Source: Ruminiclostridium papyrosolvens DSM 2782 (GTDB lineage Bacteria; Bacillota; Clostridia; Acetivibrionales; DSM-1351). Taken from it: DNA of 64,000 nucleotides. The stretch lies in the NCBI RefSeq assembly GCF_029318685.1, contig NZ_CP119677.1, positions 3,587,001 through 3,651,000 on the forward strand, read 5' to 3'. Made by a program: the position numbers and the translations under genes. The notes beneath the pieces are model-generated. The model was not told where the DNA came from. It saw nothing but the letters and a program-made list of their open reading frames with translations, and searched no databases. Positions 1 to 64,000 of the stretch are shown piece after piece (positions within the stretch are counted from its first letter, which is position 1; each line of letters begins with the position of its first letter).

Positions 1-789
1 GTTTACCAAACCAAAGTGGTTATGATATTTATCGGTATATGGCATAATTCCTCCGGGAACACCTATTACAATAATATCGGGGTCCTCCCTCTTCTCCAAC
101 TCTATTACAAAACGGTTAAAGCTTTGAATCTTCTCAACATTATCTATTTGTTTGTCAAACATAAATCTTGGAAATGAGTGAAAACCTAACATTTCGCAAT
201 AATGTCTGGAGCCTATCTGGCCAACCTTATAGCCATTTTCCAGAAAAAACTTACGCAAAGTCAGTTGTATATCAAACTTATTTGCACGTTCTCCGTTTCC
301 AAACACTAACACCACAGGGACTTTAGGCTCTTTAATAGAATATCCGGCTGAAACCTTTGGCTCTGTATTTCCTAGATAAAAAGCCTGACCATGACTTGGA
401 AAATAGGTAAAGTCTACTCCTTTTTTTTCGCAGTAGTCTTCTATTTCTTCTACCTGATTTTTCTCCAAGGAAAGAAAACACAATATATCTTTTCCCTTTT
501 CAGCTGCCTCAAAAACTTTCGGTCTCAATACTTTGGTATAGTTTAATTCAATATAGGATTCAGTAAATATTACAGTATCACAATTCTCCAAGCTGCCACT
601 AAAATCTCCATTTACAACATGCCCCGTACTAAGCCCTGCTATATGTCCTGCATCAGTCTCTGTCAGACCCCAACCATTAGGTGATACTGTTCTGACAATC
701 TCATAATCGGTTATAAGAGCTGAATTCTTTACAAGTGGAAAACTTTTAAAATCGTAAGGGTATAAAATTGCCCTCTTTTTTTTGCTCAT
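1..789 (-). CDS. RiPP peptide maturation protein, TIGR04066-like (3' end outside window)
   Basis: The reading frame is open for 263 codons from an ATG at 789 to the window edge, behind a strong GGAGG at 796-800, so the C-terminus is missing. The product starts MSKKKRAILYPYDFKSF and contains segments such as KFDIQLTLRKFFLENGYKVG and GSRHYCEMLGFHSFP. I recognise these as the clostridial 'peptide maturation system protein' family (TIGR04066). Members of that family sit beside CcpM-type radical SAM enzymes and CLI_3235-type precursors; their biochemical role is not established. It lies 20 bp downstream of the ccpM stop on the same strand, so the two are almost certainly co-transcribed. The family assignment is from memory of sequence and context. 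Confidence 0.75.
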   Translation of the reverse strand, partial: MSKKKRAILYPYDFKSFPLVKNSALITDYEIVRTVSPNGWGLTETDAGHIAGLSTGHVVNGDFSGSLENCDTVIFTESYIELNYTKVLRPKVFEAAEKGKDILCFLSLEKNQVEEIEDYCEKKGVDFTYFPSHGQAFYLGNTEPKVSAGYSIKEPKVPVVLVFGNGERANKFDIQLTLRKFFLENGYKVGQIGSRHYCEMLGFHSFPRFMFDKQIDNVEKIQSFNRFVIELEKREDPDIIVIGVPGGIMPYTDKYHNHFGLVN

Positions 790-809
790 ATTTATCCTCC
801 TGTATATTT

Positions 810-2246
810 CTAAAGTATATACACATCTTCTTCATCGAAGTTCATTTCCTTTAATAAACAGTATTCCTTTAATTGTTGCTCTACATTTTCTCTAACTTGC
901 TTACAATAGAACATCTTTCTATCTATTGATAAATTACCTGAATCATCAGCAAATAACGCACATAAATAACAAAACTTTGCAGCCCAGCACCCTTTACACT
1001 GGTTCTCCGTTAACTGTCCTATGTTTATTAATTGGTAGATTTTATCCTGGTTGAAACCACTATCAATACTTCCAATTTTCATTGCTTCTGAGCATTCACT
1101 TACTTTTTCACAAGGATAAAAATCTCCCTGTGCATTAACAAACAACTTGTGCATTCCTGCTATACACGGCCCTCCATGATGCCCAATCTTTGCCATACCT
1201 GCAGTAACGGGACGGTTATCTATCATAGCATTTTTAATATTAAGATAGTAGGCCTCTACAATCTTGGATACATGTTTTTTATCCAAGCGCCCTATTTTTG
1301 ACATAAACAGCTTAAAAACTTCATAATCATACTGTTTTGAATATTCTTCGGCTGTATCATATACATCATTTATGATATATTCTTTGGCAATATGGGCAAA
1401 GCTTGAGTAAAACCCATTAATTCCTTCATAGTTTGTAAAAAATTCATTTATACATCCAAAATCGTTCCGTGGGTCAAGTACACAATTAAACATGACTTTA
1501 TCCCCATAGGAAGGAAATTTTTCTGATATCATTTTAATATTTTCTATGATTGTATCGAATGAGCCGGAACAGTCCTTCTTGATACGATTTTTATCGTGTA
1601 TCTCCTTTGGACCATCTATGCTGATTGTTAGCCTGACATCATATTCCTGTAAAAAAGAAACAATTTCTTCATTTAATAAAGTAGCATTAGTGGTTAGATT
1701 ATACCCCTTTTCCTTCCCCTCGCTGTTTTTTTCTATATACTCTATTACGTTTTTAATAAGCTCAAACTCCAGAAGCGGCTCGCCGCCGTAAAAACCAAAG
1801 TTTAGTTTATCGGTATTCGTAGAATGTTTTATATAAAAATCAACTGCTTTTTTTGCAGTATCATAACTCATTCTTACATTTGAGTGGTGTCTGTTCACAA
1901 AATTACCTGAATATGTACAATATGCACACCTTAGATTACAAGCCTGAGTTACCTGAAGTGTAAGCATTTGCATACAATTATCAAGGTAATATGGCAGTAG
2001 TTTGCTTGCCGGATGCAAAATCTCTTTCCACCGGAATGAATTTAAGTAGCCCTGACGTTGTATTGAACTAATCACTTCTTTTGAATCAGGACATGTAGAA
2101 TTTAGTTCTCCTGTTTCCACAAACTGTTGAATATCATCATATACATCACTATTAACTTTCAAAATAGCATTTGTATTAAAGTCATAAATGTAGTTAGCTT
2201 TGTGGGTTTTAAAAAAGTGTACGAATGGGGTACTATTATTCTTCAT
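810..2246 (-). CDS. ccpM: Cys-rich peptide radical SAM maturase, CcpM type
   Basis: A 478-residue radical SAM enzyme predicted to modify the adjacent Cys-rich precursor. The cluster-binding motif CNLRCAYC (C103, C107, C110) is clear, followed by the glycine-rich YGGEPLLE segment. The C-terminal third carries SPASM-like cysteines (CIAGMHKL, DFYPCEKV, CKGCWAAKFCYLC) for auxiliary Fe-S clusters. The N-terminal 90 residues resemble the small peptide-binding domain of RiPP maturases. It lies 106 bp downstream of the precursor, separated by a terminator-like hairpin. By analogy with other SPASM maturases, thioether crosslinking of Cys to other residues is likely, but the product is unknown. The CcpM family name is from family knowledge; the chemistry is inferred. 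Confidence 0.88.
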   Translation of the reverse strand: MKNNSTPFVHFFKTHKANYIYDFNTNAILKVNSDVYDDIQQFVETGELNSTCPDSKEVISSIQRQGYLNSFRWKEILHPASKLLPYYLDNCMQMLTLQVTQACNLRCAYCTYSGNFVNRHHSNVRMSYDTAKKAVDFYIKHSTNTDKLNFGFYGGEPLLEFELIKNVIEYIEKNSEGKEKGYNLTTNATLLNEEIVSFLQEYDVRLTISIDGPKEIHDKNRIKKDCSGSFDTIIENIKMISEKFPSYGDKVMFNCVLDPRNDFGCINEFFTNYEGINGFYSSFAHIAKEYIINDVYDTAEEYSKQYDYEVFKLFMSKIGRLDKKHVSKIVEAYYLNIKNAMIDNRPVTAGMAKIGHHGGPCIAGMHKLFVNAQGDFYPCEKVSECSEAMKIGSIDSGFNQDKIYQLINIGQLTENQCKGCWAAKFCYLCALFADDSGNLSIDRKMFYCKQVRENVEQQLKEYCLLKEMNFDEEDVYIL

Positions 2247-2288
2247 ATTTCCCTCACTTTTGTTTTGAAGTAAAAAATATTATTAAGG

Positions 2289-2324
2289 AAACGAAGTTTC
2301 CGATAAATTGCGGAAACTTCGTTT
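2289..2324 (-). terminator. Attenuator hairpin between precursor 1 and ccpM
   Basis: A perfect 14-bp stem (AAACGAAGTTTCCG at 2289-2302 with its complement at 2311-2324) encloses an 8-nt loop. It sits 28 bp after the precursor stop and before ccpM. Such a partial terminator is a common way to make much more precursor than enzyme. In the second copy of this region the precursor-distal arm was replaced by SLH-gene sequence at the duplication junction, so that copy has no hairpin. Confidence 0.75.
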
Positions 2325-2351
2325 TCAGATATCCAGCTATGTAGCTTTTGC

Positions 2352-2534
2352 TTAATTTCTCCTGCTAGAGTAAGAAGCATCGCTGGAGCTGTACTTTGTA
2401 CTGCTAAACAGAGAACTGGAAAGGGATGCATCACCCCAACAGTTGCAATAGCAACCGCAGCCGGTACACATACAGTAAGCATATGCTTGTACAGTTTCCT
2501 TTGTAGCAGTAAGCTTTTTACCGAGATTTCTCAT
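2352..2534 (-). CDS. Cys-rich RiPP precursor peptide 1 (CLI_3235-type)
   Basis: A 60-residue peptide starting MRNLGKKLTATKETVQAYAY at an ATG preceded by GGAGG (2543-2547). A longer in-frame start upstream would lack a ribosome site. The leader (about 1-20) carries the LGKKL...VQAYA pattern typical of clostridial CLI_3235-type precursors. The core then has six cysteines in 12 residues (CMCTGCGCYCNC), followed by a Ser/Tyr-rich tail ending YSSRRN. It is the likely substrate of CcpM, producing a thioether-crosslinked peptide that may be a bacteriocin or signal. The second copy at 7331-7513 encodes the same 60 residues. Confidence 0.88.
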   Translation of the reverse strand: MRNLGKKLTATKETVQAYAYCMCTGCGCYCNCWGDASLSSSLFSSTKYSSSDASYSSRRN

Positions 2535-2931
2535 GAGTTTTCCCTCCTTAAATAATGTAAAATTATCTAACAGCAGCCAAGCTAATGTTAGACTATTACA
2601 TGTGCTTTTACACATGCAATACCTATATTTTTACCATATTATTACATCTATGTCAATTTATATGCAAATGTATTTTCATATTATTAAATGTATTAATATT
2701 TAAACATGTATGGTATTTCGTGTCATTAAATGTAATTAATTGTGTATTTTGTATATTGTAATGGAAAATGTAAAAATATAGAATGTAGTTGTTAACAAGC
2801 TTGCTAATATGTAAACAAAGAATAAATGAACTATTTTTTACTTTTCCTCGGCTATTGTTCTGAAAAAATATGCCCCTAAAAAACCTAAGTAATAATTCAT
2901 TTATCCGAAATATAATATCTAGGAGGTCGTT
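2535..2931. promoter_or_regulatory. Divergent promoter region, precursor 1 / peptidase 1
   Basis: This 397-bp region separates the leftward precursor from the rightward peptidase and holds no gene. On the minus strand a TTGACA box lies at 2651-2656, with AT-rich candidates for the -10 box downstream. A small stem-loop (CATGTG...CACATG, 2599-2616) lies in the precursor 5' leader. On the plus strand AGGAGGT at 2921-2927 precedes the peptidase ATG. The whole region is repeated with few changes at 7514-7911. Confidence 0.55.
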
Positions 2932-4440
2932 ATGTTAATAAAAAATTACAAGAAATTGGTATTTTTAGTAATGCTAGCATTTACTCTATCTGGAACTTTT
3001 TTATTTACTCCACTTGCAAACGCTCAGGTTAATGTAATATCTGACACACCTGCTGTGGGATTTGATAGTACTCTTGCTACAAGTGCCTGGGAAGCAGAGG
3101 GACTTTTTAATACGCATAAGCTAACAGCAACTCCCGGAAAGCTTTCTGTTACTTGTGACGGAAGTACTTTTAATGCTGATGGTGTTACTTTAACTAATGA
3201 TCAATACGCATATAGTGTATATAGAACAACCGTAAGCTTAAAACCAAATACACCTTATGTGATGTCAGGCTATGTCAGAGTATCCGATCTTGCAATAAAC
3301 CCCAGCCATTTAGCAAATAAAAATCCAAGCCCTTTCGGATTTTCTGTGAAATATAAAGATTATTATAATACAGAAGTAATAAAAACCGCACGCTTATTAA
3401 ACTCAGCAGGAAATGCTACTGATGGATGGAAAAAACTTGAGTTTCATTTTATTTCTCGTCCACAAACAGATGCAGTAATTAATTTACATCTTGGTAATTT
3501 GGCTTATGATGCTAAAGGGAAAGTTGAATTTGCAGGTGTTACATTAAAAGAAGACTCCAGCTATAAAACAGTTTCTCACTCAGACTTTGTAGCTGCGGTT
3601 CCTGTAAGTCAACTGGAAGAATACTCTGTAAGCGATACGGAATTTGATAATTGGGGTCTTAAACTAAACTCTGTTACTCAAAAACTTAGACAATTAACTA
3701 GTCAAGATGATTTAGGAGTAACTCAGTGTTTCATGCATAATAATAAAACTTTAGATGATGACTACAATGAACCTTATGCATACGCATATTTTGGTGGAAT
3801 TCTACCTTGCCACTTTAGCACAGCCTGCTCCGAGTTTACTATGCAATATGCTCTTAATCAGGATGCCGTAGAACATTCACAAATTCATGAAATCTCACAT
3901 ACATATAATACAGACCTTAATCGTAAATGGAACTTTGATGATGAAATATTTACTAATGTTCGTGCTGCATATGCTGCTATAGAAAGCAATATTAATGTGG
4001 TTTGCGCTCCTAATTCAAAGGTATATAGAGGAATTGAATATAAACAACACTATGATTCTGCATGGGCAGATTATGCATCTAATTCAACAGTAAACAGAAA
4101 CGGTTACGATCAAAAAGCTATGGGTGATATTTATTTAAGAATGGTTTATGGCGATACTTCAGCCAATTTACCTGCACTTGGTTGGGATGTATTTAAGGAA
4201 TTCTTTTCACATGGAGCTTCTTACACTCCTACTAATGAAATAAAGTTAGACCCTAATTTGACTTATACTGATGACTTTAAAGTATTTATGAACGGTTTGG
4301 ACATTATTGCACAAATTTCTCATAAGAGTATGTCCGAAATTATTAAGTACATTCCAGATGGTTTCTATTACAGATGGTATTATAATCCTTCACAATCTCG
4401 TTTTAAAGCATATAACCCACAAGATCCAAATAACATATAA
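2932..4440 (+). CDS. Secreted HExxH metallopeptidase 1, M60/enhancin-like
   Basis: A 502-residue secreted protein. Residues 1-31 are a signal peptide ending ANAQ. Residues about 35-205 look like a beta-sandwich, carbohydrate-binding type domain. The catalytic domain carries HEISH (319-323) with a downstream Glu at 338, matching HExxH-x(8-28)-E of gluzincins such as the M60-like (enhancin) family. The later W-D-V-F-K-E-F-F and D-D-F-K-V-F segments also fit M60. M60 enzymes usually cleave glycoproteins. Its divergent position beside the RiPP precursor suggests either peptide processing outside the cell or surface remodelling; neither is proven. It is paralogous to the gene at 7912. The fold is inferred from motifs only. 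Confidence 0.7.
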   Translation: MLIKNYKKLVFLVMLAFTLSGTFLFTPLANAQVNVISDTPAVGFDSTLATSAWEAEGLFNTHKLTATPGKLSVTCDGSTFNADGVTLTNDQYAYSVYRTTVSLKPNTPYVMSGYVRVSDLAINPSHLANKNPSPFGFSVKYKDYYNTEVIKTARLLNSAGNATDGWKKLEFHFISRPQTDAVINLHLGNLAYDAKGKVEFAGVTLKEDSSYKTVSHSDFVAAVPVSQLEEYSVSDTEFDNWGLKLNSVTQKLRQLTSQDDLGVTQCFMHNNKTLDDDYNEPYAYAYFGGILPCHFSTACSEFTMQYALNQDAVEHSQIHEISHTYNTDLNRKWNFDDEIFTNVRAAYAAIESNINVVCAPNSKVYRGIEYKQHYDSAWADYASNSTVNRNGYDQKAMGDIYLRMVYGDTSANLPALGWDVFKEFFSHGASYTPTNEIKLDPNLTYTDDFKVFMNGLDIIAQISHKSMSEIIKYIPDGFYYRWYYNPSQSRFKAYNPQDPNNI

Positions 4441-4465
4441 TTAGTCATTATTGATTTTTATGTAG

Positions 4466-4508
4466 ATGCCCAGTTAGTGGTAAATAGCCACTAACTGGGC
4501 ATTTTTTT
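4466..4508 (+). terminator. Rho-independent terminator after peptidase 1
   Basis: A perfect 15-bp stem (ATGCCCAGTTAGTGG at 4466-4480, complement at 4488-4502) is followed by seven T. It lies 26 bp after the peptidase stop. Confidence 0.9.
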
Positions 4509-4525
4509 ATTTATATCATACTGCT

Positions 4526-4591
4526 ACATATCAAGGAATAGGACATAAACAATTATATAATTCTAAATTAGCAGAATATATGTCCAATTCA
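4526..4591 (+). pseudogene. 66-bp remnant of a second peptidase gene
   Basis: This segment aligns without gaps to 9001-9066 inside peptidase 2 (about 57 of 66 positions by eye). It is clearly less similar to the corresponding part of peptidase 1 upstream. It lies after the peptidase 1 terminator and just before the SLH pseudogene. It therefore looks like what is left of a peptidase-2-like gene once located here and removed by deletion. Confidence 0.7.
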
Positions 4592-4604
4592 GTCGATTAG
4601 TTAA

Positions 4605-7275
4605 TCAACTAAACTACTCTTATGTTCTTCATTAATGGCAGAAAATTTGAAGGTTTTACTGTCGTTTTCCAAGTCCTCTTTTGAAATAATGGCATCTGTA
4701 AAGAAAAATCTCCATTTCCCAATTTCAGGGTTATAGTAGTTAATTACACCATGCATCAGTGTTGGTACATAGCTGCTGTTTCGTTAATTGTTATCTGGCT
4801 TGTGGGAGGAGTATATATTTCTAAACCAATTTTAAAAGTAACTATATCAGCTAAATCCTTAAACTTTGTAAACCAGCCATATGGATTGCACTCCACATTT
4901 TCAGCATTTGGTATATTAATGACTGCACCGGCTGCAGCTGTTACCTTTCCTATAGTAAAATACTCCTCTGATAAATCACTGTCATTATTCTGGTAAAAAT
5001 CCAACGTTCCGCTGCTTCCCAGCTCAACGTCACCGATTGATACCTTTCTATTATTTTGTGAACTCACAGTAATAGCAACAGTATAAGTACCTGTGCCGCT
5101 GATATTTCCAACTTTTGTAACACCCTCACTGCCCTGTATACTGAGTGTAACTCCATCAGCTAAGGTAATGTTTCCTACTTCACCGCCCATTATATCTATT
5201 GCATAAGAACTTTTTAAAGCATTCTTTACAATAATATCACCAAGTGTGTTTCCACCGATGATTGTAAGTTTTGCGGTATCAGAATCTAATAAACGGGAAT
5301 ACCACTTTCGGCAAAGTGACCCATCAAATCAATTTCAATGGTTACGTCTCCAATTACTTTAATAGATTCTAAGACTCCATTATCTCATTAATGAATCTGA
5401 GTAATAAACCGTTTGACCTTCCTTAATGGTCAACATGCTATTTATTCTGCCAGCTACGCCTCTGGCTACCTTGTAGTAAACTCCACCTATCATAACTCGT
5501 TCAGTATCAGCACTTGTTACTTTGTAATAATTATCTGTTGGAGCAAAGTCTGTTGGCGTTTCGGCAGTAGATAGTCTTGTCCAAATATCGCTTTCACTAA
5601 AGCTAATGCTTGAGTCAGCAGGAGTAATATTCTTTGTTATTTTATATCCTTTAGTTGGCTCTGTACTGGAATCTGCAACTAATTCACTATAAAAAGTAAT
5701 AAGTAATGCAGAATAACCCAAATCTTGAATTTTATTACTTTGTAATTTATAATGATAATTTTGAGGCAACTGATATTTAGCAATTTCATCCGAATTATTA
5801 ACGATTGTCAAATTTCTTGAAAATTTTATCGTATACTCAGAAGCCTTTCCGCTAACTGTACCTTTTATGCTTGCCCATCCCAAATCAGCCACTATTTTAT
5901 TAGTTCCGGTTGGTGAGGTAAAGTTAGCATCACCTATAATTGCATTATAGTCCGCATCAGTTAAATTTATTTTTACATATCCAGGAACATTGCCGTACAA
6001 TAATTCATAAGTTCCGGGTTCATCTGGTTTTCCAACCTTCGTGTAACTTGATAATTGATGTTTTTCAGAGCCTATCATAACACTTATTTTTGTTGTATCA
6101 ATAGTCAAGTCACTCGCCGATGCACCATTAGAGCCGGAGAAAAAAAATTGTATATTCTTAACAGCTGAATCCTTGTTAAAGTTAGATACATAACCCACCT
6201 GCATACTCAGCTTTATAGAAGCAACTGCCGCATCGGTGTATGCACTGAAATCGGAATTCTGATACTGCGTATTACTGTCTGTTACAATAGCCTTCACTCG
6301 TGCAACATAGGAGTTTCCGGCGCCGAGTATGCAGCAATATCTAAGGAGTATTCTTTTATGTTGCTGTCTTCTGCGACATTAGCTGCAGTGATTGTATAAG
6401 CAAGTCCGCCTGTTTCAGAAGTATTTGGGGATAGTGTTACACTTGGAGTACCTAATTTTATTAAAACAAAATTTGAATATGGATTTATGTCGGTAATTGA
6501 GAGTATATTAGAGGTATTACCTGAAGCATCTTCCGTTACTATATATGCTGTGTATTTTTGATTTGGTGTCAAGCCTGTGAGATTAATCGTATAAAACTCA
6601 GGGTTTCCTGAAGCTGTCCCTATTTTATCTGATGCTTTAATCTCCACTATACTAGGAACACTTGCACTTGCATCTTTTACTAAATAATAGTATTTAACGG
6701 TTCCTTTCTCTTGTGTAGCTTTATATTTTAATGTAGCCGTTGCCTTTTAGCAGAGTCGTCCGCCGAGACAGCTGAAATTATAGTTGTACCTTCTGCCAAT
6801 GGAGTTACTATACCGTTATTAACGGTTGCAACGGTTTTATTGCTGGATGACCAGATTATATTTTTGTTTGTTGCATTTGAAGGACTAATTGTTGCTGTTA
6901 TTGTTCCCGTTGCTTCACCTGCTATCAAGGTCATTGACTCAGGCGAAACACTAATAGAATTAACCTTTACTGGTGCCGGAGTACCACCACCGTTATTTCC
7001 GTTACTTCCATTATCTCCTTGACTAGGCGTTGTAGTACCACTTCCTGTATTATTATTTACAACTGAAGTTCCACCCGTTATAGGCACTCCTCCCGCGGTT
7101 GCTCCTGTTACACCTGTTGACGCCGTTACATGAGTGTTGGGTGTGATAACACGAGAATTATTTGCACCTGCCTTGAGAAGAACTTGCTCTACAGTTCCTT
7201 CACCACTAACAGTAGTTTCTGCATCTGAAAATATTGTGTTAACAACTGCACCCTTTTCAGCCTTTATTGCAGTAT
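4605..7275 (-). pseudogene. Truncated, frameshifted copy of the SLH/Ig-like surface protein
   Basis: Across its length this matches the C-terminal two thirds of the intact gene at 9489-13775, often at near identity. It lacks the signal peptide, the three SLH domains and any start codon. Lesions are visible: single-base changes near 4780 and 5288, a small deletion near 5387, and loss of one of the two Fn3-like repeats. A deletion near 6320 removed about 90 bp between two copies of GGAGTTTCCGGC. The 5' side ends abruptly at about 7276 inside sequence belonging to the precursor 3' region. It is a by-product of the tandem duplication and is not expected to give a functional protein. Confidence 0.88.
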
Positions 7276-7330
7276 TTTCCGATAAATTGCGGAAACTTCG
7301 TTTTCAGATATCCAGCTATGTAGCTTTTGC

Positions 7331-7513
7331 TTAATTTCTCCTGCTAGAGTAAGAAGCATCGCTGGAGCTGTACTTTGTACTGCTAAACAGAGAACTGGAA
7401 AGGGATGCATCACCCCAACAGTTGCAATAGCAACCGCAACCGGTACACATACAGTAAGCATATGCTTGTACAGTTTCCTTTGTAGCAGTAAGCTTTTTAC
7501 CGAGATTTCTCAT
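7331..7513 (-). CDS. Cys-rich RiPP precursor peptide 2, same product as copy 1
   Basis: A 60-residue ORF from an ATG with the same GGAGG ribosome site as copy 1. Within the gene I see only one nucleotide difference from copy 1, synonymous, in a Gly codon before the CGC motif. It is an orphan: what lies downstream on its strand is the SLH pseudogene, not a maturase, and the attenuator stem has been cut. It may still be expressed from its own promoter copy and modified in trans by the CcpM at 810-2246. Confidence 0.85.
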   Translation of the reverse strand: MRNLGKKLTATKETVQAYAYCMCTGCGCYCNCWGDASLSSSLFSSTKYSSSDASYSSRRN

Positions 7514-7911
7514 GAGTTTTCCCTCCTTAAATAATGTAAAATTATCTAACAGCAGCCAAGCTAATGTTAGACTATTACATGTGCTTTTACACATGCAATA
7601 CTTATATTTTTACGATAATATTACATCTATGTCAATTTTTTATAAATTGTATTAGCCTATATTACTAAATGTATTAATATTTAAACATGTATGGTATTTC
7701 GTGTCACTAAATGTAATTTATTGTGTATTTTGTATATTGTAATGGCAAATGTAAAAATATAGAATGTAGTTGTTAACAAGCTTGCTAATATGTAAAAAAG
7801 AATAAATGAACTATTTTTTACTTTTCCTCGGCTATTGTACTGAAAAAATATGCCCCTAAAAAATCTAAGTAATAATTCATTTATCCGAAATATAATATCT
7901 AGGAGGTCGTT
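7514..7911. promoter_or_regulatory. Divergent promoter region, precursor 2 / peptidase 2
   Basis: This region is nearly identical to 2535-2931. It keeps the TTGACA box on the minus strand (7630-7635), the CATGTG/CACATG stem-loop and AGGAGGT before the peptidase start. Both precursor copies and both peptidases should therefore respond to the same signals. Confidence 0.55.
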
Positions 7912-9405
7912 ATGTTAATGAAAAATTACAAAAAATTAGTATTTTTAGTAATGCTAGCATTTACTCTATCTGGAACTTTTTTATTTACTCCACTTGCCAA
8001 CGCTCAGGTCAATGTGACAAGTGACACACCTGCTGTGGGATTTGATAGTACTCTACAACCCCCAAATTGGCACGTATCAGCATATTGGAATACAAATGCA
8101 CCAACAGCAGTTCCCGGAAAGCTTGATGTTACTTATAACGGAAGTACTTTTCAGGCTGATGGTGTTACTTTAAGTTCTTCTACTTACGGATACGGGGCAT
8201 ATTCAACATCCTTAAACTTAATACCAAATACTCCTTATGTTATGTCAGGTTATGTTAAGGCAACGAATATTGAAATAAACCCTAATCATATGGGTTATAC
8301 TAATAAAGGCCCTTTCGGATTTTCCAGATTTGATAATATTAATCAGCAGTCAAACTCAAAAACATATACCACACAATTATTAAACTCAGCAAATAGTACT
8401 GACGGATGGATAAAACTCGATTTTCATTTCATTTCTTCGTCATCGGGTTTAACATATCTTGATTGTAATCTTGGAGGCTATTGCTGTGACACTAAAGGAA
8501 CAGTTGAATTTGCAGGCCTTACACTAAAACAAGACTCAAGCTATAAAACAGTTTCTCACTCAGACTTTGTAGCTGCGGTACCTGTAAGTCAACTGGTAAA
8601 CTATTCTGTAAGCGATTCAGCATTAGATAGTTGGGGTAGTAAATTAAATGGTGCTACGCAAAAACTAAAAGAATTAACCGGTATTAATGATTCAAGAATA
8701 AGTCAGATTTATATGCTTAATGATACGGCTTTAGAGGAGCAAACCAAGGTAGATTTTGCATATGCAGGTATACCGTGCATTTTTAACGCAGTAGCCTCCA
8801 ACTTTACTTTCCACTATGCTGTTACTCAAGATGCTGTAGAACATAGCCAACTTCATGAACTCGGACATACATATAATACAGACCATAACCGTATATGGAA
8901 CTTTAATGATGAAGTATTTGCTAATGTCCGTGCAGCATATACTGCTGTACAAAATAATATAAAGGTTCGTTTTTGGACAACAGACACATCTAATATTCCA
9001 ACATATCAAGGAATAAGCTATAAACAATTCTACGATTCTAAATTGGCAGAATATATCTCCAATCCAACTGAAAACGCAAAAGGGTACGAACTCTTTGCTA
9101 CGGCCGGCATTTATTTAAGAATGGTTTACGGTGATGCTTCAGCAGGTTTACCTCCACTTGGTTGGAATACACTTAAGACATTCTTTACAAATGGAACTTC
9201 AACTTCTTACAATCCTACTAGCGGAATCTATCTAGACCCCAATAGAGGTTATACTGACGACTTTAAAGTTTTTACTCAGAGTTTAAACATTATTGCACAA
9301 ATTACAGGCAAGAGTGCTTCCGATATTGCTAACTATGTTCCAAACGGTTTTTATTGGAAATGGTACAATAATCCTTCACAGTATCCTTTTAAAAGTATAA
9401 ATTAA
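7912..9405 (+). CDS. Secreted HExxH metallopeptidase 2, M60/enhancin-like
   Basis: A 497-residue paralogue of the gene at 2932. The first about 48 residues (signal peptide ending ANAQ and the start of the mature protein) are nearly identical. The remaining sequence shares roughly half to two thirds of residues by eye, with conserved islands such as YKTVSHSDFVAAVPVSQL. The active site is the canonical HELGH (315-319) with Glu334. Differences concentrate in the putative binding domain and around the catalytic cleft, as expected if the two act on different substrates. Known M60 members are secreted zinc peptidases often directed at glycoproteins; the substrate here is unknown. Confidence 0.72.
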   Translation: MLMKNYKKLVFLVMLAFTLSGTFLFTPLANAQVNVTSDTPAVGFDSTLQPPNWHVSAYWNTNAPTAVPGKLDVTYNGSTFQADGVTLSSSTYGYGAYSTSLNLIPNTPYVMSGYVKATNIEINPNHMGYTNKGPFGFSRFDNINQQSNSKTYTTQLLNSANSTDGWIKLDFHFISSSSGLTYLDCNLGGYCCDTKGTVEFAGLTLKQDSSYKTVSHSDFVAAVPVSQLVNYSVSDSALDSWGSKLNGATQKLKELTGINDSRISQIYMLNDTALEEQTKVDFAYAGIPCIFNAVASNFTFHYAVTQDAVEHSQLHELGHTYNTDHNRIWNFNDEVFANVRAAYTAVQNNIKVRFWTTDTSNIPTYQGISYKQFYDSKLAEYISNPTENAKGYELFATAGIYLRMVYGDASAGLPPLGWNTLKTFFTNGTSTSYNPTSGIYLDPNRGYTDDFKVFTQSLNIIAQITGKSASDIANYVPNGFYWKWYNNPSQYPFKSIN

Positions 9406-9426
9406 AAGATTCGTTAATATTATATA

Positions 9427-9473
9427 AAAAAACCGCAGGGAGTCTAATTTTGGTATGCTCCCTGCGGTTTTCA
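9427..9473. terminator. Bidirectional terminator, peptidase 2 / SLH protein
   Basis: A 14-bp stem (AAAACCGCAGGGAG at 9429-9442, complement at 9458-9471) has A-rich and T-rich flanks. It lies between the convergent peptidase 2 and SLH genes and can serve both. Confidence 0.88.
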
Positions 9474-9488
9474 TATTTATTCTTGGTT

Positions 9489-12400
9489 CTACTCAACTAA
9501 ACTACTCTTATGTTCTTCATTAATGGCAGAAAATTTGAAGGTTTTACTGTCGTTTTCCAAGTCCTCTTTTGAAATAATGGCATCTGTAAAGAAAAATCTC
9601 CATTTCCAAATTTCAGGGTCATAGTAGTTAATTACACCATGCATCAGTGTTGGTACATAGCTGCTGTTCCCGTTAATTGTTATCTGACTTGTTGGAGGAG
9701 TATATATTTCAGAACTAATTTTAAAAGTAACTATATCAGCTAAATCCTTAAATTTTGTAAACCAGCCATATGGATTGCACTCCACATTTTCAGCATTTGG
9801 TATATTAATAACTGCACCGGCTGTCGCTGTTACCTTTCCGATATTAAGATATTTCGCTAATAAATCACTGTCATTATTCTGGTAAAAATCCAACGTTCCG
9901 CTGCTTCCCAGCTCAACGTCACCGATTGATACCTTTCTATTATTTTGTGAACTCACAGTAATAGCAACAGTATAAGTACCTGTGCCGCTGATATTTCCAA
10001 CCTTTGTCACACCCTCGCTGCCTTTTATACTCAATTTAACTCCATCAGCTAAGGTAATGTTTCCTACTTTACCACCCATTATATCTATTGCATTAGAACC
10101 TTTCAAAGCATTCTTTACAATAATATCACCAATTGTGCATTCACCGATAACGGTAAGTTTTGCGGTATCAGAATCTAGATAAACGGGAATACCACTTTCG
10201 GCAAAATGACCCACCAAATCAGTTCCAATGGTTACGTCTCCAATTACTTTAATAGATTCTATGGCTCCATTATCTTTGAATTTGAACATTAATGAATCTG
10301 TGTAATCAACCTTTTCATTATTGATTAAACCATCCTTAAAAGTCAATAAACTGTTTATTCTGCCTGCAACCCCTCTGGCTACCTTGTAGTAGGTTTCATC
10401 TATCATAACACGGTCAGTATCTGCTGAGGTTACTTTACAATATTTATCTGTTTGGGCAAAATCTGTTGGCATTTCGTCTTGTGAGTATTTTTCCCAACTG
10501 CTGTCTTCAAAGGTAACACTTGAGTCAGCAGGAGTAATCTCCATTTCTGCTGTATATCCTTTTTCAGGTTCTGTAACAAATTCACTATAAAAAATGATTT
10601 TTGATACAGAGTAACTTAAATCTTGAATTTTATTACCTTGTAATTTATAATAACTACCGTCTAACAGGTATTTAGCAATATACTCGTCGGAATTGTTTAC
10701 GATTGTCAAATTCTTTGAAAAATTAATCGAAGACTCAGAAGCATCTCCGCTAACTTTATCTTTTACGCTTGCCCATCCCAAATCAGCCACTATTTTATTA
10801 ATTCCGGTTGGTGAAGTAAAGTTAGCATCTCCTGTAATTGCATTATAGTCCGCATCAGTTAAATTTATTTTTACATATCCAGGAACATTGCCGTACAATA
10901 ATTCATAAGTTCCGGGTTCATCTGGTTTTCCAGCCTTCGTGTAACTTGATAATTGATGTTTTTCAGAGCCTATCATAACACTTATTTTAGTTGTATCAAT
11001 AGTCAAGTCACTCGCCGATGCACCATTAGAGCCGGAGAATGAAAATTGTATATTCTTAACAGCTGAATCCTTGTTAAAGTTAGATACATAACCCACCTGC
11101 ATACTCAACTTTATAGAAGCAACTACCGCATCGGTGTATGCACTGAAATCGGAATTCTGATACTGCGTATTACTGTCTGTTACAATAGCCTTGACTCGTG
11201 CAACATAGGAGTTTCCGGCAACAATACCATTATCAGTTGTTATTATCCCTGAAAGTTTGTCCTTCGGAACTGTTAACGTAAGTAGTGTCTCTACAGGAGT
11301 TTCCGGCGCTGAGTATGCAGCAATCTCTAAGGAATATTCTTTTATGTTGCTGTCTTCCGCCATATCAGCCGCAGTAATAGTATAAGTAAGTCCGCCTGAA
11401 GTATTTGGGGATAGTGTTACATTTGGAGTACCCAACTTTTCTAAAACAAAATTTGAATAAGGATTTATGTCTGTAATGGTGAGGATATTAGAAGAATTAC
11501 CTGATGCATCTTCCATTACTATATATGCTGTGTATTTTTGATTGGGTGTCAAGTCTGTCAAATTAATCACATAAAACTCAGGATTTCCTGAAGCTGTCCC
11601 TGTTGTATTTGAAGCTTTAATCGCCGCTGTGTCAGGAGCACTTGTACTTGCATCTTTTACTAAATAATAGTATTTAACGGTTCCTTTCTCTTGTGTAACT
11701 TTATATTTCAATGTAGCTGTTGTGCCAGTCTCTGTACCCAGATTTTCAACTGTTCCGTCAGAAAGTACAGGCGGTGTCATGTCTTTACAATAAGGATTTA
11801 TGTCTGTAATGGTGAGGATATCAGAGGTATTACCTGAAGCATCTTCAATTACTATATATGCTGTGTATTTTTGATTGGGTGTCAAGTCTGACAAATTAAT
11901 AACATAAAACACAAGATTTCCTGAAGCTGTCCCTTTTGTATTTGAAGCTTTAATCGTCGCTATGTCAGGAGCACTTGCACTTGCATCTTTTACTAAATAA
12001 TAGTATTTAACGGTTCCTTTCTCTTGTGTAACTTTATATTTCAATGTAGCTGTTGTGCCAGTCTCTGTACCCAGATTTTCAACTGTTCCGTCAGAAAGTA
12101 CAGGCGGTGTCATGTCTGCTTTATTAACGGTTACGATAGTCGTAGCTTTTATAGAAGCATCTTCAGCTGATACAGCTGAAATTATAGTTGTACCTTCTGC
12201 CAATGGAGTTACTATACCGTTATTAACGGTTGCAACGGTTTTATTGCTGGATGACCAGATTATATTTTTGTTTGTTGCATTTGAAGGACTAATTGTTGCT
12301 GTTATTGTTCCCGTTGCTTCACCTGCTTTCAAGGTCATTGACTCAGGTGAAACACTAATAGAACTAACCTTTACTGTTGTTGGAGTACCACCGCCGTTAT

Positions 12401-13775
12401 TTCCTTGATTAGGCGTTGTTGTACCACTTGTTGTTCCACTTCCTGTATTATTATTTACAACTGAAGTTCCACCTGTGACAGGCACTCCTCCAGCGGTTGC
12501 TCCTGTTACACCTGCTGACGCTGTTATATGCGTGTTGGGTGTTGTAACACTGGAATTATTTGCACCTGCCTTGAGAAGAACTTGCTCTACAGTTCCTTCA
12601 CCGCTGACAGTAGTTTCTGCCTCTGAAAAGATTGTATTGACAACAGCACCCTTTTCAGCTTTTATTGAAGTATTTTCTGCTGAATTAATTACAGAAACTG
12701 ATTTTATTTTTGATTGCTTATCTACCAAAAGGGTAGCGTTGGCACTTGCAACCTTTGTGTCTGAAATATTTGCTGCAATGGCTTTAACAACTACATTTGG
12801 AATTCCTATCTCCAAGGTTCCAACGGAACCTGTAACTATAATTTCTTCACCTTTCGCAATTTCAATTTCTTTTACAGTGTTGCCCTCTGAAATTGCTATT
12901 CTCAGTTTATCATTAACTTTTTCAATTTTGATATTTGAGATATTTGAAGTACCGGTAATATGTATGGAATTTTCACCACCACCCCTAACTACAGTTTTAC
13001 CCTTAACGGTTACACTGTCAAGAGTGACATCTCCTTCACCTACACCTTCTGCAATAATCAGATTCTCTGTTATATTAGCTCCCTTTAGTTTTACATCAGG
13101 TACCTTTATAACTACCGTTCCGGCTACATTGTCGTTATAAGTACCTGCTTTTGTATAATAGCCTTTTACAATATTATTTAAGATTGCTACAATTTCTGCT
13201 CTTGTAATATTTGTTTTTGGATTAAACTTGCCCTTATTTCCATTTACATAACCCTTGGCTTCCATCCCAAATACAGAAGTTTTAGCCCAAGATGATACTT
13301 CTTTTTTATCAGCAAATTGAGTATTGGAAGTAGTTCCTTCATTTACTGCAAATGCTTTTGCCATCATTACTACTGCTTCTTCTCTTGTTATCTTATCTGT
13401 TGGACGAAGGAGTGATGCTCCATCACCATTAATAATTCCTGCAGCATTTACCTTTAGAACTGCATTGGTATAGAACTTCCCTGCTTCTAAATCTGAAAAA
13501 GTATTCTTTGAAGCAGATTTGTAGTCCATAATGTTATCGAGAATACATGCCATTTCCCCTCTGGTTATTGAATCATTGGGTCTGAAAAGTCCGTCATGTC
13601 CCTTAATAACACCCTGTTCTGACCATTTGTAGATAGCATCTGATGCCCAGTGGCCATTTAGGTCTTTAAATGTTTGCGGAGCTGTTTCCATCGTTTTATC
13701 TGATGCTGCAAATGATGTTACAAATGAACTCATCAGCATGGCTACAGCAACAATGGCAGAAAGTGCTTTCTTCAT
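9489..13775 (-). CDS. SLH-domain surface protein with Ig-like and Fn3-like repeats
   Basis: A 1428-residue exported protein starting at an ATG behind AAGGAGG. A signal peptide ends near SFAAS. Three SLH domains (about residues 36-205; ITRGEM, ITREEA and ITRAEI motifs) anchor it to cell-wall polymers. They are followed by a repetitive beta-rich stretch, a bacterial Ig-like (BIG2) domain (SVSPESMTLKAGE...TISPSNAT), two nearly identical Fn3-like repeats starting DMTPPVLSDGTVENLG, and a long C-terminal beta region. It could serve as a scaffold or adhesin on the surface. A decayed copy lies at 4605-7275. Its presence in the RiPP duplication block may be coincidence or a functional link. Confidence 0.88.
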   Translation of the reverse strand: MKKALSAIVAVAMLMSSFVTSFAASDKTMETAPQTFKDLNGHWASDAIYKWSEQGVIKGHDGLFRPNDSITRGEMACILDNIMDYKSASKNTFSDLEAGKFYTNAVLKVNAAGIINGDGASLLRPTDKITREEAVVMMAKAFAVNEGTTSNTQFADKKEVSSWAKTSVFGMEAKGYVNGNKGKFNPKTNITRAEIVAILNNIVKGYYTKAGTYNDNVAGTVVIKVPDVKLKGANITENLIIAEGVGEGDVTLDSVTVKGKTVVRGGGENSIHITGTSNISNIKIEKVNDKLRIAISEGNTVKEIEIAKGEEIIVTGSVGTLEIGIPNVVVKAIAANISDTKVASANATLLVDKQSKIKSVSVINSAENTSIKAEKGAVVNTIFSEAETTVSGEGTVEQVLLKAGANNSSVTTPNTHITASAGVTGATAGGVPVTGGTSVVNNNTGSGTTSGTTTPNQGNNGGGTPTTVKVSSISVSPESMTLKAGEATGTITATISPSNATNKNIIWSSSNKTVATVNNGIVTPLAEGTTIISAVSAEDASIKATTIVTVNKADMTPPVLSDGTVENLGTETGTTATLKYKVTQEKGTVKYYYLVKDASASAPDIATIKASNTKGTASGNLVFYVINLSDLTPNQKYTAYIVIEDASGNTSDILTITDINPYCKDMTPPVLSDGTVENLGTETGTTATLKYKVTQEKGTVKYYYLVKDASTSAPDTAAIKASNTTGTASGNPEFYVINLTDLTPNQKYTAYIVMEDASGNSSNILTITDINPYSNFVLEKLGTPNVTLSPNTSGGLTYTITAADMAEDSNIKEYSLEIAAYSAPETPVETLLTLTVPKDKLSGIITTDNGIVAGNSYVARVKAIVTDSNTQYQNSDFSAYTDAVVASIKLSMQVGYVSNFNKDSAVKNIQFSFSGSNGASASDLTIDTTKISVMIGSEKHQLSSYTKAGKPDEPGTYELLYGNVPGYVKINLTDADYNAITGDANFTSPTGINKIVADLGWASVKDKVSGDASESSINFSKNLTIVNNSDEYIAKYLLDGSYYKLQGNKIQDLSYSVSKIIFYSEFVTEPEKGYTAEMEITPADSSVTFEDSSWEKYSQDEMPTDFAQTDKYCKVTSADTDRVMIDETYYKVARGVAGRINSLLTFKDGLINNEKVDYTDSLMFKFKDNGAIESIKVIGDVTIGTDLVGHFAESGIPVYLDSDTAKLTVIGECTIGDIIVKNALKGSNAIDIMGGKVGNITLADGVKLSIKGSEGVTKVGNISGTGTYTVAITVSSQNNRKVSIGDVELGSSGTLDFYQNNDSDLLAKYLNIGKVTATAGAVINIPNAENVECNPYGWFTKFKDLADIVTFKISSEIYTPPTSQITINGNSSYVPTLMHGVINYYDPEIWKWRFFFTDAIISKEDLENDSKTFKFSAINEEHKSSLVE

Positions 13776-14043
13776 AGTACTTCCTCCTTATTAAATTTGA
13801 TTATAAGTATATGGAAAATTATTAAGTACTTTTAATTTTGTCATTCGATATAATAAAAGTCAACCAAAATATGACATTATTATTAAAAATATTGTATGTT
13901 TTTATATATTTTGCATTTTGAAGGTATTCAATATTAAGTGATATCCATTTCAATTTAGTTACAATTATTGACAAAGAGGTTTGTCCTAGATTAATATGTT
14001 AATAAAGCTATATTTATAAAATCAGGTTAAAGGAGTGTTGAAA
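13776..14043. promoter_or_regulatory. Intergenic region with promoter for the rtcB-prfH leader
   Basis: An AT-rich 268-bp gap between the divergent SLH gene and the rtcB leader. TTGACA at about 13967-13972 followed 17 bp later by TTAATA is a plausible promoter reading rightwards into the 12-codon leader ORF. No gene is seen. Confidence 0.4.
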
Positions 14044-14082
14044 ATGACAGTAAAAACTAATAATGAGGTACTTTATATATAA
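14044..14082 (+). CDS. 12-residue leader peptide upstream of rtcB
   Basis: ATG ACA GTA AAA ACT AAT AAT (continuing to TAA at 14082) encodes MTVKTNNEVLYI behind a good AGGAG (14031-14035). A ribosome site this good on so short an ORF, followed at once by stem-loops, suggests a translated leader of the attenuation type. It could equally be the stub of a lost gene. No similarity is recognised. Confidence 0.4.
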   Translation: MTVKTNNEVLYI

Positions 14083-14097
14083 CTCAATATAGGACCC

Positions 14098-14288
14098 AAA
14101 AGCAAATTTGCAGCAATCATTTGCTTTTTATTTCAGTATGCTTTTGTGGTTGAATTTATAGTGCATTTTACATGCACTTTGTAGCCGTCACCTGATTAGT
14201 AAATAATATGCTTTACAAGTTACACGATGGGTATCGTGTTTTTTTATTGCAAAAATAACCGTGGTTACATTAAATCACGGTATTTTTA
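14098..14288 (+). promoter_or_regulatory. Four consecutive stem-loops in the rtcB leader
   Basis: The hairpins are AAAAGCAAAT/ATTTGCTTTT (14098-14128), AGTGCAT/ATGCACT (14160-14178), ACACGAT/ATCGTGT followed by seven T (14222-14245), and ACCGTG/CACGGT followed by ATTTTTAT (14258-14288). The third is a good intrinsic terminator and the fourth a weaker one. rtcB starts 52 bp later, so read-through must be allowed for the operon to be expressed from the upstream promoter. Confidence 0.55.
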
Positions 14289-14340
14289 TGTCCTTTTAGA
14301 GATTAAACAATATTGAATGTAAGGAGTTACAAAAATATAT

Positions 14341-15441
14341 ATGAATAATGTCACAATAATTTCATCTGAAAAGAATTGGTTAGAACACTGTGCTGTGAGT
14401 CAACTTAACGGCATAGCCTCCCTTCCGGGAGTAGTGAATGCGGTAGGACTGCCTGATTTGCATCCCGGCAAAACCCCGGTAGGTGCTGCTATAATTACTG
14501 AGGGAATTATATACCCTCATCTGGTAGGCAATGATATCGGCTGTGGAATGGCCTTGTTTATGACTGAACTTGATAAAAGAAAGTTAAAAACGGAACGGCT
14601 GGTAAAAAAAGCCGAGAGTTTCGAAAGCCTAAAGGAAATACGGTTGCCGAGCGAGTTTGAGGATGTAAGTAAATCTCCTTTGGGCACAAGTCTGGGAACA
14701 ATCGGGGGTGGAAATCATTTTGCCGAACTTCAGGAGGTTGAAACTATATTCAACCAAGAAGTCTTTGGACAACTGGGATACGATAAAGCCAAGATTATGT
14801 TATTGGTTCACAGCGGCTCAAGAGGCTACGGTCAAGCCATTCTGGAAGATAGTCTCTTAGTGTATCAGTCTCAGGATGGACTTTCTGTTACTTCACAGGG
14901 AGCAAAAGAGTATATGAAAAAGCACAACGATGCAATTCATTGGGCAGCAATCAATAGAGACTTAATTGCATATCGGTTTCTTAAGCTTCTTGGTATTAGT
15001 ACTCAGACAATAAAGTTATCTGACACCTGTCATAATGGTATCTGCATAAAGGAATATGACAAAACCCCACGGTATATTCACAGAAAAGGTGCTTCTGCCT
15101 GTGATACGGGTGCTGTTGTAATACCGGGTTCAAGAGGTTCACTAACCTATCTGGTTATGCCCACAAGCAATACCGATATTTCAGGGTATTCCCTGTCACA
15201 CGGTGCAGGCCGGAAATGGGAACGAAGTGTGTGCAGAGCTAAGCTGGAAAACAAATACACAAAAGAAACTATAAAATACACTAAATATAAAGGAAAAGTC
15301 ATTTGTAATAACAGCAACCTTCTTTTTGAGGAAGCTCCTGAAGCGTATAAGAATATTGATACTGTGATTGAAAGCCTTCTGGAATTCCGATTAATAGAAG
15401 TAATTGCAACGTTTAAACCCATTCTGACATATAAAGCATAG
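14341..15441 (+). CDS. rtcB: RtcB-family RNA ligase of the RtcB2 type (ribosome repair)
   Basis: A 366-residue RNA ligase, shorter than tRNA-splicing RtcB (about 480). Family signatures are present: GNDIGCGMA (metal-binding Asp and Cys), GGGNHFAE, VHSGSRGYG and the guanylate-accepting SHGAGRKWER. RtcB joins 2',3'-cyclic phosphate ends to 5'-OH ends using GTP and Mn. The gene is followed 8 bp downstream by prfH. This pairing is the known RtcB2-PrfH module, which reseals 16S rRNA cut at the decoding centre. It should act on 30S damage caused by colicin-E3-like ribotoxins. The start is the ATG at 14341; the upstream ribosome site (AAGGAG, about 14321) is rather far away. Confidence 0.9.
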   Translation: MNNVTIISSEKNWLEHCAVSQLNGIASLPGVVNAVGLPDLHPGKTPVGAAIITEGIIYPHLVGNDIGCGMALFMTELDKRKLKTERLVKKAESFESLKEIRLPSEFEDVSKSPLGTSLGTIGGGNHFAELQEVETIFNQEVFGQLGYDKAKIMLLVHSGSRGYGQAILEDSLLVYQSQDGLSVTSQGAKEYMKKHNDAIHWAAINRDLIAYRFLKLLGISTQTIKLSDTCHNGICIKEYDKTPRYIHRKGASACDTGAVVIPGSRGSLTYLVMPTSNTDISGYSLSHGAGRKWERSVCRAKLENKYTKETIKYTKYKGKVICNNSNLLFEEAPEAYKNIDTVIESLLEFRLIEVIATFKPILTYKA

Positions 15442-15449
15442 GAGGAATT

Positions 15450-16067
15450 ATGTGGATACAAATAAGTTCAGGGAAAGGCCCTGTCGAATGTGAACTTGCA
15501 GTAAGCCTTTTCTTAAAAGCGTTTGAAAATGAATGTAATAAGAATCAGATAAAAATCAACATTATTGATGCAGTGCCAGGTGAGATATCCGGCAACTATA
15601 AATCCGTACTCCTTTCCCTTGATTGCTCTGAGCATCAGGTTATTGATAATATCAAAAGCGGTACGGTTTTATGGATTTGCAAAAGTCCATACCGTCCCAA
15701 TCATAAAAGAAAGAACTGGTTTATTAATGTTGACGTATTCCAGATACCCGATAAACTATCTTTTTGTGAAAAGGATGTACGTTTTGAATCAATGAGAAGC
15801 TCAGGTCCCGGAGGTCAAAATGTAAACAAGGTTGAAACTGCCGTAAGGGCAATTCATCTTCCTACAGGCCTGACAGCAACTGCAAGGGAGGAAAGATCCC
15901 AGTATATGAATAAAAAACTTGCACTTTGCAGACTGTCAAACCTTATTCGAGAAATGAATGATTCAAAATTCTCTGTCCAGAAAAGAAACCTGTGGGAACA
16001 GCATAATGCTTTGGAAAGAGGCAATCCAATACGGATTTATAAAGGAAAGGAATTCAAAATAAAGTAA
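15450..16067 (+). CDS. prfH: Peptide chain release factor homologue PrfH
   Basis: A 205-residue class-I release-factor relative, behind AGGAGG. The GGQ motif (121-123, in RSSGPGGQNVNKVET) that triggers peptidyl-tRNA hydrolysis is intact. The codon-reading domain of RF1/RF2 is absent and an N-terminal PrfH-type domain takes its place. In the known system PrfH recognises ribosomes with a cut decoding centre, releases the nascent chain, and so lets RtcB2 reach the break. It is the second gene of the operon; a repeat hairpin follows 10 bp after the stop. Confidence 0.92.
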   Translation: MWIQISSGKGPVECELAVSLFLKAFENECNKNQIKINIIDAVPGEISGNYKSVLLSLDCSEHQVIDNIKSGTVLWICKSPYRPNHKRKNWFINVDVFQIPDKLSFCEKDVRFESMRSSGPGGQNVNKVETAVRAIHLPTGLTATAREERSQYMNKKLALCRLSNLIREMNDSKFSVQKRNLWEQHNALERGNPIRIYKGKEFKIK

Positions 16068-16077
16068 GTTAATATTA

Positions 16078-16142
16078 TTGCTTAAATAAAAGATGTGTAC
16101 CAATTTTGATAATTACGTCAAAATCCGGTACACTTCTTTATT
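16078..16142. repeat. Dispersed hairpin repeat, copy 1
   Basis: An imperfect stem-loop (AAGATGTGTACC ... CCGGTACACTTCTT) directly after prfH. A second copy of about 64 bp with only a few differences lies at 26775-26838. It probably acts as a terminator and belongs to a repeat family. Confidence 0.75.
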
Positions 16143-16160
16143 GTAAACAGACTACTTCAA

Positions 16161-16814
16161 TTAAAACGAAGTGAAATTCATTACATCCATTCGTTCAAGC
16201 ATATCTATAGTGATATTTCCTTTTTGTATGTAATAAAGAGTATGACATTTTTCCCAATGAACACCCTTTACTTTACATGATCCAACATAATCAAATCCAT
16301 ATTCCGTTATCTCAGCTTTAATCTTAGAAATAGAATATTTTACCTTATTATCATCTTTATCTCTCCAATTCCCCTGATGAAAAGGAAGAACAGATAAACA
16401 TCCACCCTTTTTTAACACGCGATGGGCTTCGTCTAACAGCATTTTCTTTTTTGAAAAACTAGCGTGTAAAGTATCATATAACAGCACCATATCTATGGAA
16501 TTATCCTCAAACCTGTTTAAATCACTTACCTCTTCACCAATTATCTTTATATTGGTAATTCCTCGTTTCTCAATTTTATCTTCAACTTCTTTAATACAAA
16601 TTCCGTAACCATCAATTCCATAAATCATGCCTTTTGGATATGCGTATGCTGCTGCAAAAAGATACTGTCCAAAGCCAAAACCAAAATCTAATATCTTCGG
16701 GGTGTAATTCCCATTTAATGGCATAGACTTCATTAATTCAATGCCTTCTGTTTTTTCCCACACAGCGATGTCTTCATATAAATATTCGTTTGAATTCTTA
16801 TAATTATTTACCAT
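16161..16814 (-). CDS. Class I SAM-dependent methyltransferase
   Basis: A 217-residue protein with a Rossmann methyltransferase fold: motif I is ILDFGFGFGQY (SAM-binding Gly loop), followed by GIDGYG, then DMVLLYDTLHA (motif IV region) and LLDEAHRVLKKGG (motif VI). The substrate is unknown. The start ATG has GGAGTC upstream. It lies 5 bp downstream of the effector-domain gene at 16820 on the same strand, so the two form an operon. Confidence 0.82.
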   Translation of the reverse strand: MVNNYKNSNEYLYEDIAVWEKTEGIELMKSMPLNGNYTPKILDFGFGFGQYLFAAAYAYPKGMIYGIDGYGICIKEVEDKIEKRGITNIKIIGEEVSDLNRFEDNSIDMVLLYDTLHASFSKKKMLLDEAHRVLKKGGCLSVLPFHQGNWRDKDDNKVKYSISKIKAEITEYGFDYVGSCKVKGVHWEKCHTLYYIQKGNITIDMLERMDVMNFTSF

Positions 16815-16819
16815 ATTTA

Positions 16820-17227
16820 TTATGACTCCTTTTCCTCAACTGCAATATATACATCCATATATGAAATCCCGTCTATGGCATATTCTTTTTCAAAACACGA
16901 AATAAACTTCTTATCCTCCTTATGATTTATACCATTTACATGCATATGTGTCATCAACACCTTATACGCATTGGGAATTAAACGAAATGGTGCTATCATT
17001 GGATTTTTTATTGTGATAACGATATATTTTTGTTTTTCTTGGTACACAATATCCATTGCATTATCAGTTTTTGTTATATTATCCGGCAATACCAATGCTG
17101 CAACGTAACCATGCATATTAAACACATTTATCTGCTCTTGTGACAAAACCGGAAAATCCCAGCCAATAATCTGTGTCATCTTGTTTCTCATTTTCCTTAA
17201 AAATTGAATATTATGTCCAAAGCTCAT
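16820..17227 (-). CDS. GyrI-like effector-binding domain protein
   Basis: A 135-residue protein behind AAGGAG. The C-terminal part, ending FEKEYAIDGISYMDVYIAVE, resembles the end of the AraC/GyrI-type small-molecule-binding domain. No DNA-binding segment is visible, so it could be a free-standing sensor or a detoxifying small-molecule binder. It pairs with the methyltransferase downstream. The assignment is from pattern only. Confidence 0.5.
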   Translation of the reverse strand: MSFGHNIQFLRKMRNKMTQIIGWDFPVLSQEQINVFNMHGYVAALVLPDNITKTDNAMDIVYQEKQKYIVITIKNPMIAPFRLIPNAYKVLMTHMHVNGINHKEDKKFISCFEKEYAIDGISYMDVYIAVEEKES

Positions 17228-17375
17228 AATTTTTCTCCTTTATAATAGTTAAAACAAGCTTACACCAAGAATAACACATATTCCACCAATCTTATGTTTC
17301 TTTATAAAGAATTACATGCAACTTTAAGTTGCGCAAATTCAAAATTTGTTTACCTCATTACACTTTACCATAATT

Positions 17376-17418
17376 AAAGCAGGCAAGGTGTCATCTATTG
17401 ATATCCTTGCCTGCTTTT
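17376..17418. terminator. Terminator downstream of the xyloglucanase
   Basis: A perfect 13-bp stem (AAAGCAGGCAAGG at 17376-17388 with its complement at 17405-17417) and a 16-nt loop, 54 bp beyond the GH74 stop. It also insulates the gene at 16820. Confidence 0.75.
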
Positions 17419-17471
17419 ACTTTATAACTTCACTAACTGTTGACTCTTAACTAAAAACTAAATTGAACTTA

Positions 17472-20093
17472 TTAAAAATGCGTGATTATTCCCAATATAA
17501 AGCTTTTTAATTTTGCCAAGTCAATTGAATTTATCGAGCCATCACCATTAACATCAGCGGCAATCTTTTGTTTATCGGTAAGTGTCGTTGGATTAAGAAT
17601 ATACTTCTTTAATGCTGCAAAATCGATAGCATCAACCTGACCATCCTCATTAATGTCTCCGATAATAGTAGTCGGTGTATCTGAGTTAGGCTCACCATAT
17701 ACGATACCTCTTCCATTTGTTGCAACAAATACACGGCCATAAACTCTTAAATCCCCTGTAATTGAGTAGTTTATCGAGCCATACTGATGCTGGTCGTCAT
17801 TTACTCTAACCCAGCTTTTTGCCATATCATCGGAACGATAAACTGCATACAAACCGTCTTTTTCACCGCACATATAGATTGCAAGATAATCTTCACCGGC
17901 TTTGGCTTTACCGAAGCCAACTACATCCGCTCTGGTAACGCCATTAACTTCATTAATAGTGTTACCTCCGTCAGTTGTGTAGGAAAGACCTGTGGTTGAA
18001 CCGGGAATCCAAACATGCCCTTCTTTACCAGGAACTGCTTTGATTTTGGAAGTAGCAGCCTCAAGATCTGTTTTTACGGCTGTGAAGGTTTGACCTCCAT
18101 CGTTACTTGAATAGAAAGTACTGTTTGCATATGCATAGAATACTTTAGGGTTAACTCTGTCCGAGCAAACATTTGCACCTGCTGGAAGTGTACTGACTGC
18201 TTTCCAGCCGCCATTTTCAAAACATACAACGCCCTGACTTGTGCCTGTTGACCATACAAATGTTGAACCGTCAGCAGAAACTGCAACAGTACCACCCTGT
18301 ACAATGTCATCTTCAGTTTTTGCCGGGAAGGTATAACTTATATTTGGCTGAACTTCAGCCCATGTAGCGCCTCCATCTTTAGAAATGGCAACACTTTTTT
18401 TAATCATCTCATACTGTTCTTTATCTGCATTACCTACTCTTACTATGGTTTCCGGATTGAGTTCTGCATAATCCAGACCTGTAGTGCTGGTAAATCTAGG
18501 AGATAGCATCATCATGTCCGGACCTGTTTTTAAGTCTTTATGTACGAATCCACAGATATCTCCAACTCCGCTTATCAGTTCTACACCGTTAACCGGAGGA
18601 CATATCAGACTTAAAACAGCAGTTTCTTCAACTCCCGTTCCCATAACCTCGATATTTACTAATTTACCGCTATCCCAATCTGTCAGATTTTTTGAGCCGT
18701 AAATAGTAGCACCTGTACCATACATCATTTCGTCGGAATCAAAAGGATTGATTGCAAGAGCACTCATCATCCAGCCAAGCTTTGGTGCAGGATAATTCAT
18801 TATTTCGTCGCCTTTTACCAAACCACCGCTTGCTGCGTTTATCTTATTTCCAAAAGTAAGCCATGGTGCTTTTGAAATATCCATTGTATATTTGAGGTTT
18901 CTTGACGGATATGACTCACCGTGTTCCCAAATAGCATCCCAAGTTTCACCTGCATCTCTTGAACGGAAAATAAAGTTATCAGGCCACCATGATTGAAGTG
19001 AAGATATTATAAGGGTATCCTGATTTTGTGCATCAACACTTAAACCTGAGAATCCGTAGTAGTTTTCATATTTGGGTGAACCATCCCAGTTTTTACCTGA
19101 AGGAGGTGTGATATCTTTCCAAACACCTGTATTTGTATCATATTTATAAATTGCACCGTCGTCACACTGATAAGGACCGCCCCTATCACAATATGTAACA
19201 AATAAAATTCCTTTGTTGTTTACAACGGCATGTTGAGGAATACCGATTTTCAAGGCTTTACTGTTATGCTGAGTAAAAGTACTTTCTGTCGGCTGACCTT
19301 CAACCGGGCTCCATGTTTCTCCTGCATCATGGCTGACATACAATGGATTCTTTTTATCAGCAACACCTACATAAATGTCCTTAGTCGGTGTACCTTTAGT
19401 ACCCTTGTATGAATCAAAAGTTACAAAACATAATCCCAGATTATCCGATGAATATTCAAATTTGGGATCTTCAACATAGTTTCCTACATTTGTGAAGCTG
19501 CTGACCTTTGCCCATGTTTTACCATAGTCCGTACTTTTCCAAAGACCTTTACCGCTTCTTGCTGCAAAATATAATATGTTATTGCTGTTTGGATCAATCA
19601 TCAAACGTTCGCCAACTGAACGCCCCGGCATGTTTCCTCCGAATTTGAAAGGCAGCTCAGTTCTTTCCCACGTTTTACCGTAGTCTTCAGAACGAAGAAT
19701 ATATCCGTTCATTGGTGTCCAGCTGTTTGTATATGTACCTGCTGCTATATAAACTCTATTTGTATCAACCGGGTCGGTAGCTATACTTTCACACCCTAAA
19801 AGGTTCCATTCATCCGGCGATACCCAGTCGGTAATAGGCTCCCATTCTAATGTCTGCTTGTTTCTTATGTATGCTCCGCCCATATCGGTACGGGCATAAA
19901 CAAGGCCTTTCTCAGTTGGGTTATAAACTATTCCGCAAACATATCCTCCCCCTCCGCCAATTTTAACGTTATCCCAATTATACGGAGCACTTACGGCACC
20001 ATTTGCAGATACAGGTGGTACAAATAGAGAAGTACACGTAAAAGCAATAAGTAAACATAAAATCATTATTTTTTTAATATTTCTAATCTTCAT
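17472..20093 (-). CDS. Cellulosomal GH74 xyloglucanase with dockerin
   Basis: An 873-residue secreted enzyme. A signal peptide ends PPVSA near residue 30. The GH74 double beta-propeller follows, with many W-x-p/D-x-G-x-T-W Asp-box repeats ([24 protein letters not shown]). The two expected catalytic aspartates are in ARTDMGGAY near the N-terminus and [10 protein letters not shown] in the second propeller. GH74 enzymes hydrolyse the beta-1,4-glucan backbone of xyloglucan. The last about 62 residues form a type I dockerin ([19 protein letters not shown] and [17 protein letters not shown]), which docks onto cohesins of the scaffoldin. The gene appears monocistronic with its own terminator. This is the strongest clue to a cellulosome-producing host. 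Confidence 0.95.
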
Positions 20094-20822
20094 AATATTT
20101 ACCTCCTAAATTTTTTATTTTTTTGATTCATAAAACTAATAAATACAAAAAAAGTCAGCTCTCCCCCTTTCTTTTGAATGAAATGTATTTAGCTACCTGT
20201 GTTTTGTTTTATGTAAATATATACTAATATGTAATGTTTATTATATTTAATAAATATTTACATCAAAAGACTGTATCAAACCATGCGAACTCCATAATAT
20301 AACAGTTAATTCCATATATAGTGTTGAGAACAATGATATTTGCAATAATTTAAATAAGGATAGCAGGTTGTGAGTAATGAATGAAAACTATAGGAAGGCA
20401 AGGTTTATGAAATGTTACACATTCTTGCAGGTATTGAAAAATGCCTTAATTGGTCTGATTCTTGTTATGAAAGTAGAATATTTCTACATTAGATGTTGTA
20501 CTTTTTAATAGGTAAAAAGCCAAAACCTGTAAGTGATAAGGTTTTCACCTTTTGTTATATTATGATGCCCAATATAATAATTTTCAAGGTTCGATTGTAC
20601 AAACTCAGATAGCCGGTACTTCCTGTATTTGTATTCTATCACCTCCACATAAAAGAAACTCTCCTCTAATTTCTTTAAAAAAAGATTTTTTATAGTCCAA
20701 GCTTTTTTAGCCACTGTCTACCGCCATGCGAATAGAACTCTCATCTGACATACATCTGCCTTATAACACTTTTATTACTATAAATATACAATATAGATGT
20801 TAAATTTACAATATTAATAATT
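20094..20822. other. Gene-poor interval upstream of the xyloglucanase
   Basis: About 730 bp of AT-rich sequence. The xyloglucanase ribosome site (GGAGGTAAATATT) is at its left edge. Two short ORFs (43 codons at about 20378, plus; 69 codons at 20505-20714, minus) have no convincing start signals or recognised similarity. No other structure was seen. Confidence 0.4.
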
Positions 20823-20905
20823 ATAGGTAAATATTCATAGTATACTATGAATATTTACCTATTTTATTAGTCTGGTTATATAAGTTCTAAAGTATTCGAA
20901 AAGCG
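20823..20905. repeat. 40-bp perfect palindrome and relic element end
   Basis: 20823-20862 reads the same on both strands (ATAGGTAAATATTCATAG with its mirror). The following 43 bp (TTATTAGTC..GTTATAT.A.TTCT.AA) match the right end of the Tn554-like element at 38545-38583 with mismatches. It looks like the decayed end of an earlier related element. Confidence 0.65.
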
Positions 20906-20974
20906 GCAGACATGTATGACAATATGCGTTCAAATTCCTAATTAAATCACTTTCATATTGGTAAAGCCAGGAAG

Positions 20975-21166
20975 TTACTCTAAAACAAATAATTCTTCTA
21001 TGGTCGTATCCAATAATCTAGCCATTTTCATAGCTAACTCCAGTGTTGGATTATATTTGTTGTTTTCTATTGCTATTATTGTTTGCCTTGAGACATTTAA
21101 TGAGACAGCCATATCCTCTTGACGTAAACCTTTGGCTTTTCTTAATTGTTTAATATTATTTTTCAT
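20975..21166 (-). CDS. Small XRE-family transcriptional regulator
   Basis: A 63-residue protein that is almost entirely a helix-turn-helix: LRKAKGLRQEDMAVSLNVSR, then QTIIAIENNKYNPT. It lies 3 bp after the small membrane protein at 21170 on the same strand. This is the common 'membrane protein plus XRE' pairing of Firmicutes, in which the regulator controls its own operon. Confidence 0.88.
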   Translation of the reverse strand: MKNNIKQLRKAKGLRQEDMAVSLNVSRQTIIAIENNKYNPTLELAMKMARLLDTTIEELFVLE

Positions 21167-21169
21167 TTT

Positions 21170-21529
21170 TTATACTCCTGAATAGACTATCAAAGCACCA
21201 ATCGAAATAATAATCGCCGCCACAATTACCCCTACTACGGTAATTTTTAAAATTGGAGTAGTGTCTTTATATTCATCATCACCTTTTACAGCTCTTTTTT
21301 GCAACACAAGTTGCGATAAAATCAGTACAAAACTGGTAGATACTAATAAAAAGCCGGGTACTAAATTGAGAGATACGTGTTGTGTATATACTTTGAAAGA
21401 TTCGAACAAAGACCATATTACTAAAACTAATAAAACATAAATCAAAGCATTTCTTTGTGCCTTAAGGGCAATATCCTTCTCCATTTCGTCCATTTTACGA
21501 AAGCCTAATTTTGAAAAAAACATTTTCAT
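21170..21529 (-). CDS. Small membrane protein paired with XRE regulator
   Basis: A 119-residue protein from the ATG at 21529, which has GGAGGT 5 bp upstream; an upstream in-frame start lacks this. After a charged amphipathic N-terminus (FRKMDEMEKDIALKAQRNA) three hydrophobic segments follow: about 33-48, 60-80 and 95-117. Such proteins accompany small XRE regulators; their function is unknown. Confidence 0.75.
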   Translation of the reverse strand: MKMFFSKLGFRKMDEMEKDIALKAQRNALIYVLLVLVIWSLFESFKVYTQHVSLNLVPGFLLVSTSFVLILSQLVLQKRAVKGDDEYKDTTPILKITVVGVIVAAIIISIGALIVYSGV

Positions 21530-21931
21530 GATATACCTCCAATGTAAATAAGTCTTTACATATATCATATATATAAAAATCCAAAATGTCAAGAACATTT
21601 TACATTTGTTGGTTATAAAAATCCTTTAGCAGTGAGTCTGCATTGACTGTACTATAAGTAAATATGTTATAAACTTGTTGCAAAAATCTCCCATAATAGA
21701 TATAATCTTTTTAGGGAAAATTAAATAGTTGCCATGATTTCTAAGTGCGCCAACACTCAGAAACTCATGCAGGTGATGTTACCACCCACACGTATGGACT
21801 TTCGTCCACCACAGCAACCAGTTTTTATTATACTTGCTTTTGCTTTTTTTTGCAATAAAACAAGTGCGTGTAGGGTCACACCTATCCGCACTTTTTAATT
21901 TTCCCTCCATTTTTTCTTTGGAGGGGAATAT
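21530..21931. other. Intergenic region with stem-loop
   Basis: 402 bp without a convincing gene. AAGTGCGGATAGG ... CACGCACTT (about 21852-21895) can form a stem. Overlapping minus-strand ORFs here have no ribosome site. Confidence 0.35.
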
Positions 21932-22228
21932 ATGATTTTTAACAATGACGATGATTTTATGGGCAGGGAAACTTTCATTCAATCTTGTATGGACAGAAGA
22001 ATTGATAATTTGGGCGACGATTTCACCAGTTCTGCTGCCTATATGGAATTCTCCGATAAGTATCAGGACATCTTGAAGAAACTGGCGAATTTATTGCCTT
22101 CTGAGACTTTTGAACTGGTTTTGCAGCTTGACTGCTTAAACGGAAAACTATCCGTTGATAATCAGGTTTTCTTTTACAAGCAAGGTTTCTTCGACTGTCG
22201 AAGGCTTTTTAATTTCTTGAGGCGATGA
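21932..22228 (+). CDS. Small helical protein, unrecognised (DUF6809-like?)
   Basis: A 98-residue acidic protein with an excellent GGAGGGG ribosome site at 21921-21927. It appears all-helical (KYQDILKKLANLLPSETFEL, LQLDCLNGKLSVDNQVFFYK). The middle weakly recalls the small DUF6809 group found in clostridial accessory regions. No catalytic motif is seen. A GC-rich hairpin (CCCCCACA...TGTGGGG, about 22262-22289) lies 35 bp after its stop. Confidence 0.6.
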   Translation: MIFNNDDDFMGRETFIQSCMDRRIDNLGDDFTSSAAYMEFSDKYQDILKKLANLLPSETFELVLQLDCLNGKLSVDNQVFFYKQGFFDCRRLFNFLRR

Positions 22229-22315
22229 AACAGCTTTTAGCAATAAATCCTTTTGGCTATGACCCCCACAGGCTATATAGCTTGTGGGGAGTTGTACATT
22301 TTTTTGAATATTATG

Positions 22316-22789
22316 TCAAAGTAAATACATTTTCATTTCTGTAAAATGAGAATGCTCCAATTCTTTAAAACCTAACTTCTTATATAATGGTTTCCCTAAT
22401 TCTGACGCCGATAACTCAATATAAGATAAATCTTGATTTTTTGCCTCTTGAATCAGTAAATTCATTACCTTTGTAGCATATCCCATTTTACGGTATTTAG
22501 CATAAGTGTGAACATTGAGAATCATTCCTGTTTTGCCCGTTGGCCAGGATAAATTTGCGGGCTTTTCAAAAATTACTAAGAATGCTGTCGATACAATATT
22601 TCCACTATCATCCTCAACGAAAGCAGCAAAAAAATCAAGATTTAAGTGCTTTGAGTAATACTCTTTTAAATGAGAATTAATCAAATCTCTCTTATCATCA
22701 GCTATTTCCAATTTTTCAACAGCAAAATAGTCAAACCTAACCTTTATAAGCGTATCAGCATCATTATGGTTTGCCATTCTTACATTCAT
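22316..22789 (-). CDS. GNAT-family N-acetyltransferase
   Basis: A 157-residue protein with the GNAT fold: an N-terminal R-x-A-x-x-x-D-A start (MANHNDADTLIKVR), the acetyl-CoA loop segment TYAKYRKMGYATKVMNLLIQ (motif A, R/Q-x-x-G-x-A) and the terminal ELSASELGKPLYKKLGFKEL. It transfers acetyl from acetyl-CoA to an unknown amine. The start has GGAGG 9 bp upstream. It stands alone. Confidence 0.88.
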   Translation of the reverse strand: MNVRMANHNDADTLIKVRFDYFAVEKLEIADDKRDLINSHLKEYYSKHLNLDFFAAFVEDDSGNIVSTAFLVIFEKPANLSWPTGKTGMILNVHTYAKYRKMGYATKVMNLLIQEAKNQDLSYIELSASELGKPLYKKLGFKELEHSHFTEMKMYLL

Positions 22790-22942
22790 AGCTACGTCCT
22801 CCTGCTTTTATTTATAAATACTACAGTCTATGTTGAAAGCGTGAATTAAATCAACTATACTTAATTTGTAAAATTATTACTTTATTTTTAATTATATAAC
22901 ATTTAAGGCAACATAAAAATTAATTTCTTGGGAGGCTGTAAA

Positions 22943-23359
22943 ATGTATCAGGTAATACCAAAAGATGATTCATATAAAGACTTGTTATCATCAGTAGTTT
23001 CAATATATAAAATAATTCACCATAAAGGTTTTTTGCACAGCTATTTTTCCGAAGAAAACTTTAAAACAAAGTTTTACAGCACCAAAAGAATTTTGCAAGC
23101 AGCAGTTAATCTTTACTGTGAAGGTTATGTTGATTCTATCTTTTATTTTATTATTGAGCTAGAATTCAACAAAGCTGTTAATCACAATCCCCCTATCTCT
23201 GAGGAAGAACTATGCGAACTAACATTAGCAAAAGTATTGGTAAAATACATAAGGGAAAAAAACTCTGATGCCATATATGATTTGATTGGCTATACCTGTA
23301 CTGGTTCTACAAGATTTGAACTTGTACTAAACACAGATTGGGCTGATAAGCTAATATAA
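22943..23359 (+). CDS. Hypothetical protein (138 aa), unrecognised
   Basis: The start is the ATG at 22943 because GGAGG lies at 22931-22935. The product (MYQVIPKDDSYKDLLSSVV...) appears mostly helical, without signal peptide or membrane segment. I recognise no family. It lies between an acetyltransferase and a decaying gene. Confidence 0.6.
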   Translation: MYQVIPKDDSYKDLLSSVVSIYKIIHHKGFLHSYFSEENFKTKFYSTKRILQAAVNLYCEGYVDSIFYFIIELEFNKAVNHNPPISEEELCELTLAKVLVKYIREKNSDAIYDLIGYTCTGSTRFELVLNTDWADKLI

Positions 23360-23440
23360 GAATTTATAGATAAATAGGTAAATTCTACGAATAAAACGTT
23401 ATGTTATTTGCTAAATTTGATAAACCATACCTGTTAAAAA

Positions 23441-23917
23441 TTAATTCCTGGGGGTAAATCCTTTACAAGATTGTAGATTTTCAATATCGTTTAAACACTT
23501 TTGAATATCTTTTACCACCAGCGATTGCATACTTTCTTTGTATCTTGCAGGATTAGCACGATATAGTGCGTTCAAAATATCCTGCTTCAAATCCGGCTTG
23601 TATTTTGCTACAATAGGCAATACCTTAATGCATTTCCGTGCAGTAATCGGCTTATCGTCTGTAATATGCAGAAGGTATTAGTCAATAATTTCATCTATTT
23701 TATAGTCATTATCCCACTGTGCATTTGCAGCAATCAAAACAATGCCTCTTGTCCTTATATAAGAATTCACATTTTCAAGCATATCTGCAAACACATCAAA
23801 GTACGGGTATACGACATTGGATTGGCAACTTTCATTTTCCAATTGCTTTAAACATTGATAAGCCTTTTTGTCATCACTATTCATTAAACCGTCAATCAAT
23901 TTCTGAATATTCTCCAC
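23441..23917 (-). pseudogene. SufBD-like HEAT-type protein interrupted by a nonsense codon
   Basis: From the ATG at 23917 the frame reads MENIQKLIDGLMNSDDKKAY... for 79 residues to TAA at 23678-23680. It continues in the same frame for 78 further sensible codons (YLLHITDDKPITARKC ... GFTPRN) to a second stop at 23441. A single base change (probably GAA to TAA) has split a roughly 158-residue gene of the clostridial 'SufBD protein' type. An IS21 element sits 55 bp upstream of its start. Confidence 0.8.
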
Positions 23918-24036
23918 AATATCACTCCGTAACTAATATAAATTTTACCCATTGGGTGTTTTTTGACTTCTTGTTAATGTCAATCGAAATTTAGGCCACT
24001 TGCTGGTCAAATTTTAGGCCACCTATACATAAAAAT

Positions 24037-24795
24037 TTAAACATTCTCAGTCTGTTTGGCAAGGGCCTGTTTAAACCGATAACTGTCACCATTAATATTT
24101 AATATATGGGCATTATGGGTTATCCGATCCAATAAAGCCGCAGTCATTTGTTCATCTCCCAACACCTCCGTCCATTTTGGAAATTCCAAATTTGTAGTTA
24201 TGATTAGACTACCTCTTTCATATCGGGAAGAACAAAACTGAAACAGCAATTCCGCACCTACCTTACTGAATGGTACATATCCCAATTCATCCAGAATAAC
24301 TAAATGTGGCCCCAACCACTGTTTTTCAAGCTTGTTTAAACGATATTCCTGTTGTGCTGCAAGTAATTCGTTTATCAATCCTGCTGCCGTATAGAATTTT
24401 ACTCTCATACCCTGACGGCAGGCTTCATAACCTAGAGCCGTTGCAATATGTGTTTTACCTACACCAGAGCTACCTACAAGTATTATGTTTTCCCTGTTCC
24501 CAATATACTCCCCCTGCATTAACTTCAATATTTTGGGCTTGCGTAGGGACGGGATTACTTTAAAATCAAAACTTTCAAGTGTTTTAATTACTGGAAAGCA
24601 TGCCTGACGTATGCCTCTTTGAATACGGTTGTTTTCTCTCTGGTGAACTTCCTGTTCCAATACTCCTAACAAGTAACCCTCATAATCAAGATTGTTATCT
24701 GCGGCTTCTCTCGCTAAAGACTCGTAGATCTTGGCAGCCTGAGGCATTTTTAGTTTTTTAAAATATGCTTCTAGAAGCATTTTGTTAACGGCCAT
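24037..24795 (-). CDS. istB: IS21 helper ATPase IstB
   Basis: A 252-residue AAA+ ATPase with Walker A GSSGVGKTH and Walker B LVILDELGYV. It activates the IstA transposase and helps select target DNA. Its ATG overlaps the istA stop by one base (TAATG), which couples the translation of the two. Confidence 0.95.
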   Translation of the reverse strand: MAVNKMLLEAYFKKLKMPQAAKIYESLAREAADNNLDYEGYLLGVLEQEVHQRENNRIQRGIRQACFPVIKTLESFDFKVIPSLRKPKILKLMQGEYIGNRENIILVGSSGVGKTHIATALGYEACRQGMRVKFYTAAGLINELLAAQQEYRLNKLEKQWLGPHLVILDELGYVPFSKVGAELLFQFCSSRYERGSLIITTNLEFPKWTEVLGDEQMTAALLDRITHNAHILNINGDSYRFKQALAKQTENV

Positions 24796-26276
24796 TAATG
24801 ATCACCCCCTGTCATCAGTATGCTATATTTATCAAGATTAGGAGGTGTTACAATAACTTCCGGAATGCTCTGAAGCTTGTCCTTGTTAATGGGATCTGCT
24901 TTATGGCTTAAAACCAATGTCTGCCCCAGTATGTTAAGTACCCCGTCATATCCGTAAACATTGTATTCCATTGCTATTTCAATAGCTTCAGTTACCTGTG
25001 AAGGATGGTAATCTCTATGGAGCATAAGTATTTTTACAAATTCCCGGTTACCTCTGGGATTCCTTGCTAACAGGCAGCGGCGATATTGTTCATAGATAGG
25101 GGGAAGTGTCTGAGGGTTGTATACTTTTGTATTTCCTAATGCTCGAGATTTGAAAAGCAAAAGTTCCAGATAGTGATCCAGTATGATACTATCCTTATTG
25201 CGGCCATGTATTCTGAAATGTTCTGCGATTGTAGAGCCTTTTGAGATAATTTTAATCTCTTCAGCAGTTGCCCTAACTGTCACCTTTTCTCCAACATATG
25301 AAGTAGGGACGGAGTAGCGGTTGGTTTCAAATTGTATCATTGAATATCGGTTAACTTTAGCCTCTTTATACCTTGCTCCATCAAACCTTACTGTGGGCAA
25401 TGGCCTTAATGCGGATTTTTCAGCTTCCCATTTTGAGTTTTTCTCTAATAGCTTAATACATTCATTATGTAAGTAATGATTTAATTCCTCAAAGGAATTT
25501 ACATCCGGATAAGGTACAAAGAATCTTCTGACTACTTCTTTACCTGCATTTTCTACTCCGCCTTTTTCATTACCCCTAGCAGGTCTGCAGAATGTAGATT
25601 CATAAAGGTAATGAGTGCGAAGAGATATGAATTGCTCCTGTTCTTCCCGATTACTGCCCTGAAGTACCTTCTTAACTGCTGTTTTTAAATTGTCATAGGC
25701 TATCTTGTAGGGTACACCCTTCATAAACTCAAAACATTTAATATGTCCGTCAAAGAATGCCTCCTGCTTCTCAAAGGGATATGCCCTTACATAGAAGCCT
25801 CCAGAGCCTCTCAATTTCATAACAAAAATATGAGCCTTTGTTTCCTTACCGTTCAGATAGAAATATGCCTCTGTCCAATCTACTTCCGCATAAGTTCCGA
25901 GCTCAAATTCCAACGGAAGAAATGCTTCTTTTTGTTTTCTGTATTCCTGCCTGAGAAAGTCAGAAACAGTGTTGTAACCACCGCTAAAGCCTTCTTGCCT
26001 TAAAATTCCAAATATTTTTGTTCCGGTATGCCGTTGTTTACGATGCCTTTGCTTATCATCTTCGATAATTTGCCGAATCATTGGTATATATGGTCCTAAA
26101 ACAGGATGGTTGCGTTCTTTGGTTAGCTTATATTTAGGAGGTTTTGTCTCCTCCAGAGATAAATACTTTGAAATTGTATCCCTGTGAATTCCGGTTCTGC
26201 GGCTTATTTCTCTGATACTTAGGTCTTCCATAAAGTACATTTTTCTGATATCTTCTAATTGTGCCATCTTAATCAT
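24795..26276 (-). CDS. istA: IS21 transposase IstA
   Basis: A 493-residue DDE transposase. The N-terminal HTH (DLSIREISRRTGIHRDTISK) precedes the rve-type catalytic core (EVDWTEAYFY with the first Asp, AYDNLKTAV with the second, GNEKGGVENAGK with the Glu). The C-terminus is beta-barrel-like. Its length is typical of the family and it appears intact. Confidence 0.95.
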   Translation of the reverse strand: MIKMAQLEDIRKMYFMEDLSIREISRRTGIHRDTISKYLSLEETKPPKYKLTKERNHPVLGPYIPMIRQIIEDDKQRHRKQRHTGTKIFGILRQEGFSGGYNTVSDFLRQEYRKQKEAFLPLEFELGTYAEVDWTEAYFYLNGKETKAHIFVMKLRGSGGFYVRAYPFEKQEAFFDGHIKCFEFMKGVPYKIAYDNLKTAVKKVLQGSNREEQEQFISLRTHYLYESTFCRPARGNEKGGVENAGKEVVRRFFVPYPDVNSFEELNHYLHNECIKLLEKNSKWEAEKSALRPLPTVRFDGARYKEAKVNRYSMIQFETNRYSVPTSYVGEKVTVRATAEEIKIISKGSTIAEHFRIHGRNKDSIILDHYLELLLFKSRALGNTKVYNPQTLPPIYEQYRRCLLARNPRGNREFVKILMLHRDYHPSQVTEAIEIAMEYNVYGYDGVLNILGQTLVLSHKADPINKDKLQSIPEVIVTPPNLDKYSILMTGGDH

Positions 26277-26546
26277 ACCTTTCCTCCTGTACGATAGTGT
26301 CTGGATAACAAAATCATACAGGAAAATTTGATTAAGGTGGCCTATTTTTTTACCGGTAAGTGGTACAATTTTAGAATAGCATTAACAACTTCTACCGTTT
26401 CGTAAAAGTTTTCTTCGGTAGCTATATAGAACAAATTTACCATATCAAAGTGAGAGCTTCAACTATCAAATTATGAACAATGGAAAATGGCAACGCTATA
26501 AACCAGTGCTACAATACTTCTAAAAAAAATCATTAGCACTGCTCCA

Positions 26547-26762
26547 TTGAATTTCATGGAATTACGTTCACCCTGTGGTGGTTCAATAGGGCAATTATCA
26601 TGTAATTATGATGGTCTTATATATTCTTGTGACGAAGGAAGGATGCTTGCAGAATTAGTAGATGCCGGCTTTAAACTTGGTAATGTTTTTGAAAACGGGT
26701 ATAAGGATTTGATCAGTAGCCCAGTTACAAGGGCTATAATGTTTGGAAACTATCCACCTTGA
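26547..26762 (+). pseudogene. 3' remnant of an HxsB-like radical SAM maturase
   Basis: The frame reads MELRSPCGGSIGQLSCNYDG then IYSCDEGRMLAELVDAGFKL. This is the C-terminal SPASM region typical of HxsB, the His-Xaa-Ser system radical SAM protein. The radical SAM core, CxxxCxxC and any partner (HxsC, HxsD) are absent. The flanking 150 bp up to the IS21 end hold only short broken frames. It is the trace of a second lost RiPP-type system. Confidence 0.7.
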
Positions 26763-26774
26763 ATTATTATTTAT

Positions 26775-26838
26775 TTGCTTAAATAAAAGATGTGTACCAA
26801 TTTGATAATCACGTCAAAATCCGGTACACATCTTTATT
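26775..26838. repeat. Dispersed hairpin repeat, copy 2
   Basis: It starts TTGCTTAAATAAAAGATG like the copy at 16078-16142. Its stem is better matched here (AAAGATGTGTACC with GGTACACATCTTT). It follows the HxsB remnant as the other copy follows prfH. Confidence 0.75.
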
Positions 26839-27017
26839 ATTCAGTACATTACTTTATTATCTAGTATACGACTTTATTAAACTCCAACAATCACTGTGGG
26901 TTCTCATAAAGTTTGAGAATGAAATGTCCTGAAAAGTTCATTTTACATTCTTAATCTCATTAAGTTTGAGACTCGTATATCTTGATTTTCGAAAATAAGA
27001 TGCTTACAATTTAGGCT

Positions 27018-27049
27018 ACTAACGTTGTTTACATGTAAACAACGTTAGT
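27018..27049. terminator. 32-bp perfect palindrome
   Basis: ACTAACGTTGTTTACA and its exact mirror, followed by GTTTTTGTG. It is terminator-like and lies just outside the IS200-type left-end hairpin. Confidence 0.6.
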
Positions 27050-27054
27050 GTTTT

Positions 27055-27800
27055 TGTGTAACGAATACCACACGTTCTACGTGTGGTTCCGGAAAGCTTA
27101 TAGCTTTGAGTGGAAAATAAAAAGCCTCCTTGTTAAAATAGTTGCAGGTTTGCCAACCGCAATTACAGTAATAAGGAGGTTATCCAAATGGATAGTGAAA
27201 GTTTAGCACACAGTAAATATAATTGCAAATATCATATAGTGTTTGCACCAAAGTATCGCAGACAAGTAATATACGGAAAAATAAAAGCAGATATAGGTCA
27301 AATATTGAGAAAGTTATGCGACCAAAAAGGAGTAGAAATAATAGAAGCAAATGCTTGTCCGGACCATATACATATGTTGGTGAGTATTCCACCTAAGATA
27401 AGTGTATCAAGTTTTATGGGATATTTAAAAGGGAAGAGTTCGTTAATGATATTTGACCGACATGCCAACTTAAAGTATAAATATGGGAATAGACATTTAT
27501 GGTGCAAGGGATTTTATGTGGATACAGTAGGCAAAAATAAGAATGCAATTGCAAAGTATATACAAAACCAATTACAGAATGACATAGCAAGTGACCAAAT
27601 GAGTCTGATAGAGCATATTGACCCGTTTACGGGCGAGCCAGTAAAGAAAGGCAAATAATAACAGCCCCTTAAGGGGCTGCCTGTGAAATAAACGCGGTTG
27701 GCGGACAATTCAATATGTCTTTAGACATAGCTAGTAAAATGCCCTTATAGGGCTAGAGCATGCCACACGTTCTACGTGTGGTCATGACTATGAGATGCCT
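27055..27800 (+). mobile_element. IS200-type (IS200/IS605 family) insertion sequence
   Basis: The same hairpin, CCACACGTTCTACGTGTGG, occurs at 27068-27086 and 27763-27781. These flank one HUH transposase gene, as expected for the subterminal hairpins that TnpA recognises in single-stranded ends. The exact tips are not determined (given approximately). No tnpB or omega-RNA region is present. Confidence 0.82.
27188..27658 (+). CDS. tnpA: IS200/IS605 HUH transposase TnpA
   Basis: A 156-residue Y1 transposase behind AAGGAGG. The HUH motif is HIHML, and the catalytic tyrosine lies in NAIAKYIQNQLQND. It excises and inserts single-stranded DNA as a dimer. The length matches the family and the gene is intact. 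Confidence 0.95.
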   Translation: MDSESLAHSKYNCKYHIVFAPKYRRQVIYGKIKADIGQILRKLCDQKGVEIIEANACPDHIHMLVSIPPKISVSSFMGYLKGKSSLMIFDRHANLKYKYGNRHLWCKGFYVDTVGKNKNAIAKYIQNQLQNDIASDQMSLIEHIDPFTGEPVKKGK

Positions 27801-27838
27801 TATATAGGGTAAATATTCACAGTCTCTAAAATTCCAAT

Positions 27839-29587
27839 TTACTGATTAGATTTTATTACGGTCAAAATCCCCTCATTTGAACCATCTGTATTGTTAGATA
27901 AAATTTTGTATTTTATTTCTAGGTTGCTTTTTAATGAATGAAGTATAACAATCTTATTGAGAAATTTAAGTTCTTTGGGGCGTAAGCCTTTTTCTAGTTT
28001 AAGTTCAACAATATAAAAATCTTTGTCATCATAGGTGTTTTGTGCAACGTATTTGTCTAGTTCAGCATAAAAATCCTCAGATGTATATTCGTGAGTAGCA
28101 TTTTGGTTTATAGTTACATACCTATTTTGATTTTCTGGTTCTACACCTATATTACTATCCGCTTTAAATCCAAATATACTGCTAATAATTCCGTTATCTT
28201 TGCAGAAAGGCTCTGCTATGTACTGACTATAATCATCATTAGGATACTGTTCTCCTTGAAATAGCCTTACAGAAGACTTGTCTATAAATAATTTTACAGT
28301 AATGTTTTCATCGGTGTTTTCACTTATGTTATGTATAGCTATAGGAAGAACGCAGTACATACTAATATTATTTATAAAATTTACGAATATTTTGTATACA
28401 GCAATTTTATACTGTAAATCAATTATCATATTATGTTTTTGTTCTTCAATATCACTACCGCTGTATTTATATGATGTGTTTCTATAACTACCATAGTTCA
28501 TTTCTTTTTTAAAATTACCAACAAAGAAAAATTCTTTTTCTATATCAATATCAAACAATTCTTTAATTTCTCTAATAGATTCTTCTTTCTTTGTATCAGA
28601 AATTTCAGCATAGTTACTAAGAAATTCAAGCATATTTGGTATAAAACTTGAACTATCAATGGGAACCAAATTCTTAAGAATATCTGAACCGATAAGACTT
28701 TGAGGTTTAGGATTTATTTCATCTATAATTGTTGTTATATTATTTTCTTTCTCCTTTGGTTTCACAATATCGTGAGTCGGTAATTTAATGCTATCTATAG
28801 CCATAATTAATTTAATACAACTATTTGTATAATCCTGTAGGTATTTTCTATAACTGTAGTACTCCGTAATATAGCACTCAGACATAGTAGGTGAGTATTT
28901 ATTTGTTTCTTGATTATAAAACACTAACTCATGTTTAGCATGTTGAAAAACACTTTTTAACATGCCCACACTTGTAAGGTCTATCCAATCAAAAATTATT
29001 TTATCAAAGTCTACCTTTGATATGCTATCTCCTTCTATTCCTAGTAACATTTGCTCAAAAGTTAAGGCTTTTGATATTAATTCTAACCTTTTGAATTCTA
29101 ATTTAAATTCTTTAAAGGATATATATCTGTGTAGTGCATCTCTTGTTATGCTTTGTAAAATTGATTCATTAAAAGGTAGCACAGTAATTGTGATATTATG
29201 GGTATCAAAAATAGTTGTATTGAAGCCTTTTAAGGATTTTTTGGATTTTTTAGGAATCGTTCCTGTTTTATAGTATGATATAGCATTTATGAATGTAGTT
29301 GCATCCTCATCACATGAACCAATAAGAAAAATTGAGTATTCCTTGGATTTAGCTTCAGTAGTAAGCTCGTTAATCCATTCCGCTATGCTACTCTTACTAA
29401 ATAAATTTATGGATGACTTTACTTGTATTGATTTTATCAAACAGCCATTTAGCTCCAATGCTATATCTATTTTATTTCCAACTGGGTATTCAACGTAAAT
29501 CCTATCCCAATAATCCTGTGTTAACGCCTCTAATACAGATGCAAATCCTTGATAAATAAAACCGCGAATAGACTCTTTACCACCCAT
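27839..29587 (-). CDS. PD-(D/E)xK nuclease-domain protein, DUF4297-like
   Basis: A 582-residue protein behind AAGGTGAT. The N-terminus has the GG...RGFIYQ start, then VEYPVGNKIDIALE (Asp) and SIQVKSSINLF (Q-x-K), the D-QxK variant of the PD-(D/E)xK fold seen in DUF4297/Cap4-type dsDNA nucleases. The remaining 450 residues contain helical and mixed segments I do not recognise. Proteins of this type are effectors in anti-phage systems. It is the last gene of the cargo strand in the Tn554-like element, next to two other unfamiliar genes. The defence role is inferred from the nuclease type and location. Confidence 0.65.
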   Translation of the reverse strand: MGGKESIRGFIYQGFASVLEALTQDYWDRIYVEYPVGNKIDIALELNGCLIKSIQVKSSINLFSKSSIAEWINELTTEAKSKEYSIFLIGSCDEDATTFINAISYYKTGTIPKKSKKSLKGFNTTIFDTHNITITVLPFNESILQSITRDALHRYISFKEFKLEFKRLELISKALTFEQMLLGIEGDSISKVDFDKIIFDWIDLTSVGMLKSVFQHAKHELVFYNQETNKYSPTMSECYITEYYSYRKYLQDYTNSCIKLIMAIDSIKLPTHDIVKPKEKENNITTIIDEINPKPQSLIGSDILKNLVPIDSSSFIPNMLEFLSNYAEISDTKKEESIREIKELFDIDIEKEFFFVGNFKKEMNYGSYRNTSYKYSGSDIEEQKHNMIIDLQYKIAVYKIFVNFINNISMYCVLPIAIHNISENTDENITVKLFIDKSSVRLFQGEQYPNDDYSQYIAEPFCKDNGIISSIFGFKADSNIGVEPENQNRYVTINQNATHEYTSEDFYAELDKYVAQNTYDDKDFYIVELKLEKGLRPKELKFLNKIVILHSLKSNLEIKYKILSNNTDGSNEGILTVIKSNQ

Positions 29588-29779
29588 ATAATCACCTTCA
29601 CTTTCTTATAAAAAATTATATATCGTGCTTTTTACTTGTCCCAACATCAACGTATCATTAAGTTTTTTCCATATATGCATTATAATATTTAAAGTGGACT
29701 GCCATTAAAATCATATGAATTGACATAATAAATATAAAATTTGATTACTGATTCTTTGGAATCCATAGCATTTCCATAC

Positions 29780-31122
29780 TTAAGTATTTTCTGATACCTT
29801 ACTATTAATTTCTTTTAGCTTTTGTTTCAATAAAAGATCTAAACTATCCCGTTCTGATAACTCATTTTTAATTGTCTTATCAAAGGCTGAATCATCTTTA
29901 TATAAAATTTTTTCTTTATAACCATTACTCCACCACATTGTCATTAGGTCATCTAAGGCTCTTGTTAGTTTCTCCTCAGTTAAGAATATATTAAAAACTT
30001 CTTTTTGGGTATCGTTTGCATTTTTTATCATTATCTCTTTTAGCTGTTTCCGTGAATGTATCCTCATAACCAAATGAGCAGGATAAAATCCAAATTCTCC
30101 ATACTCGGGAAATTTATCAACAAGGTATTTTACTTTTAGTGTATTATAGCCTATCTTACTTGTAATAATTTCTTCAATTCTCCCTAAAGATCCGTCATTA
30201 GTATAAACATAGTCGTTAATTTCATATACGTTTTTAAACAAGGGAGCTATCCAAATATTACTCTTATCAAAACTTGCAACCAATTCAGGTATTTCCTTGT
30301 TTGCATCATGAGGGTAAAGATCCAATAGTATTTGACATTTATTTATTATCAAGGTTATTATCAACATTTCAATCTTTACAGCATTTTCAATCCAATCTTT
30401 ATCAACCTCATTTAAATTTACTCCATTATGAATTGAATTACTAGCTTGAGAATACTTCTGGTAGGATAACCCCAACATAATTTTTTCATAGATATTTGCT
30501 TTTGGAATAGCTTTTAGAAGCATACCCCTTAGGCTATTTTCATTTGTTTTAATTAATAACCCATTAATATCATACGGCTTTATTTTTTGATTAATAAACC
30601 AACAATTATTCTCTTGTATCGTTATAAAACACTTTTTCAACTCTTCAGTAATTTCACTCAAATAAAAGAGCTCACTGTTAGGTGCTTCACTATAAAAGTC
30701 TTTATAGTCTTTTATAACTCGTTTTTGCCTATTGTAATCATAAAGAAGAACAAAATATTTATAATACTCTTCCTGATTTGTTTCCTGAAATAGAATAAGT
30801 TTTGTTAATATTTCAATGTTTTTCTTCTATACATCTGTATTTCATTATTAACAGCCTGAAGGATTGACGTTTCTACTTTTATTTCTACCTCATCAGTAAT
30901 TTTGTTTTCTTGAATATCTTCAGATAGGAACTCACTCCACTTAAGAATAGAACTTTCCACATTTAATACTTCATCTAGAACTGAACCCATATAGAAATGT
31001 TTAAAAACCTGTTGTCTAAAGCTTACTACATATTCTTGAACAGTTAAAGCTTGTCTAAGCTCAACCGTCGCTTTCATAAGAGTTCCTAGCATTCTTTTAT
31101 TATCCTGTGTAAATATAATCAT
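29780..31122 (-). pseudogene. Cargo gene B: helical protein split by a -1 frameshift
   Basis: Two frames abut: 105 residues from the ATG at 31122 (MIIFTQDNKRMLGTLMKATV... to MYRRKTLKY), and a second frame that stays open back to about 30828 without an ATG, GTG or TTG until 30661. Adding one A to the A5 run opposite 30819-30823 joins them into one protein of roughly 445 residues (...MYRRKNIEILTKLILFQETN...). The merged product is helical, with a YSQASNSIHNG segment reminiscent of HEPN-type domains. Either the gene is broken or one base was lost in sequencing. It sits between the Rx4H protein and the nuclease, so it is probably a component of the same module. Confidence 0.65.
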
Positions 31123-31186
31123 TCAAATACCCCTTCAAACCTTACCATATTTTGTGCTGATTTTTATGTGTAATGGATTAAAGTAT

Positions 31187-32350
31187 TTAATCCGCTATAC
31201 ACATTTTACAAGGTCTTAAGCCATTTAATATTGGAGTATCTTCATTCTCGTAAAAAATCATATTTTTTGTAAAATATCTCTTCTTTTTACTCGTACTGAT
31301 AACAAAATACTCGCTTATATTACTTGGTTCAGTTTTTGCCTCGTCTCTACTAATAGGATGTACCATATTACATCCTGCTAAATGATATACATTACTTGAA
31401 TTACATGAGAAGTATTGAAATTTTGATTGAATATAATCCAAAAATAAGATTAACTTTAACGAGTTTTCTTCTGTACCGTAATTTGTATCAGCTCCATGCA
31501 ATATAGCATGCCTGCTTGTTTTAGATCCAACAGGTTCTCCATATGTAAAGTCTACCATCATTGAATTTACAAAAAAATCTGAAATGAGTATATTATAACC
31601 ATTATGTGGGTTAAACGATAAAATTTCATTAATATATGCCTTATAACATGGCTCATGCATTTGTCCTTTGTGGCAAAAGCCTTTTGCAATTACCCCTTCT
31701 ATCTGAGCTAATAATACTGGTACAGCTAAACTGTATTTACCGGAGATATGTGCATCGATAATATTCTTTAGAATATCCAATCTGTCTTGGAGTATTTTCC
31801 TCTTTGACCATTCATTAAGAACATCCTCAAGTAGTTCCTTTCTGTAAAAAGTTATTATTTTTTTATTAATCAATGCCTGTTTTCGATCTATATCTGAGTC
31901 ATATAATTCAATTATTTTGTTGATTTCTGGTAGAGTTATATGCTTAGCCGGGGTCCACCCATATTTTAATAGTATTGCTGTGTATTTAATATATTTCTTC
32001 TCGATATCATTTACGATTTCTATAGAATCAAGAAAAGATTTAGTAAAATCATTTATTGATAAGGATAAATAAGCATATGATATTAAGTTTGATAAATAGT
32101 TAAGTTTAGTCGTATCCTTGATTTTATTACATGTGTTGCTGATTTCTTTTTTAGGATTAGTTTGTAGTATAGATATGCTGTCTATGATTTTTGAGAATTC
32201 TTCTATTTGCTTAGTATCAATTTTCAACTTTTGATTTGATAAACGAGTATTTAATTTAGAAATCGCTTCTTCTATAGATAGTCTATCAACCATTAGTGTA
32301 TCTTTTAATAATGCTGATATTGATAAATTAACGTTATCGTTTCCACCCAC
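31187..32350 (-). CDS. Cargo gene A: Rx4H (HEPN-like) protein with Cys/His tail
   Basis: About 387 residues from the GTG at 32350, chosen because AAGGTGA lies 7 bp upstream (a TTG 15 bp earlier is possible). The N-terminal 220 residues are helical. SRHAILHGADTNYGT contains R-H-A-I-L-H, the Rx4H signature of HEPN ribonucleases. The last 60 residues (VYHLAGCNMVHPI ... GLRPCKMC) match the pattern of the Ada-type metal-binding domain with one His and three Cys. This suggests an RNase or sensor with a nucleic-acid-binding tail. No known family name is assigned. It is followed by the split gene and the nuclease on the same strand. Confidence 0.55.
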   Translation of the reverse strand: MGGNDNVNLSISALLKDTLMVDRLSIEEAISKLNTRLSNQKLKIDTKQIEEFSKIIDSISILQTNPKKEISNTCNKIKDTTKLNYLSNLISYAYLSLSINDFTKSFLDSIEIVNDIEKKYIKYTAILLKYGWTPAKHITLPEINKIIELYDSDIDRKQALINKKIITFYRKELLEDVLNEWSKRKILQDRLDILKNIIDAHISGKYSLAVPVLLAQIEGVIAKGFCHKGQMHEPCYKAYINEILSFNPHNGYNILISDFFVNSMMVDFTYGEPVGSKTSRHAILHGADTNYGTEENSLKLILFLDYIQSKFQYFSCNSSNVYHLAGCNMVHPISRDEAKTEPSNISEYFVISTSKKKRYFTKNMIFYENEDTPILNGLRPCKMCIAD

Positions 32351-32373
32351 ATTTATCACCTTCAATTAAGTTA

Positions 32374-33081
32374 TTATATTGGGAATTTTGCTATTACTTC
32401 ATTATATTTCTCCTGGGCATCTGCCAAAGACAACTTTGAATAAACCTCTAGCGTCTGCCGACTCTCATGTCCTGAATATGGCTGAATCAATGAGTCATCA
32501 ATACCCTGCTTTTTAAGCCATGTAAACAGAAAGTGCCTTAGTTTATGTGGCGATAATGATTTCTGTAAATTAGCCTTTTCTGAATATTTCGCCATTATTT
32601 TCCTAATTCCTCTGTCGGTATACTTTTTTTTCCATGAAGATTCAAATAAATATGATGCATTATTTTTTTTCATATTATTATGATGCATGGCCAGCAGCTC
32701 TTTGAATGAGTGAGGAAATGGAACTATCCTATCCTTGTTACCCTTGCCATTATTTATCCTGATTTGGCAGTCTTGAAAATCAACATTATCAAGTTTAATA
32801 TTAATCAACTCACTTACTCTGACACCAGTATATAGTAAGGTTTTGATTATAAGCATGTCTTGAAAATTACTTGAGTTCCATACTTCATTATAGTATCGTT
32901 TTAACTCATCTTCTGTAGGAACATAAGGTAATTTTTTCGAATCCGCTTGTATCTCAACCTCAAGTTCTTTCCGCAATTCACGAAATACATTTTTTAAATA
33001 ATAGTAATCTGGCCTTTCTTCTCTTAGGAACTTGGCAAGTTCCTTGGCCTTCTTCTTTACCGGCGTACGTTTACTCTCCAT
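32374..33081 (-). CDS. Tyrosine recombinase, fourth of the element
   Basis: About 235 residues from the ATG at 33081, which has AGGAG upstream; an earlier in-frame start does not. The catalytic set is complete: GVRVSEL (Arg), GKGNKDR (Lys), [12 protein letters not shown] (H-x-x-R), [14 protein letters not shown] (His and Tyr). The core-binding domain is short. It follows tnpC by 185 bp and precedes the cargo. Such a gene often travels with accessory cargo and may mobilise it separately. Confidence 0.85.
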
Positions 33082-33265
33082 TTCATTGCTCCTAACTATT
33101 TTATCAAAAGTTCCTATAATCATTGGAGTAGGAACTTTATAATGATTTTTGATCTATTTATATACATATAATTAGTGATTGGATACTGAATTTGTTAGAA
33201 GTTCGTTTCCTTATAATTGAATCGGAACTTTTATCACTAAGGTTATTCTCTCAATAAAGCACTAA

Positions 33266-33649
33266 TTACTGCATATCATACAATTTACCCCTGAGCTTCA
33301 TCAGCTCGTCTTTTAACCTTTTATTTTCTTCTTCCAACTCTTTTATACGCTTATTCTTTGCAGCAATTAATATATCCTTACTATTATTAGTCATTTCTCT
33401 TTTAACCTGAGATGGGGAAGATAGACCCTCCTGCTGCTTTCGTAAAATATCGATTCTTTCACGTATTTCATCGTTATTGTAAAGGAATGCTTTTGATACT
33501 CCGGACTCCATTGAAACACTATTAAAATTGATTTTAGATTTGGATTTAATAAGCTTTTGTATTGCTTCATCAACTTTGGCTATGGTATTTTTGCTCTTCT
33601 GTTCAGCATAAGATCTTAATCCCTCAACATTTCTCTCAGAATGAATCAT
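33266..33649 (-). CDS. tnpC: Tn554-type transposition regulator TnpC
   Basis: 127 residues from the ATG at 33649 behind GGAAAGG, overlapping the tnpB end by 14 bp. It is highly charged and helical, with a C-terminal coiled coil (KELEEENKRLKDELMKLRGK). Size, position after tnpB and the SGVSKAFLYNN helix-turn-helix-like segment match TnpC (DUF6262) of Tn554, which influences transposition frequency and orientation. Confidence 0.82.
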   Translation of the reverse strand: MIHSERNVEGLRSYAEQKSKNTIAKVDEAIQKLIKSKSKINFNSVSMESGVSKAFLYNNDEIRERIDILRKQQEGLSSPSQVKREMTNNSKDILIAAKNKRIKELEEENKRLKDELMKLRGKLYDMQ

Positions 33650-35597
33650 TTTTCCTTTCCTCCCCAACAAATTCTCTACCTTTTTTCCCAGCCTTGTGAT
33701 ATAAGCATCCTGTTTTAAGAACCTCAAGCACTGTCTCATATTTTTCCAGTAAGGCTTGGTTTTTCTCTACCCATACCGTTCTATTTTGCATTTTTCCTCG
33801 TTCAATTAAAGCTTTTGTTTCACATATTTCAAATTCATACTGAGGAATAAATTCTGCTGTTGTACACAAATTTCGGCAAGTTAGGCATGGATTTAATTGA
33901 GTATGACATTCCTGCTTTTTAGGCTTCATACAATATCCTAAAGGCATACGTACTGCATCAAGATTATACCTTATATACTCCCATTCAATAACATTTTCGT
34001 TTTCAATATCGCTTATATCAATCTTTTTTATGTTTCCTGTATCATCAATCTTAAAAATTCCTTGCCGAGCAACTTCCTCCCATGATTTTCTCATTGTTGT
34101 ATCTAAGATTCTTGCGTATCGTAACGTCATTTCCGGAGATGCATGAGCCATCCACTTCTGAACATGTAGTAGATTCATCCCATTGTTGATCAATTCCATA
34201 GCTTTTGTATGCCTAAATGCATGATTTGCAAACTTAAATATTTTTCCTTGATCATCTACAATCTCATATTTATTCGCTAAGCGGTTTAGGGCATCAATTA
34301 TGTATGATCTTATTGGAGGTTTACCAATTCTTCTTCCTTTGAGTCTGACAAATAACAGCTTATGAGGATTATTTTGCTTTGTACTTTTTTGTTTTACTTC
34401 TTCAATAAGTACTTTCACTATGGCTGCTACTTCATCAGTAATAGGTATTCTATGGCCCATTACCTCAGTTTTAACAATGTCACCACAAAGATACCATCCC
34501 TGTGAAGTTTTTTGTAAACATTCATTATATTTCAAATTTAATATGTCAGAAATTCTCCATCCTGATATTCTTAACAGTATAACTATTGGAATACAATCAG
34601 CTGGTTCAATTTTACTAAAATTTTTCTCTAATTGTATAATCACACCTTCTGGAATATATTTAATATTTTCATCTGCTTTAATTTTCTTTTTGGGGAAGTC
34701 CTCATCAAAAATTAATTTACTGATATCTTTAACTGGCGCCTCTGGGTAATCAGCCATTTGAATATAACTAATAAAAAGTTTAAGACTAACAAAATAAGCT
34801 ATATGAGTTTTTTCCATGCCTTTTGTATAGTTCTTGAACCATGCCAAATAATTCTCAAAATCATTTCGGTTAAGGTCAGTTAAAGTAGTTATGCTTGGAT
34901 AGTTTTTAACAAAAAATGTGAAAAACAATTTTAAAGACTGTAGGTCAATATAGCACTGATCCCATGAACGACTTACAATTCTAACTTTTAAATATCTTTT
35001 TGCTAAGTCACGGAATTGCATTGGTATTTTCAAAAAATCAAGTAAAAATCCTGTATTAGTAATTCCTATTCTAGCACCTGGTATCTTACGGCAGTCCCAA
35101 ATATCTTTTTCGAACTCGTTTCTGGTATCATAAAAATCAAATACTATTTTAATAAGTTGATTTACCATTGATTCATAATAGCTGTTAGATAATTTACCAG
35201 CTTTATTTATTTTTGCACCCTCGCTTATAAGGTATGTAGTCCACTGCCGTTTTAATTTTTCGGGAGAAACTTCTGTCAATGAAAGCATTTTAGGATAATG
35301 AGTTTTCACAAATCTTGAAAACCTACTTAGGTGTAGCCCATAATGAATGGCAAGATTTAAACTCATTTTTTGTGAAGTAATATTTATCATAAGGAAATAT
35401 TTTATTTCTTCTTTAACTCCAGAACTAAGTTTCGAAAAATTGATTACCGATGTTTTCTTATGTAGCTTTTCTGGTCTATACTTATCAAAAATAGGGGAGT
35501 TAATATCCCAAATATCATTTTCAAGCCAATACCCGTCTAATTCCGCAATAAGTTTATTTGCTTCTACTTCAATAGGTTGATAACTAATCTTCAACAA
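33636..35597 (-). CDS. tnpB: Tn554-type tyrosine recombinase TnpB
   Basis: 653 residues, the usual large size of Tn554 TnpB (about 630). The C-terminal recombinase domain has ISGWRISDIL (Arg), FANHAFRHTKAM (H-x-x-R), MAHASPEMTLRYARI (His and Tyr). A zinc-type Cys cluster follows (GYCMKPKKQECHTQLNPCLTC). It acts with TnpA in site-specific insertion. It lies 3 bp after the tnpA stop. Confidence 0.92.
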   Translation of the reverse strand: MLKISYQPIEVEANKLIAELDGYWLENDIWDINSPIFDKYRPEKLHKKTSVINFSKLSSGVKEEIKYFLMINITSQKMSLNLAIHYGLHLSRFSRFVKTHYPKMLSLTEVSPEKLKRQWTTYLISEGAKINKAGKLSNSYYESMVNQLIKIVFDFYDTRNEFEKDIWDCRKIPGARIGITNTGFLLDFLKIPMQFRDLAKRYLKVRIVSRSWDQCYIDLQSLKLFFTFFVKNYPSITTLTDLNRNDFENYLAWFKNYTKGMEKTHIAYFVSLKLFISYIQMADYPEAPVKDISKLIFDEDFPKKKIKADENIKYIPEGVIIQLEKNFSKIEPADCIPIVILLRISGWRISDILNLKYNECLQKTSQGWYLCGDIVKTEVMGHRIPITDEVAAIVKVLIEEVKQKSTKQNNPHKLLFVRLKGRRIGKPPIRSYIIDALNRLANKYEIVDDQGKIFKFANHAFRHTKAMELINNGMNLLHVQKWMAHASPEMTLRYARILDTTMRKSWEEVARQGIFKIDDTGNIKKIDISDIENENVIEWEYIRYNLDAVRMPLGYCMKPKKQECHTQLNPCLTCRNLCTTAEFIPQYEFEICETKALIERGKMQNRTVWVEKNQALLEKYETVLEVLKTGCLYHKAGKKGREFVGEERKNDSF

Positions 35598-35600
35598 AAG

Positions 35601-36725
35601 TCACTCCTCATCTAATCTACATGTAAAATTTCTTTGGGCATTCTCCCATTCTTTCCTAATGTCATCATCACTGGGATGAACATACATCTGTAATGTCGTT
35701 TGTATATGGGCATGACCAGCACGTTTCATCAAATGCTCATCTTTCCATCCAGATCTTCTGAGTTCGGTTAATGAACTATGCCTTAAAACATGGGGCATTA
35801 TTATAATACCTGTTTTTTCTCCTAACCGTTTAAATAATGATACAACATCTTGATACTCCATAGGCTTATATTTACTTCTACCAGATAGCTTTATAAATAC
35901 ATGATTTGTATCTACTTCATCCGTATGGCATTCAGCAATATAGTCAAAATAGAAATTTATTAAATCGTTAGAGACGTCTATATCTCTGGGGCTGCATACT
36001 GTTTTAATTTCTGCCATATTTTCTAGTTGTCCGCGATCTCTAATATGTATTTTATTACCATCTATTTCAAAGTCTTCAAGCCATAAAGCTAGGGCTTCTC
36101 CGATCCGGATAGAGCTTTCCCATAGAAGTTGGATTAAAAATTTATCCCGTATATTATTACAAGCATTTATAAGTGTCTCAATATCCTTTTTGGGAATAGT
36201 CTTTGGTTTTTGCTTTGGAACTTTGATTTTAAATAATTTTGCATTATATTTTTTATTTTTGCTTATGTGATATAAAAAATCTTTGAATCCTCTTCTTGAA
36301 CCAGAAATTTGCCTAATCATCTGAACCGATAATTGATTGTTGTATTCTTCATGTCTCCTTATATAGTCATAAAACCCTAAAACAGTAGAAAGTACAGTAT
36401 TAATAGTTCTCGGTGATCTACCCATTTCTGTTAAAGCTATAGGTGTTACATTTAATTTACCAAATGGACTCTGCAACCACCGAATAAATTCAGCAATATC
36501 ATCTATCTGTATACTTAAGTAATCCAGATTCTTCTTTTCTAAATATTCAAAGAACAATTTTAAATGATAGCAATATGAACGCAGTGAGTTCCTTGCCGAA
36601 CCACTATTATCCTTAAACTTAAGATATTTTAAAACAGGTACTACAAATTCACCACTCGTATCTACAAGAGCATAGCGTACTCTATTTTCTGATGTAATAA
36701 TGGTTTCAACACGCATAAAAATCAC
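35601..36725 (-). CDS. tnpA: Tn554-type tyrosine recombinase TnpA
   Basis: 374 residues, matching Tn554 TnpA (361). It has an N-terminal SAM-like core-binding domain and then the catalytic domain: WESSIRIGEALAL (Arg), MPHVLRHSSLTE (H-x-x-R), AGHAHIQTTLQMYVH (His, Tyr). It is the first gene of the tnpABC operon. Confidence 0.92.
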   Translation of the reverse strand: MIFMRVETIITSENRVRYALVDTSGEFVVPVLKYLKFKDNSGSARNSLRSYCYHLKLFFEYLEKKNLDYLSIQIDDIAEFIRWLQSPFGKLNVTPIALTEMGRSPRTINTVLSTVLGFYDYIRRHEEYNNQLSVQMIRQISGSRRGFKDFLYHISKNKKYNAKLFKIKVPKQKPKTIPKKDIETLINACNNIRDKFLIQLLWESSIRIGEALALWLEDFEIDGNKIHIRDRGQLENMAEIKTVCSPRDIDVSNDLINFYFDYIAECHTDEVDTNHVFIKLSGRSKYKPMEYQDVVSLFKRLGEKTGIIIMPHVLRHSSLTELRRSGWKDEHLMKRAGHAHIQTTLQMYVHPSDDDIRKEWENAQRNFTCRLDEE

Positions 36726-37014
36726 ATGCTTTCTATGGAAAATTTATCTAGTATCTTTCATTTGTGAAGTTTATAAAACAGAATGGAATTAACCCGCACT
36801 GAAAATATTGGAATGATGAAATAGTATTTTAGTAATAGAACGGAATCACTTTAACTTAGTATAAATATATGTATTTAAACATTTAACAGATTGAAATTTA
36901 TTATATTAGCAGCGATGAATTTATGCGAAATCATTATTAACTGTTTTAAAAAATTTCAGCTTACTAAGAAGCTGGATAGCTTCATATTGGACAGATAGTT
37001 GACCAGCTTAATGT
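36726..37014. other. Intergenic AT-rich region upstream of tnpA
   Basis: 289 bp between the DUF4238 gene end and the tnpA start. It is very AT-rich and presumably carries the tnpABC promoter. No gene was seen. Confidence 0.35.
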
Positions 37015-37842
37015 CTAGCATATGAGTCCGTTATTGACCATATTGTTTACTATCAAAATTTCTTTAGCAAAATTTTTTGAGCTAGAAAACAAGTATTTAT
37101 GAGAGTATTTAAAAGTTTCAAAATTGATTTCTTTTACCTCATCCGCATTAACCTGTTCTATAATTCTTCTATATCTTCCCCACGACCCAAACAGGCAAAT
37201 TTTTTGTGTTAGAGGAAAAGTAACTTCAACTTGTGGACTACTTGCAAACCCACATAACTCCATATTTAGATTATCAGGGTCTTTTATAACAACTGGGTTA
37301 TCAGATGTTATAAAACTTGTTCCTTCCTGAGCAATAAGTAATGACCAACTCATTCTTAGAAGTAAATGACTTGCTACATGTGTCACTCTTACAACAGAAT
37401 CCATCATAACTTTTGAAGATAGATTATCATAATCAATTCCCTTAATTGAAAGTTCCTTTATTCTCCCACTTTCAATTAAAACTTTGAATGTTTTACTAAA
37501 CTTAGGCACTCTTTCAACCATAGAAAATACGAATTTACAAAGCATTAATCGTTCACTTCTTGAAATGTAGTTTAGTTTTACCAACTTTCTAAACACCCGA
37601 GATACAGGAGTTTCAATTTCTTTTTCAAATTGGTCTTCCACAATTGAAGAAATATTACCTTCAGAATCCTCAATGTCATTATATCCTTTTTCGTATGCTA
37701 TATTTTTAGGTGCCTTATTCTTAATTGATTCATCTGCTTTATCATATACCCAAACGTAAGGAGAATATATAGAAGGAGTAGATGGATCAGTAAAATAGTT
37801 CAAGTAAAACTGCGGTACATAATGATGATTTCTTTTCTCCAT
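37015..37842 (-). CDS. DUF4238 protein
   Basis: A 275-residue protein starting MEKRNHHYVPQFYLNYF, the hallmark HHxVPxFYL opening of DUF4238. A later GTSFITSDNPVVI segment also fits the family. The function is unknown; the conserved histidines and location in defence-rich islands suggest an enzymatic effector. It is cargo at the right end of the Tn554-like element. Confidence 0.82.
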   Translation of the reverse strand: MEKRNHHYVPQFYLNYFTDPSTPSIYSPYVWVYDKADESIKNKAPKNIAYEKGYNDIEDSEGNISSIVEDQFEKEIETPVSRVFRKLVKLNYISRSERLMLCKFVFSMVERVPKFSKTFKVLIESGRIKELSIKGIDYDNLSSKVMMDSVVRVTHVASHLLLRMSWSLLIAQEGTSFITSDNPVVIKDPDNLNMELCGFASSPQVEVTFPLTQKICLFGSWGRYRRIIEQVNADEVKEINFETFKYSHKYLFSSSKNFAKEILIVNNMVNNGLIC

Positions 37843-37975
37843 ATCATACCTCGCATTTTATAATTTAGCTAGATTAGAACCTTACTTATTGGAGTCAATT
37901 TGTGCATTCTTAGTTTAAGTTAATTAAATCTAGAAAATCGACTTCTTTTTTATATAAATACCTCTATTCAATTTA

Positions 37976-38203
37976 TTAATCAATAAAAAACTTCATATCA
38001 ACTTTATATTTTTCTAATACATCCTTGCTTAATTTTTTCATTAAATAGCCACAATCTAAACATAAATAAGTGTCTGGACAATAATAATTAGAACTTGCAC
38101 GCATTTCAATCTCATTTCTATAATCTCTAATAATGCCATCCTTAGTTGTTGAATTTGGAAGTTTTTCAACACTATTGCCTTTACAAAATAAGCATTCATG
38201 CAT
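37976..38203 (-). CDS. Small double CxxC zinc-binding protein
   Basis: 75 residues with CLFC at positions 4-7 and CLDC in the middle, a zinc-ribbon-like pair, behind GGGGGA. No family recognised. It is the outermost cargo gene on the right side of the element; the 280 bp beyond it up to 38490 hold no gene. Confidence 0.65.
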   Translation of the reverse strand: MHECLFCKGNSVEKLPNSTTKDGIIRDYRNEIEMRASSNYYCPDTYLCLDCGYLMKKLSKDVLEKYKVDMKFFID

Positions 38204-38492
38204 ATAGCCAATCCCCCTTCAAATTTAGCCCCTTATTAATATTCTACATTACAATTATATCCTTAGTCTACAATAATTCACATTAATTCAATACTACTTC
38301 TTATTTGTCACACTTTTAAATGTCTACCACCAATATTCCAATTAATTAGCTGCACCCCTATATGTAAAACAAAATGGACAAACTATATTTTAAATCCCAT
38401 TCCACTTTAATAATTCCAATTTGTTTTATAAGTTCACAACGTATAATACTATATTTACTATGAATTATAAATATAGTTATATTATATTTAAC

Positions 38493-38583
38493 GAAATAAA
38501 AAGACGGATAAACATATCATAGAATACTATGAAGTCTATCCATCTTATTAGTCAAGTTATATGATTCTCAAACTATTTGAGAA
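38493..38583. repeat. Right end of the Tn554-like element
   Basis: An imperfect palindrome (GGATA...CATAG aata CTATG...TATCC) is followed by TTATTAGTC..GTTATATGA and the terminal repeat ATTCTCAAACTATTTGAGAA. The same order of motifs, degenerate, occurs at 20823-20905. Confidence 0.6.
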
Positions 38584-38595
38584 CCAACAATCACT

Positions 38596-39043
38596 ATTCC
38601 CACCCACCAAAGTCCTTCCCTGCCCCTATCCCCAAACCCCTGATTTTACTGGCTCCTGATTTTCCGTCCAAAAACACTTCTTCCGTAAAATCGCCGAAAT
38701 CTTCTTTTTTCTTTTTCCCGTTCAACCTAATAAGGTTCTTCCGTGAAAAAGGCAGGATTTAGGGGTAAGGGTTAAGGTCCATGTCCCTAAAACCTTGCAA
38801 CCATGCCCCTTTCAGGATGTCCTAAAATAGTCCTTCCCTCGGCTGTACCTAAAAAGGGACGGAAGAACTTTGGCTGGTCTGCCGTGGTCCTCTCGTCCCT
38901 TAATTCTACTGGGTTTTATCTATATTTTTTATCCGTTTTCTTTTTCCCTGGCACGGAAGGGGTTGGGGCGGCTGGGAAGAAGATGGAGGGCTGAAAATAT
39001 AGTTAAAAGGTAAACAAAGGGATGAAAAGGGAACAAGTTCTCA
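38596..39043. other. C-rich non-coding stretch of distinct composition
   Basis: About 450 bp with runs such as CTGCCCCTATCCCCAAACCC and CCATGCCCCTTTCAGG on the plus strand. It is strikingly richer in C than its surroundings. Short ORFs on both strands lack ribosome sites and recognised content. It lies between the element right end and the germination operon. Confidence 0.45.
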
Positions 39044-39211
39044 CTACCCCCGATTGGCAAACATAACCACTAAAGGCAGAGCAATCGATACCAACATGAG
39101 CAGTACCACCCCTATCGTTGCTGTTCTATTCTTTTTGCTCCAGTTATATTTTGCAAAGCTCATCAAATATATAGCAACTAATAGCAAAAAAACGATCACT
39201 ATATATCTCAT
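39044..39211 (-). CDS. Small two-helix membrane protein of the germinant receptor operon (GerD-subunit-like)
   Basis: A 55-residue ORF beginning MRYIVIVFLLLVAIYLMSFA. Its ATG follows the gerC stop directly (TAGATG), so translation is coupled. It has two hydrophobic helices (about 3-20 and 33-51) joined by a KYNWSKKNRT loop. Some GerA-type operons of Bacillus carry a fourth gene for a small two-helix 'D' subunit that modulates the receptor. Topology and position fit that role; sequence homology cannot be judged here. Confidence 0.72.
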   Translation of the reverse strand: MRYIVIVFLLLVAIYLMSFAKYNWSKKNRTATIGVVLLMLVSIALPLVVMFANRG

Positions 39212-40519
39212 CTACTCTTTCCCCTCCGTTGATATTATAGGAGAGCTTTTCAGCATTGTTCCTGGCTTTCTTATTGTAAATTTTACTTCTGTATTAATCT
39301 GCGACTTTTCAAACTGCTTTTTCCAGTTGTATTTCTCCCATTCCTGTATAGTTCCAAACTGCATTATGGCAGTGTCTCCAAAGTTAAATACATCCACTTT
39401 CAGGTTTTTGCATTTTTCTATCAAACTATCTAACCCATTCTTTAAATACTGCTCAAAAGCACTCTCTAATAGCGGTTTTAGCTCTGTGCTTTCATAATTA
39501 ACCCTGGACTGTATGGCGAGAATATCGCCTTCGAGTTGTAATTTTAGATTAATGACAGGCTTTCCTTCCTCAAACTTGATTTTTACATTTGGCTTTCTTG
39601 TTTGACGGACATCTAAAGCAATTGCCAGGCCAGGGTTTTTAGGGTCAGGTATAGTGAAAAAACCATTTTTAAAGTCCCCTTTGCCAATAAGCATAACCCT
39701 TGTTTCCTCACCGTTGAGTTCACCCACCATCCTATCTCCGTTAAAGAGAGCTGACCCCAAAAACTCAATTTTACTTCCTCCCCTTCTTGGAAGTTCCCCA
39801 GCATAGTAATCTACTCTACCTTGGGAATTTTGGGAATTATCTTGAAATTCAGAACTCTTTTCTTTATAATTGTTAAAATCGTTTATTGCTGCAAGGATAG
39901 CAATAGGCTGACGGTAAGTGGATTTCATTCCATCATAAAGGTTATTTAGGGTAACATGAGGGAAGAGGCTAATTTCATTTGCTTCCTGTGACATTGTCTC
40001 CATCCCCTTTGATAGTGTTGTTCCAAATAGAGGTTTGTTCTCTTTAATAAAATCCGTTGCAGGTTCTTTCGACACAATTACATGGAGAGACCTTCTTATC
40101 TCCCTGTATCTCGCCATAGGAGCAAGAAATTCTCCTATCAAGCCCTCTTTAGCCAGTTCCTCTGAAAAAACTAAAACCTGTGTGTGCATAAAGTTTAACC
40201 TTCTTGTTATTGTTGTATTTAACATATTGATCCCTGTAAAAAAAGAAGGAGTATCTATTGTGACAAATGTGTAACCATCCTGACTTTCCTCTTGCCCGCC
40301 TCCGCTTTTTTTATCTTGCTCCATTCCACCGCCGCCACCTCCCGAACTTTCCTTTGCAGTAGAAAATTGAACGGTTATTCTCCATTTATCCGACACTCCT
40401 TTGTCTATCCCTAACGTGACTACATGGGCTGAATCGTCTAACTCTCTTGCATCATAGCAGGCAGTAAGGCCTAACATAAGAATTACACAAGTTGAAATTA
40501 ACAGGATTATCCTACGCAT
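39212..40519 (-). CDS. Ger(x)C-family germinant receptor lipoprotein
   Basis: 435 residues with a lipoprotein signal (LMLGLTAC lipobox) followed by CYDARELDDSAHVVTLGIDK, characteristic of GerAC-type subunits. It is anchored to the outer face of the inner spore membrane as the C subunit of the receptor. It overlaps the end of the permease gene by 8 bp. A long Gly/Ser insert (ESSGGGGGGMEQDKK) is unusual but lies in a loop. Confidence 0.93.
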   Translation of the reverse strand: MRRIILLISTCVILMLGLTACYDARELDDSAHVVTLGIDKGVSDKWRITVQFSTAKESSGGGGGGMEQDKKSGGGQEESQDGYTFVTIDTPSFFTGINMLNTTITRRLNFMHTQVLVFSEELAKEGLIGEFLAPMARYREIRRSLHVIVSKEPATDFIKENKPLFGTTLSKGMETMSQEANEISLFPHVTLNNLYDGMKSTYRQPIAILAAINDFNNYKEKSSEFQDNSQNSQGRVDYYAGELPRRGGSKIEFLGSALFNGDRMVGELNGEETRVMLIGKGDFKNGFFTIPDPKNPGLAIALDVRQTRKPNVKIKFEEGKPVINLKLQLEGDILAIQSRVNYESTELKPLLESAFEQYLKNGLDSLIEKCKNLKVDVFNFGDTAIMQFGTIQEWEKYNWKKQFEKSQINTEVKFTIRKPGTMLKSSPIISTEGKE

Positions 40520-41609
40520 TCGGTATAGCCTCCTTTTTCCTTATCTTTGCAACGATTAATGCAATTATTGGAGGTATAAACAAGAATATACCGCCGTATT
40601 CACGCAATGCCTCAACGCTCCCATAAATAACACTAACCATATCTTTTTGTATCATGGAGCAAAAAAACAGAATGATAGCAGAGGGCATTACAATTGCTTT
40701 TCTATCCTGAATTCTGAACATTTTGCTGTATATACTTGTAAAGGTGTAAAAAACTGCTGTAACCGATATGAACGAGCTTATATTCCATATAAAAAGGAAA
40801 ATAGGCTCAAGTCTTTGTAGGAATCTTCCGTAGTCAATCAAGGTGGCCATCTCATACATTGGAGCAGTCACTTCCGAGGCTACATAGTATGGAAATGTTA
40901 GTGTATAAGCAAGAATCGAAATAGATATTAACACTGCTGACATGGCAATACTTATATAACCTACCTTTTTTATATACTTCGTGCCTTGAAGTGAACCTGC
41001 AAATACTGCAATAATTATAACTTCACCATAAGCAGAGTTTCTAACAACCCCATTGAAGAATGTTTTATCAACTCCATATCCCCATATTGGAAACAACCGA
41101 TGAACATCATAATTTTGCCAGCCTAATATAAGAATTGCAAAAAATGCAAATATCATTATGTATGCAGTTAGTTTAGCGCACCTTGCCAACGCCTCTAATC
41201 CTAATGAACAAGCTACTGCAACCCCTATAACAAATATTCCCAAGATAAAACTTGGAGGAGTTAGAGGCAATACATAAACCTTTAAGACTTCAGCAAATTC
41301 CCTCATTCTTACAGTGGCAATCATCATCATCATAAACGCAAGAATTCCAGAGAAAATAAAGCCTGCAAAACGCCCCAATGTAATATCAAATATCTCCACA
41401 AGCCCCTTGTTGGGAAAGCGTTTAAGCAAAAGATAAATAAAGGTAAATCCTAATGCTGCAATTGCAGCAGATATTAACGTCGTATACCAACCTGTGGTTC
41501 CAACAAGGGTTGCCAATACTGCAGAGCTTGTATAGAATACCTTTGCAGAGATTGTAATTGTTACAAGCCAAACCGCTTCAGAAACACCAAATTTCCCTTC
41601 CTTTATCAT
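40512..41609 (-). CDS. GerB-family germinant receptor permease subunit
   Basis: 365 residues from the ATG at 41609. Its ATGA overlaps the gerA stop and GGGGGAAG precedes it. About ten transmembrane helices and the start KEGKFGVSEAVWLV mark the spore-germination permease family (APC superfamily). It holds the likely small-molecule germinant site. Confidence 0.93.
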   Translation of the reverse strand: MIKEGKFGVSEAVWLVTITISAKVFYTSSAVLATLVGTTGWYTTLISAAIAALGFTFIYLLLKRFPNKGLVEIFDITLGRFAGFIFSGILAFMMMMIATVRMREFAEVLKVYVLPLTPPSFILGIFVIGVAVACSLGLEALARCAKLTAYIMIFAFFAILILGWQNYDVHRLFPIWGYGVDKTFFNGVVRNSAYGEVIIIAVFAGSLQGTKYIKKVGYISIAMSAVLISISILAYTLTFPYYVASEVTAPMYEMATLIDYGRFLQRLEPIFLFIWNISSFISVTAVFYTFTSIYSKMFRIQDRKAIVMPSAIILFFCSMIQKDMVSVIYGSVEALREYGGIFLFIPPIIALIVAKIRKKEAIPNA

Positions 41610-43396
41610 TTGTCTTCCCCCTTTTTCTTGGCCCATTTTCTTGTGGGTTCACCCTGCCTTTTTCTGTCAAGGGGGTTCACAAAATCAGGCCTCTCTTTCT
41701 GTTCAAAGATAGGACCTACTGCAATTAAGTCATTATTAGCTCTTGTCTTTGGGGCTACGGGTGTAAAATAAGGTACTCCGAAAGACTTAATTCCGCAAGT
41801 AATGCAGCCAAAAACAAATATTCCTGCGGAAATACCATAAAAGCCTGCAATTCCCCCAAGAAAAATAAATACAAACCTTAATGTTCTGGCAGTAAACGAA
41901 AGTGAAAATGATGGGATTGTAAAACTCCCAATTCCACCTACGGCAACAACAATAATAAGGATAGGGCTTACGATATTCGCTGCAACAGCGGCCTGTCCCA
42001 GAATTAATGCCCCTACTATACCCAGTGTGTTGCCTATAGCACCAGGTACTCTTATACCAGCTTCCCTTATAAGTTCAAATGATACTTCCATAAGCAGTAT
42101 TTCTATGATAGTAGGGAATGGTACATTCTCCCTTGATTTTGCTATTGAAGTAAGGAGTTCAGTAGGTATCATTTCCTGGTGGTACAATGTGAGTGCTACA
42201 TATAGCCCTGGCAGGAAGAGAGTCATTAATAACCCAAGATACCTTAAAAGCCTTAAGAACGTTCCAAATTGCCACTTCAAGAAGAAATCCTCGGGAGATT
42301 GCATTGCTTCAAAAAAACTGGTTGGCACTGTAGATGCAAAAGGGGTGCCTTCAGCAATAATTGCAACTTTCCCATCTAAAATATTTGCGGCTGTTTTATC
42401 AGGACGTTCAGTTGTTATAATCTGCGGGAAAAAGCTGTAAGGTTTATCTGCTATCAATTCCTCAAGTATTCCGTTTCCTACCACAAAGTCTGTATCAAGC
42501 CCATTGATCCTTCTTTTCACCTCATTGACAATGGCAGGATTTGCAATACCATCAATATAAAGCATTGCACAACTTGTATGATCAGTCTTTCCTACAGGAA
42601 TTATTTCAGTAATAAGGTCTTTGTTTTTAATAACTCTTCTTATTAGTGTTATATTAGTCCGTAGATTCTCTGTAAAACCTTCCTGGGCACCTCTTATAAC
42701 ATTTTCAGTGACAGGCTTATCTACGTTTCTCTTTTCATAACCCCTGCTTTCTATTAATAGGGACTCCTCATAACCGTCAATAAAGAGGGCTGTAACACCA
42801 GATAAAATCTGCATGATTACTTTCTTAAAATACTTTTCTTTTGTAACCTCGTTAATTGATAGAACACTATCAGCAATATAATCCATAGGGCAGCGATCAT
42901 TAAAGTCACTAAAATGTTCTGGATCCATAAGTTGCCTCAAGATAAAATTATTAATTGTAGTTTTATCTGCCATTCCATCAATATAAACAATAAAAGCATT
43001 CATCCTTCTTGCCACTTTAAGATTTCTAATTACAACATCCTGGTTTTTGCCAAAATTCAACTCTTGCTTTAGCCTTTCAAAGTTTGTCTTGAGTTCAGCC
43101 GCTATTGTTTCTCCCACCTGTAGATCTTTCTTTTTGTCCTGCTGACTTTTGTTTTTTTTATTTTTTACATTATTCCAACCATCTACAGATAAAGGAGTTT
43201 TCGCCTCATTTTTACTACTTTGTCCACTACTTTTCTGACTTTGGCTGGTCTGATTTACGTTATTTTGCTTATCAACTTTTGATTCTATTTTTTGATCTTT
43301 ACCCTCACTCGTACCTTCTAAAAGCTCAAAGCCTTCAATACTCGTATTTTCTTTATATGATAGAAGGTTTTTAATAATCTTAAATAACGATCCCAC
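41606..43396 (-). CDS. GerA-family germinant receptor A subunit
   Basis: 596 residues from a GTG at 43396 behind GGTGAAG. The N-terminal about 90 residues are charged and low-complexity. The GerA domain follows (RNLKVARRMNAFIVYIDGMA, ERPDKTAANILDGKVAIIAE) and then membrane segments in the last third. It is the first gene of the gerA-gerB-gerC-small-protein operon. Its germinant cannot be predicted. Confidence 0.95.
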   Translation of the reverse strand: MGSLFKIIKNLLSYKENTSIEGFELLEGTSEGKDQKIESKVDKQNNVNQTSQSQKSSGQSSKNEAKTPLSVDGWNNVKNKKNKSQQDKKKDLQVGETIAAELKTNFERLKQELNFGKNQDVVIRNLKVARRMNAFIVYIDGMADKTTINNFILRQLMDPEHFSDFNDRCPMDYIADSVLSINEVTKEKYFKKVIMQILSGVTALFIDGYEESLLIESRGYEKRNVDKPVTENVIRGAQEGFTENLRTNITLIRRVIKNKDLITEIIPVGKTDHTSCAMLYIDGIANPAIVNEVKRRINGLDTDFVVGNGILEELIADKPYSFFPQIITTERPDKTAANILDGKVAIIAEGTPFASTVPTSFFEAMQSPEDFFLKWQFGTFLRLLRYLGLLMTLFLPGLYVALTLYHQEMIPTELLTSIAKSRENVPFPTIIEILLMEVSFELIREAGIRVPGAIGNTLGIVGALILGQAAVAANIVSPILIIVVAVGGIGSFTIPSFSLSFTARTLRFVFIFLGGIAGFYGISAGIFVFGCITCGIKSFGVPYFTPVAPKTRANNDLIAVGPIFEQKERPDFVNPLDRKRQGEPTRKWAKKKGEDK

Positions 43397-43674
43397 TGTT
43401 ACTTCACCACCGAATCTTATGTAATAACAAATCTCTTTGGGTATGTTCCGATGCCCTAAAAAGTTTACAATCTGCCATTTTAGTTATTCTTTTACCTAAA
43501 TTATTGCCCATTTAATAATTGCTAAACATTCCCATAAATAAAAATTAGATATTATCAAAAAAAATTAAGTTTATTGATACTTGAAAATTGATTGGTATAA
43601 GATATATGTGTATATTTGTAAAAAATGGTGAGTAAAATTATTAAAATGCAAAAGCAAAGGGAGGATGAGATTAA
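43397..43674. promoter_or_regulatory. Promoter region of the germination operon
   Basis: 278 bp, AT-rich, between gerA (minus) and the DUF4865 fragment (plus). A forespore sigma-G type promoter is expected for gerA but I could not pick one with confidence. Confidence 0.3.
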
Positions 43675-43935
43675 ATGATAGCAACACAATACAAGATTAT
43701 ATTACCAAGTGATTATGATATGATTATAATCACAGACAGAGTAAAGAATAATGGTTATATAACAGATGGGTTCGGTAATTTAAAGTTAAAATTGTATCTT
43801 ATAACAGAAAAAAGGGGAAATAATAGTTTGTCAAATAGTTATTCCCCTTTTTTTCTCCTTTACAGTCCACCCTCTTTTAGTTGCTGTTTACCTTTAAAAA
43901 TTCCGTTGCTTCTTCTGGTAAAAGAGGTTTACTGA
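43675..43935 (+). pseudogene. N-terminal fragment of a DUF4865-type gene
   Basis: With a good GGGAGG site, the frame starts MIATQYKIILPSDYDMIIIT and reaches DGFGNLKLKLYLITEK, which matches the beginning of DUF4865 proteins (about 190 residues). After about 48 residues it runs into the terminator of the neighbouring gene and ends at 43935. The remainder of the gene is missing. Confidence 0.6.
43808..43854. terminator. Terminator downstream of the EAL gene
   Basis: An A-rich/T-rich hairpin (AAAAAAGGGGAA...TTATTCCCCTTTTTT) 23 bp beyond the EAL-gene stop, inside the truncated DUF4865 frame. Confidence 0.8.
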
Positions 43936-45797
43936 AATAATAACCCTGGATTATATTGCAACCTTTCTCTTTCAGATACTCATACTGTTCTTTTGTTTCT
44001 ACACCTTCTGCAATTATTTCTGCGTTAATCTTATGCCCGAGGGAAATTATCGCATCAATAATCACTTTGTTTATATCAGCTTTGATATTGAAAACAAATG
44101 TTCTTTCTATCTTTAAGCTGTTTGCTGCAAGTGTCTGGACATACTTTAAAGAGTTATAACCTGTTCCAAAATCATCAATAGAAATTTTAACTCCACTCTT
44201 GCTTAAACGGTTTAAGTTCCTTTTTACATTATAAACCGACTCTATAAGTACACTTTCAGTAATTTCAAGCATTAGATATTTCGGTAAAAGACCTGTTTCT
44301 AAAAGGATTCTGATTACTCCTTCTGCAAAATCAGGCTGCTGCAGTTGAATAGCGGAAACATTTATCGATAAACCACAGTCTGTGCGCCCTGTTTTATGCC
44401 ATTCCTTCAATTGTTTGCAGGCATTTTTAAGGACCCACTCGCCTATCGATATAATATGCCTTGTCTCTTCTGCAATGGGGATGAATTCTACAGGGCCTAT
44501 TATTCCTTTTCTGGGGTGTTTCCATCTTATTAGTGCCTCCAAGCATACCGTCTTTTTTGTCTTTGCGTCTATAAGCGGCTGATAGCATAAAAATAACTCG
44601 CCATTATGTATTGCATTTTTTAAATCCTTTTTTATATCATTACGCAGGTTTATCTCCCTGCTCAAGTAATTATTGAAATACTGCAGGTTACTTTTGCCTC
44701 CTTCTTTTGCCTTATACATGGCTATATCCGCTTTTTTTAGAAGGCTTTTTCCATCTCTTCCGTTATTGGGATATATAGCAATACCTGCACTGACTGTGCT
44801 GGAAAATTTGTGGCCACTAACAGTTAGAGGCTGTTTAAACGAATCTATAATTCTTCGCGCAATTTTATCTACGTCATTTAAATTAGTAATATCAGGTACT
44901 AACAGTGCAAACTCGTCCCCTCCTATTCGGCATAATATATCTGCATCTCTAATGCATGCTTTAAACCTATCTGCAATTTTCTTCAAAAATCTGTCGCCTA
45001 TATTTTTTGGCATCCTTTGGATGAATAAGTTTCTTCCATTTCTCATAGTATCCGCAAATTTCTTCTTCCCCAAGGCCCAGCATGATGCTCCACTCTTTAG
45101 ATATATAGACAGTATCGTTAACCAGGTCCCAATCCCATAACCCATCACTTGCACCTTCAACCACCAGTCTGTACCGTTCCTCACTCCTTTGTAAAGCCTC
45201 TTTCTGCTTCTTTAATTCGTATAGGTTGTATTTCAGCTCCTCTTCCTGTGCCATGAGTTCCTCATTCATAGCTGACAATTCTTCCTGCTGGGCCGTCAAT
45301 TCCTCGTTGGCGGCAGCCAAATCGCTATTTGCCTTTTCAAGCCGCTCTTCAGCATTTTTCAGGTTTGTAATGTCAATTCCTACAGATACAATATGTTCTC
45401 TGCCTTCATCATCACTGATTATATAATTGTCCCATTCAATGCAAACCTCTCTGCCGTCTTTTGAAACTAATTGGCCACCGAATCTGTACTGCAGGTTCTT
45501 ATCTTCAATACTCCTTAATTTCTTTTTAATATGGAAAGCAACATCCTGCGGAATAATTGAATTTATACTTGCTGTTCCATCCAAGCCGTTTTTACTAAAA
45601 CCAGTTATCTGCCAAGCATGTTTATTAAACCAAATAATTTTGCCGTCTAAAGCCCATACCACTACAACCATCTGACTGTTTTGAAGAATTCTGTTCAAAA
45701 GCCCGCCCTTATCTTCAAAATATGTAAAGAATTGATTTGATACCTTATGATAATCTCCTGTATTTAAGTATGGAGATATATCTACATCCCTGTTCAC
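43877..45797 (-). pseudogene. PAS-GGDEF-EAL c-di-GMP protein disrupted by internal deletion
   Basis: From a GTG at 45797 (GAGAGGAAG upstream) the frame encodes a PAS domain, a Glu-rich coiled coil (NEELTAQQEELSAMNEELMA) and the start of a second PAS up to IHPKDAKK, then shifts and stops at 44967. The other frame enters at IGDRFLKKIADRF, already halfway into the GGDEF domain. It continues with RIGGDEFALL, then a full EAL domain (CLEALIRWKHP, IDDFGTGYNSLKY, IAEGVETKEQ). The end of PAS2 and the first half of GGDEF are missing, so this is a deletion plus frameshift, not one base error. The EAL part alone could still be a phosphodiesterase if translated. Confidence 0.8.
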
Positions 45798-45872
45798 AGC
45801 AGTCTTCCTCTCATACGATATTTTCCATATGTTCACTTTTAATATCAATTGCCAACATCTTTAAAAGCCTTT

Positions 45873-47885
45873 TTATATCTTAAACTTTGAGACAGTCGTT
45901 ATAAGCAAATTTGACTTTTCGTTTGCTGATTCAGACAGTTTGATAACATCATTCGACATCTGTGTTACGGCTGATGCTTCCTGGGCTATGTTAGCAGCTC
46001 CCTGGGCTTCTTCGTTGGAAGCCCCCGCTATTACATTTATAGCTTTGACCATATTCTGGACTGAAGCTAAAAGCTCTTCGGAAGTTGCACCGAAATCAGT
46101 CACCATGTCATTTATGCTGGATGAATTCTGACTATATTGCTCACTGGATTCGACAAGGTTTTCATAGTCACTCAATACCTGTTTGTCAATGAACTCCAGG
46201 ATCTCACTTGAGCTGGCTGAAAGGTTATTGACGGCTTCCAGTATTACTTTGGTGACTTCCTGTATCCTGGTTACCGTATTTTTAGAATCCTCTGCCAGCT
46301 TTCGGATTTCATCGGCGACAACTGCAAAACCTTTGCCTGCTTCACCAGCTCTGGCAGCTTCAATAGCCGCATTCAACGCAAGCAGATTGGTTTGCGAAGT
46401 TATTGCAAGGATAGCCTCGGATAATTCATTGATTTGGTTAACCGCTTTTGATTGTTCAATTGCTCTCTGCAGGCTGTTTTTTGTCTTTCCATAGATTCCG
46501 TCAGTATTTTCTTTTGATGCTATTGCGTTTTGTTTCATTTCTTCGGTCATCTTATTTAGATTGCTTACTGTGACAGCACTTTCCTGTGCTTTATATGCAA
46601 TAGACTCCACAGCTTTTTCAATTTCCGTAGAAGTGGCATTCATTTCTTCTGTGGAGGAGGCGGTTTCCTCGGTTCCTGCCGATAGTTCTTCCGTTGTTGC
46701 AGAGATTCCTTCTATGCTTTTGTTAAGCTGCTCCATATTGGTATGAATATTGATAAGCATCTGGCTTACAATAGATGACTCGTCAACAACTTTTTTAATA
46801 ATATCTTTTACTGATGTCTGCATGGTTTGCATTGCATTTGCAAGGGCCCCTGTTTCATCCTTCTTTTTAAGCAGCATTGCAGGGACTTCCTTTGTAAAAT
46901 CCCCAGTTGCTACAATTGTAAGGTAATCTGAAGCTGTTTTGATAGGTTTTGATATGCCTGATGCTATCAGGAAGGTAATTACTATACTGGCTCCCAGAAA
47001 GATCAATGATACAATCAGCATGGTTTTCGCAAGGTTATTTACCTTTGCCATGGCTTCGGACTTTGGAGCTGTTATAGCCAATGACCAGTCGGTCCCTTTT
47101 ACAGGGGCAAAACCCATATATTTGGTTATACCCTTGTAAGTATATTCACCTACTCCCTCTTTTCCTTCAACCATTTGCTTTTCCAACTCTACCAGAGATT
47201 TTAGTCCAGGGTCTTTTTTGACATTTTCAAAGTTATTATCCATTTTTATGACAAGATTCTTATCTTTATAGGCCACCATTGTTCCTTTACTATTAATCAT
47301 AAAGGCTTCCCCACTTTTGCCAAAATGGATGTCATCTGTAAGCATACTCAATTCATTTCCATCACGGGTAGCGATAAGCATACCCTTGACTGTATTGCCA
47401 TCTTTAATTGGGACTGCATAGCATATTACTACATTATTGTCAGTCTTGCTAACAATTGGGTCTGAAACTGTGCTTTCTCCATCCAATACTGTTTTAAAAT
47501 AATCCCTATCGGAAATGTCAATAATTTCTCCGTCTGTATATTTAGCATTACCAGACATATCTGAAATGCCCATCCTCAAATGACCATTTCTTTTTACTTC
47601 ATTTTTCAGCAATTCCAGCTTTTCATCTAACGTGGATTCATTATTTTTTATTAAGTCAATTTCAGCCAAAACCTCCAGAGCATTCAGCTGGATATTGACT
47701 CTTTCCTGCACAACCTTTGAAGCCTCTTTAGCCAATTGGGACAGCGATTCATCTATGCTGGAAGATAAGTCGTTTGCCGAAGCCATATACGATACAACTC
47801 CAAGTCCAGCACAGATTATAAGTAGTAATGCCCCAAAAAATAAAGATAGTTTTGTTTTAATACTCTTAAATTGCAATATATGCAC
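45873..47885 (-). CDS. Methyl-accepting chemotaxis protein with Cache sensor
   Basis: 670 residues: transmembrane helix (about 12-34), periplasmic-type double Cache domain (to about 275), second helix (about 287-308), HAMP, then the signalling coiled coil with the highly conserved hairpin tip ([20 protein letters not shown] and [16 protein letters not shown]). It binds a small ligand outside and controls CheA. The start codon at 47885 is preceded by GAGAGGGTGC. It lies 24 bp upstream of the damaged c-di-GMP gene region. Confidence 0.95.
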
Positions 47886-48106
47886 CCTCTCTTATTAAAG
47901 ATTATTAGTCGTAATTACATTTATTTTGTATATTTATGTCTTTTATATTTGTAATTGTATAATGAAAGATCCTCTTTTCATACTTTTTTGATAAAAATGT
48001 CCCAGCCACGGTTGTGACATTTTTATGTTTACCCATCGTACAATTTGGTTATATAATTATTACAACTCTGACTACATACTGATTTTATAGGGAGAAAAAT
48101 AACGAT
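47886..48106. promoter_or_regulatory. Divergent promoter region with hairpin
   Basis: 221 bp between the chemoreceptor and the XRE-type gene. AAAAATGTC/GACATTTTT (about 47993-48026) forms a stem resembling a terminator, odd at a position upstream of both genes. Confidence 0.4.
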
Positions 48107-49759
48107 ATGGTAACAAACATGAAATTTGGTGAATGTCTTCATTTTTTACTTTCTACTTTGGATATTAGTATCAACCGATTATCCAAAGCTATAAATATAG
48201 ATAGATCACTTGTTAACCGTTGGATTAATGAAAAAAGAACGCCTTCATATAACACAACCTACATTGAAAGTATTTCGGAATACCTTTCAAATAGTATTCT
48301 AAATTCTTTTCAAGAGCAGCATTTAAACGAGCTTTTCTTACGAGTATGTGGAGACAGTGAAAGAGAAATTAGCATAAAAGATAAAATAAAGAAGATATTA
48401 TTGCAATCACAAGGTTATTCTATCGAATGTAAAAAGAAGGCAGTAAAAGAAAGTAAAGCTCACTCAATTAGCAAAAAAGAAATCTCCAATTTTTTGGATA
48501 ACTATCAATTTGGTTTTGAAGTAGATGGTAATATTAGAAGTAGTAATCCTGCATTGACTACATATAATCCTAATTTCTGCATAAATATGTCAAGTGAAGA
48601 TAAAGTAATTATTGGACGTAAAAATGTTTTATCTGCAGGTATTTCTTTGCTCGAAGCTGCTGCAAACCAGAAGTGCAATAATAACAATACGATCTATATT
48701 TCATTTAATAATGAGTTGGACATAAACTATGATAGTGGCTTAATTCATTTGAGAAATGCTGTATTAGAAGCTATAAATAACGGCTGGAATGTACTGTTTT
48801 TATTGAGATTGAATAATAATATTAATAGAACAATAAGATTTATCAATTTCTCAAAATTGCTTATAAATACTGGGAAATTCCACCCATATTATTTAAAGAA
48901 ATATGACATTTTTACTACAGATAAAGAGTTCATTATCGTTCCAGAAATAGGAGCATTATTTTGCTTATCGGACAAATTATGTTCAGGAGTTGATACCGCT
49001 TTTTATTATAAAAACAATGTTGCTGTTAATATTTTCAGGAATTACTTTAATAATATTCTTACGACTTATGCCCATCCCCTCGCAAAGTATTATTCGCAGG
49101 ATAATGCTATTGAATATGGTTATTGTATGGCTGAAAGCGAAGAGAGTATAGGTAATAGGGTTCTGTACAAATATGACTTTAGTATTTTGACGCTACCAGA
49201 AAATTTATATTCAAAACTCTTACAAAGAAAAAACCTTTCACATGATGAAATACTAACGTCATTGGAATTTTACACAAGACGATTGAAGGCATTTTTGTCA
49301 AATATTCATATTTATGAGTATACGGACATCTTCTCGATAGATTGTATTAATAATCTAATCAAATATAGAAAGTTTTACTTTTATTACCATAATGGGGTTG
49401 AGATAATTAATTTAGAAGTCCAAGACGTTATTGAACTTTTACAGAATATTATTAGACTACTTGAAAAGTATAATAATTATAATATTACATTTATGTCGCA
49501 AAATCCTGATAAAACTATACAATGCTTTAATTTCTGCTGCATAGTTAAAGAAAAGAAAGCCGTAACGCTGGAATCATACGAGCCTTCAAAAACCATGCCC
49601 AAAGTACGGTTATCTGTTGAAGAGCCTATGCTTGTTAAAGCCTTTGAAGAATATTTTAAGGAAATTTGGGATCAGATTGCCCCCATAAATAAAGATAAAA
49701 AGGAGATTATCAATTGGTTGCAATGCCAGCTTAATTTGCTTAAAAATAAAAATTGGTAA
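48107..49759 (+). CDS. Large XRE-type HTH protein, unrecognised C-terminus
   Basis: 550 residues behind GGGAG. The first about 60 residues form a helix-turn-helix (LSKAINIDRSLVNRWINEKR) with N-terminal NMKFGECLHFLLSTLDISIN. The remaining 480 residues are alpha/beta and rich in Asn, Ile and Tyr, with no recognised domain. Proteins of this layout occur in several copies in cellulolytic clostridia as putative regulators. Its position at the edge of the toxin-antitoxin pair and Tn7-like island may be coincidental. Confidence 0.7.
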   Translation: MVTNMKFGECLHFLLSTLDISINRLSKAINIDRSLVNRWINEKRTPSYNTTYIESISEYLSNSILNSFQEQHLNELFLRVCGDSEREISIKDKIKKILLQSQGYSIECKKKAVKESKAHSISKKEISNFLDNYQFGFEVDGNIRSSNPALTTYNPNFCINMSSEDKVIIGRKNVLSAGISLLEAAANQKCNNNNTIYISFNNELDINYDSGLIHLRNAVLEAINNGWNVLFLLRLNNNINRTIRFINFSKLLINTGKFHPYYLKKYDIFTTDKEFIIVPEIGALFCLSDKLCSGVDTAFYYKNNVAVNIFRNYFNNILTTYAHPLAKYYSQDNAIEYGYCMAESEESIGNRVLYKYDFSILTLPENLYSKLLQRKNLSHDEILTSLEFYTRRLKAFLSNIHIYEYTDIFSIDCINNLIKYRKFYFYYHNGVEIINLEVQDVIELLQNIIRLLEKYNNYNITFMSQNPDKTIQCFNFCCIVKEKKAVTLESYEPSKTMPKVRLSVEEPMLVKAFEEYFKEIWDQIAPINKDKKEIINWLQCQLNLLKNKNW

Positions 49760-49777
49760 AGGAAATGACTTTCGTAG

Positions 49778-50127
49778 CTATTTTAATACATCCTTCTGCG
49801 TCTTCTTTACTGACAAAAGAGGATCCTCTGCGGGGTATTTGGCCTCAATATAATATGTATTTACAAAAGCCATGTCTTTAGTAAATTCACTTAAAGCCCT
49901 ATCATAGGCTACAGCCTTTTTACAGAGCTTAACCAAATTGTGCCCTTCTTGTAACTCTCCAGTAGCATTTATAAGAAATCCTTTTAAGTATTTCTCGATA
50001 GCCTGCTGGCAATGAAAACACACTATCCCGTTGTCAGCATTATGCTCTAAAAGAATTTCAGCACTTCTCATATCTTTTTGGTCATTTCAAACCACTCTTT
50101 ATGCTTAACTGTAACTGAATCAACCAA
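49778..50127 (-). pseudogene. HEPN-domain toxin, frameshifted
   Basis: From a TTG at 50127 overlapping the antitoxin stop the frame reads MVDSVTVKHKEWFEMTKK and then stops. Adding one A to the A5 run (opposite 50075-50079) restores DMRSAEILLEHNADNGIVCF, then HCQQAIEKYLKGFLINA, a HEPN domain of the minimal-nucleotidyltransferase-linked type. Partner order and overlap are those of HEPN/MNT toxin-antitoxin pairs. Confidence 0.78.
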
Positions 50128-50427
50128 CCAAGCTCACTCCAGTTCTCTTAATGATATTTGCAAAGTTTGCCTTATCGTCCTTATATCTCGACCACTCTGA
50201 AGGTGTGTATATAACTATATCTAAATCCACACCATATTCTATATTGACAAGCATCTCTCTTAATGTTTGTCTTTTATCTTGTGTCTCCAGAATTACGCAA
50301 ATATCTATATCGCTTCCATGCTCAACTAAACCCTTTACATATGAGCCGAAAAGGATGACATCAGTAGGATGATATTTTTAATAATTTGATTTTTCATATT
50401 CTCAATCTCATCACCAAATTGACACAT
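50120..50427 (-). pseudogene. MNT antitoxin nucleotidyltransferase, frameshifted
   Basis: ATG at 50427 gives MCQFGDEIENMKNQIIKN, then the frame is lost at an A5 run (opposite 50375-50379). In the other frame HPTDVILFGSYVKGLVEHGS then DIDICVILE carries the G-S-x(n)-D-x-D polymerase-beta motif. One extra A restores a protein of about 102 residues. Such antitoxins AMPylate the HEPN partner. Both partners carry the same kind of lesion. Confidence 0.78.
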
Positions 50428-50481
50428 CTTATCACTATATTATTTCAAATTATTACCTATTCCACGCCCGTTATATCTTAC

Positions 50482-52374
50482 CTACCTTTCATTGTCCAAC
50501 TCAAGCAAATTCATATTTTTTAGTTCATATAAGTATTCTGTCCGAATTCCAGCTTTCTTTAGAATTCTCCATTCTGCTATGTCTTCTCCTTCTTTTTTCA
50601 TTTTCCTTACCGCCCAACAAATCCTCCGCAGGCGGAATTCCGAATCTGCCTCGGCAACAGACTTGATATAAGCATTGGTTCTCGGGAGTTTCTCCATATG
50701 TTGTTGCAGGATCGCCCGAAGCCCCAACGATTTACCAATACTCGATGTGCATATCCGTATTGGTTTCTCCTCGGAATTCCTCATTTCTTCTACAAGTTCC
50801 TGCACCTGCTGGCATATATCCAAATCCCGCTTCTCCCAGTCCACCCGTGTATTGACATAAACCTTCTTCCGAGCTGGAGAATGTTCATCCATCCATTTCC
50901 GATCGTTGTGGTACAGCCAAGCATATGTTCCTCGATTCATAAGACGCAGTTCCTTTTTCCCTTTATGTGGATTCTCATGTTGGAGCTGTAACCACATTTC
51001 CCGATGCTGCTCACGGATTTTATTTTCTTCCATTTCCGTATTAAGCTTCTCTGCTTTGGCATCAATTCGATTTTCCTCCTCCTTTCTATTCTCCCAGAAG
51101 GTTTCAATACCCAGTCGTTTCGCATGTTTTTTCACAGTCGCAGGGTCTACACCCATCAGTCTGGCAGTTTCCCGTAAGCTGTGCTTTTCAGCTACAACCG
51201 CTTTAAGCTTCGATTCCCACACATGCCCAAATGTTCTGATCCTTCCAAACGTATATCGATCCGTATCGGCCTTATCTGGTCCACTACGGGTATAAACAAA
51301 TCCGCAGCCACAGGCGAAAATGCCCAGCGGCCTCTTATTATCTGCATTGTATTGTACTTTCACCGTTCCAATTATGGGTTCAAGATAGTGATCTGCCGCC
51401 AGGTTTAGGCATGGCCATGGTCCCGAGCCAAACGGCGAATACTCAAACTTTCTAAAAAACAAGTCTTTCATTGATATGCCAAGAAAGCCTATGAACAGCA
51501 GATGTCTGATTGGATGGGCAGCTTTTTCCTTACTGTACAGCATATCGGTCAGCCAGTTGCTATCACCAAATATTTTGATCGGCGATTGAAGCAGTTGAAG
51601 AAATTCAGCTCCATAAAACTCCAGAAAATCTGATAATAGCTTCTTCTTCCTCAATGTTCCGTTCGCTGACGCATATCCTTTTGTTTTCAAAATCTCACGA
51701 TATTGAAACTTGAACCATTCCAGTTCTCGGTTCGGTAACGACAGGTCTATCAAGCATTGTGACAAGTCCGTCAACGTCCTTAAATGCTGTTGGATTTCTG
51801 GCTTAAGGTCTTTGACCTCACTCTTGGGACAGTTTTCTGGAGATGCCGATATATATTCATGCTTGTTAATTCCTATACATGGGACTATACTGTCAAGAAG
51901 CTGGATTTTGTGGATAGGGCATAATAAAAATGGAACTTGGTGTATCCGATGCCAATACATCTCCCCATGTTGCTGTAGAGCTTCCGATGCACAAGCGGGG
52001 CAGAACTTCAAATATCGATTTGCAGAGATCCCGTTTGCCATGATGCCCGCTCTGGTGTAAATATCACCACCTCGGGAGCCAAGCATCGAATTATAAATCT
52101 GCTTTGCCCGTTCGGGAGGCAGAAATGCTGTGTAGAAAGGAAACAGCGTATGCTCCCGAATCAACTCTTCTGCATTATAAAGTGACTTGGGCGGCATATT
52201 ACCGACCAGGTTACGAATATTACATGGCAGATCCACAATAGCTGAAGCTGTCTGGGAATTGAACAACTCCCCCATCGTCATCTTGTAGCTCTTATTCCCC
52301 GCCCTGACGTGATACCGAGCAAAAACACTATACAAAAGTTCATCGGGATACGGCGTTGGAAAAAATGAAAGCAT
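50482..52374 (-). CDS. tniQ: TnsD/TniQ-family target-site protein
   Basis: 630 residues, longer than Tn7 TnsD (508), starting with the TniQ signature MLSFFPTPYPDELLYSVFAR. A zinc finger is formed by FCPACASEALQQHG and LLCPIHK. The middle has a helix-turn-helix (ETARLMGVDPATVKKHAKRL) and the C-terminus further basic helices. TnsD proteins bind a fixed chromosomal attachment site and recruit TnsC. The full length argues for a TnsD role and against the short CRISPR-linked TniQ. It begins 3 bp after the tnsC stop. Confidence 0.92.
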   Translation of the reverse strand: MLSFFPTPYPDELLYSVFARYHVRAGNKSYKMTMGELFNSQTASAIVDLPCNIRNLVGNMPPKSLYNAEELIREHTLFPFYTAFLPPERAKQIYNSMLGSRGGDIYTRAGIMANGISANRYLKFCPACASEALQQHGEMYWHRIHQVPFLLCPIHKIQLLDSIVPCIGINKHEYISASPENCPKSEVKDLKPEIQQHLRTLTDLSQCLIDLSLPNRELEWFKFQYREILKTKGYASANGTLRKKKLLSDFLEFYGAEFLQLLQSPIKIFGDSNWLTDMLYSKEKAAHPIRHLLFIGFLGISMKDLFFRKFEYSPFGSGPWPCLNLAADHYLEPIIGTVKVQYNADNKRPLGIFACGCGFVYTRSGPDKADTDRYTFGRIRTFGHVWESKLKAVVAEKHSLRETARLMGVDPATVKKHAKRLGIETFWENRKEEENRIDAKAEKLNTEMEENKIREQHREMWLQLQHENPHKGKKELRLMNRGTYAWLYHNDRKWMDEHSPARKKVYVNTRVDWEKRDLDICQQVQELVEEMRNSEEKPIRICTSSIGKSLGLRAILQQHMEKLPRTNAYIKSVAEADSEFRLRRICWAVRKMKKEGEDIAEWRILKKAGIRTEYLYELKNMNLLELDNER

Positions 52375-52377
52375 GTA

Positions 52378-54042
52378 TCAGATCACCTCCTTCCAGAAAG
52401 ACTCTGTTTCGACTGTCCTAATCACACCATTTGCCTTCAAGGCTTCGTAGGCCGTCTGCTTACTTTTTCTACCGTCAGCCACGATCAGTCGAATATCCCC
52501 TACATCAACTTCTTCCTTGGCTTTGGGCTGCCGTGATACTTGATTATTTCCAGTCAACCGCTGTATCGACTGCACCACCACTTCTTGAACAGAACCTTGC
52601 CCAGGATTATCTCGGAGTACAGCATTAACAGCACGTTGTGCCTTTGCAGATGGAATATCCAGTTTAGCCACCTCCAAAATCGCCTGCTCCCGAACGGTAT
52701 TCAACTCCTGATTTTGCTTCTCCGCTTTTTTTCGCTGCACAGCTTTGACCTTGGCATCCAGATCAATCCGTTGTTTACCCCTCTTTGCGAATTCATCAAA
52801 ATCCACTTCGGAAATGATATCCTCAAAACTGGCCATCTTCCGAGGACTGCCTGATTTCATAGCATCCAGGACTGGTCTGCTCATTTTGAGGTTTTCAGCT
52901 GCAACTTGCTTTACCATCATCGGAGTGATATCTTCCCGCCCAGTCAAAATCGCCTGCATCTGTGCCATGGCATATAACTTTACCGCCAGATCAATGATTC
53001 CCTGGCTCTCGTCATAAAGCGTTTGACTTAACTCGCTGGTCAACGGAATCTCTTTCTTTGTCCATTGATACGGCCAGATTCCTGCCAGAAGGAGATCCCA
53101 GTCTTGATTCCGTTGCATCCGTTCCCAGAATAATGACCCCTGGGTACCGTCCGCTCTTCTGGCAAGTCGGAGTTGTCCTTGCAGGATGCTCAAAACCCTG
53201 GGTGTCCCCACCGTTATAAGCGGGATGCCAATGTTATTGTTGAGGCTGACAAAGAAATTAAGCATCTTTTCATCACCCCCACTTTTGGCAAGGCTTAAAT
53301 TCTGAATTTCATCGATGATGAGCAGCCCGCATCCCAGGTGTTGGCATACCTGTCCCATCGTAGCTACCATACTGTCGGTACTCCGTCTGCTGGTGCCAAA
53401 TTTTTTAAAATATTCCGTTCCGAGCAGGGAATCGACTTTGATAAAAAAATCTACACAAAGCCCCTTGATACTTCCATCCATCGGGCAATCAAGTTTCAGG
53501 TAAGTCAACTGGTAGGCTGAAAATTTTGTTCCGTGAAAGTTATTATGTAGTATCACCTGTGGTATATGCTTCAGGGAATGATGCAGTGCTGTTGACTTCC
53601 CGATGCCAGACACCCCAATCAGGCTAAAGCCAAGTGTTGTGGTCCGATAGCAACCCGAATATCCAGTCTCCCAGTTATCCGACTGAATCACTTGATAACC
53701 CTCTCGTATTGCCTTTGCAAACTGGGGCCGCAGCGGATTCCGAGCAGCATAACCCTCCCGCATTGCCATAGATATCCGAGACTCCAGTTCCAGATGGAAT
53801 GGCAACGGCTGAAAAACCTGGAATAATCGACGGACAAAATGAACACGGTAATGACTTTCCTGTTTCCGTTCTTCTGGATTGTATGGAGGATATGCAGAAA
53901 GCCGCCTGGCAATCTCTTGCGGCGGCATGATTGGAGGCAAGGCCTCCGTGTATGGATTGTGTGCATATTCGTGAATGACCTGCGGTGAATACTCGGCCAT
54001 CATCGCAGCTGTGCCATTGGGAATCATAATCATCTCACTCAT
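52378..54042 (-). CDS. tnsC: Transposition AAA+ regulator TnsC
   Basis: 554 residues, close to Tn7 TnsC (555). Walker A is GVSGIGKSTALHH, Walker B CGLLIIDEIQNLS. A long charged C-terminal tail would contact TnsA/TnsB. It links target recognition (TniQ) to the transposase and enforces target immunity. Its start overlaps tnsB by 8 bp. Confidence 0.93.
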   Translation of the reverse strand: MSEMIMIPNGTAAMMAEYSPQVIHEYAHNPYTEALPPIMPPQEIARRLSAYPPYNPEERKQESHYRVHFVRRLFQVFQPLPFHLELESRISMAMREGYAARNPLRPQFAKAIREGYQVIQSDNWETGYSGCYRTTTLGFSLIGVSGIGKSTALHHSLKHIPQVILHNNFHGTKFSAYQLTYLKLDCPMDGSIKGLCVDFFIKVDSLLGTEYFKKFGTSRRSTDSMVATMGQVCQHLGCGLLIIDEIQNLSLAKSGGDEKMLNFFVSLNNNIGIPLITVGTPRVLSILQGQLRLARRADGTQGSLFWERMQRNQDWDLLLAGIWPYQWTKKEIPLTSELSQTLYDESQGIIDLAVKLYAMAQMQAILTGREDITPMMVKQVAAENLKMSRPVLDAMKSGSPRKMASFEDIISEVDFDEFAKRGKQRIDLDAKVKAVQRKKAEKQNQELNTVREQAILEVAKLDIPSAKAQRAVNAVLRDNPGQGSVQEVVVQSIQRLTGNNQVSRQPKAKEEVDVGDIRLIVADGRKSKQTAYEALKANGVIRTVETESFWKEVI

Positions 54043-56194
54043 AAACTCTTTTCATCGCCTCCTGCTGTAGCTGAACAAGTAAATCATACTGACTGGCTTC
54101 TACATTTGATTCCGCCTCATTCTGCATCTGAATTACAGTTCCAAGGGTTTCTTCAGATTGCTTTCCGAGTTCAAAACCTTCACGCTCCCGACCTTCTGCC
54201 TTTTCAAGGCTTTTGTTATCTCGAATGCCTTTCAGTCTGGCTGTTTTACTCTCATTCGTTTCAGACTCCGCCTGGTGAAGACTATCAGCCTTCTTAACAA
54301 TATCCTGAATCTGGGATATCAATTCTACCTTTCCTTGGGTCTCCTGACGCTCAATCTTGTCCTTCTTCTGTTTTTCCTCCTCAAAATAATATTGGATTTC
54401 TTCAAGAGCTCGGTGTTTGAATGCCGTCTGATATTCCAGCATGGTGCATTTATCATACGCAGTTCCATCTTGATTCTTGATGTAGATGTAATCCATATTC
54501 CGAGGATCATATGCCACTTGGATTTTCCATGTCTTCTGCCTTGCCTTTTCAAACATCCTATCTTTCAGGCAAATTGATGATGAATAGAAAACCCCCTGGA
54601 AGCGTATCCCTCTGGCCGTCACTGTCGCTTCGTCCGTCGGCATCAGATGTAGCTTAACAACATCCTCATTGGCTGATCGTAGCTTGCCTGCCCGATTTAC
54701 AACACCCCAATTCCAAATCTCTCTTGGGATCATTGGAATGCCATCCTGAATCATGCCAACATCTTTATGATACTGGGATAAGTGATGCTGGTTGTTATGG
54801 TAGAGTACGCAGCGTATCATAATCTGGGTAAATTGATGAATATCAAGCTTCGCATCCAGCCTATAATCTCGGCTGCCTCGTTCCCGAAAATTTGTTCCGT
54901 TTTGGACTGCTCCAGGCAAGAATGGCTTGGCCGCCAGGTTAGTCAGGCGGAAATTTTGTTCGACAATGCTCTTCCAATCGGCACGATACGGCGGAGTGTT
55001 CATAATTTTTATGCCAAGACCATCCACCAAATTCTCGGCATTCTTACCTTCCATCTCCCCACGGTCGGCCAGAATAGCTTCGGGTAAGTATGCCGTATCC
55101 CAATCTTCATTATTAATAGTGATTCCATACTCTGCACAATAGGCAACTTTATCTGCGGTGCTGTTAGCCAAGGCATTCATTGCTCCCAGCCAACTGCCCG
55201 ACTCGAATCCGCAGTAGATACCGACAATCATACGGGAAAAAACATCTATTGCTACGTAAACGCAGGGCCTACCCACAATCCAATTACGGTTCATGGAGCT
55301 AACAAGATAAACATCCGCCACTGTACTGTCAAATTGGTAGATGCTGCCTGGACCGATTGCCTCACTCGTTGAATTTCCAATTATGGGACGAAATTGTTGA
55401 GCATATCGTTTGGCACTAATTCTGTATGTAATCTCATTTCGGATATCCTTCTCTTTGTTGTGCCAGTACAAAAATTGCTTATATGATGGTAGCTCTTCCT
55501 TCGGCTTGAGAATCGGCACTTTCACATCGTCGATGTATTTATAGCTTTCGGCAAAAAAGTCCTTAAGCATCAGATTATATGCCATCTTCAAAGAATGCTG
55601 GGCTGTTGTATAATAATATTTTTTAATAGCCACCCGAAAGATCTGTTTAATATCGTCCGTAACATTGATTCCTGTTCCGTTCTTCTGTTCACGAGGTCTA
55701 CCACGCTTGAGCGATGATACATTTTTATCCACCCCCTTTTTTCCGCATAGATACAGATCTGGGAGTAAGGCATTAGGATTTTGCCCTCGGACCCAGTATC
55801 GCTTAAGATAGTGGTATATGGATTTTTCACTCACGCCATTCCTATTCGCTGCCTCCTTGACCAGACGGCTGCGTTCCTTGGGCATATAGATTTCAGGTTC
55901 TTGCATCACGATCCCCTGGATAGTATCCCAGGCCTTTTGCCTTCCTGCTCTCTCTTTCTCGGTCAACTGGCTATCATGTACTATCCTTATATAAGGGTCA
56001 TTTGAGAGTTCTTCTGCTCTCCCTTCTTCCAGAGCAGTCACTAAATCCGACCAACGCCTGACATAAGGCATTTCCTGGGTATCCGTATTTATAGCAAAGG
56101 CTCTATTTTCGTACTTTGAGAACCAAAGAATCCTTTCTGTCATTGGATTTTCCGTTGCTTTCCAGATGAGCAGCATATTCACAGTTATAAACAT
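54035..56194 (-). CDS. tnsB: DDE transposase TnsB
   Basis: 719 residues (Tn7 TnsB is 702). N-terminal HTH domains (NRNGVSEKSIYHYLKRYWVR) precede the RNase H-like core. All three catalytic acids are present: YQFDSTVADVY, PEAILADRGEM and WKSIVEQNFR. A C-terminal beta-barrel and a basic tail follow. It cuts the 3' ends and joins them to target DNA. The ATG at 56194 overlaps the tnsA end by 10 bp and has GGAAGGTGA upstream. Confidence 0.94.
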   Translation of the reverse strand: MFITVNMLLIWKATENPMTERILWFSKYENRAFAINTDTQEMPYVRRWSDLVTALEEGRAEELSNDPYIRIVHDSQLTEKERAGRQKAWDTIQGIVMQEPEIYMPKERSRLVKEAANRNGVSEKSIYHYLKRYWVRGQNPNALLPDLYLCGKKGVDKNVSSLKRGRPREQKNGTGINVTDDIKQIFRVAIKKYYYTTAQHSLKMAYNLMLKDFFAESYKYIDDVKVPILKPKEELPSYKQFLYWHNKEKDIRNEITYRISAKRYAQQFRPIIGNSTSEAIGPGSIYQFDSTVADVYLVSSMNRNWIVGRPCVYVAIDVFSRMIVGIYCGFESGSWLGAMNALANSTADKVAYCAEYGITINNEDWDTAYLPEAILADRGEMEGKNAENLVDGLGIKIMNTPPYRADWKSIVEQNFRLTNLAAKPFLPGAVQNGTNFRERGSRDYRLDAKLDIHQFTQIMIRCVLYHNNQHHLSQYHKDVGMIQDGIPMIPREIWNWGVVNRAGKLRSANEDVVKLHLMPTDEATVTARGIRFQGVFYSSSICLKDRMFEKARQKTWKIQVAYDPRNMDYIYIKNQDGTAYDKCTMLEYQTAFKHRALEEIQYYFEEEKQKKDKIERQETQGKVELISQIQDIVKKADSLHQAESETNESKTARLKGIRDNKSLEKAEGREREGFELGKQSEETLGTVIQMQNEAESNVEASQYDLLVQLQQEAMKRVYE

Positions 56195-57054
56195 TTCATC
56201 ACCTTCCTTTGGGAACTGTCTGCTATACCAAGAATAATGTGATTGGCTGGCAGATTAAGATTGATAGCCTCTGTAATGTTTATCTTTAATCTTTTGTTTG
56301 CCAGCAAATACTTAAAAACCGCCAAAGCTGTGCCAGCTTCCAGCAGATTCTCTTTTTCAAAATCTTGGAGCACTTTTCTCAATTGCATTGGATTTTGATA
56401 TATCTCTTCCTGAAGCAGTGCCCCTATCTGTTCGGCAGCATCCGTATCCAAGCCTCTGTCCTCGAGGTTCTTGGAGGAATGGAGCCATTCAATGTTCTTG
56501 GCTGCAGATACAGGAATGTCCTTGTTGGTAATCACACCCCAGTCTATTCCTTTAGCATCCCAGTATCTTCTCTGAATTTCCAAGCTTTCAAGAGTAAGCC
56601 GTTTTTCCAGTTCCGATTGTGCCTTAACAGTCCGAGCAATGATTTGCTCTTTTCCATTTATGGTACGAAGGGTTATAAGAAATGTCGTCTGCAGTACATA
56701 GGGTGTGCCTGTCTTTTTATCACAGAAGCACTGGAAGTCCAGCCCTGCCTTGTTCTGTATAACCTCATCAGCATTTAGTAGCGGAAAGCATTCCCGAATG
56801 TCCATCACTTGATCTGCCCATTCCAGCAGGTAAAAGTATCGGGCCTGTAGATCCGTAAAAAGATGATGCACTCTTCCTGTTTTCCAACCAAGAATCCGAC
56901 TGACCCTTCCCATGCTCGGATAGTCGTTTATCGTCAGCCATGGTTTATACTCTGCACCAGTTCCCTGCCCTCTTCCTTCATTTATAAATCTTTGATATTT
57001 GTCCTCCGTCCATTCGGAGTTATATCTGCCCACATTTTTCACCCCCGAAGGCAC
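56185..57054 (-). CDS. tnsA: TnsA-like endonuclease with altered active site
   Basis: 289 residues from a GTG, matching TnsA in length (273) and motifs: FYLLEWADQVMDIRECFPLL near the first catalytic Glu, then ARTVKAQSELEKRLTLESLE with the catalytic Lys, and RRYWDAKGIDWGVITNKDIP. Between these, the TDFL motif whose Asp is catalytic in TnsA (Asp114 in Tn7) reads LQTTFLIT here, with Thr in place of Asp. TnsA makes the 5' cuts, and without them Tn7 becomes replicative. Either the Asp is supplied elsewhere or cutting is lost. Confidence 0.88.
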   Translation of the reverse strand: MPSGVKNVGRYNSEWTEDKYQRFINEGRGQGTGAEYKPWLTINDYPSMGRVSRILGWKTGRVHHLFTDLQARYFYLLEWADQVMDIRECFPLLNADEVIQNKAGLDFQCFCDKKTGTPYVLQTTFLITLRTINGKEQIIARTVKAQSELEKRLTLESLEIQRRYWDAKGIDWGVITNKDIPVSAAKNIEWLHSSKNLEDRGLDTDAAEQIGALLQEEIYQNPMQLRKVLQDFEKENLLEAGTALAVFKYLLANKRLKINITEAINLNLPANHIILGIADSSQRKVMKCL

Positions 57055-57094
57055 TGAAGGGGTTAAGCATATAGCTCAACCCCACTCGTTGCCA

Positions 57095-57586
57095 TTATCC
57101 TCGGTATTTGTCACGGAGTTGCTCATGGATAAAGAACCATTCAAGTTCTTGATGTTCCATAAAACCCTGAATCGCAAGTTCTTCAAAGGATTGATTTTTC
57201 TTCAGTAGATATTTTTCTCTTACTTCTTGAATGATGCTCTCATCGTTACCCTTTCTGATTTCAGCATACTGTTCTGCTGTGATTAGTCCTCCTATCAGCA
57301 TGTCGTATTGGTCAAGCACAAAATCCCAGTCCAGAACGTTTGTATCAGCTGATATACTGTACACGACGATTTCATGTGCAGCTGCACACTCCCTTTCACT
57401 GCCAATGCTCACACTTTTTGAAAGCAACTCTCCAGTTCGCAGATCTAAAAGAGCTACACCCGTCTTCTCCCCGTATCTCCAGCCTGCAAAAGCAGTCCGA
57501 AATATTGGATCGATACTCATAGCGAGCAGTTTATCGAACAATTCGTCATAATCAACGAATCCTTGTTTGTTATACTTTTTCACCAT
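57095..57586 (-). CDS. Tns-operon accessory protein 1, unrecognised
   Basis: A 163-residue protein 40 bp upstream of tnsA on the same strand. Its centre (AGWRYGEKTGVALLDLRTGE) matches the gene at 57715 (DGWIYGAKTGYAELNLKTGE), so the two are paralogues. No known family or catalytic motif is recognised. Being inside the transposition operon, it may regulate or assist transposition, or be cargo. AAAGGGGG lies about 10 bp before the ATG. Confidence 0.7.
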   Translation of the reverse strand: MVKKYNKQGFVDYDELFDKLLAMSIDPIFRTAFAGWRYGEKTGVALLDLRTGELLSKSVSIGSERECAAAHEIVVYSISADTNVLDWDFVLDQYDMLIGGLITAEQYAEIRKGNDESIIQEVREKYLLKKNQSFEELAIQGFMEHQELEWFFIHEQLRDKYRG

Positions 57587-57714
57587 CCATACATTCCCCC
57601 TTTGAGACGGCTCCTATGGAATGGACCGTCCATGATATATTGTTTGTTGTTTTATCTTGCTGAATCTTTTATTTGGGATAAATCCCATTGCCTTGATGAT
57701 TTCTTCGGTAGTTG

Positions 57715-58101
57715 TCAGTGGTATGAGTTATAATATTGATAAATGTAATCGAGCTCGTTCTCTATCTTTTGTTTATCAAGTTCAACCCAGTCAAACATCT
57801 CTTCAAGGACATAATCATCAAATTCGTCTGCTTTATCTTCAGTGACAACATCAGTTGTACTGTCAATCTTATACAGAACAACATATACATAATCGTCCGA
57901 TGCATAAAACCCACCCGTATCAAGGCTACCTGTCTCAAGTTCCCCTGTCTTTAAATTAAGTTCCGCATACCCAGTCTTCGCCCCATATATCCATCCATCA
58001 TATGCGGTCAAAACGATCTCCTCAATCGTCAGTTCTTCGATAATTCTATCTATTTCATCCCGAGGCAATAGATCTTCTATCCGTTTAGATGCATTTCCCA
58101 T
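57715..58101 (-). CDS. Tns-operon accessory protein 2, acidic paralogue
   Basis: 128 residues, notably rich in Asp and Glu (DKADEFDDYVLEEMFDWVEL), a DNA-mimic-like composition. It shares the GW-YG-KTG-A-L-L-TGEL core with the gene at 57095. It begins 3 bp after the HTH gene stop and precedes its paralogue by 128 bp. The function is unknown. A role as regulator of DNA-binding partners is conceivable from its charge but unproven. Confidence 0.7.
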   Translation of the reverse strand: MGNASKRIEDLLPRDEIDRIIEELTIEEIVLTAYDGWIYGAKTGYAELNLKTGELETGSLDTGGFYASDDYVYVVLYKIDSTTDVVTEDKADEFDDYVLEEMFDWVELDKQKIENELDYIYQYYNSYH

Positions 58102-58104
58102 CGC

Positions 58105-58383
58105 TTATCCCTCCATCCGTTCATCCTGATTTGATGTGTTCTCATTTCTCGAACATGTATAAATTATAAAATCTATTATGTCCATTCCAAGCACTGCGGC
58201 AATTCTACCTACGGTCTGTGGTCTTGGTCGGACTTGATTTTGCTCAATCCTGGCTATTGTCTTAACATCCAACTTTGCCTGTTCAGCAAGTTGTCTCATG
58301 CTGATTCCACGTCTTGCCCGCTCTACCGATATCCGTTCACCGTCATAGAGATAATCAAGACTTTTGTAGATATTCATGGTCAT
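58105..58383 (-). CDS. XRE-family regulator, first gene of the tns operon
   Basis: About 92 residues with a helix-turn-helix (ISMRQLAEQAKLDVKTIARI then EQNQVRPRP). The start is given at the ATG at 58383; an internal ATG at 58377 is also possible. It leads the seven-gene minus-strand operon ending in tniQ and is the natural autoregulator of transposition. It is divergent from the second regulator at 58517. Confidence 0.85.
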   Translation of the reverse strand: MTMNIYKSLDYLYDGERISVERARRGISMRQLAEQAKLDVKTIARIEQNQVRPRPQTVGRIAAVLGMDIIDFIIYTCSRNENTSNQDERMEG

Positions 58384-58516
58384 CACACCCCTTCGCTTAC
58401 TTTTTAGATGACTTTATTGTAACATCTATTTTTACCACAATGCAAGTTTTACTTGTTACTATTTTTGCTTACTTTTTAGCAGTTATATGATATACTCTTA
58501 TCAGAGGAGTGAGACT
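58384..58516. promoter_or_regulatory. Divergent promoter with 13-bp direct-repeat operators
   Basis: GCTTACTTTTTAG occurs twice in the same direction, at 58395-58407 and 58467-58479, placed near the two divergent start regions. TGATATACT (about 58487) is a candidate -10 for the plus-strand regulator. These are likely operators for one or both XRE proteins, coordinating the tns operon with the recombinase side. Confidence 0.65.
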
Positions 58517-59068
58517 ATGATTGGTGAACGTTTAGCTATGTTGAGAAATGAGAAAAAATTGACAATGCGTGCAATAGGAAAACTTGTTGGTGTTTCGGAT
58601 GCGGCCTGGGTTAAATATGAAAAAAATCGTGCAGAGCCATCCATTGCAACCCTATGCAAAGCGGCAGAGCTATTTAATGTGTCTCTTGATTATTTAATGG
58701 GGCGGACAAACATACGAGATCCCAAGCTTGTCGATACAGCTAATATCCAAAATGTTTTTCTAAAAGAATTTGAAGAATCCACCATCGGCGATACCAGTAA
58801 GTTTTTCTACCTTTTTGAAACTCTATCTGGTGCTATAGGCTTAATCAAAAATGAAAAGGTTACAGAAGCAGAATTCCAGCTCCTGTTAAAAATGTTGAGT
58901 GACCTGATTATCTATTTCAACGATATTCATTCAATGAAAGAGGAAACGTCTGTGCTCAACAAGCGTGTGTTTGATTACCATGCTACCACTGCCGCAGATA
59001 TGCTCCACGATCTACATAGACTTTTGGAGTTAACATTTATAACTGATGACTCTGAAAAACAGCCTTGA
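58517..59068 (+). CDS. XRE-family repressor-like regulator
   Basis: 183 residues from the ATG at 58517, which has GAGGAG upstream; an earlier in-frame start is inside the promoter. The N-terminal HTH (LTMRAIGKLVGVSDAAWVKY) is followed by the usual NVSLDYLMGRTN linker and a helical C-terminal domain of unknown function. It is divergent from the tns operon and upstream of the tyrosine recombinase. Confidence 0.85.
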   Translation: MIGERLAMLRNEKKLTMRAIGKLVGVSDAAWVKYEKNRAEPSIATLCKAAELFNVSLDYLMGRTNIRDPKLVDTANIQNVFLKEFEESTIGDTSKFFYLFETLSGAIGLIKNEKVTEAEFQLLLKMLSDLIIYFNDIHSMKEETSVLNKRVFDYHATTAADMLHDLHRLLELTFITDDSEKQP

Positions 59069-59236
59069 ATACTTATGTGACCAGATATCTGAATCTTATT
59101 TTTATTTTGAAGCACGGAAAACCGCATGCTTTCGTTTCGGGAAATCGTCAACTGGCGACATAATGTAAATTTATGAAGCCAGATTATAAGGCCAGTATGC
59201 TTAATCATTCCTATTACGTAGAAAGGGGAAATCGAA

Positions 59237-60112
59237 TTGAATTGGATAACCGAATATGAAAACCACCTGAAGACGGCACAGAAAAGTCCAAACACCATCA
59301 GCAGTTTTGTCTCGGACGTGCATGAATTTGTAGAATGGTTCGCAATTACATACGGCAAGAAATTTGATTGTCAAGTCCTGGAGCAGGATGCTCGGGAGTT
59401 CCGTGGCTTCTTGTTAAATATTTTGAGAAGGAAGCCAGCCACTATTAACAGGAAAATGGCAGCGTTAAAAAGCTTCAACCAGTTCTTGGTTGAAAAAGGG
59501 TTGAGCAAGGATATACCTATCGCTGGGCTTCTTCTCGCCGACCCTTCTGACCGAGAAATAAAGACCCTGGAACGCACAGAGCAAAACAAACTCAAACGTG
59601 CCATCTATGCAAAGGGAAACAAGCGAGATATCGCCATCTATGAATTGCTTTATAATATCGGCGTAAGAGTAAGCGAACTTGTTTCGCTTTCCCTCGAGGA
59701 TGTCCACTTGACGGAACGGAATGGCAATATCAATTATAGCTACGTCATCATCCGCCAAGGAAAAGGCAGTAAATATAGAGAATGCCCGCTCAACGCCCAG
59801 GCTCGTTCGGCATTGGATGAATACCTGAAAATACGAGTTTCATCCTCTGACAATATTTTCATCGGGCAGCGTGGTCCGCTTGGCAGAGAAGCTGTCGACA
59901 AAATTCTCAAAAAGTATTGTGCCGATGCAGGAATTGATAGAATCAGCAGCCATGTTATCCGACATACTTTTTGCACCAGGCTTATCCAGGAAGGCGTTCC
60001 ACTGCCGACAGTATCAAGGCTGGCTGGGCATAGCTCGGTAGAAACCACCACACGCTTCTATGTGCATACCCCTCGGGCTGACAAGATAGCGGCAGTGGAA
60101 AAGTTATTATAA
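59237..60112 (+). CDS. XerC/D-like tyrosine recombinase
   Basis: 291 residues from a TTG start preceded by AAAGGGG (59222-59228). The N-terminal SAM-like domain (WITEYENHLKTAQKSPNTIS) and catalytic domain are complete: GVRVSEL (Arg), GKGSKYRECPL (Lys), SSHVIRHTFCT (H-x-x-R), LAGHSSVETTTRFYVH (His, Tyr). It is the size of XerC/XerD and TnpI-type resolvases. It is directly followed by the inverted 12-bp repeat arrays, a probable recombination site. It could resolve cointegrates made by the Tn7-like element or act as the integrase of a separate element. Confidence 0.9.
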   Translation: MNWITEYENHLKTAQKSPNTISSFVSDVHEFVEWFAITYGKKFDCQVLEQDAREFRGFLLNILRRKPATINRKMAALKSFNQFLVEKGLSKDIPIAGLLLADPSDREIKTLERTEQNKLKRAIYAKGNKRDIAIYELLYNIGVRVSELVSLSLEDVHLTERNGNINYSYVIIRQGKGSKYRECPLNAQARSALDEYLKIRVSSSDNIFIGQRGPLGREAVDKILKKYCADAGIDRISSHVIRHTFCTRLIQEGVPLPTVSRLAGHSSVETTTRFYVHTPRADKIAAVEKLL

Positions 60113-60209
60113 GACGCACTTTCAGCTTGTTTCTGTTTTCTTGATTCTTGCTGCATTTGCAGAAACATTCTATCTGACTGTTGAGGAATAAACATACGGA
60201 CTACGCTGG

Positions 60210-60501
60210 TATGCTTAAGCTTTAACTTTAGCCATATCTTAAGCCTTATCTCAAGCATATCCTTAAGCCCAGCATAAATGATGTGACCGTAGCTTGCCCA
60301 TTCATCCCATAAAAGGACGATGCTTCAGCATATCTGGAGTAATCCCATTACTGTTCCAAACTCCCGCATTTCTTATATATATAAAGAGAATTCGGGAGTT
60401 CCACAAATATCCATTATGCTGTGATAAAGTTATGGCTTAAGGATAAATCCGTTGCTTGAGTATATGGCTATTGATATGGCTTTAGCATATGATTAAGCTT
60501 A
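60210..60501. repeat. Inverted arrays of 12-bp repeats around a palindrome
   Basis: Array 1 (60210-60269) is five contiguous 12-bp units on the minus strand: GGCTTAAGGATA, TGCTTGAGATAA, GGCTTAAGATAT, GGCTAAAGTTAA, AGCTTAAGCATA. Array 2 (60434-60501) has the same kind of units on the plus strand, starting with an identical GGCTTAAGGATA, then TGCTTGAGTATA after 7 bp. Between them is a palindrome with arms AACTCCCG (60359-60366) and CGGGAGTT (60393-60400). This layout suggests a recombination or replication site. Confidence 0.75.
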
Positions 60502-60623
60502 TGCTCTCATTAATATTCCTGTTAACCATTCAACCGTAGGAGTCCGCATCCTTCGCTATATTCATCCAGTACTTAAATTAACAGACAACCTTACCGTCAC
60601 CAATGCAGCAGCTCCAATAAAAC

Positions 60624-60665
60624 AAAAAATCCCGATGCCTTAATCGCCAAGCATCGAGATTTTTT
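60624..60665. terminator. Bidirectional terminator
   Basis: Near-perfect arms AAAAAATCCCGATGC (60624-60638) and GCATCGAGATTTTTT (60651-60665) lie immediately after the XRE gene stop. Confidence 0.9.
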
Positions 60666-61000
60666 CATTTAACATAGGTTAAAATAAGTTTCAGCATTTC
60701 TTCTGCCAATTTCATTTCCCGCTCATTACATTTTTCAAGCAACGCTTGAACCACGCTTTTATCAAGCTTTTGCTCCTCTTGTTCTCCATAAATAATCACA
60801 TTTGGATCTACATGCAAACACTCCAGAATGCGAACAAACGTATTTAAACTCATCGTTCTCTGTCCACGTTCAATTTGGCCGATATACAGAGCACTCAAGT
60901 CCACAGCTTCGGCAAACTGTTCACGGGTCAATCCAATTTTTTCTCTTGCTGTCCTAATTCGTATTCCTATTCCTGGTAAATCCAGCACCTTTTCATTCAC
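60665..61000 (-). CDS. XRE-family transcriptional regulator
   Basis: 111 residues with a classical HTH (IGLTREQFAEAVDLSALYIG then QIERGQRTMSLNTF) and a helical tail. It is a single gene with its terminator at the stop codon. An inverted repeat GATGCaaataGCATC at 61030-61044, upstream of its start, may be its operator. It resembles regulators on conjugative or phage-like elements, so it may mark the right part of the island. Confidence 0.85.
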   Translation of the reverse strand: MNEKVLDLPGIGIRIRTAREKIGLTREQFAEAVDLSALYIGQIERGQRTMSLNTFVRILECLHVDPNVIIYGEQEEQKLDKSVVQALLEKCNEREMKLAEEMLKLILTYVK

Positions 61001-61131
61001 TTTATATCCACTCTTTCTTCATAAAAAGTGATGCAAATAGCATCATCCTTACTTTATATGGATATCAGTGAATGATAAATCTGCCATTAGCGTCTTTATT
61101 TTATATGCTTACAGCATATTCAATAGCTAAA

Positions 61132-62871
61132 TTATATTTCTCCTTTGTTTTTCATATCAGAATATAATTTTTCAGCATCTTTATTTCCGAAATTTGCAGC
61201 CCGCTCAAGAAGATTACTCGACTTTATAACATCCTTCTCAACTCCTACGCCATAATAATATGCCTGTCCGAGATTATATAAAGCATTTGCGTCACTTGCA
61301 TCCGTAGCTTTACTTATCCACTTAATAAATTCAGCAGTATTACTTTCTGTTCCTTCTCCTTTGTAATTCAATACACCAAATCTATTCATTGCATCGGCAT
61401 TCCCACACTCTGCCGCATACTTCATTAACTTGAAACCCAAAGTAGGATTATAGAATTTGCTGCCAGCATCCGTATATTTATACGCAAGGTTTTTCGATGC
61501 AATATAATGTCCTTTATCTGCTGCTTGTTTATAATAAACTACAGCTTTTTGTATATCAGCCGTAGTACCCAAGCCTTTATCATAAATAACTGCCATCTTG
61601 TTTATTGCTTCAACAGATCCTTTCTGTATCTGCATATTACATTGTTCAGTATATTTCTTGTAGTATTCCGCTGATTTTTTTGAATCATAGAGTAAATTTT
61701 CTTTTGTGCCATAAAAAATACCCAACTGATACATTGAATCTGCGTTCCCCTGCTCTGCTGACCTCGTATAAAAATCAACAACTTGCTTTTCATACTTCTC
61801 CGCCAGGGTTGAATCTTTCACCACACCTTCACCCTTCAAATAGATAGCCGCCAACTTTTTACATGCTAAAACATTATAATTATCAGCTGCCTTTTTATAG
61901 AAATCAATCGCTTTATTAATGTCTTTTTCAATACCCTTTCCATCAAAAAGTACATTTGCCATACTATATTGTGCTTCACTGTCTCCCTTGTCTGCAGCAG
62001 CAGTATACAATTCTACTGCTTTTTGGAGATCAACATTACCGCCTCTACCTTGGTAATTGTAAAATGCCAGCCCTTTGTACCCAGCAGGAATTCCCATTTT
62101 CATTAATTCATCAAAATATCCTTTAGCTTTCGCATTGTCAATATCAACACCATTGCCCCCCAAATAAATATTTGATAAATTTATTTCTGCTTCTACATCA
62201 CCGTCCGAAACTTGTTTTTCATATATTTTAATTGCTTCCGAATAATATTCTCGATATTTCTTTAAGTCAATTTGAACTCCTCTGCCCTCAAGATACATAT
62301 CCCCTAACTGACAATATGCCGCAGCACTTCCCTTTTTCGCAGCCTGCTCAAATAATTCTTTTGCTTTATTGTAATCCAAGTCAACCGAATATCCATTTAA
62401 ATACATCCAACCAAGATTCATTATCGCATCAGGATAATTTCTATCTGCAGCCTTTGAGAACAGTTGGAATGCTTTTTTATAATCAACTGGATATCCTTCG
62501 TAACCATCGTAAATATCTCCGAGTCTATTTTGTGCTTCTGCATCGCCTTTATTTGCTGCTTCAGTATAAAATTTAAGTGTTTTCTCAATGTCAACATCGA
62601 CACCTGCACCAAGTTCGTAAAGCATACCTAATCTTGTCTGTGCCTTACTATTGCCCAAGCTGGCAGCTTTCTCATAATAAAGTACTGACTCTGGAAACTT
62701 ATGTGCTTTAGAATATCCATCTGCAATGAACATAAAAGCTTTACCAGTAAAGAAAAGGAATCCCAAAGCAATAATTATTAATACCAGAGCAGTCCCAATG
62801 ATAAACTTTCCCATGCTGCGTTTTTTCTTGTTTTCTACAATTGAAGTTTCAGCTATCCCATTATTAATCAT
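61132..62871 (-). CDS. Membrane-anchored Sel1-repeat protein
   Basis: 579 residues behind AAGGAGA. One transmembrane helix (about 22-42, GKFIIGTALVLIIIALGFLF) follows a short cytoplasmic N-terminus. The outside part is about fourteen Sel1/TPR-like repeats (A-x-x-G-x-x-x-A-x-x-x-L-G-x-x-Y), forming a superhelix for protein binding. No enzyme domain is seen. It lies 14 bp downstream of the copper-amine-oxidase-domain gene, so the two are probably co-transcribed. Confidence 0.9.
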   Translation of the reverse strand: MINNGIAETSIVENKKKRSMGKFIIGTALVLIIIALGFLFFTGKAFMFIADGYSKAHKFPESVLYYEKAASLGNSKAQTRLGMLYELGAGVDVDIEKTLKFYTEAANKGDAEAQNRLGDIYDGYEGYPVDYKKAFQLFSKAADRNYPDAIMNLGWMYLNGYSVDLDYNKAKELFEQAAKKGSAAAYCQLGDMYLEGRGVQIDLKKYREYYSEAIKIYEKQVSDGDVEAEINLSNIYLGGNGVDIDNAKAKGYFDELMKMGIPAGYKGLAFYNYQGRGGNVDLQKAVELYTAAADKGDSEAQYSMANVLFDGKGIEKDINKAIDFYKKAADNYNVLACKKLAAIYLKGEGVVKDSTLAEKYEKQVVDFYTRSAEQGNADSMYQLGIFYGTKENLLYDSKKSAEYYKKYTEQCNMQIQKGSVEAINKMAVIYDKGLGTTADIQKAVVYYKQAADKGHYIASKNLAYKYTDAGSKFYNPTLGFKLMKYAAECGNADAMNRFGVLNYKGEGTESNTAEFIKWISKATDASDANALYNLGQAYYYGVGVEKDVIKSSNLLERAANFGNKDAEKLYSDMKNKGEI

Positions 62872-62884
62872 GTGTGTCTCCTTA

Positions 62885-64000
62885 TTATTTGTTATTTATA
62901 ACTATTTCTTGGGATTCTGCGTTCCACTGTACCGAATACCCCATGTTTTCACTAACAAACCGCAGAGGAACCATGGTTCTTCCATTGATGGTCTGTGCTG
63001 CTTCCAGCATTTCCACAGCTTTCCCGTTAACATAGGCTGTTTTAGAGCCAATCTTAAGTTTAATGGTGGTATTGTCTTTTGTGATAAGCACTTCCTGGGT
63101 AGTACCGTTCCACTCCACTGTAGAGCCAAAGGCCTCGGTAATAGCTCTGACAGGAACCAGAGTTGTACCCTTTGGAGCTACTGGAGCTGTATCCAGTATC
63201 ACATTTGAAGATATTCCCGCTTGGTTAATTACCATTTGCTTGCTTTGAAGTTGCAAAGTAACTGTAACTTTCGATTTTTCATTAATGTATTTTTTAAGAT
63301 CATCTAAAGAAGCAAACTTGTCTTCGGTATTTTTAAACTCAATCTTTTCACCATCTGTTAGCTTATAATATTCTTGATAATTTTTAAGCAAGAAGCTTTT
63401 GAATACATAAACAGGCATTCTATCAATGTTATATTTGGCTTTGGCATCCTCAAAGCTCAATTTATCCTCAAAGATTCCTGCAGATAATCCGTTATAGTTC
63501 TTATCTTCACCAATTACATTAAGGTATTCTTGCTTTCCGTTATCCTTCATAGCCTGTATGTAATGGTCCTTATAAATACAATCTTGCCATGGCATCCAAT
63601 TGAGATAAATAACTTCCTTTTTAGGATAGAAAAAAGCAGCCGAACCAAATTCAAATTTGCCCATGTCAGCCTTCTCTCTCTCATAGTATTCATCTACTGT
63701 ATACTTCTTTTGCAGAAATGGTGTCGTTAAATAATCAGTCCATGTACTTGAGAGCCGCAAATTGCCATTAGTTTCTCCAGTATTGTAAATACTTTCATCC
63801 TCACGGGTAATTGTTATATAGTTCGGATACCATTTCCCAGCAATATTGACTTTTGTAAAATCCTCATTGAAGAACCAATCGGTATACTTTAGAGTCATCT
63901 GTTCATCTGCTGCACTGGCAACCGTAATATTAGCAGCCGAAAACATCATCGTAAAGACCATAAATATGGCCAGAATCTTTCTCGTAATTTTCTTTTTCAT
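62885..64000 (-). CDS. Secreted protein with copper-amine-oxidase-type N domain
   Basis: 371 residues; the ATG is the last codon of the window, so the gene is complete but its ribosome site is outside. A signal peptide ends VASAADE. The N-terminal 235 residues are unrecognised (Trp/Tyr-rich). The C-terminal about 110 residues contain the stalk-type domain common in clostridial surface proteins (GTTLVPVRAITEAFGSTVEW and GRTMVPLRFVSENMGYSVQW). That domain is a structural module; no oxidase activity is implied. Confidence 0.88.
   Translation of the reverse strand: MKKKITRKILAIFMVFTMMFSAANITVASAADEQMTLKYTDWFFNEDFTKVNIAGKWYPNYITITREDESIYNTGETNGNLRLSSTWTDYLTTPFLQKKYTVDEYYEREKADMGKFEFGSAAFFYPKKEVIYLNWMPWQDCIYKDHYIQAMKDNGKQEYLNVIGEDKNYNGLSAGIFEDKLSFEDAKAKYNIDRMPVYVFKSFLLKNYQEYYKLTDGEKIEFKNTEDKFASLDDLKKYINEKSKVTVTLQLQSKQMVINQAGISSNVILDTAPVAPKGTTLVPVRAITEAFGSTVEWNGTTQEVLITKDNTTIKLKIGSKTAYVNGKAVEMLEAAQTINGRTMVPLRFVSENMGYSVQWNAESQEIVINNK

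Follow-up and report, generated by a model that had tools for sequence, protein, structure and literature searches.

Repeated sites beside a tyrosine recombinase in a Tn7-like island of Ruminiclostridium papyrosolvens: a candidate system of cargo recombination

Tyrosine recombinases and their sites in related elements

In the TnpI/IRS unit of Tn4430, a tyrosine recombinase is accompanied by a palindromic core and direct repeats. Integrons combine the integrase IntI with an attI site and attC cassettes, and one of them is carried by Tn7 itself, which inserts about 25 bp past the stop codon of glmS. The pdif sites of the Acinetobacter modules are 28 bp long. Among Tn7-like transposons, Benler et al. 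(2021; PMC8649781) describe branches without tnsA, for which replicative transposition is predicted and which carry tyrosine or serine resolvases, and report intact or partial integrons in 10% of the elements; according to Faure et al. (2023; PMC10293859), TnsF, a protein related to tyrosine recombinases, is a target selector. An earlier note on the DNA analyzed here knew of no description of a Tn7-like element with its own resolvase; as a general statement that such elements are undescribed, this is wrong, given the tnsA-lacking elements with tyrosine resolvases and predicted cointegrates in PMC8649781. In the literature surveyed (most subscription papers lie outside it), we found no account of multiple sites per recombinase with cargo exchange in Tn7-like islands.

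The locus described below lies in a 64,000-nucleotide stretch (hereinafter, the window) of the 5.03-Mb single contig of Ruminiclostridium papyrosolvens (genome G000; its contig coordinates are marked as such), and comprises a tyrosine recombinase gene and copies of a large site within a Tn7-like island. It shares with TnpI/IRS the tyrosine recombinase, the palindromic core and the direct repeats but differs in the Tn7-type rather than Tn3-type transposase, in the arrays on both sides of the core and in the presence of several sites (four instead of a single resolution site per element). As in the integron of Tn7, a tyrosine recombinase and repeated sites between cargo units are located inside a Tn7-type element, and the islands contain arrays of units bounded by sites; unlike in integrons, the recombinase scores 71.1 bits with the IntI model NCBIfam TIGR02249 (cut-off 265) and so falls outside that family, the sites are about 350 bp long and consist of inverted arrays around a palindromic core, and the cargo is organized in blocks of several genes, about 5.6 to 18.6 kb in size. 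The pdif/dif modules likewise have sites of a tyrosine recombinase (XerC/XerD) around their cargo units, but they rely on the host XerCD and on far shorter sites instead of a dedicated recombinase. The TnsR Tn7-like elements of PMC8649781 also combine Tn7-like core genes, loss of TnsA function and a tyrosine recombinase, whereas the island analyzed here keeps a TnsA without catalytic residues and has several sites instead of one, the arms of which re-pair.

The comparison of these islands suggests that they may work like an integron or a pdif-module system, with gene blocks being swapped at the middles of the sites. Specifically, with a probability of about 0.6, the site next to the recombinase gene (site W) would be the first of several co-directional recombination sites of the island's own recombinase, which together would form a cargo-recombination system. 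The recombinase would pair two cores and exchange strands in the palindromic centre; such exchange would insert, delete or swap cargo blocks and would also move the array between Tn7-like backbones, and the 12-bp arrays would bind either further recombinase or a 193-aa helix-turn-helix (HTH) protein, controlling synapsis. The carrier is a Tn7-like island whose TnsA is probably dead and whose integration is probably replicative. If true, this scenario provides a defined route by which Tn7-like islands assemble defence and stress cargo, explains the presence of one cargo array on two distantly related Tn7 backbones, and amounts to a testable second answer to the integron, with the same outcome reached via a different recombinase and site.

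The island beside glmS, its recombinase and site W

The 52.8-kb island starts at 38595 and extends beyond the end of the window, next to a gene that was named glmS by a model. On the minus strand, it encodes tnsD (50482-52374; TniQ and TnsD domains), tnsC (52378-54042; AAA_22/TniB) and tnsB (54035-56194; Mu-transpos_C), all recognized with Pfam, as well as tnsA (56185-57054). The left copy of the target duplication ATCAC (38590-38594) is followed by a 405-bp terminal direct repeat, T (TATTCCC...GAAAATA; 38595-38999, or contig 3625595-3625999), which is identical to contig 3678011-3678415 beside glmS; the right copy of the duplication, outside the window, occupies contig 3678416-3678420. The glmS gene ends at contig 3678440 and the right end of the island lies about 25 bp past its stop codon, the same spacing as in Tn7. 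The tnsABCD genes and the glmS-proximal insertion with a 5-bp duplication are those of a Tn7-like element, and because the island runs from 38595 to past the end of the window, its mapped ends enclose the recombinase-array pair, as the earlier note had supposed. The segment 39212-47885, within the bounds of the terminal repeats, holds spore germination genes of the GerA type together with genes for a chemotaxis receptor and an EAL/GGDEF protein. Outside the island, 32374-36725 encodes tyrosine recombinases of 374, 653 and 249 aa along with a 157-aa DUF6262 protein; we take the first two of these recombinases to resemble the TnpA/TnpB pair of Tn554-type elements.

The recombinase gene of the island (59237-60112, plus strand) has a TTG start at 59237 and a stop at 60112, and encodes a 291-aa protein of XerC/D size that matches Phage_integrase (6.3e-36) and a SAM-like N-terminal domain in Pfam. 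The catalytic R, K, HxxR, H and Y motifs are intact and present in all three orthologues, so that the complete XerC/D-size recombinase seen earlier is borne out. In a comparison with chains of solved structure, XerC-like, XerD and XerA enzymes are among its better matches; the scores with the NCBIfam XerC and XerD models (156.9 and 156.3 bits) are below both cut-offs (335.15 and 329.6). Judging from a dN/dS of 0.04 to 0.10 among the orthologues, with synonymous sites near saturation, the recombinase is evidently under purifying selection. The closest named relative, 81% identical, comes from Ruminiclostridium cellobioparum DSM 1351 (L009), and three genomes only hold the recombinase at 81-100% identity. 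In the class sample of 391 genomes, 4 contain a match at E up to 1e-55, two of these at 39-42% identity. A partial match (59% identity) was found in a Desulfotomaculum MAG (L010), where no W-like site was seen by eye around the gene, and visual inspection likewise detected none in the surroundings of the distant recombinases of L048 and L049. All relatives in the plasmid and phage collections are below 60% identity, and the IMG/VR search with the recombinase returned 15 pattern stretches with no relative among them. Directly upstream of the recombinase is the gene for the 193-aa HTH protein (58487-59068, plus strand), a candidate array binder; a gene for a 163-aa protein without a Pfam match (57095-57586, minus strand) is kept beside the recombinase in genomes G001 and G033.

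Site W, a symmetric structure of about 350 bp (60197-60546), lies directly downstream of the recombinase gene. Its outer inverted repeats, CGGACTAC (60197-60204, plus strand) on the left and GTAGGAGTCCG (60536-60546, plus strand) on the right, surround two arrays of 12-bp units, between which there is a 42-bp palindromic core (60359-60400; halves AACTCCCG...CGGGAGTT), the best conserved part of the 12 sites described below. This arrangement is largely the one reported in the earlier note: the left array (60210-60269) consists of five contiguous 12-mers on the minus strand, running from 60269 down to 60210, the palindrome is in place, and both arrays begin with GGCTTAAGGATA. The right array (60434-60501, plus strand) also comprises five units as claimed but is not contiguous, with a 7-bp gap after unit 1 and a 1-bp shift after unit 2. 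At least four units within 72 bp were seen nowhere else in the window in a scan with a matrix that was made from the same units; because this test is circular, conservation is the independent evidence that the arrays are not due to chance. Both the arrays and the palindrome are found again in R. cellobioparum (L009) and in a genome from another family, G033, and a W-type site adjoins the recombinase in all 3 genomes that have it. The region 57000-64000 has no Rfam match at E up to 1.

Repeated sites, cargo blocks and the pairing of arms

A DNA search of the whole G000 genome with 60112-60664 retrieved, besides W, three more places (contig 3653371, 3671952 and 3677666), all within 31 kb on the strand that carries W; one core also gave a short match in inverted orientation. 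The resulting four co-directional sites (W, B2, B3 and B4) are all inside the island, and the whole-genome searches detected no copy elsewhere in G000. In a search of 60 genomes, namely G000 and its relatives, matches were found in 4 (G000, G001, G033 and G019), bringing the total to 12 sites. A sequence-only model of these sites, applied with strict filters to the 391 class-sample genomes, identified 4 places in G000, 2 in G033 and none in any other genome; the core pattern had 0 occurrences in IMG/VR, and the site is absent from the plasmid collection. The general plan is arm-core-arm, with a palindrome of 40 to 42 bp that in most copies has a TATATA-type centre. The flanking inverted arrays are clearest in W and its orthologues; outside the W family, the orientation of the units is not clean, with only 1 expected-strand unit in the left arm of B4 and 0 in that of G1e. 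Sites G1d and G1c (L035:10830-11150, that is, G001 233830-234150) are fused through their arrays at ATATGGCTTAAGC, the cores being about 160 bp apart.

The cores in G000 are spaced 6.1, 18.6 and 5.6 kb apart. The first block (60547-64000, continuing past the window to site B2, with its core at about contig 3653483) contains genes for HTH, Sel1-repeat and copper amine oxidase N-domain proteins along with an IS240-type transposase; the second includes, among others, a type I restriction system and VRR-NUC and YgjP-like proteins, and the third, among others, GroEL, Hsp20 and a transporter-like protein. In the islands overall, the cargo bordered by sites comprises type I restriction, GroEL/Hsp20, helicase and Gabija genes. 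The same three blocks as in G000 (80-93% identical DNA over long stretches) and the same recombinase are present in G001, in an island beside a gene named guaA by a model, where TnsB, TnsC and TnsD are just 26-28% identical to those of G000; hence a single array resides on a glmS-associated TnsABCD backbone in G000 and on a guaA-associated backbone with TnsB, TnsC and a TniQ-type TnsD in G001. In the TnsD proteins of G001 and G033, TniQ is clear and the TnsD domain falls below the cut-off. The homology of block 3 between G000 and G001 stops inside the last site (3677764 vs 226714). Over 2705 bp, the helicase blocks of G019 and G001 share 96.2% identity, the hosts belonging to different families. 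A Gabija-type pair, GajA and GajB (L037:10579-14407), is found beside site G33b of G033, where the other islands have a different block.

The arms of the 12 sites (left, -330 to -45 of the core; right, +30 to +315) were compared by pairwise scores, with 600 shuffled left-arm pairs as the null (99% of these scored no higher than 27, and the highest score was 33). The left arms form the groups W/G1a/G33a, B2/G1b, B3/G33b(/G1c), B4/G1e and G1d/G19, and the right arms the groups W/G1a/G33a, B2/G1b, B3/G1c, B4/G19 and G1e/G33b. Thus, both sides agree at the homologous positions W, G1a and G33a, and B2 and G1b. By contrast, in G33b the left arm matches that of B3 (score 172) and the right arm that of G1e (325), and the scores are only 24 each for G1e on the left and B3 on the right. 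In B4, the left arm goes with G1e (193) and the right arm with G19 (166); here G1e on the right scores 24 and G19 on the left 21. In G19, a left arm like that of G1d (499), accompanied by the entire 2.7-kb helicase block, is joined to a right arm like that of B4. Through the shared centre, L3 is accordingly paired with R3 and R5, L4 with R5 and R4, and R4 with L4 and L5, and the arms follow the adjoining cargo block. Where G1d scores with G1c and B3 on the right, and G1c with G1d and G19 on the left, the values reflect the overlap of these two closely spaced sites, G1d and G1c. Some between-group scores also exceed the shuffles (up to 67 on the left and 47 on the right), presumably owing to the arrays common to all sites.

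Wherever arms have been re-paired, the exchange maps to the interval between them that holds the palindrome, which fits site-specific exchange at the palindrome, and we infer from the sequences that the recombinase acts on these sites. Several points weigh against cargo exchange. First, homologous recombination across the conserved centre could re-pair arms likewise. Second, the B2 core and the left half of G1b are flipped relative to the other sites. Third, several cargo breakpoints fall outside the site centres: in G033, block 1 is missing but the left and right W-type arms are both still present, homology restarts beyond the right arm of B2, and the breaks are not in site centres; in G001, the additional helicase block lacks a site on the left, and its right site is fused to the next one; and no site was seen where the shared recombinase block ends on the left, next to the gene for the 163-aa protein. 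Site-specific exchange therefore accounts for part of the cargo history, not all of it.

An independent and cleaner parallel is provided by G042 and G049, Tn7-like elements with a replaced D114 in TnsA and a tyrosine recombinase, 33-35% identical to that of G000, encoded divergently upstream of tnsA. In G042, two 58-bp palindromes, S1 (p/q') and S2 (q/p'), bracket a single gene beside the tyrosine recombinase; in G049, there is a single palindrome, p/p', with flanks 92-93% identical to the outer flanks of the G042 pair. The centres show the pattern that would be expected from a crossover in the palindrome centre. Because the centres of S1 and S2 mismatch, homologous recombination would not easily yield p/p', whereas a centre crossover would. 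When 58 genomes from the order were searched for the exact pattern, only G042 and G049 contained the palindrome. The two recombinases are not alignable to each other at the DNA level, and the palindrome could serve another element. The bracketed gene (L087:10584-12877; 658 aa), absent in G049, has a weak CHC2 zinc-finger match below the cut-off.

TnsA, terminal repeats and the competing explanations

After cargo exchange, the explanation that survives best is resolution of cointegrates or dimers: as in TnsR elements, the recombinase would act at W on the products of replicative transposition, the extra sites being by-products of past fusions. As a full account we regard this as unlikely. It draws on the state of TnsA, in which, when aligned with the Tn7 protein, E63, D114 and Q130 are replaced by Q, T and T, and K132 is retained. 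In Tn7 TnsA, all four of these residues are catalytic. With Q/T/T/K in place of the E/D/Q/K of cut-and-paste elements, that is, with three of four catalytic residues lost, the TnsA encoded in the window probably cannot cut, which agrees with the suspicion voiced in the earlier note. Resolution is further favoured by the 405-bp direct repeats and the 5-bp duplication, which resemble the replicative insertion of a circle, by the gain of tyrosine resolvases in tnsA-lacking Tn7-like elements reported in PMC8649781, and by the tyrosine recombinases divergently upstream of D114-replaced TnsA in G042 (two elements) and G049. However, repeat T contains no copy of the recombinase site, so that this duplication could not be resolved there, and for this reason pure resolution ranks below cargo exchange. 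Furthermore, four direct copies would delete cargo, and a recombinase (with that of G000 as the query) was found in 3 of 7 stretches around tnsA genes lacking D114, these 20-kb stretches being shorter than whole elements. Cargo exchange and resolution are not mutually exclusive. Of the resolution site proposed earlier, a recombinase with its own site likely stands; the idea of a single resolution site gives way to four copies that have cargo between them and arms that re-pair at the centre.

A less probable explanation is that the sites are repeated elements with a role in control or replication, their iteron-like arrays being recognized by an initiator such as an HTH protein, with arms re-paired by homologous recombination only. 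Three HTH genes lie within 3 kb, the 12-bp direct repeats resemble iterons, and the conserved centre offers homology for crossover; against this, no replication initiator was recognized among the scanned part of the island proteins, a site adjoins the recombinase in each of the three genomes encoding it, and the palindrome rather than the array is best conserved. A 350-bp MITE-like element inserted several times, to which the outer repeats of W might point, is very improbable given that no copies were found outside the island in G000 and that the arms differ among sites and track their neighbours.

Loss of D114 is common in the class sample, where TnsA yielded 31 matches in 21 of the 391 genomes; 25 of these were taken as loci, one being the window itself. 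Of the 24 other loci, 14 have another residue in place of D114, 9 retain it and 1 is not covered at this position, and two further TnsA copies (L092 and L096) also lack D114. Aligned in this way, TnsA is retained without its nuclease residues in the D114-replaced loci, and the predicted loss is a widespread change, not one mutation. Among these loci (L062-L086), the replacing residue in the 14 is T, S or N, and 13 of the 14 have K at the K132 position. A 115-aa ORF before tnsB in the guaA islands was considered as a cut-down TnsA on the basis of resemblance by eye and was set aside, having no Pfam match.

Terminal direct repeats were also detected in other islands: identical 305-bp copies in G001 (221108 and 266763), where no target duplication was seen; repeats of about 312 bp (96%) in G033, on two contigs so that their pairing is inferred; identical copies of about 451 bp in G049 (1324844 and 1382044), with TTATC at both outer sides; and three copies of about 450 bp (87-92%) in G045 (127064, 148494 and 169335). 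In G042, merely 134 bp at 97% were found and were not counted as a terminal repeat. The single control (G007), an element of the same genus that lies at glmS and retains E63, D114 and K132, had no such repeats in 80 kb. The G000 island probably integrates by replicative transposition, and the islands with terminal direct repeats would be circles inserted replicatively. If true, a clade with dead TnsA and LTR-like repeats bears on how Tn7 relatives without TnsA activity handle cointegrates in nature.

Combining these observations with cargo exchange, we tentatively propose, as a broader scenario well short of even odds, a cassette platform on the Tn7-like islands of Clostridia with dead or unrecognizable TnsA, based on large arm-core-arm sites and a tyrosine recombinase other than IntI. 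Whole circles would enter the chromosome by replicative transposition of a double-ended terminal unit of 0.3 to 0.45 kb, leaving LTR-like repeats, and would swap cargo blocks, and even Tn7 backbones, at the sites.

The LTR-like repeats of 0.3 to 0.45 kb have inverted termini and occur in islands with a TnsA lacking D114 (G000, G049 and G045) or with an unrecognizable TnsA (G001). In G000 and G049, the inner flanks of the repeats read CTAACTA/T/TAGTTA, in inverted order. Additional terminal-repeat-like copies surround the main pair of G049 (1319967-1324778 and 1383348-1384071) and look as if islands had been successively inserted beside glmS.
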